Shown: positions 1 to 35,432 of the stretch, piece after piece | Layout: each line of letters opens with the position of its first letter | How positions within the stretch are numbered: position 1 is the stretch's first letter | Assembly: GCA_009693245.1 (NCBI GenBank) | Contig: SHXO01000022.1 | Coordinates: 1 to 35,432, forward strand | DNA: 35,432 nt | Direction: 5' to 3' | Source: Betaproteobacteria bacterium | Lineage (GTDB): Bacteria > Pseudomonadota > Gammaproteobacteria > Burkholderiales > SHXO01 | Program-made: the position numbers and the translations under genes | The notes under the pieces: generated by a model | Told to the model about the DNA's origin: nothing | The model's input: only the letters and a program-made list of their open reading frames with translations | Database searches by the model: none

Positions 1-51
1 GCCTTCCCTGTATTGTCGCTGTGGCTGCCGAGGACGCTGGGTTTGTCCTAG
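1..51 (+). CDS. C-terminal end of a probable TRAP transporter large permease (DctM-like), partial
   Basis: Frame 1 is open from the window edge and ends in TAG at 49-51, giving a tail that reads AFPVLSLWLPRTLGLS. Large TRAP permeases (DctM) commonly end with a phenylalanine-proline, a short hydrophobic stretch and a WLP motif, which is why I propose this family. Only 16 residues are visible, so this is a pattern match on a short tail and could be coincidence. The gene would be transcribed toward the CcmI fragment that follows. Bases 52-230 show no convincing gene. Confidence 0.35.
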   Translation, partial: AFPVLSLWLPRTLGLS

Positions 52-230
52 AAAGAGCTATTGCCGGCGAAGGGCGGTGTTGGCCGGCGCTCCCTATATA
101 CTAGGCCGGATTTGAATCCGAAAAGAGCGAAACATGAAGAGAATAACGAAGGCGGGCTTGAGTGGAGTAAGAACGACAATTTGAATACCGAGGATTCCGT
201 GACGCGAAGATATTTTTCTCTAGGGTTTAG

Positions 231-521
231 ATGGGACTTCCAGTGGCTATGACGCTAGGGTTCTGGATTTTGGCAGTGCTGATGTCCCTCGCGATTCTAC
301 GTGTGAGCGGGCCAACGTTTCCCGCGAAATTTCACTTGGACGATGCTCTGGCGATGTCCCCAGCGATGAAACTCAGCGATTTCCCCGTTGTGAAACTCGT
401 GGCTCGCGTCTCACGTTCTGGCAATGTGCAAGCTCAGCCGGGGGATTTCGAGGGAAGTGTTGCCTCCGTAAGACTCGGCACTGCTTCGTTGAACCTTGTA
501 ATCGACCGCGTGGTGCCATAA
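231..521 (+). pseudogene. isolated C-terminal fragment of cytochrome c biogenesis protein CcmI
   Basis: The 96-codon frame is open from ATG 231 to TAA at 519-521. From about residue 23 it matches the C-terminal domain of CcmI (the CcmH C-terminal part): LAILR, then FHLDDALAMSPAMKLSDFP, then VARVSRSGN, QPGDFEG and a VIDRVVP end. In the full protein this domain follows a membrane N-terminus and TPR repeats and assists haem attachment to apocytochromes. Here the TPR part is absent and the first 22 residues look like scrambled family sequence rather than a natural start. No ribosome-binding site stands out before ATG 231. I read it as a decayed remnant. A very short free-standing protein with one N-terminal membrane helix is the alternative. 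Confidence 0.6.
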
Positions 522-531
522 CCCAGGCGGT

Positions 532-1509
532 CTACTTCGCAGTTGCCTTCGCGTGATAGCTCCACGTACCGGCCAGCGCGCCCACAATGCCCTTGGGCAG
601 GAAGACGATGAACAGCACGAGCATCAAGCCGTAGAGGGCCGTATCGAGGCCGTGGATGGCGTTACCCCACACAATCCGCAGCGATTCGGCAAGCATCAAG
701 GTAAAGATCGCTCCAACGGTGGGTCCCAGGCGAACGAACATGCCACCAGCAATGGCGCCAAACACCATTTGCAAGCTCACACCGATTCCGCAAACCGTCT
801 CCGGATTGACGTAGAGTTGGTATTGGGCGTACATCACACCTCCCACGCATGTCAGCATTGCCGAGAGCAACGTTACGCCGAGCTTGAGTTTCGTGACGTT
901 GATGCCCACCGACGCGGCAGCCTCTTCTTCTTGGCTGATGGCCTCAAGTGCCAGCCTGGCCATGGAACGGTCCACCTGCCCCCACACCCATAGGCCGAAA
1001 ATCCAAAGTGCCAGCATGATATAGAACCAGGTGAATTTGGATGAGAACTGCATCGCGCTTAGCGATGCCACGCGATCCGCCAAGGCGGTTCGCGGGGTGA
1101 TGCCGAGCGAGCCTCCGGTTTGGTCACGCAACGCGACGATGATCATGCGCGCCACTTCGGAAAGGGCAAGAGTGACGAGCGCGAAGTAATGGCCGACAAT
1201 CTTGAGGCGAAAGCAGGGATAGCCGATCACGAAGGCCACGCCGGCGGCTACGGCAAGTGATAGGGGCAACCCGATCCAGGGCGAGAGGCCATAGTGATTC
1301 CAACCCATTACCACGCCGTAGGCGCCAATCCCCAAGAAGGCGCCGTGGCCAAGGCTCACCATGCCCAGCCGCCCCATGATCGCCCAACTTGTATAAACGA
1401 ATCCCCATAACAAGCACATGATGACCAGGTGCAGCGGGTAGTCTCCGATTCCACTTAACGGAACCAGCGCCAGGGCCGCTACGCCCAGCCAGGGGAGAAT
1501 GCGTCTCAC
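532..1509 (-). CDS. livM: branched-chain-type ABC transporter permease LivM
   Basis: This 325-residue integral membrane protein is one of the two permeases of a Liv/HAAT importer. The sequence shows the LivM hallmarks: a run of hydrophobic segments, the WAIMGRLGMVSLGHGAFLGIGAY region typical of this family's second segment, an EAA-type coupling loop around SQEEEAAASVGINV that contacts the ATPases, and a C-terminal LPKGIVG motif. I chose GTG at 1509 because it overlaps the LivH stop (GTGA), which implies translational coupling, and because the longer frame upstream only shadows LivH. It is the last gene of the minus-strand unit binding protein-livG-livF-livH-livM. The substrate is unknown; homologues carry amino acids, amides, short acids or aromatic acids. 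Confidence 0.9.
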   Translation of the reverse strand: MRRILPWLGVAALALVPLSGIGDYPLHLVIMCLLWGFVYTSWAIMGRLGMVSLGHGAFLGIGAYGVVMGWNHYGLSPWIGLPLSLAVAAGVAFVIGYPCFRLKIVGHYFALVTLALSEVARMIIVALRDQTGGSLGITPRTALADRVASLSAMQFSSKFTWFYIMLALWIFGLWVWGQVDRSMARLALEAISQEEEAAASVGINVTKLKLGVTLLSAMLTCVGGVMYAQYQLYVNPETVCGIGVSLQMVFGAIAGGMFVRLGPTVGAIFTLMLAESLRIVWGNAIHGLDTALYGLMLVLFIVFLPKGIVGALAGTWSYHAKATAK

Positions 1510-2378
1510 GATTTCCTTCCCAGTAAGCCTTGGGGGCGCCAGAACATAGCCGCGATGAAGAACACAAAAGCGATCACGTATCCCCACTCCAGATGGAAGA
1601 AGTAACCGCCCACGGCGATGAATTGCGCGAAGATGAACGCGGCGATGAAACCGCCGATCATGTTTCCCAACCCTCCCAGTACACAGACAAGAAAAGAGAC
1701 CGGCCCGAAGGAAAGGCCGATTCCGGGATGAATGTCGTATTGCAATACCAGCAAGCACGCCGCCAGGCCCGCGAGGCTGCCGCCCATGGCGGAGGTCACA
1801 ATAAAGATCCAGTTGGCGTCCACCCCCATGAGGGGCATGATGCCGCGGTCTTGCGAGATGGCGCGAATGGCGGTGCCGAGGTAAGTGCGCGTCAAGAAGA
1901 AATACAAGGCGAGCATGGTGGCGAGTGCGATGAGGAAGGCGATGATGCGCGCAAGGCTGAGCGAGAGTTCGCCGAGTGCCACGGGTGGCAATTGAATACC
2001 GAGATTCTTGAATTCGATGCCGAAGGCCAAGGTGGCGGCACCTTGCAAGAAAAACAGCACGCCACCGGTGACAAGCAATTGGTTGATGGGCTCAGCCGTG
2101 AGTACAGGCCGAATGACGAACTGATGCAACGCCGCTCCCATCACCGCGACAAGCGACATACACGCCGGAAACGCCAGCCATAGAGGCCAGCCAAATACCG
2201 TGTGTAAGTAGTACACCGCATACATGCCCACCATGACCAATTCGGCGTAGCAGATCCAGACCACGTCGATGACACCTAAGACCAGGTTCAAGCCCAGGGA
2301 CAAGAGTGCTAGGATGCCGCCTAGTAGCACGCCGTTGAGTACCGCCTCCAGCAGGAACACATCGAAGATTTCGTTCAT
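1506..2378 (-). CDS. livH: branched-chain-type ABC transporter permease LivH
   Basis: This 290-residue membrane protein is the partner permease to LivM. It opens with the classical LivH N-terminus (a short segment, then GVLLGGILALLSLGLNLVLGVI) and contains LGTAIRAISQDRGIMPLMGVD, the cytoplasmic coupling loop, and a C-terminal FIAAMFWRPQGLLGRKS like most LivH proteins. Its ATG overlaps the stop of livF by four bases (ATGA at 2375-2378), and its stop overlaps the GTG of livM, so the three are tightly coupled. Length is normal for the family (about 290). The substrate cannot be told from the permease. Confidence 0.92.
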   Translation of the reverse strand: MNEIFDVFLLEAVLNGVLLGGILALLSLGLNLVLGVIDVVWICYAELVMVGMYAVYYLHTVFGWPLWLAFPACMSLVAVMGAALHQFVIRPVLTAEPINQLLVTGGVLFFLQGAATLAFGIEFKNLGIQLPPVALGELSLSLARIIAFLIALATMLALYFFLTRTYLGTAIRAISQDRGIMPLMGVDANWIFIVTSAMGGSLAGLAACLLVLQYDIHPGIGLSFGPVSFLVCVLGGLGNMIGGFIAAFIFAQFIAVGGYFFHLEWGYVIAFVFFIAAMFWRPQGLLGRKS

Positions 2379-3079
2379 AGGCCCAGGTACGCCTTTTTGA
2401 CTTCGTCTTTCCGCGCGAGCTGCGCGGCGGCGCCGCTTGCCTTGATGCGGCCAGTTTCCAGAAGATAGGCGCGATCCGCGAGCTTGAGCACTTGCTGAAC
2501 ATTCTGCTCGACGATCAGCACCGTGTAGCCCTCCTTGATCATGGTGCGCACGGCCTCGAAGATCGATTGCACCACCACGGGTGCGAGTCCGGCCGAAGGC
2601 TCATCGAGCAGCAGCAAGCGCGGGCCTGACATGAGCGCGCGGCCGATGGCGCACATCTGTTGCTCGCCTCCCGATAGAGTGCCGGCGGGTTGCAGGCGCC
2701 GTTCCTTCATGCGCGGAAACAGCTCGTACACACGCGCCAGGCGCTCGGCGAATTTTTCTCGGGCCGCGGGACAAAACGCGCCGATACGCAAGTTATCCTC
2801 GACGCTCAAGCGCGGAAACAGGCGGCGGTTCTCCGGGACGTGCGCCATGCCGTGGCCCACCACTTGGTGCGCCGGTATCCGATTCAAGGCGGTGCCATCG
2901 AGGACCATGCTGCCGGAGGTCGTATCGATCAAGCGCGAGATCACGCGCAGCAAGGTGGTTTTCCCCGCGCCATTGGGGCCGATGACCGCGACGGTCTCCC
3001 CGGCATTGACGGCAAGGGTGACGTCGAAGAGCACCTGAAATCCGCCGTAGCCCGCGCATACGTTGGTTAGGGTGAGCAC
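2375..3079 (-). CDS. livF: branched-chain-type ABC transporter ATPase LivF
   Basis: This 234-residue ATP-binding subunit energises the LivHM pore. It has a Walker A motif GPNGAGKTT, a Q-loop, the LivF-type MAHVPENRRLFPRLSVEDNLRIGAF segment, the signature LSGGEQQM, the Walker B region LLLLDEPSAGLAP and the switch histidine region EQNV. The start codon is GTG at 3079, three bases after the livG stop, and the stop overlaps the livH start. Length is standard. The signature motif is canonical, in contrast to the partner LivG. Confidence 0.93.
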   Translation of the reverse strand: MLTLTNVCAGYGGFQVLFDVTLAVNAGETVAVIGPNGAGKTTLLRVISRLIDTTSGSMVLDGTALNRIPAHQVVGHGMAHVPENRRLFPRLSVEDNLRIGAFCPAAREKFAERLARVYELFPRMKERRLQPAGTLSGGEQQMCAIGRALMSGPRLLLLDEPSAGLAPVVVQSIFEAVRTMIKEGYTVLIVEQNVQQVLKLADRAYLLETGRIKASGAAAQLARKDEVKKAYLGL

Positions 3080-3082
3080 GGC

Positions 3083-3841
3083 TTAGCGATCCTTTCCAGC
3101 CACGCTAGCTTGCACTTCCACAGCATCGGTGCCCAGATAGACCTCGATGACCTTGGGATCGTGCGCGATCTCTTGAGGAGTGCCTTGAGCCACGATTTCT
3201 CCGTGATCCAGCACCACGCAGCGATCGGCGACGCGCATCAACACGCCCATGATGTGCTCGACCCAAATAATGGTGATGCCATGTTGCGTGCGGATTCGGT
3301 GCAACATGTCCGCTGCTTGGTCCATTTCGTGTTCGTCGAGGCCTCCCAGGGACTCGTCCGCGAGCAGCAGTTTGGGCTCCGTGGCCAGCGCACGCGCAAG
3401 CTCCAGTTTCTTTAATCCCGCGGCACCGAGAGCTTCGGTGCGCGCGTGCGAGTCCGAGGGTAGATTGACAAGTTGGAGTATCTCCGCCGCTCTCCCGAAG
3501 GCGCGCTCGCGCGAAGGGCGTTTTTGGGCCCCGTAATGCGCGGCGAGTGCTACATTTTCCAACAGAGAAAGCCTGTGGAAGGGCCGGGGAATTTGATGGG
3601 TACGAGCAATCCCCTCGTGCGCCACGCGGTAAGGCGGATATCCCGCGATCTCACGTCCTTGAAAACGCACGCAACCGGCCGACGGAGCCAGTGCACCGGC
3701 GATTAAATTGAAGGTCGTGCTCTTTCCGGAACCGTTGGGGCCAATGAGCCCCAGGATCTCTCCCTCTCTAACGTCGAAGGAAATCCCGTTGACGGCGGTG
3801 AATCCGCCGAAGCGCTTGGTCAACCCGCTGACGGATAGCAT
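3083..3841 (-). CDS. livG: branched-chain-type ABC transporter ATPase LivG
   Basis: This 252-residue ATPase pairs with LivF. I set the start at ATG 3841 (MLSVSGLTKRFGGF), where the LivG fold begins; the open frame runs about 100 codons further back but that part only shadows the binding-protein gene. Walker A is GPNGSGKST, the family segment GIARTHQIPRPFHRLSLLENV is present, and the Walker B strand is LLLADESLGGL. The signature loop is unusual: where LivG normally has LSYGQ or LAYGD it reads LGAAGLKKLELARALA. The second LivG at 18.8 kb also has a non-canonical loop. The gene follows the binding protein by 26 bases. Confidence 0.92.
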   Translation of the reverse strand: MLSVSGLTKRFGGFTAVNGISFDVREGEILGLIGPNGSGKSTTFNLIAGALAPSAGCVRFQGREIAGYPPYRVAHEGIARTHQIPRPFHRLSLLENVALAAHYGAQKRPSRERAFGRAAEILQLVNLPSDSHARTEALGAAGLKKLELARALATEPKLLLADESLGGLDEHEMDQAADMLHRIRTQHGITIIWVEHIMGVLMRVADRCVVLDHGEIVAQGTPQEIAHDPKVIEVYLGTDAVEVQASVAGKDR

Positions 3842-3867
3842 GACTCTTAAAGCCTCGCCCTTTCTCC

Positions 3868-5157
3868 TTACTGATTGGAAAACCGGTGCGTCTTGGGCCA
3901 GGGAAACACCGGTTCCGCGGTGCGCAGCTTGGCGGGCCACACGACCTTTGCATCGCCGCCAACGTATTGCGTGATCACGGGGTAGGAGCGTTCGTTTTGT
4001 CCCGACATCGAGTGGCCGGGCGCGTGGAATTTCACGCCATAACCTTGGATGGTGCCACCATCCGGGATGTCCGTATCCAGGGCTGCTTTGCGCAGGGCCT
4101 CCGGATCGATACCTTTGTATTTCTCGATGGCGCGCGGCAGCACGCCGGTTAAGAAGATCCACGTTTGGTTGAATCCCATGGAAACATGAGGAGGAATTTC
4201 GTCCGCCTTGGTTTGAGCCTTGTAGCGCTTGATCATCTCGGCGGTCAGTTTCACAAGCTCGGGCAATAGCGCCTTGGGATTGAGATGTTGCGCGGCGGGC
4301 GGGTCGACGCTCATGATGTTCTCGGCATCCGGGCCAAGGGCCTCATGCAGTTTGTCGAATTGGCTGTAGCCGGCGCCATGGCCAATAAGCGCCGCCCACT
4401 TCAAACCTTGTTCGCGTGCTTGGCGCCAAAACAACGTAATGTCCGGGTTGTAGCCCGTGTGCAAGATCACGTCGGCACGCGCGCGGCGAAGCTTGGTGAT
4501 GAGGCTCGATAGGTCCGGCGCGGTGGCCGAATAGCCTTCCTTCAGCGCGATCTGGATTCCGAGCTTCTTGCAGACTTCCTCGTTGGCCGCGGCCACGCCG
4601 GATCCATAGGGACCGTCTTCGTACAAGATGGCGACCTTGACATCCTTCGGCTCCTTGTTGAGTTTCGTCTTGGCGTTTTCGGCGATGAACATGCAGGAGG
4701 CCGCGCCGAATTGATCGGTGTGTGCTTGCGGCCGGAAGACATAGCGCAGGTTCTTGTCCTTGAATACCGCGGAGGCTGTACAAACGTTAGCCCACATGAA
4801 TTTCTTGGCGGCATCTACTTTTTGCGCCATGGGAACGCAGTGCGCGCTCGAATAAACGCCCATGATCAGATTTACTTTTTCCTGGTCTAGAAGGCGCGTG
4901 GCTTCGTTGATGGCAACCTCGGCTTTGGATTGCGCGTCGGCGTAAATCGCGTTGATCTTATAACCGGAAACGCCGCCGCGCTCATTAATCATGTCGATGG
5001 CGATCTTCGTTCCGAGGGCGGCCGCCTGCGATCCGCCTGCGGCAAACGGGCCGCTATAGTCGTAAATGACGCCGATCTTCACTTCCTGCGCCACGGCGCC
5101 AAGGCCCGCGCACGTCGCGGCCAGCGCAATGGCGAATCTCGATAAACTTCCGCCCAT
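3868..5157 (-). CDS. periplasmic substrate-binding protein of a Liv-type ABC transporter
   Basis: This 429-residue protein has a signal peptide (MGGSLSRFAIALAATCAGLGAVAQ) followed by EVKIGVIYDYSGPFAAGGSQAA, the standard opening of the Peripla_BP_6/LivK-like fold. Two ATGs are possible, 5163 and 5157. A GGAGG (complement of 5164-5168) lies directly against the first and six bases before the second, so 5157 is the better start. It heads the minus-strand importer operon. At about 430 residues it is longer than LivK of enteric bacteria and resembles the binding proteins that serve organic or aromatic acids in betaproteobacteria; that ligand class is inference. No lipobox is evident, so it is probably soluble in the periplasm. 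Confidence 0.9.
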   Translation of the reverse strand: MGGSLSRFAIALAATCAGLGAVAQEVKIGVIYDYSGPFAAGGSQAAALGTKIAIDMINERGGVSGYKINAIYADAQSKAEVAINEATRLLDQEKVNLIMGVYSSAHCVPMAQKVDAAKKFMWANVCTASAVFKDKNLRYVFRPQAHTDQFGAASCMFIAENAKTKLNKEPKDVKVAILYEDGPYGSGVAAANEEVCKKLGIQIALKEGYSATAPDLSSLITKLRRARADVILHTGYNPDITLFWRQAREQGLKWAALIGHGAGYSQFDKLHEALGPDAENIMSVDPPAAQHLNPKALLPELVKLTAEMIKRYKAQTKADEIPPHVSMGFNQTWIFLTGVLPRAIEKYKGIDPEALRKAALDTDIPDGGTIQGYGVKFHAPGHSMSGQNERSYPVITQYVGGDAKVVWPAKLRTAEPVFPWPKTHRFSNQ

Positions 5158-5180
5158 GATCATCCTCCCCGGATATTTAC

Positions 5181-5217
5181 GAACCGGCGGATAATGCCTG
5201 ACATCGTGGCCCGGTTC
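5181..5217. promoter_or_regulatory. inverted repeat in the divergent promoter region
   Basis: GAACCGG at 5181-5187 and CCGGTTC at 5211-5217 are perfect 7-base inverted repeats separated by 23 bases. They lie between the divergent binding-protein gene (minus) and the MetX-like gene (plus), so they could serve both as an operator. The arms are short and chance cannot be excluded. No clear sigma-70 boxes were assigned here. Confidence 0.25.
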
Positions 5218-5265
5218 AATGCGGCCAGCCCATACCCTTAAGCGATACTCTGGAGGATAAAAGTC

Positions 5266-6330
5266 ATGTTGCCCCAAATTCGCACTGGATTGCTTGCCAT
5301 GGTGCTGGTCTTAGGCCCCGGGCTTGTAGCGCGGGCCGATGAACCCAAGATCTTCACCCTCGCCAGCTTCACCTTCGAAAATGGCAAGACCCTGAACAAT
5401 ATGCGCGTGGCCTACGATACCCATGGAGAGTTGAACGCGGCGCGCGACAACGCCCTATTGGTCACCCATGGCGCCAGCCAGGGGCGAAACGGATACAAGA
5501 TATTCATCGGGCCGGGCAAGGCATTCGATACCAATAGGTATTTCGTCATAACGGTGGATGCCATCGGTGGCGGCGGGTCGAGTAAGCCGGCCGACGGATT
5601 GGGCGCGGAATTTCCCGCCTATGGCATTCGCGATATGGTCCGTGCGCAGTACGATCTGGTCACGAAGGGTCTGGGATTGAAGAGTTTGGTCGCGGTGGGC
5701 GGGCCGTCGATGGGCTCCTTCCAGGCGCTGGAGTGGGGCATTCACTTCCGTGACTTCATGAAGGGCCTGCTGCTCATAGTACCCAGTGCACGCAGCGACC
5801 GTCACGTGCATGCCATCTTCGATGCGGTGATCAGCACCATAAAATTGGATGGCAAGTGGAACTCCGGGAACTACACCGAGAACCCAGTGGATGGCATCGT
5901 CACGGCTGGCATGATCTACTTTCCATGGCTCTACAGCGATGAGCATCTCAATACGCTGGTGAGCGACGAGGACTACCAGAAAGCGCAGCGTGCTTTCGGC
6001 GCAGGCTGGGCCAAGGTGTGGGATGCCCGCGGCTTGATCTACCGTTACCAAGCCACGGCAAAGCACGATGTTTCGCAACCCTTCGGCGGAGATATGGCGG
6101 ATTCTCTGGGCCGGATCAAGGCCAAAACGCTCATCATGCCCGGCATGACGGACCGGACGCTACCCAGTTACATGGGGCGCGAGATTTATCGTGGCGTGAA
6201 GAATAGCGTGTACGTGGAAATCCCTTCCTACCTGGGGCATATCGCCTGTTGTCCCAGTAGCGAGGACACCGCGGAATATGTCTTTATTTCCGCTCAGATC
6301 AAGCGATTTCTGGCGGATTTGGCTCGCTAG
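5266..6330 (+). CDS. exported MetX-like alpha/beta hydrolase
   Basis: This 354-residue protein has a signal peptide (about residues 1-24, ending VARA before DEPK) and an alpha/beta-hydrolase domain of the homoserine acetyltransferase (MetX) type. The nucleophile elbow is GGPSMGSFQALEWG, giving Ser148; the acid is probably Asp296 in TDR and the base His325 in YLGHIA. The sequence LLVTHGASQGRNGYKIFIGPGKAFDTNRYFVITVD fits the MetX core, where the oxyanion region and an FDT...FFVI motif occur. Cytoplasmic MetX acylates homoserine, but this one is exported, so a methionine role is unlikely and it may be an esterase or acyltransferase. GGAGG at 5252-5256 precedes ATG 5266. It diverges from the Liv binding-protein gene and converges with the hydrolase-cytochrome gene six bases away. 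Confidence 0.8.
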   Translation: MLPQIRTGLLAMVLVLGPGLVARADEPKIFTLASFTFENGKTLNNMRVAYDTHGELNAARDNALLVTHGASQGRNGYKIFIGPGKAFDTNRYFVITVDAIGGGGSSKPADGLGAEFPAYGIRDMVRAQYDLVTKGLGLKSLVAVGGPSMGSFQALEWGIHFRDFMKGLLLIVPSARSDRHVHAIFDAVISTIKLDGKWNSGNYTENPVDGIVTAGMIYFPWLYSDEHLNTLVSDEDYQKAQRAFGAGWAKVWDARGLIYRYQATAKHDVSQPFGGDMADSLGRIKAKTLIMPGMTDRTLPSYMGREIYRGVKNSVYVEIPSYLGHIACCPSSEDTAEYVFISAQIKRFLADLAR

Positions 6331-6336
6331 GGGGTG

Positions 6337-8026
6337 TCATTTCGAACCCGCCCCGGGGGCGGCGCGTTCCTCGCGCGCCTTGTTCACCAGATCTAACAGC
6401 GGTTCTCGCGCCGCCTCGGCGATCAGGTTTGTTTTCACGCCTACCATGCTGGCGGCGAGCGCTTGCTGAAAGACAAAGCGTCTCCATACTTCGGGGGGGG
6501 TAATCCTCTAAAGGCAGGCCAAGGCCACCTTGTTTGGCGCCATCTTCGACGCGATTGTGATGCGCCAGGGAACCTATCCCGCGCAAGGTATGGCAAGACA
6601 GGCAGCCGTTGGTGTAAGTCAGCACGGGTTTGAGGCTCTCGGGCAGATTGGGAAAAGCTTGCAGAGGGGAAGTTTCCGCCAAGCTAAAGCTGCTGGCGGT
6701 GAGGCTCATACCGGCGCTGAAGCGCAGCCTCAGATGTTCAGGCGGCGCCTTGCGCACATAGAGCATGCCGCCCAGTCCACGATAGACGGAGGGCAGGGGC
6801 TTCTTGCGATCGACCCACGAATATTCCCGCTTGTTGCGATAGGGTACCACGAAGCGAAACAGATCTTTTTCGTCGTCGATGCCCACCACGATGGCAGCGT
6901 CGAGGTCAATCAGTTCCTGCAAGGGCCAGTAGTAGTTTTCGTTGCGTGTGTTGACGGTGCGCAGCCACCTGCCTTTGCCAGAGAGCGTTTTGATCAATTC
7001 CGCCACGGGTATGGCGTGATATGTCTTCAGCGGCATGGCCGCCAACTGGTAGCGGTGTTCCAGAATATGCGCGAACAAGAACTCCTGAAAACGATCATCG
7101 GCGGGATAGGACCGGATCAGGTCACTGTGCTGGCTCCAAAACGATAGGGAGGACAAAGGTGGCGAGAAAAACAAATGTTGGTCGGCGTCCACAAGCAAGC
7201 GTAGCGATTCGTCCATGGGCTTGACGCCGGTGAAGTCCATTACCAGATCTCGGCTAATGGCGTTTTCTTCGGCGCCAAGGCTGGCGATGGACTGGTGATT
7301 GGTACCGGGTACGGTTTGGTAGATCACCTGCGCGCCCGAGCGGTGCAATCGCAGCGCAAAGGCCTGTGCATCGCGGGCGAAGCCGTCGAGATCGCGTTCT
7401 CCCGCCAGGATGAGAAAGCGCATTCGAGGCCTATCGAGAATGGCGCTTGAGGGGAACGGTTCCTTGAACGCCGCGCCGATGAATTCCGCTACCTGTCCTT
7501 GGCGGGCAGGGCCGCCAAGATCGTGTAGCCCGCTCAGCGTGATGACGCCGGCGATGTCCGAAGTGCCCAGACCGAAGGTACGGAGGACGTCCGGGTCGAA
7601 GACAGGCCTGCTTACGATGAATCCGCCGGAAGAATGGCCCACCAGAAAGATGCGCCGGGTGTCGATTCGATAGCGGCTGGCCTCCCTCTTGAGCAGCGCC
7701 ATCGCCGCCGCCACATCTTGCAGAGGCGCCGGCCAGGGTGCGCCGGATAGCGAACGCGTCCGAACAACGGCCACGGCGGCGCCCTCGAAGCGCAGTTTGC
7801 TGCTGCCGTCGGCGAACTTGAAAAAGCGCTCATCGAGCGCTCCCCAGAATCCCCCTGGCACATAGATCAACAGCGGCGCGGCGTCCTGGCCGGCCGGGAG
7901 GTAGAGATTGAGGCGCTGTGCGGCGTGCGAACCGTAGGGTAGGCCGAGAAAAAAATCATCTCCGGCGTGGGCGCTAGAGCCTGCTAGCCACACCAGGAGG
8001 AGTGTTATGCGGGTTATCTCAATCAT
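6337..8026 (-). pseudogene. exported alpha/beta hydrolase fused to a C-terminal cytochrome c segment, frameshifted at a G8 run
   Basis: The protein begins with a signal peptide (residues 1-21, AHA before GDDF). An alpha/beta-hydrolase domain follows, with the GHSSGG elbow (Ser132), Asp212 in GERD and His244 in TNHQS. Residues about 265-460 form a middle region I do not recognise. A haem-binding CLSCH sits at 475-479, followed by LEDYPP. As sequenced, the frame then runs into an arginine-rich nonsense tail to 6299 that overlaps the convergent neighbour. Dropping one base from the G8 run at 6493-6500 restores EVWRRFVFQQALAASMVGVKTN and a stop at 6337, a 562-residue protein ending six bases from the neighbour. 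So the true frame is very probably the corrected one. The cause may be a sequencing error, a mutation or slippage. The start overlaps the CoA-transferase stop (ATGA). Confidence 0.75.
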
Positions 8027-9132
8027 GCGAGCAGATCGTTATCCTCTCCCAGCGTGGGGTAGCGCACTTCGGCGCGAGAGTCGCGTAGTGTATCGGCAAC
8101 GGGCACGCAGCCGGCCATGAGCGTCCCGCCGGCCGCGCTGGTCACCTTACGGGTGAATAGCCCGCGCCCCAGGTAGTGCGAGTCGTTCAACGCGTCACTG
8201 ACGTTGCGCACGAGATTGCAACAAGCATCCTTTCCTTCGAGGCGCTTCAACCACTCCACGGCGGAGCGTTGCGAAATGAGTTCCGCGACCGCGCGCCGGG
8301 TGGCCTGGGCATCCTTGCTATCGTCGCGCAAGCGGGCGGGGAGTTCGATGACTTCGCAGAACACGCTCCAGAAACGGTCTTCCAGGGGAGCGGCCGCGAG
8401 GAATTGGCCATCGGCCGTGCGGTAGACTTGGTAGCGGGGGCTTCCCCCGGAGAGCATTTCCTGCCCGGGCCGCGGCCATTTTCCGGTGGTATTTCCCGTG
8501 CCCATGGCCCATAACATGAAAGGAAACAGGCAGTCCGTCATGGAGATGTCGATGTAACAGCCTTTGTGCGTGCGATCGCGCTGGCGCAAGGCGAGCAATA
8601 TGTTCATGACGGCGGGGTACGAGCCTCCCGCGATGTCGGCGACCAGGGCCGGGGGAACGACCGGCGCGCCGTAGCTGCCTGCGGCGAGGGCGAGCATTCC
8701 AGTGTCGGCTTGGTAGTTCAAGTCATGGGCGGCGATGGGGGACTTGGGTCCGTGCTGCCCGTAGCCGGTGATGGAGCAGTAGATCAATCCCGCATTGATT
8801 TCTCGCAACGCTTTGTATCCCAATCCCAGGCGCTCCATGACGCCTGGCCGAAATTGTTCGACCAACACGTCGGCGGTCTCCAGCAGGGGAAGCAGGCGTG
8901 TCTTGGCGTTGGGAGCTTTCAGATCGAGGGCCACGGAGCGCTTGCCCCGGTTGAGCATGGCGAAGGACGCACTCGTGCCGCCGAAGCGCGGTTCGTAACG
9001 GCGCATATCCTCGCCGTCCGGGCGTTCCACCTTGATCACCTGTGCCCCGGCTTCGGCTAGGAGCAAGGTGGCCATGGGCCCGGGCAGCAAGGTGCTGAAG
9101 TCGAGAACACGGATTCCTGAGAGAGGAAGCAT
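8023..9132 (-). CDS. family III CoA-transferase / alpha-methylacyl-CoA racemase-like protein
   Basis: This 369-residue cytoplasmic protein belongs to the CaiB/BaiF (family III) group, whose members move CoA between carboxylic acids or racemise 2-methylacyl-CoAs. It starts with the diagnostic LSGIRVLDFSTLLPGPMATLLLAEAGAQVIKVERP. It has SITGYGQHGP, and AHDLNYQADTGML, which carries the Asp that aligns with the catalytic residue in both subgroups; GHDINY at this place is typical of racemases. The length suits the AMACR type (about 360-380) better than formyl-CoA transferase (about 430). ATG 9132 is close to the divergent promoter region. The stop overlaps the ATG of the hydrolase-cytochrome gene, so both are co-transcribed. 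Which acid is handled is not visible. Confidence 0.88.
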   Translation of the reverse strand: MLPLSGIRVLDFSTLLPGPMATLLLAEAGAQVIKVERPDGEDMRRYEPRFGGTSASFAMLNRGKRSVALDLKAPNAKTRLLPLLETADVLVEQFRPGVMERLGLGYKALREINAGLIYCSITGYGQHGPKSPIAAHDLNYQADTGMLALAAGSYGAPVVPPALVADIAGGSYPAVMNILLALRQRDRTHKGCYIDISMTDCLFPFMLWAMGTGNTTGKWPRPGQEMLSGGSPRYQVYRTADGQFLAAAPLEDRFWSVFCEVIELPARLRDDSKDAQATRRAVAELISQRSAVEWLKRLEGKDACCNLVRNVSDALNDSHYLGRGLFTRKVTSAAGGTLMAGCVPVADTLRDSRAEVRYPTLGEDNDLLA

Positions 9133-9267
9133 GTAAAGGCCTGTTAACTACTGAAGGGAAGCCGATTCTAAGAGGAATATTCCAAGCCGGCCGCTAAAGT
9201 CCCGGCGCGGGCAGTCGAATATCCAGTACCGGCGTCACGCCGGGCGCTCGCGCGCCAGAGGTGGAAT

Positions 9268-11397
9268 TTGGTTGAAGATGAATCTCTCAAGATAACAATG
9301 CCCAGATTATTCGAGCGCCTTCGCGGTGGGTCCTTGGCCCACAAGATTCTTCTCATCAATGGCTTGGTGGTGCTTATCTGTGGCTTGCTCGCCTTGTGGT
9401 TGATGCTGTCGAACCAGCACCGGCTGGCGCGCGCCCAGTGGTTGAGTAGCGCTCATCTCACCACGAGCGTCGTTGCCCAGGGGTTGTCCGATGCCTTGGC
9501 CGCCAAGAGACCGACCGAAGTCCGTGCATTGCTCAATTCCTTGCTGGTGAGACCACAGGTCCGGGGCGCGGCGGTGTTCGGCGCGCATGGAAACTTGCTC
9601 TTCAGTTCAGGGCAAGGACTTGAGTTTCCTCAAACGCGAAGCGTGCAGGGCCAGGAGGCTGTAATGAGCGATCTCTTGGAAGCCCATGCCTCTCTCACCA
9701 CGAATGGGCGCAACTTAGGCACACTAGTGATCAGGGCGGACGAGTACGGCTTGTATCGCGCGGTGATCGATGATGCCTATCCCCTTCTGGTCATGGCGGG
9801 GTCAGGCCTCGTGATGCTCATGCTCATGATCTGGATGTTGATTCCCATGGCGATGCGCAGGCTGGGTCAGTTGGCCGATGTCATGGGAGCGGTCACACGC
9901 GACGCGAATTATGACGTCAGAGCGCCGGTGAAAGGGACGGATGAGACAGCCCAGCTCGCCCGTGCTTTCAATAGCATGCTCGATCAAATTCAAATTCGGG
10001 AAGGTAAGCTTCGCGAGGAACTCTCAGAGCGGCGCAAAGCACAACAGCAGACTGCCTACGTGGCAAACCACGATTTCGTGACGGGATTGCCCAACCGCCG
10101 GTTCTTCACCGAAGCCATTGGTCATTCGCTCGAAAAGATTAAACAAGGCGGCGAGAATATCGGCGTGGTGATCGTGGACATCGATAATTTCAAGAGGATC
10201 AACGATTCGTTCGGTCACCAGGCCGGTGACCGGATATTGGCCGAGGTGGGAAGCCGGTTACGCCAGAAATTGCGCTCCGCCGATCTCGTTTGCCGTCTGG
10301 GCGGAAATCAATTTGCCGTGTTGCTAGGCTCCGCGGCCAGCGCCCCGCAGGCCACGGACTTGGGCGAACGTGCGTTGCAAGCCATCCTCAAGCCCTTTGT
10401 CCTGGAGGGGAGGGAAGTGGAGCTCGGAGCCAGTGCTGGTATCGCGCTCGCGCTTAAGGACTCCACTCCCGAGGAGTTGCTGCGCAATGCGGAAGCGGCG
10501 CTGCATGACGCCAAAGCCTCGGGCAAGGGGAGTGTGCGTTTGTTCCGCCCCTACATGATCGACCGCGTCAAACAGCGCTTGAGCTTGGAGCAAGCCTTGA
10601 AGACGGCATTGGAGCAAGAGACATTCACCTTGCACTACCAACCGCAAGTCGGTGCGAAGACGCAAAAGCTCCTGGGCGTGGAAGCCTTGATTCGCTGGCG
10701 CCATCCCAAGTTGGGAGAGATCCCGCCTGCCCAGTTCATCCCCTTGGCCGAGGAAACCGGAATCATCGTTCCACTGGGCGCTTGGGTCTTGCGCCAAGCA
10801 TGCGCGGATGCCCATGCATGGCAATCCCAGGGTTTAAGCGGCGTGGGGGTGGCGGTCAATGTATCGGCAAGGCAGTTTCATGAACCCGGGTTCGTGGAAA
10901 CAGTGCTGGCAACCCTTCGACAAACCCGTCTCAACGGTAGTCTGCTGGAATTGGAGCTTACCGAAAGCATGCTGCTCGATCGTAACGGGTTGCATATCGC
11001 GGAACTCGCCGCCCTACGGGAGCAAGGCGTATCGTTTGCTATCGATGATTTCGGCACCGGGTATTCTTCCTTGTCCGTACTCAAGCATTTTTCCTTGCAA
11101 CGCTTGAAGATCGACCGCGGCTTCGTCAAGAATATTCCCTACGAGAGCGACGACGTGGCCATCGCCAGCGCGGTCATTGCCATGGGCCATAAGATGGGAC
11201 TGGAGGTGGTGGCGGAAGGAGTGGAGACGCAGTCTCAGTACGAATATCTCAAGGATCAAGCGTGCGACCGAATTCAGGGCTATCTATTCTCAAAGCCTCT
11301 TCCTTTGGAGGAACTGCTGGCCAAGTACGCGGTGCGCGGCGCCGAGCCGGAGCATCAAGGCGAGCAGCGCGAACCGAAGTTGGTGTTCTCGAGATAG
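9268..11397 (+). CDS. membrane GGDEF-EAL protein, likely c-di-GMP phosphodiesterase
   Basis: This 709-residue signalling protein (numbered from TTG 9268) has a membrane helix at about 28-48, an extracytoplasmic sensor region, a second helix at about 172-196, a HAMP segment to about 245, a GGDEF domain at about 263-425 and an EAL domain at about 435-690. The active-site motif is GGNQF (345-349) instead of GGDEF, so cyclase activity is probably lost. The EAL domain keeps EALIRW, NVSARQF, ELTES, IDDFGTGYSSL, LKIDR and AEGVET, the metal and catalytic set, so it should hydrolyse c-di-GMP. Start choice: TTG 9268 has AGAGGTGG just upstream, while ATG 9298 has a weaker site; both leave all domains intact. 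Confidence 0.9.
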   Translation: MVEDESLKITMPRLFERLRGGSLAHKILLINGLVVLICGLLALWLMLSNQHRLARAQWLSSAHLTTSVVAQGLSDALAAKRPTEVRALLNSLLVRPQVRGAAVFGAHGNLLFSSGQGLEFPQTRSVQGQEAVMSDLLEAHASLTTNGRNLGTLVIRADEYGLYRAVIDDAYPLLVMAGSGLVMLMLMIWMLIPMAMRRLGQLADVMGAVTRDANYDVRAPVKGTDETAQLARAFNSMLDQIQIREGKLREELSERRKAQQQTAYVANHDFVTGLPNRRFFTEAIGHSLEKIKQGGENIGVVIVDIDNFKRINDSFGHQAGDRILAEVGSRLRQKLRSADLVCRLGGNQFAVLLGSAASAPQATDLGERALQAILKPFVLEGREVELGASAGIALALKDSTPEELLRNAEAALHDAKASGKGSVRLFRPYMIDRVKQRLSLEQALKTALEQETFTLHYQPQVGAKTQKLLGVEALIRWRHPKLGEIPPAQFIPLAEETGIIVPLGAWVLRQACADAHAWQSQGLSGVGVAVNVSARQFHEPGFVETVLATLRQTRLNGSLLELELTESMLLDRNGLHIAELAALREQGVSFAIDDFGTGYSSLSVLKHFSLQRLKIDRGFVKNIPYESDDVAIASAVIAMGHKMGLEVVAEGVETQSQYEYLKDQACDRIQGYLFSKPLPLEELLAKYAVRGAEPEHQGEQREPKLVFSR

Positions 11398-11399
11398 CC

Positions 11400-11525
11400 T
11401 CAACGGCCGCTCGCGGCCAATGCGGAGATTGCCGCGGCAGTGTCCTTGAGGGGCGGCAACACTTCTTGTAATAGCTTCTGCACCGGCCAGCGCCGTCCCG
11501 TAACGGTCTTGACAGGCTTTTGAGG
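11400..11525 (-). pseudogene. possible C-terminal remnant of an IclR-type regulator
   Basis: On the minus strand a frame of about 41 codons is open between a TAA (11526-11528) and a TGA (11400-11402). It has no start codon. Its end reads VQKLLQEVLPPLKDTAAAISAL, which resembles the last helix of IclR-family effector domains (a leucine-proline-rich stretch then AAxxIS). An IclR-like operator pair sits just beyond it. I infer that a regulator gene once lay here and was mostly deleted. The stretch is short and the match is from memory of the family, so this is tentative. Alternatively it is non-coding. Confidence 0.3.
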
Positions 11526-11536
11526 TTAGGCATAAA
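11509..11536 (+). promoter_or_regulatory. candidate sigma-70 promoter of the hydroquinone operon
   Basis: A perfect TTGACA lies at 11509-11514. CATAAA at 11531-11536, 16 bases downstream, is a moderate -10 match (four of six). If used, transcription would begin just before or within the inverted repeats at 11548-11581, placing them as a repressor site. A second possibility is a promoter with its -35 inside the repeats (TTGTTC 11565-11570) and a weak -10 near 11586-11593, in which case the repeats would overlap polymerase directly. Confidence 0.45.
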
Positions 11537-11547
11537 GTGCCCATGGT

Positions 11548-11581
11548 GTTCGTATTCCGAACTATTGTTCGCAATGCGAAC
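11548..11581. promoter_or_regulatory. tandem IclR-type operator
   Basis: Two 15-base inverted repeats stand in tandem: GTTCGTATTCCGAAC (11548-11562) and GTTCGCAATGCGAAC (11567-11581), four bases apart and 19 bases centre to centre, about two helical turns. The GTTCG...CGAAC form is the kind of palindrome bound by IclR-family regulators of aromatic catabolism (PcaR/PcaU type). They lie 41-75 bases before the ATG of the first operon gene. Two sites on the same DNA face suggest cooperative binding of dimers. The regulator is not encoded intact in this window. Confidence 0.65.
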
Positions 11582-11622
11582 ACTTTATCAATAAGACAAG
11601 GCATCAAGCAAGGAGGAGTGCC

Positions 11623-12114
11623 ATGAAGACCGTCTTCGGCTCATTGAGCCATTTCGAGAAGGGCCGGGTCGAGGTGATCGACGACAACGCCAAGAACTAC
11701 GCCTTTTCCAATGTCTTCGAGATTTGCTCGAAGTCCAAGCCCTACGAGAAGGTGGTGATGGGCATCAATCAAATCTACGTGCTGGAAGCTATCCGGGCCG
11801 AAGGGAGTTCGCCCTGGTTTAGCTGCGCTCATGACGAGTTCGTGCTCAACATGGATGGCGAGGTCTATGTGCATATGGTGAAGCTGGACCGTCCCGCCGT
11901 GGCCAACCCGGAGAAAAATGGCGCTATCCAATTGAACGGCGAGCCGGCCGGCAAGAAAATGGGATGGATGAAATTGAAACGCGGCCACCAGGGCATGCTG
12001 CCCGCGAACTGCGCCTACCAATTTCGCGCCGCGAAGCCAGCCGCGCTCGTTCTGCAAACCACCCTGGGCGATCTGTCCGTGCAGAAGTGGGCGCTGATCT
12101 GCCAGGCCGCTTGA
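11623..12114 (+). CDS. pnpC: hydroquinone 1,2-dioxygenase small subunit
   Basis: This 163-residue soluble protein is the small subunit of the two-component Fe(II) hydroquinone dioxygenase (PnpC of PnpCD, HapC of HapCD), which cleaves hydroquinone to 4-hydroxymuconic semialdehyde. The size matches the known roughly 18 kDa subunit. The identification depends on the neighbour: the next gene is the large subunit with the full metal-binding set. The sequence has a cupin-like feel (GEVYVHMVKL, GHQGMLPANCAYQF) but no complete metal site, as expected because iron is held by the large subunit. GGAGGAG lies just before ATG 11623. It is the first gene of the long operon and follows the tandem operator. 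Confidence 0.8.
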   Translation: MKTVFGSLSHFEKGRVEVIDDNAKNYAFSNVFEICSKSKPYEKVVMGINQIYVLEAIRAEGSSPWFSCAHDEFVLNMDGEVYVHMVKLDRPAVANPEKNGAIQLNGEPAGKKMGWMKLKRGHQGMLPANCAYQFRAAKPAALVLQTTLGDLSVQKWALICQAA

Positions 12115-12128
12115 TAGGAGGAATGTTC

Positions 12129-13133
12129 ATGAATGCCCCTGTAGAGACCTTAAAGGCGCGATCCTCGCCTCCCAACTTGCATGGCTACAAGAGTTACCGG
12201 CTCGGCCAATTCGAGTTCAGCCGCGACGAGTATTTCGCCCACATCCGCTGGACGGGACGTAATGGCAAGTCAATGAGCCACAGCACCGATATTGGAAATT
12301 TCTTGCGCCCGCTCATGCGCGACGTGGCTTGGGGATTCTTCTATGGTTACGTCAATTTCGACGATGTGTTCGGCACCTGCAATAAGTACACGTCCGTGGA
12401 TGTCTACGCCGGCACGTACAACGGCCAGTTCAGTAAATCCGAAGTGGACTTGCTACAAAATTTCCCCACCGAGGAAGTGCGCGCCACCTTCGTGGAGATG
12501 CTGGAGGATTGGGTGAACGAGGGTTACGATCCCTTCGCCGCGCCCCAGGAAACTGGTTCGCCCTATGGCCCCAAGCGCGGTGAGAACTTGAAAGCTCTGC
12601 GCCGCGTACGCCAACTGGCCAAGCGCTGTGTAGGATTGAAAGGCGATCTCGCCGTGCGTACGGACGACATGGGCTATCCGGTGAACCGCGCCTTCGCCGA
12701 CGTGCCGCAAGATTATCCGGAATTGCACCCGGAACCCGGATTCGAGAACGAGGTGCACGCCTTCAACCTCTTTGCTTACCTCTCGCGCTCGGATGTGACC
12801 TGGAACCCTTCCTTCACCTCGGTGGTGAAGTACAGCTTCTGTTGCCCCACCACGGAAGAGCACATCTTGCCCGTGATTCACGGCAACGACCGCGTGGAGT
12901 GGTTCTTTCAGATGTGCGACGAGATTCACTGGAATTCCGGAGACAAGAAAACCGGCGCGCCGCGTGCGCGGGTGATCATGAAAGCGGGCGATATGGCCGC
13001 CATGCCCGCCGATTGCCGCCATCAAGGCTTCTCGCCCAAACGCTCCATGCTGCTGGTGTGGGAGAACGGTTCCCCGCAAGTGGTCCACGACATCGAAGCC
13101 GGGAAGTCGCCGGTGAATCCGGTGAGTTTTTGA
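12129..13133 (+). CDS. pnpD: hydroquinone 1,2-dioxygenase large (iron-binding) subunit
   Basis: This 334-residue protein is the catalytic subunit that cleaves hydroquinone next to a hydroxyl group. The metal ligands can be read: His251, Asn253 and Glu257 in HGNDRVE, and His298 in DCRHQG. The spacing (0, +2, +6, +47) equals the His256/Asn258/Glu262/His303 set I recall for Pseudomonas PnpD, with a constant offset of five. Two ATGs are near: GGAGG at 12117-12121 is one base from ATG 12123 and seven from ATG 12129, so 12129 is chosen. The gene follows the small subunit by 14 bases. The expected product, 4-hydroxymuconic semialdehyde, needs a dehydrogenase that is not encoded nearby. Confidence 0.87.
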   Translation: MNAPVETLKARSSPPNLHGYKSYRLGQFEFSRDEYFAHIRWTGRNGKSMSHSTDIGNFLRPLMRDVAWGFFYGYVNFDDVFGTCNKYTSVDVYAGTYNGQFSKSEVDLLQNFPTEEVRATFVEMLEDWVNEGYDPFAAPQETGSPYGPKRGENLKALRRVRQLAKRCVGLKGDLAVRTDDMGYPVNRAFADVPQDYPELHPEPGFENEVHAFNLFAYLSRSDVTWNPSFTSVVKYSFCCPTTEEHILPVIHGNDRVEWFFQMCDEIHWNSGDKKTGAPRARVIMKAGDMAAMPADCRHQGFSPKRSMLLVWENGSPQVVHDIEAGKSPVNPVSF

Positions 13134-13196
13134 AGAAGAAGGGAGGCGGGAGAGGGGAGGAGTGAGGAGAACTGCTTTTCCCTAGCCCCTAGAAAA

Positions 13197-13886
13197 ATGA
13201 TCGACAAAATCGTCTCATCCATCACCGAAGCCGTCTGCGGTATCCACGACGGGGCCACCATCATGATCGGGGGCTTCGGGGGTTCGGGCATGCCTAGCGA
13301 ACTGATCGACGGTTTGATCGCGCAAGGGGCCAAGGACCTCACCATCGTCAATAACAACGCGGGTAATGGCGAGACGGGTTTGGCTGCGCTGTTGAAAGCC
13401 AAGCGTGTGCGCAAGATTCTGTGTTCCTTTCCGCGCCAAGTGGATTCTCATCACTTTGACGCCCTCTACCGTTCGGGCGAGGTTGTGTTGGAGTTGGTGC
13501 CGCAAGGCAATTTGGCGGAACGCATTCGCGCGGCGGGAGCGGGAATCGGCGGGTTTTTTACTCCCACGGGTTATGGCACCGAGTTAGCGAAGGGCAAGGA
13601 AACGCGCATCATAGATGGCAAGGGTTACGTCTATGAGACGCCCATCCATGCGGATTTCTGCCTGGTCAAGGCGGAGAAGGCCGACCGTCTTGGCAATTTG
13701 GTATTTCGTAAGGCGGGGCGCAATTTTGGCCCCATCATGGCGGCGGCGGCTCAATGCGCCGTCGTGCAAGTCAATGAAATCGTCGCGGTGGGCGCATTGG
13801 ATCCGGAGGCGATCGTGTCTCCTGGAATATATGTAGATAGGGTGGTGCATGTCCCGCGCGCGCCTAAACTTCAGGCGGTGGCCTAG
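13197..13886 (+). CDS. pcaI: 3-oxoadipate CoA-transferase subunit A
   Basis: This 229-residue alpha subunit of a class I CoA-transferase starts with the glycine-rich VCGIHDGATIMIGGFGGSGMPSELIDGL segment that defines SCOT/PcaI alpha chains. NNNAGNGETGLAALL is characteristic of oxoadipate transferases and GGFFTPTGYGTELAKGKE is also present. With PcaJ it transfers CoA from succinyl-CoA to 3-oxoadipate. Neighbouring maleylacetate reductase and thiolase support 3-oxoadipate over acetoacetate as substrate. Upstream (13134-13190) is a purine-rich stretch that includes several GGAG cores but ends far from ATG 13197, so the exact ribosome site is unclear. The stop TAG is directly followed by the ATG of pcaJ. 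Confidence 0.9.
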   Translation: MIDKIVSSITEAVCGIHDGATIMIGGFGGSGMPSELIDGLIAQGAKDLTIVNNNAGNGETGLAALLKAKRVRKILCSFPRQVDSHHFDALYRSGEVVLELVPQGNLAERIRAAGAGIGGFFTPTGYGTELAKGKETRIIDGKGYVYETPIHADFCLVKAEKADRLGNLVFRKAGRNFGPIMAAAAQCAVVQVNEIVAVGALDPEAIVSPGIYVDRVVHVPRAPKLQAVA

Positions 13887-14543
13887 ATGAAAAAACTGAC
13901 CCGTGACGAAATCGCCGCGCGCGTGGCGCGCGACATTCCCGAAGGCGCCTACGTCAATTTGGGCATCGGGCTTCCCACCCTGGTGGGCAATCATCTGCCC
14001 AAGGGGAAGGAGATTTTCTTGCATAGCGAGAACGGTATCCTGGGCATGGGTCCGGCCCCGGCGCCCGGTGAAGAGGATGAAGATCTCATCAACGCCGGCA
14101 AACAACCCATCACACTGCTGCCTGGCGCGGCCTTCTTTCATCACGCCGATTCCTTCGCCATGATGCGCGGCGGCCATCTCGATATCTGCGTGCTGGGGGC
14201 TTTCCAGGTTTCGGTGGAAGGCGACCTCGCTAACTGGAGTACGGGCGAACCCGGTGCCATTCCCGCGGTGGGGGGGGCCATGGATCTGGCGGCGGGTGCC
14301 AAGCAGGTGTTCATCATGATGGAACACTTGACGAAGAAAGGGGAGAGCAAAATCGTTCCGCGGTGCACCTATCCCCTGACTGGCATCAAGTGCGTGAGCC
14401 GAATCTACACGGATCTCGCGGTGATCGGTGTCACGCCTCACGGCTTGGTGGCGCATGAATGGGTGGAAGGATTGAGCCTGGAAGAGTTGATTCGTCTGAC
14501 TGGCGTGCCGCTCTCGACCCTGCCACGGCAGGCGCGCGCGTGA
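13887..14543 (+). CDS. pcaJ: 3-oxoadipate CoA-transferase subunit B
   Basis: This 218-residue beta subunit carries the catalytic glutamate in the SENGILGMG motif, which forms the glutamyl-CoA thioester during transfer. ARVARDIPEGAYVNLGIGLPTLVGNHLP is the standard beta-chain opening, and GGHLDICVLGAFQVSVEGDLANW continues the fold. ATG 13887 abuts the pcaI stop with no gap. The stop overlaps the GTG of maleylacetate reductase (GTGA). Together with PcaI it makes 3-oxoadipyl-CoA for the thiolase encoded at the end of the operon. Confidence 0.92.
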   Translation: MKKLTRDEIAARVARDIPEGAYVNLGIGLPTLVGNHLPKGKEIFLHSENGILGMGPAPAPGEEDEDLINAGKQPITLLPGAAFFHHADSFAMMRGGHLDICVLGAFQVSVEGDLANWSTGEPGAIPAVGGAMDLAAGAKQVFIMMEHLTKKGESKIVPRCTYPLTGIKCVSRIYTDLAVIGVTPHGLVAHEWVEGLSLEELIRLTGVPLSTLPRQARA

Positions 14544-15625
14544 AGCATTTCGTCTACACCGCTCACACCGCGCGCGTCGTCTTTGGCGTGGATAGTTTGC
14601 GGCACTTGCAACGAGAGATCGAACTGCTGGGCGCGGCGCGTGCGTTGGTGTTGAGTACACCTGAGCAGCGCGCGGCCGCCGAGGATATTTCCTCGCGCCT
14701 GGGTTCGCGCGCCGCGGGCATCTACTCCAAGGCAGTAATGCACGTACCCATCGAAACAGCCGAGGCCGCGCGCGCGGTAGCCAAGGAGTTGAAAGCCGAT
14801 TGCTGTGTAGCCGTGGGAGGGGGTTCCACCATAGGCTTGGGCAAAGCCATCGCGTTGACCAGCAATTTGCCTATTCTCGCTATTCCCACCACCTTCGCCG
14901 GTTCCGAGATGACGCCCATCTACGGCATCACCGCGCAAGGCCAGAAGAAAACCGGGCGCGATCCCCGCGTTTTGCCCAAGACCGTGATATACGACCCGAA
15001 CCTGCTGGCGACACTTCCCGCGAAGATCGCGGGGCCCAGCGGCATGAACGCCATTGCCCATTGCTCGGAGGCGTTGTACGCGCAGGAGGCCAATCCCATC
15101 GCCTCCAATATGGCGGAGGAAGGTATTCGCGCCCTGGCGCGAGGGTTACCGCTCATCGTGCGAGATGCGCGCAATCTGGATGCAAAGTCAGATGCGCTCT
15201 ACGGCGCATGGCTCGCGGGCACTTGTCTGGGGCAGGTGGGCATGGCGCTGCATCATAAACTTTGCCACACGCTGGGAGGCAGCTTCAATTTGCCGCACGC
15301 GGAGACCCACACCGTCGTCCTGCCTCACGCTTTGGCCTACAACCGCGGAGCCGCGCTCGAGGCCATGGCGCGTATCGCCGGCGCGTTAGGGGCAGTCGAT
15401 GCGGCCCAGGGTGTTTACGATCTCGCGGAATCTCTAGGCACGCCGCTTTCGCTCAAGGATCTCGGCATGCGCGAGGACGGCCTGGACCGCGCCGCGGACA
15501 TTGCGACCACCGATCCCTACTGGAATCCACGCCCCATCGAGCGCGAGGCCATTCGAAAATTGCTGGATGACGCATTCTGGGGACGGCGGCCAGCTTATAC
15601 CTGTAGACTACACCACGATAAGTAG
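14540..15625 (+). CDS. maleylacetate reductase
   Basis: This 361-residue iron-type alcohol dehydrogenase family enzyme reduces maleylacetate to 3-oxoadipate with NAD(P)H. FVYTAHTARVVFG opens the protein as in known maleylacetate reductases. VAVGGGSTIGLGKAIAL is the dinucleotide-binding loop, IPTTFAGSEMTPIYGIT is the family motif, and HHKLCHTLGGSFNLPHAETHTVVLPHA contains the histidines of the metal/substrate pocket. The start is GTG 14540, overlapping the pcaJ stop. It lies where hydroquinone and hydroxyquinol routes converge, since both ring-cleavage enzymes in this island lead to maleylacetate. Length is normal (about 350-360). Confidence 0.92.
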   Translation: MKHFVYTAHTARVVFGVDSLRHLQREIELLGAARALVLSTPEQRAAAEDISSRLGSRAAGIYSKAVMHVPIETAEAARAVAKELKADCCVAVGGGSTIGLGKAIALTSNLPILAIPTTFAGSEMTPIYGITAQGQKKTGRDPRVLPKTVIYDPNLLATLPAKIAGPSGMNAIAHCSEALYAQEANPIASNMAEEGIRALARGLPLIVRDARNLDAKSDALYGAWLAGTCLGQVGMALHHKLCHTLGGSFNLPHAETHTVVLPHALAYNRGAALEAMARIAGALGAVDAAQGVYDLAESLGTPLSLKDLGMREDGLDRAADIATTDPYWNPRPIEREAIRKLLDDAFWGRRPAYTCRLHHDK

Positions 15626-15644
15626 TGTTGGAGGAGGCATCGCA

Positions 15645-16832
15645 GTGCGGACCACGACTGTAAGAAGACCCAGCGAGCATGCCGTTCGGGCGAAATCCAT
15701 CGCCGGCGATCTTGCAAAGGGTGCGCTCGAAACCATCGCCGCTCGCAAGCTCATCAAGCAAAGTGTCGGGCTCATTCGCGAGGCGGGCCTCACCAAGGTG
15801 CTGCAACCCAGGCGCTGCGGCGGCTGGGAAGCGAGTTTGCACGATCATATCGACGTGGTGGAAGAAGTAGCCTACGGCTGCGGTTCCACCGGCTGGTGCC
15901 TGGGCGTGTACCAGGCCCACTCGTGGTTGCTGGGATCTTTCGTTGCGCGCGCGCAAGACGATGTCTATGGCGCCAATCCCAACGCCATCGTCTCCGCCGT
16001 GATCGGGCCGCGCGGCCAGGCGCGCAAGGTTCAAGGGGGCTACAAGCTCTCCGGCTTCTGGCCCTTTTGCTCGGGTTGCCATCACTCCGATTGGGTGCTG
16101 CTGGGCGAGATGGTGATGGGGGATGATGACGCCATTCTCGACAGCGGCGTCATGGCGATACCGGCCCGCGAAGTAAACATTCAAGACGACTGGTACACGG
16201 GCGGGCTCACGGGCACCGGCAGCAATAGCGTGACGGTGAAGGATCTGTTCGTGCCCGAGCACCGTTTCTTGTCCGTGCCCGCCGCCATCGAAGGCAAGAC
16301 GCCGGGCGCGCACTTGCACGGCACCCCTCTTTACCGGTCCGCCGCCGTGCCCGCGTTGGCCTTGTTCATTTGTAGCGCCGCGCTCGGCATGAGCCGGCGT
16401 GCGCTGGACAGCTTCATCGCTCGCTTGCCAGGGCGCATCGTGGCCTACACCTTTGGCGACAAGCAGATGGATCTCGCGGTGACTCACATCGAGGTGGCGG
16501 AAGCGGCCACCAAACTCGACGCCGCACGCTTGATTCTGCATGGCATGGTGGACGAAGTGGAAGCCTACGCCAACCAAGGCGCGCAAATGCCCTTGGAGCG
16601 GCGCGCCAAGGCCCGCATGGATTGCGCCTACGCGGTGCGCTTGTGTCTGGAGTCCACCCAGACGTTGTACATTGCCACCGGCGGCAGCGGGTTGGATGAG
16701 AAGAGCCCGGTGCATCTGGCGCAGAAGGATTTGCACGCCATCAACATGCATGGGCTGCTCAGCATGAAGACCAATCTGGAGATGTACGGGCGCGTGTTGC
16801 TGGGGATGTCCCCGAATTCACCGGTTGTGTAA
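15645..16832 (+). CDS. flavin-dependent monooxygenase, acyl-CoA-dehydrogenase fold (oxygenase component)
   Basis: This 395-residue protein has the acyl-CoA dehydrogenase fold but is best read as a two-component (group D) flavin monooxygenase, like the oxygenases of p-hydroxyphenylacetate (C2 type), HsaA and the resorcinol hydroxylase GraA. Evidence: AGLTKVLQPRRCGGWEAS and VVEEVAYGCGSTGWCLGVYQAHSW at the N-terminus, GYKLSGFWPFCSGCHHSDWVLLG in the middle, DDWYTGGLTGTGSNSVTVKDLFVPE, and a C-terminal helical domain. A flavin reductase follows at once. GTG 15645 is preceded by GGAGGAGG (15630-15637), so it is preferred over the longer upstream frame, which shadows maleylacetate reductase. The substrate is probably a phenol hydroxylated to hydroquinone or hydroxyquinol; which one cannot be told. 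Confidence 0.82.
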   Translation: MRTTTVRRPSEHAVRAKSIAGDLAKGALETIAARKLIKQSVGLIREAGLTKVLQPRRCGGWEASLHDHIDVVEEVAYGCGSTGWCLGVYQAHSWLLGSFVARAQDDVYGANPNAIVSAVIGPRGQARKVQGGYKLSGFWPFCSGCHHSDWVLLGEMVMGDDDAILDSGVMAIPAREVNIQDDWYTGGLTGTGSNSVTVKDLFVPEHRFLSVPAAIEGKTPGAHLHGTPLYRSAAVPALALFICSAALGMSRRALDSFIARLPGRIVAYTFGDKQMDLAVTHIEVAEAATKLDAARLILHGMVDEVEAYANQGAQMPLERRAKARMDCAYAVRLCLESTQTLYIATGGSGLDEKSPVHLAQKDLHAINMHGLLSMKTNLEMYGRVLLGMSPNSPVV

Positions 16833-16835
16833 TTC

Positions 16836-17435
16836 GTGCCCAAGCCCTTGCACGAGCGCCATCCTTGGGTAAGCACGCCGGTGCGGCGGGATGTCCAAGC
16901 CAAGATCTACCATTCGGTGGATGCGAACTCCTTCAAGAAGGGCATGCGCCAATTGCCGGCGGGCGTGTCCATCGTCACGACGGGCGATGGCGGGGAGGGG
17001 CGCGCGGGATTTACCGCGACGGCGGTATGTTCAGTCTCCGCGGAGCCCCCTCAGTTGCTCGTTTGCGTCAACGCAACGAGCAACACGCACCCCAAGATTC
17101 GGGAGTGGAAAAATTTCTGCGTTAACGTTTTGTCTAGCACGCAACATCCCGTCGCGTGCCATTTCGCCAGCGCATCCGCTACCGCGGACCGTTTCGAGGT
17201 GGGAGATTGGTCCGTGCTGGATACCGGGGCACCCGTGCTCAAGGGATGCCCGGTCAATTTCGATTGCACCTTGGCGCGGGAGATTGAAGCGGGTACGCAC
17301 ACAATATTCATTGGAAATGTCGCCGCAGTGGCGGTTATCGCAGGATTGGAGCCGCTTGCCTTCGTGGACGGACAGTATCTGAACATCGGCCCCACCAAAC
17401 GCGGGTCCGATGCGGAGTTGTGGGATTGGAGTTAA
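16836..17435 (+). CDS. flavin reductase component of the two-component monooxygenase
   Basis: This 199-residue protein of the HpaC/HsaB-like flavin reductase family supplies reduced FMN or FAD to the preceding oxygenase. It shows FKKGMRQLPAGVSIVTT, GFTATAVCSVSAEPPQLLVCVN (the flavin-binding core), CVNVLSSTQHPVACHFA and a C-terminal PLAFVDGQYLNIG. The family is about 160-190 residues; the first 25 or so residues here are an extra N-terminal extension. The start is GTG 16836, three bases after the oxygenase stop; an in-frame ATG is much further in and would cut into the fold. Tight spacing supports co-expression. Confidence 0.85.
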   Translation: MPKPLHERHPWVSTPVRRDVQAKIYHSVDANSFKKGMRQLPAGVSIVTTGDGGEGRAGFTATAVCSVSAEPPQLLVCVNATSNTHPKIREWKNFCVNVLSSTQHPVACHFASASATADRFEVGDWSVLDTGAPVLKGCPVNFDCTLAREIEAGTHTIFIGNVAAVAVIAGLEPLAFVDGQYLNIGPTKRGSDAELWDWS

Positions 17436-17482
17436 GCGATTTATCGTTGCTGTATTTCATTACAAACACACGGGAGGAGAGT

Positions 17483-18772
17483 ATGAGTAAAGACCTGACC
17501 GGTCGCCGCAAGGTGCTCAAGACCGGCGCAACCGCAGTCGCATTGTTGAGTTTTCCCTTCATCAACACCAAGCTCGCGTCCGCGCAGTCTGGACGAAAGA
17601 TCAAGATCGGCTATGTCATACCCAAGACGGGCCCGCTCGCCATCTTCGCCGAGACGGACAAGTTCGTGATCGGCGAGCTGAGCGCGCTGTTCAAGGCCGG
17701 CGTCACCATCGGGGGCAAGAATTACCCGGTGGAAATCATCGAGAAGGATAGCCAGTCCACGCCGAATCGCGCGGGGGAAGTGGCCTCCGATCTCATATTG
17801 AAGGACAAGGTCGATCTCATGCTGGTGTCCGCCACGCCCGAGACGGTGAATCCCGTGGGCGATCAATGCGAATTGAACGAAGTCCCTTGCATATCGACCT
17901 TGTGCCCGTGGCAGCCGTGGTTCTTCACTCGTGGCGGCGATCCGGCCAAGGGGTTCGACTGGACTTACCATTATTTCTGGGGGCTGGAAGACATCATCGC
18001 TGTGTTCACCAACATGTGGGACAGCCTGCCCACCAACAAACAAGTGGGCGCGCTGTTCCCCAACGACGGCGACGGCAACGCCTGGGGCGACCCTGAGCGC
18101 GGCTTTCCCAAACCGCTCAAGGCCAAGGGATACAGCATGACGGACCCTGGCCGCTACCAGAATCTGCAACAGGATTTCAGCGCGCAAATTTCCGCTTTCA
18201 AGAAGGGCAATTGCGAGATCGTCGCGGGTGTGGTGATTCCGCCGGATTTCAAAACCTTCTGGACCCAGGCCGCGCAACAAGGCTTCAAGCCGAAGGCCGT
18301 ATCCGTGGGCAAGGCGCTGCTGGTGCCGCCCTCGGTGGAGGCCATGGGCGACATCGCCGATGGGTTGTCCACGGAAATATTCTGGAGCCCCACCTTCCCC
18401 TACAAATCTTCCCTCACCGGAATCAGCGCGAAGGATCTGGGCGCGGGTTACGAAAAGAGCACGGGCCGCCAGTGGACGCAGATGCTAGGCTTTACCCACT
18501 CGCTGTTCGAGGTCGCCGTGGATGTGCTGAAGCGCTGCAAGAATCCCGATGACAAGGCGGCCATTCGCGATGCCATCGCCTCCACCAACCTCAATACCAT
18601 GGTGGGCCCGCTATCCTGGGGCAAGGGGCCGGTCAAGAACGTGGCCAAGGTGTCGCTCGTGGGCGGCCAATGGGTGAAGGGCAAGAAACATAAGTTCGAT
18701 CTCGTGGTGGTCAACAACAAGACCGCGCCTCACGTTCCCGTGGGCGCGAAGATGAAGGTCATCGGAACCTAG
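17483..18772 (+). CDS. periplasmic substrate-binding protein of the catabolic Liv-type ABC transporter
   Basis: This 429-residue binding protein starts the transporter part of the operon. The signal peptide has a twin-arginine look (GRRKVLKTGATAVALLSFPF, ending around LASAQ), so export through Tat is likely. KIKIGYVIPKTGPLAIFAETDKFV begins the mature LivK-type fold. GGAGGAG at 17473-17479 precedes ATG 17483. Because it is embedded between ring-cleavage and thiolase genes, its ligand is probably the aromatic substrate of the pathway. It differs clearly in sequence from the binding protein at 3868-5157, which has a Sec-type signal, so the two importers should have different ligands. Confidence 0.9.
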   Translation: MSKDLTGRRKVLKTGATAVALLSFPFINTKLASAQSGRKIKIGYVIPKTGPLAIFAETDKFVIGELSALFKAGVTIGGKNYPVEIIEKDSQSTPNRAGEVASDLILKDKVDLMLVSATPETVNPVGDQCELNEVPCISTLCPWQPWFFTRGGDPAKGFDWTYHYFWGLEDIIAVFTNMWDSLPTNKQVGALFPNDGDGNAWGDPERGFPKPLKAKGYSMTDPGRYQNLQQDFSAQISAFKKGNCEIVAGVVIPPDFKTFWTQAAQQGFKPKAVSVGKALLVPPSVEAMGDIADGLSTEIFWSPTFPYKSSLTGISAKDLGAGYEKSTGRQWTQMLGFTHSLFEVAVDVLKRCKNPDDKAAIRDAIASTNLNTMVGPLSWGKGPVKNVAKVSLVGGQWVKGKKHKFDLVVVNNKTAPHVPVGAKMKVIGT

Positions 18773-18795
18773 GGACTAGGATCTAGGGGCTAGGG
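18769..18795. repeat. CTAGGG-type short tandem repeat
   Basis: Immediately at the stop of the binding-protein gene the sequence repeats CTAGGG-like units (CTAGGGACTAGG, ATCTAGGGGCTAGGG). A related CCCTAGCCCCTAG lies at 13180-13191 before pcaI, in inverse orientation. Such decaying repeats occur between genes of one operon here. Confidence 0.55.
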
Positions 18796-18835
18796 ATTGC
18801 CGCCGCGCGAAAGCGTGGCGGTAATTTCGTTGCGC

Positions 18836-19558
18836 ATGAACCCACTCTTACGCGTGGAAAACGCCTCGAAGAGCTACGGCGCTCTGAAGGTGATCTACCA
18901 GCTTTCCTTGGACGTGATGGCCGGGGAGACCCTGGGTATTCTGGGGCCCAATGGAGCGGGCAAGACCACCTTATTCAATTTGATCGGCGGCGACGTCAAG
19001 CCGGACAAGGGCCAGGTCTTGTTCGAGGGACGCGCAATCACCGGATTGCCGCCGCACGAACTCTGCCAGAAAGGCATTGGGCGTTCCTACCAAATCCCTC
19101 ATCCCTTCATTGGCATGACCGTGTTCGAGAACCTGTTAGCGGGGGCGGCCTTCGGTGGAAAATTGCGCGAAGGCGAAGCGAGCGGCGTCTGCGTGGATGT
19201 GCTGCGCCGAACGGGGCTCGCCCAGAAGGCCAACGCGCTCGCCGGATCGCTCAGTTTGCTGGACCGCAAGCGCTTGGAACTGGCGCGCGCCTTGGCGACA
19301 CAACCAAGGTTATTGCTGCTCGATGAGATCGCGGGCGGGCTCACGGAGCACGAGGCCAAGGAGTTGGTGAGCGAGATTCAACGGATCAAGGCCACGGGCA
19401 TGACCATCCTCTGGATCGAGCATGTGGTGCATGCGCTTCTCGCCGTGGCGGACCGTCTATATGTCATCAACTTCGGGCAGAAAATCGCCGAGGGCGAGCC
19501 GCGCGAAGTCATGAACGATGCGGAGGTGAAGAGGGTTTATATGGGTATTGAGGTCTAA
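18836..19558 (+). CDS. livG: branched-chain-type ABC transporter ATPase LivG (catabolic island)
   Basis: This 240-residue ATPase belongs to the second importer. ATG 18836 (MNPLLRVENASKSYG) fits the LivG N-terminus; a TTG 39 bases earlier only adds unlikely residues, and no good ribosome site is visible for either. Walker A is GPNGAGKTT, the family segment GIGRSYQIPHPFIGMTVFENLLAGA is present, and Walker B is LLLLDEIAGGL. The signature loop reads SLSLLDRKRLELARALA, not the usual LSxGQ, a variation shared in kind with the LivG at 3.1-3.8 kb. It belongs with the binding protein upstream and LivF downstream. Confidence 0.9.
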   Translation: MNPLLRVENASKSYGALKVIYQLSLDVMAGETLGILGPNGAGKTTLFNLIGGDVKPDKGQVLFEGRAITGLPPHELCQKGIGRSYQIPHPFIGMTVFENLLAGAAFGGKLREGEASGVCVDVLRRTGLAQKANALAGSLSLLDRKRLELARALATQPRLLLLDEIAGGLTEHEAKELVSEIQRIKATGMTILWIEHVVHALLAVADRLYVINFGQKIAEGEPREVMNDAEVKRVYMGIEV

Positions 19559-19605
19559 ATGCTGGAGGAGAGAGGGGGAGTTGGTAGGAGGGAGGCGTAG
19601 AAGCG

Positions 19606-19668
19606 TGAGACGTGAAGCGTAAGACGTGAGGTAACGTCTCATCACCCTTCACCCTTCACCCTTCACGA
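19606..19668. repeat. intergenic hairpin and CACCCTT tandem repeat
   Basis: TGAGACGT (19606-19613) and ACGTCTCA (19634-19641) are perfect 8-base inverted repeats enclosing partly repeated GTGAAGCGTAAGACGTGAGG. Three CACCCTT units follow (19642-19664). The element sits between livG and livF of the same operon, seven bases before the livF ATG, where it may fold in the transcript and reduce the downstream ribosome site, which lacks an obvious GGAG. Confidence 0.6.
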
Positions 19669-19674
19669 TCATAT

Positions 19675-20370
19675 ATGCTGCTACAAACCACCAAACTAAA
19701 CGCTTTCTACGGGGACTTTCAAGCCCTCTTCGGGATCGATTTCGAGCTGGATGCGGGCGAGATCGTGGCCATCATCGGGGCGAACGGGGCGGGGAAATCC
19801 ACGTTCTTGAAGACGGTGACGGGACTGCTGGCATCATCGCCGGAAGCCGTGCGCTTCGACGGGCACGCCGTGGGTGGGCGCGCACCGGGGAAGATCGTGG
19901 CGGCGGGCATCGCCATGGTGCCCGAAGGGCGGCGGCTGTTTCCCAGTTTGAGTGTCGAGGAAAATCTGCGCATGGGGGCCTACAGCGGGCGGCGCGGGCG
20001 CTGGACGCTCGATACGGTGTATGAATTGTTTCCCATGCTGAAGGAGAAGTGCCACGCTCCCAGCACGTCGCTTTCCGGCGGCCAGCAGCAGATGGTGGCG
20101 ATTGGCCGGGCGCTCATGTCGAACCCTAAGTTATTACTGTGCGATGAGACTTCCCTGGGGCTTGCGCCCATCGTGGTAAAGGACATTTATGACGCGCTCG
20201 CGAAAGTCTCCGCGGAAGGGTTGAGCACCATCATCGTCGAGCAAGACGTCGGCCTCGCGCAGCGAGCGTCGAGCCGTTTGTATTGCTTCCAGGAAGGCCG
20301 TGTGTCGCTTTCGGGGCGCTCGGAAGAACTCTCGCGCGAGCAAATCTCCCATGCCTACTTCGGTGTTTGA
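19675..20370 (+). CDS. livF: branched-chain-type ABC transporter ATPase LivF (catabolic island)
   Basis: This 231-residue ATPase has Walker A GANGAGKST, the LivF-type segment IAMVPEGRRLFPSLSVEENLRMGAY, the canonical signature LSGGQQQM, and Walker B LLLCDETSLGLAP. The switch region EQDV has Asp in place of the more frequent Asn. ATG 19675 lies just after a repeat element and has no clear Shine-Dalgarno sequence, so its translation may be modest. livH follows after three bases. Confidence 0.92.
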   Translation: MLLQTTKLNAFYGDFQALFGIDFELDAGEIVAIIGANGAGKSTFLKTVTGLLASSPEAVRFDGHAVGGRAPGKIVAAGIAMVPEGRRLFPSLSVEENLRMGAYSGRRGRWTLDTVYELFPMLKEKCHAPSTSLSGGQQQMVAIGRALMSNPKLLLCDETSLGLAPIVVKDIYDALAKVSAEGLSTIIVEQDVGLAQRASSRLYCFQEGRVSLSGRSEELSREQISHAYFGV

Positions 20371-20373
20371 ATC

Positions 20374-21264
20374 ATGCTGAATTGGGTAGACACCATTTTG
20401 CAAGGCGTCATGCTGGGCGGGCTCTACGCACTCTTCGCCGTGGGGCAATCGCTTCTATTGGGCGTGATGCGGCTCACCAACGTGGCGCATGGCGACTTCC
20501 TGATCCTAGGCTCCTTCGCCGGATTCGCGCTCATCGGCGGCGTTCCAGGCACGCCGCTCGGCGGGTTCGGGTTGAACCCCGCGGTCACGATGTTGATATT
20601 GCTGCCGCTGGCCGCCTCGTTCGGCTACGGATTGCAACGCGGCGTGCTCAATGGGACCCTGGGCGCGGACCCCATGCCGTCGCTGGTGGTGACATTCGGC
20701 TTGTCCATCGTCATTCAGAATTTATTGCTGGAGATTTTCTCCGCCGACAATCGCTCCATTAGCGCCCTGGGAGTGGAAACGCGAAGTTTGGCGCTGGGCG
20801 CTGGTATTCATGTGGGCATGTTGCCCTTGATCATTTTTATTCTCGCATTGGCCGCAACCGTGTTCATGGAGTGGTTGTTTCGCCGAACGCATATAGGCCG
20901 CGCCTTTCGCGCCACGTCGGACGATTACCAGACAGCGCAGTTGATGGGGCTCGATCACCGCCATGTCTACGCTCTGGCCACCGCCATCGCCTTCGCGCTC
21001 ATTGCCGTGGCGGGAATGCTACAGGGCATGCGCACGGTGTTCGCGCCCTCCGACGGCCCTGGTTTACTGCTCTATGCCTTCGAGGCGGTGATCATTGGCG
21101 GCCTGGGTTCTTTTTGGGGAAGCTTCGCTGGAGGCATCATCCTCGGTGTCTCGCAGAGCGTGGGCTTTAGGATTGACCCCGGTTGGGGGATTCTAATTGG
21201 CCACGTGGTTTTTCTGGCGATGTTGATGATTCGTCCGAGCGGATTGTTTCCGAAGACACGATGA
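20374..21264 (+). CDS. livH: branched-chain-type ABC transporter permease LivH (catabolic island)
   Basis: This 296-residue permease has the LivH opening ILQGVMLGGLYALFAVGQSLLLGVMRLTNVAHGDF, the coupling loop IGRAFRATSDDYQTAQLMGLD, and the C-terminal GGLGSFWGSFAGGIILGVSQSVG and MIRPSGLFPKTR. It is a fuller match to typical LivH than the one at 1.5-2.4 kb (it has the NVAHGDF motif). ATG 20374 follows the livF stop at once. It is separated from livM by a 120-base gap holding an inverted-repeat element. Confidence 0.93.
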   Translation: MLNWVDTILQGVMLGGLYALFAVGQSLLLGVMRLTNVAHGDFLILGSFAGFALIGGVPGTPLGGFGLNPAVTMLILLPLAASFGYGLQRGVLNGTLGADPMPSLVVTFGLSIVIQNLLLEIFSADNRSISALGVETRSLALGAGIHVGMLPLIIFILALAATVFMEWLFRRTHIGRAFRATSDDYQTAQLMGLDHRHVYALATAIAFALIAVAGMLQGMRTVFAPSDGPGLLLYAFEAVIIGGLGSFWGSFAGGIILGVSQSVGFRIDPGWGILIGHVVFLAMLMIRPSGLFPKTR

Positions 21265-21290
21265 TCACGTTACACGAAGCAAACTTGCTA

Positions 21291-21373
21291 CTCCCTCACT
21301 CTCGATCCATCTCCCGGAGGGCGAGGGAAGCAGCCCCCTTCTCCCTCCGGGAGAAGGGCAGGGGATGAGGGAG
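21291..21373. repeat. 83-base inverted-repeat element between livH and livM
   Basis: Outer arms CTCCCTCA (21291-21298) and TGAGGGAG (21366-21373) and inner arms TCTCCCGGAGGG (21310-21321) and CCCTCCGGGAGA (21343-21354) are perfectly complementary, giving a long imperfect stem. The CCCTCTCCC-gggagaggg style is that of dispersed repeats seen between genes in many proteobacteria. It has no coding content and lies within the operon, where it could stabilise or attenuate the transcript. Confidence 0.7.
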
Positions 21374-21386
21374 CCGGCCAATTGCA

Positions 21387-22439
21387 ATGAATTCCCCAGG
21401 CTACACTGTCCAACGCGCTACCCGGGCCAGCCAGACCGCCGCCGTATTTGCCATCGTGCTCTTGGCGGCGGCGGTTACGCTCCCGTGGTGGGGAACCCCC
21501 GTGGCCATGCGTAGCGTGGTGGAGATCAGTTGCTATCTGGTATTCGCCAGCATGTGGAATTTGCTGGCGGGTTACGGGGGCATGGTGTCCATCGGGCAGC
21601 AGGGATTTCTTGGATTGGGCGGTTACTTCCTATTCGTATTCGCGCAGAAGATGGGCGTGAATCCCTTTGTCTGCGTACCGCTGGCGGCACTCGCCGCCGC
21701 GCTCGTCGCGCTGCCCACTTCGCAGTTCGTGTTTCGGCTACAAGGCGGGTATTTCGCGGTAGGCACCTGGGTGATGGCGGAAGTGTTCCGCTTGTTCTTC
21801 GCCAACATGTCGGCGCTGGGCGGTGGGTCGGGCACCAGCTTGACGGTCATGGTGGGGATCCCCAAGGCAACACGCGAAACGATCACTTATTTTCTCGCGG
21901 TGGGTAGTGTCGTGTTCGCCATAGGACTGGTGTACGGGCTGCTACGCTCGCGCTTCGGTTTGGCTTTGACCGCCATACGCGACAGCGAACGCGCCGCGGA
22001 AAGCCAAGGCATCGACGTGAAGGCCGTTAAACTCATTGTCTACGTGCTGGCCAGTTTCGGTGCCGGATTGGCGGGCGCGCTCTATTACTTGAGCAACCTG
22101 CGCATATCGCCGGACGTGGCCTTCAGCGTGAATTGGACCGCGTTCTCCATTTTCATCGTGTTGATCGGCGGCATCGGCACCATCGAAGGCCCCATCCTTG
22201 GCGCGCTGCTGTTCTGGTTGCTGAATAATTATCTTTCCGACTACGGAAGCTGGTATCTCGTCGGCCTAGGCCTCATGGCCATCGTCGTAGTCATCAAGTG
22301 GCCGCGCGGAATATGGGGCGCCTTGTCGGGAAAGTTTGGATTACAGTTGTTTCCGGTGCAAAGAAAGATTCTGTGGGAGGAGGGAGGAGGGAGGAGGGAC
22401 GAGCGGGAGGGGGGAGGAGGGAGGAGGGAGGAGGGGTGA
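21387..22439 (+). CDS. livM: branched-chain-type ABC transporter permease LivM (catabolic island)
   Basis: This 350-residue permease shows NLLAGYGGMVSIGQQGFLGLGGYFLF, the LivM motif, the coupling loop LTAIRDSERAAESQGIDV, and GGIGTIEGPILGALLFWLLNNYLSDYGSWYL with IKWPRGIWGAL near the end. After FGLQLFPVQRKIL the frame enters a GGAGGA repeat and encodes a charged glycine-arginine-glutamate tail of about 20 residues before TGA 22437-22439. This tail is not part of the family fold and is probably an accident of repeat expansion at the gene end. ATG 21387 is 14 bases past the inverted-repeat element; a ribosome site is not obvious. Confidence 0.92.
   Translation: MNSPGYTVQRATRASQTAAVFAIVLLAAAVTLPWWGTPVAMRSVVEISCYLVFASMWNLLAGYGGMVSIGQQGFLGLGGYFLFVFAQKMGVNPFVCVPLAALAAALVALPTSQFVFRLQGGYFAVGTWVMAEVFRLFFANMSALGGGSGTSLTVMVGIPKATRETITYFLAVGSVVFAIGLVYGLLRSRFGLALTAIRDSERAAESQGIDVKAVKLIVYVLASFGAGLAGALYYLSNLRISPDVAFSVNWTAFSIFIVLIGGIGTIEGPILGALLFWLLNNYLSDYGSWYLVGLGLMAIVVVIKWPRGIWGALSGKFGLQLFPVQRKILWEEGGGRRDEREGGGGRREEG
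22374..22436. repeat. GGGAGGA tandem repeat with G-quadruplex pattern
   Basis: The stretch repeats GGGAGGA units, giving four or more G-triplets each separated by AGGA, a canonical quadruplex pattern on the coding strand. It covers the last codons of livM and lies about 145 bases before the thiolase start. A C/T-rich stretch at 22530-22569 is roughly complementary, so the transcript could also form a long hairpin with about a 95-base loop. Confidence 0.65.
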
Positions 22440-22529
22440 AGCGCATGCATTGCCAGCGATCCAAACGCCCCTTGGTTGCCATGAACTTTGGCCTCTTTGC
22501 CAGAAACCGCGGCGCAACCTCGCTTTTAC

Positions 22530-22569
22530 TCCTCCCCATCCCCCTTCCCTCCTCATTCCTCCCTTATTC
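22530..22569. repeat. pyrimidine tract before the thiolase gene
   Basis: A run of CTCC, CCCC and CCTCC units lies 13 bases before the thiolase ATG. It is a rough complement to the GGAGGA repeat at 22374-22436. The ribosome site TAGGAG at 22571-22576 lies just outside it. Confidence 0.5.
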
Positions 22570-22581
22570 TTAGGAGCATTT

Positions 22582-23784
22582 ATGAACGACGCCTACATCT
22601 GCGACGCCATTCGCACTCCCTTCGGCCGCTACGGCGGAGCGCTTTCTTCCATTCGCACGGACGACTTGGCCGCGCATCCCATCAAGGCGTTGATGGCGCG
22701 CAACGCTGGTGTGGATTGGTCCAAGGTGGATGATGTCATTTACGGTTGCGTGAACCAGGCGGGTGAAGATAACCGCAACGTCGCGCGCATGGCGAGTCTG
22801 CTGGCGGGGTTGCCAGTGGAGGTGCCTGGTGCCACCATCAACCGGCTATGCGGTTCAAGCATGGATGCCTTGGGAACGGCAGCGCGCGCGCTGCGCTGTG
22901 GCGAGGCGGATCTCATGATCGCCGGTGGCGTGGAGAGCATGTCGCGCGCACCCTATGTCGTGAGCAAGGCGGACTCGGCGTTCTCGCGTTCGATGAAGAT
23001 GGAGGACACCACCATCGGCTGGCGCTTCGTCAACCCGCTCATGAAAGCACGCCATGGCATAGACAGCATGCCAGAGACGGCGGAGAACGTCGCCGTGGAT
23101 TTCAAGGTCTCGCGTGCTGACCAGGACGCCTTTGCCTTTCGCAGCCAGCAGCGTTACGCCGCGGCCAAGCGAGAGGGATTCTTCGCCCGAGAGATCATGA
23201 ACATCGCGCTTCCGCAAAAAAAGGGCGAACCGGTCATCATCAAGGACGACGAGCATCCGCGCGAGACCTCGCTGGAGGCACTGGCGAAGTTGAAGGGCGT
23301 GGTGAAGGACGACGGATCGGTCACCGCGGGCAATGCTTCGGGTGTGAACGACGGCGCCTGCGCCTTGTTGCTGGCAAGCGCGCAAGGGGCCAAGGCCCAT
23401 GGGTTGAAACCCCGCGCAAAAATCCTCGCCATGGCCACGGCGGGTGTGCCGCCTCGCATCATGGGCTTCGGGCCCTCACCGGCGATGCGCAAAGTGCTCG
23501 CCAAGACCGGACTCAAGTTGAGCGAAATGAGCGTGGTCGAATTGAACGAAGCTTTCGCCGCCCAGGTGTTGGCGGCGCTGCGCGATCACAGTGTCGCGGA
23601 CGACGCCGCTCACGTCAACCCCAACGGTGGCGCCATCGCCGTGGGTCATCCGTTGGGGGCTAGCGGAGCCCGGTTGGTGATGACCGCGCTTCACCAGCTC
23701 GAACGGATTCAAGGCCGCTATGCGCTGTGCACCATGTGCATCGGGGTGGGGCAGGGCATCGCCGTGATCATCGAGCGCATTTAG
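22582..23784 (+). CDS. pcaF: 3-oxoadipyl-CoA thiolase
   Basis: This 400-residue thiolase cleaves 3-oxoadipyl-CoA to succinyl-CoA and acetyl-CoA. It begins NDAYICDAIRTPFGRYGGAL, typical of PcaF/PaaJ. The acyl-accepting cysteine is Cys90 in NRLCGSSMDA; NEAFAAQ, GHPLGASGAR and CTMCIGVGQG give the remaining active-site His and Cys. TAGGAG at 22571-22576 precedes ATG 22582; the longer open frame upstream reads through the repeat and is not real. It closes the same-strand operon and completes the chain from maleylacetate reductase and PcaIJ. Its stop overlaps that of the convergent VOC gene by four bases. Confidence 0.93.
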   Translation: MNDAYICDAIRTPFGRYGGALSSIRTDDLAAHPIKALMARNAGVDWSKVDDVIYGCVNQAGEDNRNVARMASLLAGLPVEVPGATINRLCGSSMDALGTAARALRCGEADLMIAGGVESMSRAPYVVSKADSAFSRSMKMEDTTIGWRFVNPLMKARHGIDSMPETAENVAVDFKVSRADQDAFAFRSQQRYAAAKREGFFAREIMNIALPQKKGEPVIIKDDEHPRETSLEALAKLKGVVKDDGSVTAGNASGVNDGACALLLASAQGAKAHGLKPRAKILAMATAGVPPRIMGFGPSPAMRKVLAKTGLKLSEMSVVELNEAFAAQVLAALRDHSVADDAAHVNPNGGAIAVGHPLGASGARLVMTALHQLERIQGRYALCTMCIGVGQGIAVIIERI

Positions 23785-24707
23785 GCGAAAAATATTTCCG
23801 GCAAGGGAGGCCCCCATTGAAACAAGCTATCGGGCCCTACGATGAACGACTGCGCGGGTTTGCTCGCATCGAACAAATCGCCGTCGGCGAAGTGCTCCAC
23901 GATGTGACCGTGGGGATCGTACCAATAATCGAATATCTGGCTGCCCAGCAGATGGCGGCCAATGCCCCACACGTGCTTGTAACCTTTTTCCCTGAGCCAT
24001 TCGTGTCCCAACACCTGTGCGTCGAAATCTTGTATCTCGAAGGAAGCGTGATGGATTTTCGCCTTGGGCGCCTTGAACACGCCGATGCTGTGATGATCGG
24101 TCCACTCGGTACCGCGATCGCAACGCAAGAAGGCCCCCAACTTGCGGTCCTGGGTGCCTTCGTGAATATAGTCCGAGGGCAGCAAGCCAAAATTGTTGCA
24201 ATACCAGTCGAGAGTGCGCTGGAAGTCCGTGGCGAAGAACAGCGCGTGGCCCAATCGCAGGATTTGCGCGGGCCCCTTGGGGATGCGCTGAGGAGCGCCG
24301 CGTCGGTTTTTCTGCCCGGCGAAATTCACATGGAGTGGCTCGCGCATGGCCAAGGGCGCGGCGGGGGCGATACCGTGCACCACCTCCACGGGCAATCCAT
24401 CGGGGTCTTTCAACGCGATGCTCATTCCGCCGCCCGGGCCGGAAAGCGCGCGCGGCGCCGAGGCCCCAGGAATCCTGGTAGCAGCCTCGAAGTCCGCCGC
24501 GCTCGCCGCGCGCAAAGCCACGCCCGCGAAACCCGCCTTGTCCGCCTTCCGCACGGTGTAGCAATAGGCTGCGGGTCCGGTGCCGCGCATGTACAACGCG
24601 TCCGGCGTGCGGTGGGCCGTGACCAATCCAAAATCCGTCATGAAGGCCTCGATCGCATCCAGACCGGGGCTGTAGTAATTCACATGAGAAATATCCGCGA
24701 TCTTCAT
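23781..24707 (-). CDS. extradiol-type ring-cleavage dioxygenase of the VOC superfamily
   Basis: This 308-residue protein has two glyoxalase/VOC modules (about 1-115 and 148-280), as in type I extradiol dioxygenases such as BphC and XylE. In the second module the Fe(II) ligands can be placed: His154 in LGHALFF, His219 or His220 in KIHHASFEI, and Glu271 in DPHGHIVEHFAD. This is the 2-His-1-carboxylate set that cleaves catechols next to the diol. ATG 24707 is preceded by GGAGG with six bases spacing, so the earlier frame start is rejected. It is transcribed toward the thiolase with overlapping ends and diverges from the hydroxyquinol dioxygenase. The substrate is not evident; a catecholic intermediate is inferred. 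Confidence 0.85.
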   Translation of the reverse strand: MKIADISHVNYYSPGLDAIEAFMTDFGLVTAHRTPDALYMRGTGPAAYCYTVRKADKAGFAGVALRAASAADFEAATRIPGASAPRALSGPGGGMSIALKDPDGLPVEVVHGIAPAAPLAMREPLHVNFAGQKNRRGAPQRIPKGPAQILRLGHALFFATDFQRTLDWYCNNFGLLPSDYIHEGTQDRKLGAFLRCDRGTEWTDHHSIGVFKAPKAKIHHASFEIQDFDAQVLGHEWLREKGYKHVWGIGRHLLGSQIFDYWYDPHGHIVEHFADGDLFDASKPAQSFIVGPDSLFQWGPPLPEIFFA

Positions 24708-24798
24708 TTTTTTCCTCCGGTGATCGGCAACACTCACGGCTTAGTATGACAGGCTGGCGGAATGAGCGCCAAACGAGCACAACAGGAGACATGCAGCC

Positions 24799-25656
24799 AT
24801 GCGTAATTTGACTGAAGAGAATCTCACCGATGCGGTACTGAAGAAGCTGGAGGGCGCCACCGATGCGCGCTTCAAGCAGATCATGACCAGCCTGATCGAA
24901 CATGTGCACGGGTTCGTGCGCGAGGTGCAATTGACCGAGGCCGAGTGGATCACCGCCATCCAGTTCCTCACGGCCACCGGGCAGAAGTGCGACGACAAGC
25001 GCCAGGAGTTCATTTTGTTGTCAGACACCTTGGGGGTCTCCATGTTGGTGGATGCCATCAATCATCGCAATCCCTCCGGTGCCACGGAGTCCACCGTGAC
25101 CGGACCCTTCTATGTGAAGGGCGGCCCCGAAGTGCCCCTGGGAGGGAACATAGCTGAAGGCGTCGAAGGCCATCCCACTTATTTTTCCGGCCATGTGCGC
25201 ACTCCCGGAGGCGAGCCCATTGCCGGCGCGACCCTGGACCTGTGGTCCACCGACGGGGATGGTTGGTACGACGTGCAGCTAAAAGGCCAGAGTATGCGAG
25301 CGCGCGGGAAGGTGAAGACCGACGCGCAAGGCCGCTACAGTTTTTGGACCATCAAGCCAGTGAGCTATCCCATTCCCACCGATGGCCCCGTGGGCAAGAT
25401 GCTGTTGATGATGGGCAGGCACCCCTACCGGCCCGCCCATACGCACATGATTTTGTCGGCGCCGGGGTTCAAGCCGGTCACGACTCACGTCTTCGTCGAG
25501 GGCGACCCCTATCTGGAATCCGATGCGGTGTTCGGTGTGAAGAACTCGCTGGTGTCGGAATTCGTGCAACACCCGCCGGGTGTTGCGCCCGATGGCAAGC
25601 GAATGGACAAGGTTTTCTATACGGTGAATTTCGATTTCGGATTGGTGCCGGTGTAA
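24799..25656 (+). CDS. hydroxyquinol 1,2-dioxygenase
   Basis: This 285-residue intradiol dioxygenase cleaves hydroxyquinol (1,2,4-trihydroxybenzene) to maleylacetate. The Fe(III) ligands are Tyr157 (GDGWYDVQL), Tyr190 (PVSYPIP), His214 and His216 (RPAHTHMIL). Their spacing equals the Tyr164/Tyr197/His221/His223 set of the studied hydroxyquinol enzyme with a constant offset of seven. The N-terminal helical domain (1-95) and ESTVTGPFYV are typical. Hydroxyquinol specificity over catechol is inferred from overall resemblance and from maleylacetate reductase in the same island. GGAG is 11 bases before ATG 24799. It diverges from the VOC gene, and a hairpin overlaps its stop. Confidence 0.9.
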   Translation: MRNLTEENLTDAVLKKLEGATDARFKQIMTSLIEHVHGFVREVQLTEAEWITAIQFLTATGQKCDDKRQEFILLSDTLGVSMLVDAINHRNPSGATESTVTGPFYVKGGPEVPLGGNIAEGVEGHPTYFSGHVRTPGGEPIAGATLDLWSTDGDGWYDVQLKGQSMRARGKVKTDAQGRYSFWTIKPVSYPIPTDGPVGKMLLMMGRHPYRPAHTHMILSAPGFKPVTTHVFVEGDPYLESDAVFGVKNSLVSEFVQHPPGVAPDGKRMDKVFYTVNFDFGLVPV

Positions 25657-25666
25657 ACCCGGCACC
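25644..25666 (+). terminator. hairpin at the end of the hydroxyquinol dioxygenase gene
   Basis: GGTGCCGG (25644-25651), a 7-base loop containing the stop codon, and CCGGCACC (25659-25666) form a perfect 8-base stem. No T-run follows, so it is not a classic intrinsic terminator; it may protect the 3' end or act with Rho. Confidence 0.5.
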
Positions 25667-25783
25667 TTCACCACGGAAGCACAGAGACACGGAGAAAGGC
25701 AATACTAATCAGGCATTTTTCAAGTCCCGGACGAAAGTACGGGTTTGGGAGAGAAGTGCTTTTCTCTGTGCCTCTGTGGTGAA
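25667..25783. repeat. inverted-repeat element with TTCACCAC...CACAGAGA ends
   Basis: The left arm at 25667-25687 and the right arm at 25763-25783 are 21 bases long and complementary at 19 positions; the core reads CACAGAGA. About 75 bases lie between with no gene. The ends look like a widespread dispersed bacterial repeat (CACCACAGAGGCACAGAGA). It could be a MITE-like or REP-like element. It sits at the right edge of the catabolic island. Bases 25784-25856 show nothing further. Confidence 0.6.
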
Positions 25784-25856
25784 AATCTATTTAAGAATCG
25801 GCCGGTGGCTGGTCATTATTATAGCCCTCTTGCGAAGCCCGCATACCGGCCGGTTT

Positions 25857-26411
25857 CTATGGAAGTGGAAGGACCGTACGCGGCGAAAACCACACGGCCG
25901 ATACAAGCACCAATCCGAACGCGACCACGGCGCCGAGAGGCACTCCGAGCGGGAATAGACTGCGGACATTGAGGGAGCGGGCGCTGCGCGCCGCGCGCGC
26001 TATGAGGATCTCGGCGAAGGCGCTCCGCGTGGCGCTCTGTGCGAACCATTGAGCGCTCTTTAACTCATCCTTCAGTCCCGCGCTGGAATCCGTGGCACCC
26101 GCCGCCTGAGCGATGGTCATGGGTCGCGTAAGCCGCCAGAGGAACAAGGCTACAAGGGCAGTCCCGGCGGCGGCAAGAAAGGGCAAAAGCGCCGAGCGCA
26201 CGGGCTAAGAGGGGAGGGCCTTGGCGATCATCCACAGCGCAACGATGGCCGCGGTGAGCCAGCCCAAGTCGCGTGCGGCGAGGCTCCAGCGCATGCGCGC
26301 GGACGCCGCCGAAAGCCATTGATGCAGGGCCTCCCGGTCTGACTTTGCGTGGGTCATGAGAGCGGCGTGTACGCTGCGAAAGATAATGTTCGCCTGTAAG
26401 GCGGCCGGCAC
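25857..26411 (-). pseudogene. small membrane protein gene with an in-frame TAG
   Basis: Two open frames abut in the same reading frame, separated by TAG (complement of 26205-26207). The first (68 codons) ends with a membrane helix, DLGWLTAAIVALWMIAKALPS. After the stop comes PVRSALLPFLAAAGTALVALFLW, a second helix, then a soluble helical stretch (SAGLKDELKSAQWFAQSATRSAFAE) and a third helix near the end. The pattern of two N-terminal helices, an amphipathic segment and a third helix is like the start of large membrane proteins found near MoxR/DUF58-type operons, but I cannot name it. It reads as one gene of about 184 codons broken by an amber codon, perhaps itself a truncated remnant. Confidence 0.5.
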
Positions 26412-26546
26412 TTCTCGAACTCTTGGACCATCGTATCATAGGCCGGCGTTGCTTCCGCACGCTTCCAGATCGAAAAGCGGGAGTTATTTCAATGGCCCCG
26501 GTGCCCCTCTTATTCAGGGGAGATGGGGCGAAACTTTGGAGAAAGC

Positions 26547-27125
26547 ATGGTTCCTCGAATTCTCGCCTTCGCAGGCAGCACCCGGACAAAGTCTCACAAT
26601 AAAAAACTCGTTGCGCTGGCGGCGAGCGCGGCGCAAGCCGCCGGAGCGCAAGTGACCCTCCTGGATCTACGCGATTTCCCCATGCCGTTCTATGACGGCG
26701 ATTTGGAGGCGCAGCTGGGATTGCCTGAAAAGGCAATGGCCCTCAGGGAGTTGATGGTGAGCCACCACGGCTTCTTGCTAAGCTGCCCGGAATACAACGC
26801 CTCGGTTTCCGCTGTGTTCAAGAATGCCATCGATTGGGTGTCGAGGCCCCAGGCTGGGGAATCCTCCGCCGTGGCCTTCAAGGGGAAATGGGCGGCCCTG
26901 ATGTCCGCTTCGCCAGGAAATCTAGGCGGACTGAGAGGCCTCCTCGCGGTGCGCCAGATTCTGAACACCCTGGGTGTACTGGTACTGCCCACCCAACTGG
27001 CGGTCGCGCGCGCGAACGACGCCTTCGACGAGACTGGTGCGCTGAAGGACGCCGGACACAGTGGGGCATTGACAGGTATTGCGACCGAGCTGATACGGTA
27101 TTTGCGGGCCACGGCCACCTCCTAG
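26547..27125 (+). CDS. NADPH-dependent FMN reductase (flavodoxin fold)
   Basis: This 192-residue protein is of the NADPH-dependent FMN/azo/quinone reductase family. It has the phosphate-binding loop FAGSTRTKSHNKKL, LLDLRDFPMPFYDGD, and the conserved PEYNASVSAVFKNAIDWVSR motif that contacts flavin. SPGNLGGLRGLLAVRQIL completes the family pattern. ATG 26547 has GGAG six bases upstream and starts at the first strand of the fold; the earlier in-frame codon adds nothing. It stands alone, so a general role in flavin or quinone reduction is inferred. Confidence 0.88.
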   Translation: MVPRILAFAGSTRTKSHNKKLVALAASAAQAAGAQVTLLDLRDFPMPFYDGDLEAQLGLPEKAMALRELMVSHHGFLLSCPEYNASVSAVFKNAIDWVSRPQAGESSAVAFKGKWAALMSASPGNLGGLRGLLAVRQILNTLGVLVLPTQLAVARANDAFDETGALKDAGHSGALTGIATELIRYLRATATS

Positions 27126-27135
27126 CGATAAGGGT

Positions 27136-27285
27136 TTGAACACGAGCATCACGGACTTCTTGCGTTTTTCGATGAAGGTGTATTACAAAGCTACGTGTGG
27201 AGGAAGGACTGGTTCAAACTTCGGGCGAGAGGTAGCGCAACAGCTATCCCGCGAGTTTGATAGACCAAATATAAGAGGGACCTAA
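27136..27285 (+). CDS. possible 49-residue ORF upstream of the acetyltransferase
   Basis: A TTG at 27136 opens a 49-codon frame (NTSITDFLRFSMKVYYKATC...) that ends in TAA one base before the GTG of the acetyltransferase. There is no ribosome-binding site and no recognised family. It may be a leader, a degraded gene or chance. Confidence 0.15.
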   Translation: MNTSITDFLRFSMKVYYKATCGGRTGSNFGREVAQQLSREFDRPNIRGT

Positions 27286-27286
27286 C

Positions 27287-27793
27287 GTGGCAACCGCAAA
27301 AAGCATCACCATTCGACTAGGCCGTCCGGCCGATGCCCAAGAACTGGCGCGCATGTCTCGCGACTTGATCGAACACGGCTTGGGCTGGACGTGGACCCCG
27401 GGGCGTGTCCTGCGGGAGATCTGCAACCGCGAAACGGTGACTGCCATAGCCTGCGAGGGCCAGCGCATCGTGGCCTTTGCCATCATGTACTTCGGCGACG
27501 AGGATGCCCACCTGAACCTGCTCGCGGTGAAGCCCGAATTTCATGGCAAGGGAGTAGGGCGCCGCTTGATGGATTGGCTACAAAGCTCTTGCTTGACGGC
27601 CGGCATCAAGAATGTGGCCTTGGAACTGCGCTCCACCAACCACGCCGCCCGGCTGTTCTACCGCCGGGTGGGTTTCCGTGAAGTGGGCCAAGTGCCTTTT
27701 TACTATGCCGAGCGCGAAGCCGCTGTGAAGATGTCCATGGGGCTTGGGGTCAAGCCCACGGAAACCAAGGATGGGGATTCTTCCCGGCTCTGA
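27287..27793 (+). CDS. GNAT-family N-acetyltransferase
   Basis: This 168-residue protein transfers an acetyl group from acetyl-CoA to an amine. The acetyl-CoA site is LLAVKPEFHGKGVGRRLMDWL (about 84-104, motif A with the Q/RxxGxG/A pattern), followed by ALELRSTNHAARLFYRRVGFREVG (motif B). It resembles RimI-type proteins in layout, but the substrate is unknown. The start is GTG 27287; a GAGGG lies about eight bases upstream. It converges with the glutamate dehydrogenase gene three bases away. Confidence 0.85.
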   Translation: MATAKSITIRLGRPADAQELARMSRDLIEHGLGWTWTPGRVLREICNRETVTAIACEGQRIVAFAIMYFGDEDAHLNLLAVKPEFHGKGVGRRLMDWLQSSCLTAGIKNVALELRSTNHAARLFYRRVGFREVGQVPFYYAEREAAVKMSMGLGVKPTETKDGDSSRL

Positions 27794-27796
27794 GGT

Positions 27797-29068
27797 CTAC
27801 GGGTACAGGCCTCTTTCCACATGGGCCTGCAGCACGCGTTCGCAGGCCACCACGAAGGCGTCTGTACGTAACGTGATTTTGCGCTGCAGAGCCGTTTCCC
27901 AGATGTGCTTGAACGCGCCAATCAGAATCTTGTCCAGTTTCGTGTTGATCTCGTCTTCCGTCCAGAAAAACGAACTGAAGTCCTGAACCCACTCGAAGTA
28001 GGAAACCGTCACGCCTCCGGCGTTGGCGATGACGTCGGGGACCACCACGATGCCCCGGTCTTCCAGAACGAGATCCACATCGGGTAGCGTGGGCCCGTTG
28101 GCTCCCTCCAAGATGAGCCGGGTCTTGAGATTGGCGGCCCTGTGCGCGGTGATTTGCCCATCGATGGCGGCGGGGATGAGGACATCGCTTTCCACCTCCC
28201 AAAATTGGTCGTCCGTAATCTGATCGCCATCCTTGAATTGGGCAATGCCGCCGTGGGCGCGAAGGTTGGCCATGAGATCGGCGATGTCCAAGCCTTCAGG
28301 ATTGAACACCGCGCCGGAGTGATCTTGCACGGCCACGATCCTCGCCCCGTAGCCCGCGAATAACTCAGCCGCCGCCGAGCCCACGTTCCCGAAGCCTTGT
28401 ATGGCCACCCGCGCGCCTTCCAGATCGAGATTGATGCGACGCGCGGCTTCGCGCCCAATGACGAACACGCCCCGGCCCGTAGCTTTGACCATGCCCAAGG
28501 ATCCGCCCAGTTGTATAGGCTTGCCTGTGACCACGCCAGAGGCGGCGGCGCCGATATTCATGGAATAGGTGTCCATCATCCAGGCCATGATCTGCGCGTC
28601 GGTGTTCATGTCAGGCGCGGGGATGTCCTTGTCCGGGCCGATAAGCATGCCGATCTCGCTGGTGTATCGGCGTATGACGCGCTCGATTTCCTTCTTCGAG
28701 TACTTGCCCGGGTCGATACGAACGCCCCCCTTGGCGCCGCCGAAAGGCAAGTTCACTGCTGCGTTCTTGATGGTCATCCAGGCGGCCAGCGCCATGACCT
28801 CCTCCAAGGTCACTCATGGGTGGTAGCGCACGCCGCCTTTACCCGGCCCGCGCGCCAAGTTGTGTTGCACGCGATAACCCTCGAAATGCGCCAGTTCGCC
28901 GCTGTCCAACTCCACCGGAATGTCCACGATCAAGGATCGCTTCGGGCAGCGCAACGTATCCGCCAGGTTGGCGAGCGGTCCCAAGTAAGGCACCACGCGC
29001 TCGATTTGCGCCAGATAGGTGCCCCAGGGGCTGTGGGGAGTGGGGGAGATGTAGGAAAGGGCGGTCAT
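27797..29068 (-). pseudogene. gdhA: glutamate dehydrogenase with an in-frame TGA after residue 84
   Basis: The gene reads as a normal NAD(P)-dependent glutamate dehydrogenase of 423 codons except for TGA at complement 28814-28816. The N-terminal part ends with [15 protein letters not shown]; the same frame continues [32 protein letters not shown], exactly where the family goes on, so one Asp/Asn/Ser-type residue is replaced by the stop. The catalytic lysine regions (GPGKGG, GGAKGG) flank it. The Rossmann motif [12 protein letters not shown] and the C-terminal domain are intact. The enzyme interconverts glutamate and 2-oxoglutarate plus ammonium. GTG directly after the TGA could reinitiate, but would lose the N-terminal substrate domain. 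Loss of function, a sequence error or recoding are all possible. Confidence 0.8.
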
Positions 29069-29153
29069 AACGGTCTCGTGGAGAAGGGACGCGATATTGT
29101 GCAGCGAGATTCACTATCATGGCGCATTGGCGCGGTAGCTGGCGCAGCGTACG

Positions 29154-29573
29154 ATGGCGTCCATGACAGCCCCCACTCCATTGACCATCGATGAGTCCGA
29201 AGCCGAGATCGTCGCGATTCGGGCGCAGGGAGCGGGCGGGCAGAACGTCAATAAGGTGTCGAGCGCGATTCAACTGCGTTTCGACATCGTGGCCTCCAGT
29301 CTTCCCAGCGAGGTGAAGCAAAGGCTTCTGGCGCTACGCGACAAGCGCATCACGCGAGAGGGCGTGCTGGTTCTGCGGGCGCAGCGCCATCGCACCCAGG
29401 AAATGAACCGGATCGACGCTTTGGCGCGCCTGCATGAGGTGGTCAACAGCGTGGCGGCGCCGCCACGGGTGCGCCGCGCGACCAAACCGACTTTTGGTTC
29501 CCGGCAACGCCGGCTGGCGGTGAAGGCCCAGCGCGCGCAAACCAAGGCGCTGCGCGGACGGGTGTTGGACTAA
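29154..29573 (+). CDS. arfB: alternative ribosome-rescue factor ArfB (peptidyl-tRNA hydrolase, YaeJ-type)
   Basis: This 139-residue protein has a single class I release-factor domain with the catalytic GGQ in RAQGAGGQNVNKVSSAIQLRFD, and a basic tail (RRATKPTFGSRQRRLAVKAQRAQTKALRGR) that in ArfB enters the empty mRNA channel of stalled ribosomes. It lacks the codon-reading domains of RF1/RF2, which fits rescue of ribosomes at mRNA ends. ATGs at 29154 and 29163 are both possible; the family begins close to the second. It diverges from the glutamate dehydrogenase gene. Confidence 0.93.
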   Translation: MASMTAPTPLTIDESEAEIVAIRAQGAGGQNVNKVSSAIQLRFDIVASSLPSEVKQRLLALRDKRITREGVLVLRAQRHRTQEMNRIDALARLHEVVNSVAAPPRVRRATKPTFGSRQRRLAVKAQRAQTKALRGRVLD

Positions 29574-29579
29574 TCACCG

Positions 29580-29972
29580 CTACTTGGCGTTCCGCTGCCG
29601 GTTCTTGTCACGTAGAAACTCGACAATCTTCCAAATCTCATCGGGTTTTAACTTATCAGCGAATGGGGACATGACAGTGCCGCGCCGGCCCTTGGCGATG
29701 GCGTTGAAGATCATGCTGTCCGTGGGCTGGTATATCCACTCGTCGTCGGTGAGGTCCGGACCGACCGCACCTTCGGCTTCGTGTCCGTGGCAGGCATAGC
29801 ATCCCATCTTCAGAAAGAGCTTCTTGCCTTCAACAGCAGCGGCCCCGTCGCGGTCGTAGGGGTTCTTTACCTCATCCGCGGTCACAGCGTTTCCAAGACA
29901 GAAAGCCAGCGAGAACGCCAGAGCGAGTACGCTGGCGCGTGCGAACAAAGGTGAGGGCATGATGTTACTCAT
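29580..29972 (-). CDS. c-type cytochrome, probable electron acceptor of the PQQ dehydrogenase
   Basis: This 130-residue exported protein has a signal peptide (about 1-32) and one haem site CYACH (58-62), with Met101 in GTVMSPF as the likely sixth ligand. It follows the PQQ alcohol dehydrogenase gene on the same strand, an arrangement in which the cytochrome takes electrons from PQQH2 (a XoxG-like role; inference from position). Two ATGs, 29972 and 29960, are possible, neither with a good ribosome site; a strong hairpin lies two bases before the first. It ends seven bases from arfB, tail to tail. Confidence 0.87.
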   Translation of the reverse strand: MSNIMPSPLFARASVLALAFSLAFCLGNAVTADEVKNPYDRDGAAAVEGKKLFLKMGCYACHGHEAEGAVGPDLTDDEWIYQPTDSMIFNAIAKGRRGTVMSPFADKLKPDEIWKIVEFLRDKNRQRNAK

Positions 29973-29973
29973 A

Positions 29974-30000
29974 AGAAGCGGCGGCGAAGCCGCCGCTTCT
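29974..30000 (-). promoter_or_regulatory. 12-bp perfect hairpin between PQQ dehydrogenase and cytochrome genes
   Basis: AGAAGCGGCGGC (29974-29985), loop GAA, and GCCGCCGCTTCT (29989-30000) form a perfect 12-base stem. It starts nine bases after the dehydrogenase stop and ends one base short of the cytochrome ATG 29972. No T-run follows, so it would act as a partial terminator or mRNA stabiliser, and it covers the place where a ribosome site should be. Confidence 0.75.
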
Positions 30001-30009
30001 AGCTTCTAA

Positions 30010-31731
30010 TTAGTCGTCGAACAATCCAAACACCGTGACATACCCCCCCTTACGGATATCCTTCAGATGGGGCGCGCCGCCACCGCCAATGGTGGCCCAG
30101 CCGGTCCATCCGCCGAAGCCCGAGGGTACGGCGATGTATTGCTTGCCGCCAATCACGTAGCTGATAGGGCTGCCGACGATTCCCGAACCGGTTTGGTAGG
30201 ACCACAGTTCCTTTCCAGTGTCCTGGCCATAAGCTTTGAACTCCCCTTCGGGCGTCCCCGCGAAAACCAATCCGCCCCCAGTCGTCATGACACCGCTCAT
30301 GAAGGGAGAGGGAGCTTTCACCGTCCATTTCTTCTCCCAGCTCTTGGCGTCGAAAGCCACTAACTGGCCGTGGCCCTTGTTCCACTTGATGCTGCCGATA
30401 CCCCAATGCGGTTTGCCCTCCGCCAGCTCGCCCTTCGCGCTCTTGATGTCCGTGCAGATCTCGCGGCTGGGGATGAAGACCATCTGCTTATCGGGACTAT
30501 AGGCCATCGGGTTCCACCACTTGCCGCCTTCGGAGGCCGGGCGGATGTCCTTCGCTTCGTAGGTGTAGCTTGGCACCTTTTCGGGATTGACCATTGGGCG
30601 GCCATCCGGTGTGAAGCCGGTGGACCAGCTCACCTTGGAAATCTCCTTGCCGTAGACGAATTTGCCGTTAGTGCGATCGATGCTATAGAGGTAGCCGTTA
30701 CGGTCACCGTGTAGCCATACCTTCTTGCCGCCGAGATCGGCGAGGATGTGCTCGTTCACGCCATCGAAATCCCAAACGTCGAAGGGCGTGTACTGGAAGT
30801 GGAATTTGATGGCGCCGGTGTCCGCGCCCAAGGCCAGGGTGGAATTGGAGTAGAGGTTGTCACCTTCGCGCCCCACGCCGTCCCAATCGGGGTTGGGATT
30901 GCCAGTGGCCCAATAGACAGTGTTGAGCGCGGGATCGTATGAGCCGGTGATCCAGGCGGACGCGCCGCCATATTTCAGGTTATCCAAATCGCTGCCCCAG
31001 GTATCGGAGCCCGGCTCGCCCGGCTCGGGAATGGTGTAACGCCGCCAGGCCTGCTTGCCGGTTTCCGCATCCAGGGCTTCGATGAACAGCCGCGTCGGGT
31101 ATTCCGCGCCGGACAGGCCAACAAGAACCTTGCCCTTTACCACGAGCGGAGCAACGGTCATGGTGTAGGCGTTCTTGTGATCGCCCAGCGTGACATCCCA
31201 GACCTTTTTGCCTGTCTTCATATCGAGTGCCACCACGTGCGCATCGGGTGTGCTGACGAAGACTTTGTCACCGTACAAGGCCGCCCCGCGATTGCCGATG
31301 TCGCAGCACATGGTCTTGCCGATGTCCTCCGGCAGCGGATGATTGTATTGCCAGATCACGGTGCCAGACTTGGCGTCCACGGCGAAGGTGCGGCCGTGCG
31401 ACGAAGTGACATACATGACGCCGTTATGCACCAAGGGCGTGGTGTTCTGCGCGTCGAGCACGCCGAAGGAAAATGACCACTTGGGGACTAGCCGCTTGAC
31501 GTTCTTGGAGTTTACTTGCTTCAACTGACTGTGGCGGGTGCTCATGTAATCGCGCCCCACCATGCGCCAGCTATCGTTTTCCTTGTGTGCGTTGAGCAAC
31601 ATGTCGTCGGTCACCCCTTGAGCGAAGGCCACGCCTGCCATGAAAGCCATGGGTAATGCGCTAAGCATGACCGGTGCGCTTCCACACTTCTGATTTGACC
31701 GCTTGGAATCAATTTTTCTATCGCCTCCCAA
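30010..31731 (-). CDS. PQQ-dependent alcohol dehydrogenase with lanthanide-type active site
   Basis: This quinoprotein dehydrogenase of up to 573 residues has a signal peptide ending near GVAFA, before QGVTDDM, and an eight-bladed propeller. TMCCDIGNRG (Cys142-Cys143) gives the disulfide over PQQ. The active site reads TPFDVWDFDGVNE: Asp321 is the catalytic base and Asp323, two residues on, is the extra metal ligand that marks lanthanide-dependent XoxF/ExaF-type enzymes; calcium MxaF types have Ala there. Glu210 in SGAEY is probably another ligand. The alcohol substrate is unknown. The start is uncertain: TTG 31731 is the longest, while GGGAGG (complement of 31724-31729) lies ten bases before an ATT at 31713, giving IDSKRSNQK, a good signal-peptide start. 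ATG 31668 would lose the positive n-region. Confidence 0.88.
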   Translation of the reverse strand: MGGDRKIDSKRSNQKCGSAPVMLSALPMAFMAGVAFAQGVTDDMLLNAHKENDSWRMVGRDYMSTRHSQLKQVNSKNVKRLVPKWSFSFGVLDAQNTTPLVHNGVMYVTSSHGRTFAVDAKSGTVIWQYNHPLPEDIGKTMCCDIGNRGAALYGDKVFVSTPDAHVVALDMKTGKKVWDVTLGDHKNAYTMTVAPLVVKGKVLVGLSGAEYPTRLFIEALDAETGKQAWRRYTIPEPGEPGSDTWGSDLDNLKYGGASAWITGSYDPALNTVYWATGNPNPDWDGVGREGDNLYSNSTLALGADTGAIKFHFQYTPFDVWDFDGVNEHILADLGGKKVWLHGDRNGYLYSIDRTNGKFVYGKEISKVSWSTGFTPDGRPMVNPEKVPSYTYEAKDIRPASEGGKWWNPMAYSPDKQMVFIPSREICTDIKSAKGELAEGKPHWGIGSIKWNKGHGQLVAFDAKSWEKKWTVKAPSPFMSGVMTTGGGLVFAGTPEGEFKAYGQDTGKELWSYQTGSGIVGSPISYVIGGKQYIAVPSGFGGWTGWATIGGGGAPHLKDIRKGGYVTVFGLFDD

Positions 31732-31963
31732 AAAAATTAATTAAGAACCCATGTCCAAGTATTTCCTCGGAGCGGAAGCGAATGACGCCCCACCCTTTGG
31801 TGTCTGTTGAGTCCTGGGCTGCCGCGCGAATAGACTAGCCGCAGATGTTGGTGGAATGCAATTAGTGATCTCAGGCACTGTTCGATCCTCCGTGCGCTCA
31901 TGAGACCGAATACCAGCCGAATTAGGTTAATCTGGAGTCTTCGGAATTTCCTTGGGGCATCCC

Positions 31964-32374
31964 ATGCGCTGGAGAAACATCCTGGCTCTGTGCGCGCCCC
32001 TCTTTGCTGGGGCGGCATGGGCCGCCGAGAACTGGGTCGAAGTAGGCGCCGATCCCCAGGGTAAGTATTATGTCGATGCCAACTCCCTGCACGTTGAGGG
32101 AGAGACCGCGCGGTTCCGCAAGAAGGGCGTGTACAACTTCATGATTCTGGAAATCTTCGGTGAGAAGAAGGTTTCCTTTCGCGAGAGCGTGGGCACCATC
32201 GAGATCGATTGCGCGCGCAGAATTCATCGCATGGTTCAGATGGATATCGTGGGCCCGGATGGGAAAGTTCAGTGGACCACGGGCAAGATGAACCGCATGT
32301 GGGAGGACATTCCTCCGGACTCGCTGGCGAATGAAACGCACGCCTATGTGTGCCGTGGAATGACGAGTTCTTAA
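31964..32374 (+). CDS. exported surface-adhesin-E-like small protein
   Basis: This 136-residue protein has a signal peptide (RWRNILALCAPLFAGAAWA) and a small beta-rich domain beginning NWVEVGADPQGKYYVDANSLHVEG. The order of Trp, then Tyr-Asp and a W..V..D..G.YYVD pattern is that of the surface-adhesin protein E family (PF16747-like), common in betaproteobacteria and of unclear function. Two cysteines near the end (DCARR, YVCRG) could form a disulfide. ATG 31964 is chosen over a TTG 12 bases earlier. Its stop overlaps the start of the next gene by one base (TAATG). Confidence 0.7.
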   Translation: MRWRNILALCAPLFAGAAWAAENWVEVGADPQGKYYVDANSLHVEGETARFRKKGVYNFMILEIFGEKKVSFRESVGTIEIDCARRIHRMVQMDIVGPDGKVQWTTGKMNRMWEDIPPDSLANETHAYVCRGMTSS

Positions 32375-32571
32375 TGAATAGACCCGCGCCAGACCCCTTC
32401 AAGGATATCCTCGCCGCCGGTGTCACGCCAGAGCGCCTGCAACACAACCTGGCGGCCTTTGGCGCCATCCTCGCGCACATCAAGAAGCTGCGCGAACTAG
32501 ATTTGACGGACGTCCATCCCGCGGTGATCTTCGAGCCCACTTCGCCTTACCGCAAAAGGACCAAAGGGTGA
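32374..32571 (+). CDS. AtzG/GatC-like small amidase partner (DUF4089-type)
   Basis: This 65-residue protein fits the small AtzG-type subunit that pairs with an amidase (AtzE): a helical part (PERLQHNLAAFGAILAHIKKLREL), then a short extended tail with HPAVIFEP, the family's PAPVF-like motif. It precedes an amidase N-terminus with a GTGA overlap, the usual arrangement. The amidase is broken, so this protein probably has no partner here. The start ATG 32374 overlaps the preceding stop. Confidence 0.6.
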   Translation: MNRPAPDPFKDILAAGVTPERLQHNLAAFGAILAHIKKLRELDLTDVHPAVIFEPTSPYRKRTKG

Positions 32572-32864
32572 AGGCGGCTTTGTGGGCGCAGCCCATCGAG
32601 AAACTGGCCCCCTTGATCCGAAGCGGCAAGGTCTCGCCCGTGGCGGTGGCGCAAAGCTGCCTGGAGCGCATAGCCGCCCACGATGGCAAGCTCATGAGCT
32701 TCATCCACGTGGCGCAAGATGCATTGGAGCAAGCCCGCCAGGCCGAAGTCCAGATCAAGAGCGGAAACTGGTTGGGGCCGTTGCATGGCATCCCCATCAG
32801 GGACTTCTTCGAAATACTATGCATTTGGTTCCTCCGGCTGGGTGATGAATTAGGAATAACTTGA
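32568..32864 (+). pseudogene. truncated amidase (AtzE/GatA-like) N-terminus
   Basis: From GTG 32568 the frame gives an amidase-signature-family N-terminus: IEKLAPLIRSGKVSPVAVAQSCLERI, then GPLHGIPI. The family should continue with a VKD segment holding the catalytic lysine; instead it reads RDFFEI and then loses similarity, ending in TGA at 32862-32864. Shortly after, GSSG (32830-32841, another frame) looks like the remains of the Ser loop, suggesting an internal deletion joined the two. An intact enzyme would have over 400 residues. Bases 32865-33099 hold no recognisable gene. Confidence 0.65.
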
Positions 32865-33099
32865 TGGTGTCGTGAGACGGCTTGGTCGTGTATTTCTGCG
32901 CACACACTTGGCAATAACCAGACCAAACGGGCGCCCGCACCGGTGCCATTGTATTGCCTGCGTTTTTCGCTTTTCATGGCAAGGTGCGTGCATCGCCGCG
33001 CCGAATACTAGCACCACGCTGGTGCGCCTTGCCTTCGAATGGAGCGCTACTCGGGTTAGTATTGCGGGCACCGGCTTGACACCGGCATATCCGAATCCC

Positions 33100-34155
33100 A
33101 TGGCCAGTCACCCCCTCGAATCCGCCGTCCAATTCGCCGCCGAACACGAAACCTCCTGGAGCAGGGAGACGGGAGATCGGTGGGGAATCCATCAAAACGA
33201 TCCGCCGCCTTGGAACCGCCTCTTGGGACCTGTGCACGCGCGCGGACCGGTGTCGGGAGTCATCCTTCAAGATGGGAAGGAACTCATCTCGTGGGGTGAA
33301 CCTGATCGTGCGGACCTTACCTTCAGCGTCGCCAAAACTTATCTCGCGCTGCTGACGGGTGTCGCGCACGACCATGGTCTATTGCCAGATGTGAACGAAG
33401 CGGTGGGCGCGCGCGTGCGCGGAATCGGCTTCGATGAAGGGCGCAACGCCCAAATCACCTGGGCCCATCTGCTGCAACAGACGAGCGAGTGGGAAGGCGA
33501 GTGCTTCGGTATCCCCGAGCAAGTGGAACGCTACCGCGTGGTGCAGTTTCAGGATGTCAAGGAGGCGGGCAGGAAAGGCGATCCGCGGCCTCTGCGAGCG
33601 CCCGGCACTTACTGGGAATATAACGACGTGCGCATCAACCAGCTCTCGCTCGCCTTACTCCACTTGTTTGGGCGCGCGCTGCCAGAAGTGTTTCGAGAAG
33701 AGATCATGCGGCCCATCGGTACCAGAGAGGATTGGAATTGGACGGGCTATGACCACGCATGGACCGAGTTGGGCGGGCGCAAGGTTCAGTCGGTTCCGGG
33801 CGGCACGCACTGGGGGGCGGGCGTGTCCATCGGCAGCCGCGACCAAGCGCGCGTGGGCCAGATGCTGCTGGACAATGGAATGGCGAAGGGGCAACGAGTG
33901 CTTTCCTCTCAATGGATTGCCCGCCTGCGCACGCCTTGTCCCATCGCACCTTATTACGGGTATCTCACCTGGCTCAATCACGGTCGGCGCGTTTTCCCGA
34001 GCCTGCCGGAGTCCAGCTACTTTGCCTTTGGGGCGGGGAGTTCCTTCACCTGGATCGAACCCGAACGCCGCATGGTGTTGGTGGTGCGCTGGATCGAGGC
34101 GGACCATGCCGGCGAGTTTTTCGGGCGGGTGCTGAGCGCTCTCGATAATTCGTGA
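33100..34155 (+). CDS. serine beta-lactamase-like hydrolase (class C / esterase type)
   Basis: This 351-residue protein is of the beta-lactamase/penicillin-binding-like hydrolase family (PF00144). The nucleophile motif is SVAK (SxxK) in LTFSVAKTYLALLTG; a tyrosine in GTYWEYNDVRINQL serves as the YxN-like second motif. HLLQQTSEWEGECFG and the long C-terminal half (GAGVSIGSRDQARVGQMLLDNG) are typical of the family's esterase and amide-hydrolase members. No signal peptide is evident, so it is likely cytoplasmic. ATG 33100 is chosen because the open frame before it, back to 32872, lies in degraded sequence. A physiological substrate is unknown; antibiotic resistance is not implied. Confidence 0.8.
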   Translation: MASHPLESAVQFAAEHETSWSRETGDRWGIHQNDPPPWNRLLGPVHARGPVSGVILQDGKELISWGEPDRADLTFSVAKTYLALLTGVAHDHGLLPDVNEAVGARVRGIGFDEGRNAQITWAHLLQQTSEWEGECFGIPEQVERYRVVQFQDVKEAGRKGDPRPLRAPGTYWEYNDVRINQLSLALLHLFGRALPEVFREEIMRPIGTREDWNWTGYDHAWTELGGRKVQSVPGGTHWGAGVSIGSRDQARVGQMLLDNGMAKGQRVLSSQWIARLRTPCPIAPYYGYLTWLNHGRRVFPSLPESSYFAFGAGSSFTWIEPERRMVLVVRWIEADHAGEFFGRVLSALDNS

Positions 34156-34648
34156 AGGAAAGGTAGAGGCCGGAATCAGAACTGCCTAGCCAGTGTGAGA
34201 TCTGATCTTGCCTTGATCTTCAAGGCGGTCATAAATCAGGCTGGAGAATTGGTCCCAAGGGAGACAGCAACCGGGCCGACTCCAGACATTCCCAGGTCTA
34301 CGCTCCGGTTACTGGTTCTCGGCCTTTGCTGCCGGTGAGATCAGGAACTACGAGTGGCCGGTGTGCTTCAGATTGCTGACGCCGACGGTTGGCTAAGCCC
34401 AAATGACTGCTTACGCTGGCGATGACGGACGGCACTCGACACATAGCGGTAATTCAAATCGCCCGCATAGGTGTCGGCTTGATGTTGTAAAGCGGCTAGT
34501 CATTTAATCCTCTAAGCTCAGCGCAATGTTAGGCTGGTTTTTATTGCCAATCCTCTCTATATCCCTTCACTGCAGCATAGTCCATCTTCCAAAATGAGAT
34601 GCATGATCAAGTGCTCCTATTCGCAACGCGCCGGGTCTCCTCTGCTGG
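34156..34648. other. gene-free stretch, more A+T-rich than its surroundings
   Basis: No convincing frame lies here on either strand. Base composition shifts visibly toward A+T from about 34.4 kb onward. AAATGACT and AGTCATTT near 34396 and 34494 are complementary, and GTTAGGC occurs around 34529, but I could not build a full recombination site from them. It may be a genomic-island boundary. Confidence 0.4.
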
Positions 34649-34948
34649 CTAAGCGCCAACTAATGAGTCGCATACTTTTTCCATCCACCTTGAATAGGCA
34701 CACACATTCACCACTACGACCATACCTCTTCGCAAAGGTACCGTCGTCGTTGCAACTTTGCCGTTTGGTTGCCTAACGAATCCTAGAAAAACCTCGTCCT
34801 CCTGGGCCTTGGGTAGAGTTTCTACACTATGTTCGGGCCCGAAATCAGAAATCCATCGGTACGATTCGACTATCGGAGACACTGGAATCGAACAGGCTGA
34901 GACAAAGACTAGGGCAATGACTATCTGGACTGCTTTCGGCCGAGTCAT
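34649..34948 (-). CDS. small lipoprotein, unknown function
   Basis: This 99-residue protein starts TRPKAVQIVIALVFVSAC, with a positive n-region, a hydrophobic core and a lipobox-like VSAC, so the Cys is probably lipidated. The rest is short and beta-rich (DEVFLGFVRQPNGKVATTTVPLRRGM); no family is recognised. ATG 34948 overlaps the stop of the preceding minus-strand gene (ATGA), which supports both as real and translationally coupled. The region is more A+T-rich than the rest of the window, which hints at transfer. Confidence 0.5.
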   Translation of the reverse strand: MTRPKAVQIVIALVFVSACSIPVSPIVESYRWISDFGPEHSVETLPKAQEDEVFLGFVRQPNGKVATTTVPLRRGMVVVVNVCAYSRWMEKVCDSLVGA

Positions 34949-35250
34949 AGAGGTAGCCGACAATTATCCCGGGTTCCTTCAAAGCGGACCCCAACTATTC
35001 GCTCGGAACTCTTATCAACCTCGTAGTAAACGATGCACTTACGAGCACCTCTCCAACCGAACTCATATTCCATGTTTCCGTTGCGCAGTTGACCAATCGC
35101 ACCACGCCACTCGCGATATCTGTTCAGACCTATGTTTGGATCGTTAATGCCACTACCCACATCTTCCACTATGGAGTCCTTGAAATTTTGGTGACTATCA
35201 AGCTCAGCGCAGCCCACTACGTAGAGCAAGGCCATTAGAGATAAGGGCAC
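34945..35250 (-). CDS. small lipoprotein with an N-terminus cut by an IS end
   Basis: The frame (up to 101 residues) begins PLSLMALLYVVGCAELDSHQNF, the end of a signal with a lipobox-like VVGC, followed by a small soluble domain of unknown family (NRYREWRGAIGQLRNGNMEYEF...CIVYYEVDKSSERIVGVRFEG). The only starts are GTG 35250, which lies inside the probable IS end, and ATG 35235, which leaves a signal too short to work. I infer that an IS insertion removed the original start. It overlaps the downstream lipoprotein gene by four bases. Confidence 0.45.
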   Translation of the reverse strand: MPLSLMALLYVVGCAELDSHQNFKDSIVEDVGSGINDPNIGLNRYREWRGAIGQLRNGNMEYEFGWRGARKCIVYYEVDKSSERIVGVRFEGTRDNCRLPL

Positions 35251-35432
35251 CTCTAATAATTCAGCATTCTAGAGTAGTGTGTATGGAATCGATGTGATAA
35301 AAAGGCTCGAAGCGCAAAGTGATCCAGAGGCCGATGAAGAAAGACAAACGCAGGAAGCAACCCAAACCCAAGCAGCCTGGATTCTTCGATGTACAAGAGC
35401 GCGCCGAGCAACTCACTCGGATGGGAGATCCG
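35245..35432 (+). mobile_element. left end of an IS element (IS5-like), cut by the window edge
   Basis: A transposase gene begins at 35334 and runs out of the window. The stretch GGGCACCTCTAATAA at 35245-35259 is a good candidate for the left terminal repeat, as it lies about 90 bases before the transposase start and breaks the lipoprotein frame. The right end and target duplication are outside the window, so the exact boundary is unproven. Confidence 0.45.
35334..35432 (+). CDS. transposase N-terminus, IS5-family-like, partial
   Basis: ATG 35334 opens a frame through the window end (33 codons). It has a lysine-rich start, then GFFDVQERAEQLTRMGDP. The short F(F/L)D...R...L..MGDPL motif marks the N-terminus of many IS5-type transposases. 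AGAGG lies four bases upstream. The catalytic DDE domain is beyond the window, so family assignment is from the N-terminus only. Confidence 0.6.
   Translation, partial: MKKDKRRKQPKPKQPGFFDVQERAEQLTRMGDP

Follow-up and report, generated by a model that had tools for sequence, protein, structure and literature searches.

PVA is degraded by an oxidised PVA hydrolase, a quinohaem dehydrogenase and a cytochrome c, which are encoded by separate genes. SoxCD and the haem-bearing sulfite dehydrogenases combine a SUOX-fold subunit with a c-type haem, and SoxC works with a c-type haem partner. According to excerpts of PMC13259868, the periplasmic protein PruR has no molybdenum Cys and uses Trp160 and Tyr104 to bind pterin, and PruR proteins elsewhere regulate GGDEF-EAL partners. 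For the individual ends of the protein described here, the closest described relatives are the BD-FAE/HSL esterases (PF20434, PF07859) and the class I cytochromes c (c551, 2PAC).

The gene lies in a window of 35,432 nucleotides (the whole stretch of DNA that was analysed; contig SHXO01000022.1 of the Betaproteobacteria bacterium assembly GCA_009693245.1), and each described system shares a part with it. Like the PVA-degrading pair, it would place a periplasmic hydrolase beside a haem oxidation step; the pair, however, is encoded separately, was matched only through its hydrolase and weakly (3wl6, E 0.15), and no paper on it was returned by the literature search. SoxCD and sulfite dehydrogenases share the combination of fold and haem, whereas the middle domain of our family contains no Cys, is unmatched by PF00174 (0 of 14 members) and is accompanied by an additional esterase domain. 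With BD-FAE/HSL esterases the protein shares the fold, the GHSSG nucleophile elbow, the Asp and the His (Z about 20); a haem domain, in contrast, is named in none of the 49 matched PDB molecules, a count that covers names only. Class I cytochromes c likewise have a CxxCH followed by about 80 residues and provide the best PDB sequence match, albeit at E 0.13 only, while the family lacks a conserved Met and has a His at +11. Finally, PruR entries (7KOM, 7KOU, 7KOS, 7RKB and 7KP2) were aligned with a model of the relative L044 over 112-122 residues (Z 6.8-8.1), and the absence of Cys from the middle domain parallels the absence of the molybdenum Cys from PruR in excerpts of PMC13259868. Differences from PruR are the lack of sequence-profile support, the fusion to hydrolase and haem domains, the absence by eye of an evident counterpart of Trp160 (Trp404 is invariant in the family alignment instead) and the absence of any DcpA-type partner that we could see.

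Thus, the parts appear from alignments and models to resemble known folds, and a system that joins hydrolase, middle and haem domains was not described in the literature searched, in agreement with an earlier note on this DNA, which knew of none; the excerpted text of PMC12055684 concerns proteins other than such a fusion. The reading that we prefer, with a confidence that falls a little short of even, is that the esterase would cleave its substrate, the middle domain would then carry out an oxidation, and the electrons would pass to haem c.

Domain anatomy of the window protein

The open reading frame at 6299-8026 on the minus strand (575 aa) carries the signal peptide, the hydrolase domain, the middle stretch and the CLSCH motif in a single frame (Table 1), and the earlier description of one polypeptide with these features therefore held. 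The predicted signal peptide, MIEITRITLLLVWLAGSSAHA, is by inspection hydrophobic, with AHA ahead of the likely cleavage site.

Table 1. Features of the fusion gene and of the gene upstream, in window coordinates.
Feature	Position	Strand	Basis or comment
Whole gene, frame slip included	6337..8026	minus	ATG at 8024-8026; stop at 6337-6339
Predicted signal peptide, residues 1-21	7964..8026	minus	Translation judged by inspection
Predicted alpha/beta hydrolase domain (BD-FAE/HSL type), about residues 26-265	7232..7951	minus	Pfam and model
Putative nucleophile Ser132 in GHSSG (130-134)	7631..7633	minus	Motif scan, alignment A6
Putative acid Asp212	7391..7393	minus	Alignment with relatives, ...DFPGF
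Putative base His244	7295..7297	minus	Alignment with relatives, ...NHFS/DHFS
Middle domain, about residues 289-455, tentative SUOX/PruR-like fold, no Cys	6662..7162	minus	Model of the relative L044
CLSCH haem-c attachment motif, residues 475-479	6590..6604	minus
HisHis, residues 489-490, second His conserved	6557..6562	minus
Run of eight C (coding strand) at which the frame slips	6493..6500	minus
C-terminal part of haem domain, shifted frame	6340..6492	minus	Profile match 6376-6495, E 2.1e-5
Upstream class III CoA-transferase	8023..9132	minus	Pfam PF02515, E 6.3e-96

Residues 39-137 matched the Pfam family PF20434 (BD-FAE) with an E of 8.3e-15 and 55.3 bits against a curated cut-off of 26.8, and the hydrolase model superimposed on solved esterases with a Z of 20.4 across 230 residues. 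Solved sequence relatives include acetyl xylan esterase, other esterases and lipases, and the Ser132-Asp212-His244 triad is in register with the relatives in which it is intact. An NCBIfam scan of the window protein returned hydrolase families only, all below their cut-offs (the HSL equivalog scored 55 bits against a cut-off of 320). The N-terminal domain of the window protein is therefore predicted to be a BD-FAE/HSL-type serine esterase.

The C-terminal half matched neither a Pfam family above its cut-off nor any NCBIfam family. For the middle region of about 200 residues, which the earlier note had called unrecognised, this verdict stood as far as Pfam is concerned, since no family exceeded its cut-off; a match to DUF3182 (E 0.029, 13.8 bits against 26), spanning 47 residues only, was rejected as an assignment. 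It needs to be qualified in that a model of the region in L044 resembles the SUOX/PruR fold, a resemblance that sequence profiles did not support (see below).

A recurrent fusion with a conserved, predicted haem-bearing part

A full-length query against 60 genomes, including the window's own, matched the hydrolase domain only, apart from the window gene itself. With a C-terminal query, 4 of 369 genomes of the class were matched (own genome included), and profiles searched around two of the matched genomes found 3 of 143 and 5 of 113, the starting genomes being counted. A search around the genome of L043 matched 6 of 145 genomes, again counting that genome, and the genome_contigs collection yielded 5 loci from 231 candidate stretches, all five from records of MAGs. 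No relatives were found in 86 candidate stretches of viral_contigs, none among 398 genomes of the window's phylum beyond its own genome, and none among 395 genomes of the phylum of L043 beyond that of L043 itself. After removal of duplicates between collections, the family comprises, together with the window protein, 15 proteins from 14 genomes (further members: L034, L038, L042 to L047 and L051 to L056). They come from two distant lineages, Gammaproteobacteria (judged by the record titles of L044 to L047 and by membership of one class for the window and the other genomes concerned) and the lineage around L043 (Deltaproteobacteria in its record title, Myxococcota as its label in the tree).

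Every member has an N-terminal domain followed by the middle-plus-haem part, and several consist of one open frame of 482-617 aa. The earlier note had named homologues with the two parts as separate genes as the observation that would overturn its fusion; among the 15 members there is no clear case of a middle-plus-haem part encoded alone. Two members are interrupted: in L051 (632-2416) an in-frame TAG cuts through the middle domain and leaves open frames of 441 and 153 codons, and L055 has its hydrolase in a different frame, ahead of a masked stretch (locus L096). Since 15 proteins from distant bacteria have their parts in one and the same order, the hydrolase-haem fusion is genuine and not an artefact, and the 14 further proteins bear out what had been read from a single sequence.

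The two halves of the fusion differ in their conservation. CxxCH occupies a fixed position in 14 of the 15 members, the window included, which goes beyond chance, whereas the triad is intact in seven (the window, L051, L052, L053, L054, L056 and L055/L096), lost in seven and masked in one (L043, in which the nucleophile region is masked and Asp and His are present). Therefore, judging from the alignments, the conserved core of the family is the middle-plus-haem part and not the hydrolase. Among the members without a triad, L044 (GYFAG in place of the nucleophile motif) and L038 are still recognisable as hydrolases (hhalign probabilities of 99.9% and 96.3%), and the remaining five are short proteins of the group f94 (L034, L042, L045, L046 and L047). 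The BD-FAE family of Pfam was detected in 5 of 8 proteins scanned. That the f94 N-termini are decayed hydrolases was considered and not adopted, as the evidence is no more than suggestive (an hhalign E of 0.055 at a probability of 1%, against E 0.42-0.78 for five shuffles). In a tree of 15 rows, the loss of the triad takes two changes, although the long branches of L042 and L044 make the details unsure, and L055 was scored there as masked although its hydrolase is intact. The split L051 was left out of alignments A6 and A7, and L055 out of A6 and of the counts of residues after the haem motif.

This pattern raises the alternative that the hydrolase is mainly a scaffold or binding module derived from an ancestral esterase, that the enzymatic work is done by the middle-plus-haem core and that the intact triad of the window protein is a secondary retention. 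The seven losses with the core retained would fit such a role, as would L044, which keeps the hydrolase fold without a nucleophile; however, the complete triad is present in seven members, of which six belong to one lineage, so that selection probably still holds the triad there, and we regard a mere scaffold as unlikely. Our preferred reading has an active esterase as its first step. The way in which the triad has been lost speaks for a redox core that is primary and for an esterase that prepares the substrate and can be dispensed with.

Tentative folds and ligands of the middle and haem domains

The fold of the middle domain was approached through an AlphaFold2 model of the C-terminal part of L044, built from 6 sequences (mean pLDDT 71.5, with block means of 82-94 across residues 71-130). 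In a Foldseek search of the L044 model against the PDB, no match reached an E of 0.001; ranks 1-6 were all PruR chains, the best being 7kou (E 0.076, probability 0.91), and SoxC, sulfite oxidase and 1xdy/1xdq followed at lower ranks amid unrelated entries. When 292 chains were aligned with the L044 model (VIA), the ten entries listed were headed by 7kom (Z 8.1 over 118 residues, 3.5 A), 7kou (7.8), 7kos (7.7) and 7rkb (7.6), followed by SoxC (2xts, 7.0), 7kp2 (6.8), 9a64 (6.2), sulfite oxidase (6.1), 1xdy (5.2) and 1xdq (5.1), where a Z below 8 may reflect merely a common arrangement. The entry 9a64 is an integrative model; the nine others comprise the PruR entries, SoxC, sulfite oxidase, and 1xdq and 1xdy, an oxidoreductase that we take to be YedY. 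The agreement of nine of these ten entries on one fold is what counts in favour of a match to the SUOX fold.

Sequence comparisons did not reinforce this match. An hhalign comparison of the family profile with 4 PruR-like sequences (five stretches had been fetched, four yielded a gene, and L090 was dropped) or with 30 SUOX sequences gave probabilities of 0.1-0.2%, the profiles being shallow, and a Cys that could serve as a molybdenum ligand is absent from the middle domain of all 15 members. The full-length model of the window protein (mean pLDDT 65.2) is neutral on the question, as its fold search listed hydrolases only and barely probed the middle part. With reserve, we therefore describe the middle domain as resembling the SUOX/PruR fold in the model, PruR being the best match, with sequence profiles giving no support.

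The C-terminal domain has the CLSCH motif in a protein predicted to be exported, as is expected of a c-type cytochrome, and haem is probably attached there; the own genome also encodes the haem-c maturation protein CcmE (E 3.1e-38). Among PDB sequences, the family profile came closest to cytochrome c551, a weak match that is not significant (E 0.13) over profile positions 205-288, and the Pfam family Cytochrom_C was matched by 2 of 14 members, with a best E of 0.025 (L052 scored 14.5 bits against a cut-off of 21.3). All 14 rows of A7 have His in the column of His490, and the His at +11 from the motif is present in all 14 proteins tested and also in L055, as judged by that column. No Met position after CxxCH is shared across 14 proteins (L055 left out), and the c551 segment PMPPN, whose Met is presumably the haem ligand of c551, aligns with G-A/V-x-x-N, which has no Met. 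The sixth ligand may therefore be the conserved His, a residue of another domain, or none.

One member departs from the motif itself: in L054 (1486-2364), CVYCN replaces CxxCH with the triad and HisHis intact, possibly a natural loss of the haem ligand. Together with the lack of a conserved Met, this means that electron transfer is not assured.

Because a Met ligand is lacking, the haem could be five-coordinate and serve as a sensor or ligand-binding site without catalytic electron flow, the esterase or a partner being controlled by the gas or small molecule bound there. The missing Met position and the alignment of PMPPN are what such a sensor would lead one to expect, but the conserved His at +11 could itself be a ligand, no output domain was seen, and the GGDEF-EAL neighbour of the window gene (9268-11397) was not seen by eye at the loci of eight relatives. 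This role, too, we judge improbable, and we continue with a haem that would accept electrons from the middle domain.

Reading frame, surroundings and proposed function

The span of 6337-8026 proposed earlier does contain all parts of the gene, yet a frame slip within it had been missed: its 1690 bases are not a multiple of 3, and the frame changes after Pro511 at the run of eight C. A nine-member profile matched the own genome twice, at 6476-7234 in the main frame and a second time in the other frame (Table 1). The listed tail RSMETLCL... is thus out of frame, and the homologous tail, EVWRRFVFQQALAASMVGVKTNLI...GSK, is encoded in the other frame, the continuation after the slip reading EVWRRFVFQQALAASMVGVKTNLIAEAAREPLLDLVNKAREERAAPGAGSK up to the stop. 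Since 2 runs of eight G were observed in the window against 2.92 expected, there is no sign of phase variation, and a phase-variable tract was dropped as an explanation.

With a frame slip near its end, the window gene may represent an assembly error or a damaged copy. That it is broken or decaying, or that the slip was introduced by assembly, so that the window protein would perhaps be uninformative either way, would account for a slip at eight consecutive C and for a homologous tail that is read in a different frame; however, the residues of the triad and of the haem motif, which precede the slip, are undamaged, runs of this kind are expected by chance, and three genomes of the same genus (68, 100 and 78% complete, two thus below 80%) contained no orthologue or C-terminal match for comparison, which leaves this reading quite improbable. 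That the whole fusion is an assembly artefact joining genes separate in nature would draw on the 130 contigs of the window's genome and on the slip as at least one sequence anomaly, but it is scarcely conceivable given the identical part order in 15 proteins from 14 genomes, several as one open frame, and was rejected.

The TGA of the upstream CoA-transferase gene overlaps the ATG of the fusion gene by 4 bases (ATGA, 8023-8026), and the window also encodes two branched-chain-type ABC importers and a hydroquinone-type pathway. The surroundings thus suggest uptake and breakdown of organic compounds as their theme. Neighbourhoods of relatives, compared by eye at 8 loci (L043, L092 to L097 and L099), vary: a gene for an NMT1-type binding protein lies upstream in 4 of the 8 (L043, L093, L094 and L096), with a double cupin in between in L043 and L093, and a metallophosphoesterase gene follows the member gene in L043, L093 and L094, one instance of each of these three neighbours being confirmed by Pfam. 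The remaining loci and those of the f94 proteins have other neighbours.

Further genes of the window were noted in passing. A catabolic cluster at 11964-25656 encodes the N-terminal domain of a hydroquinone dioxygenase (PnpCD), two CoA-transferase subunits, an Fe-alcohol dehydrogenase, an acyl-CoA dehydrogenase C-terminal domain, a thiolase and an intradiol dioxygenase, interleaved with the second branched-chain-type ABC importer. An exported-looking MetX-like hydrolase (5266-6330; PRK07581/E22 type, below NCBIfam cut-offs) is convergent with the fusion gene, the two stops being 6 bases apart. An open reading frame at 30010-31731 resembles PQQ-dependent dehydrogenases, its best stretch covering profile positions 1-343 of 595. 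The HAMP-GGDEF-EAL gene at 9268-11397 is divergent from the CoA-transferase gene, and its periplasmic part matched CHASE8 with an E of 6.8e-5 and 23.5 bits, below the cut-off of 27; given this weak match and the absence of such a gene from the eight relatives' loci, pterin signalling with this neighbour was dropped.

The earlier note had proposed that a hydrolase joined to a cytochrome would couple ester or lactone cleavage to redox chemistry. This coupling finds no support, because hydrolysis transfers no electrons and 7 of 15 members have lost the catalytic residues yet kept the haem part. We propose instead that the protein belongs to a rare, uncharacterised family of exported proteins with c-type haem. 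In the periplasm, its serine esterase domain would cut an ester, the acid part of which may be aromatic or of another organic kind. The middle domain, probably SUOX/PruR-like, would bind the released product or a small redox cofactor, the product or the bound cofactor would be oxidised there, and the C-terminal cytochrome c domain would take up the electrons and pass them to the respiratory chain. Haem attachment, the substrate, the flow of electrons and the order of the steps are what we infer from the domains; what the computations show is the domain anatomy, the conservation of the fusion and a haem core that is conserved in members with a decayed esterase.

A bolder version of this proposal, and as a whole an unlikely one, would see a new three-part periplasmic enzyme in which a serine esterase frees the substrate, a molybdenum-free domain of SUOX fold and pterin type oxidises it, and the electrons exit through a built-in c-type haem without Met, while sister lineages would have let the esterase decay and kept only the redox core intact. 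If the fold reading is true, the family would represent a haem-linked relative of the SUOX/PruR fold without the molybdenum Cys, tied to an esterase and to catabolic surroundings, and one could then test whether a fold of this type can employ small pterins, or organic ligands of another kind, as redox cofactors. The family also presents a recurring fusion whose enzyme half decays while its haem half persists.
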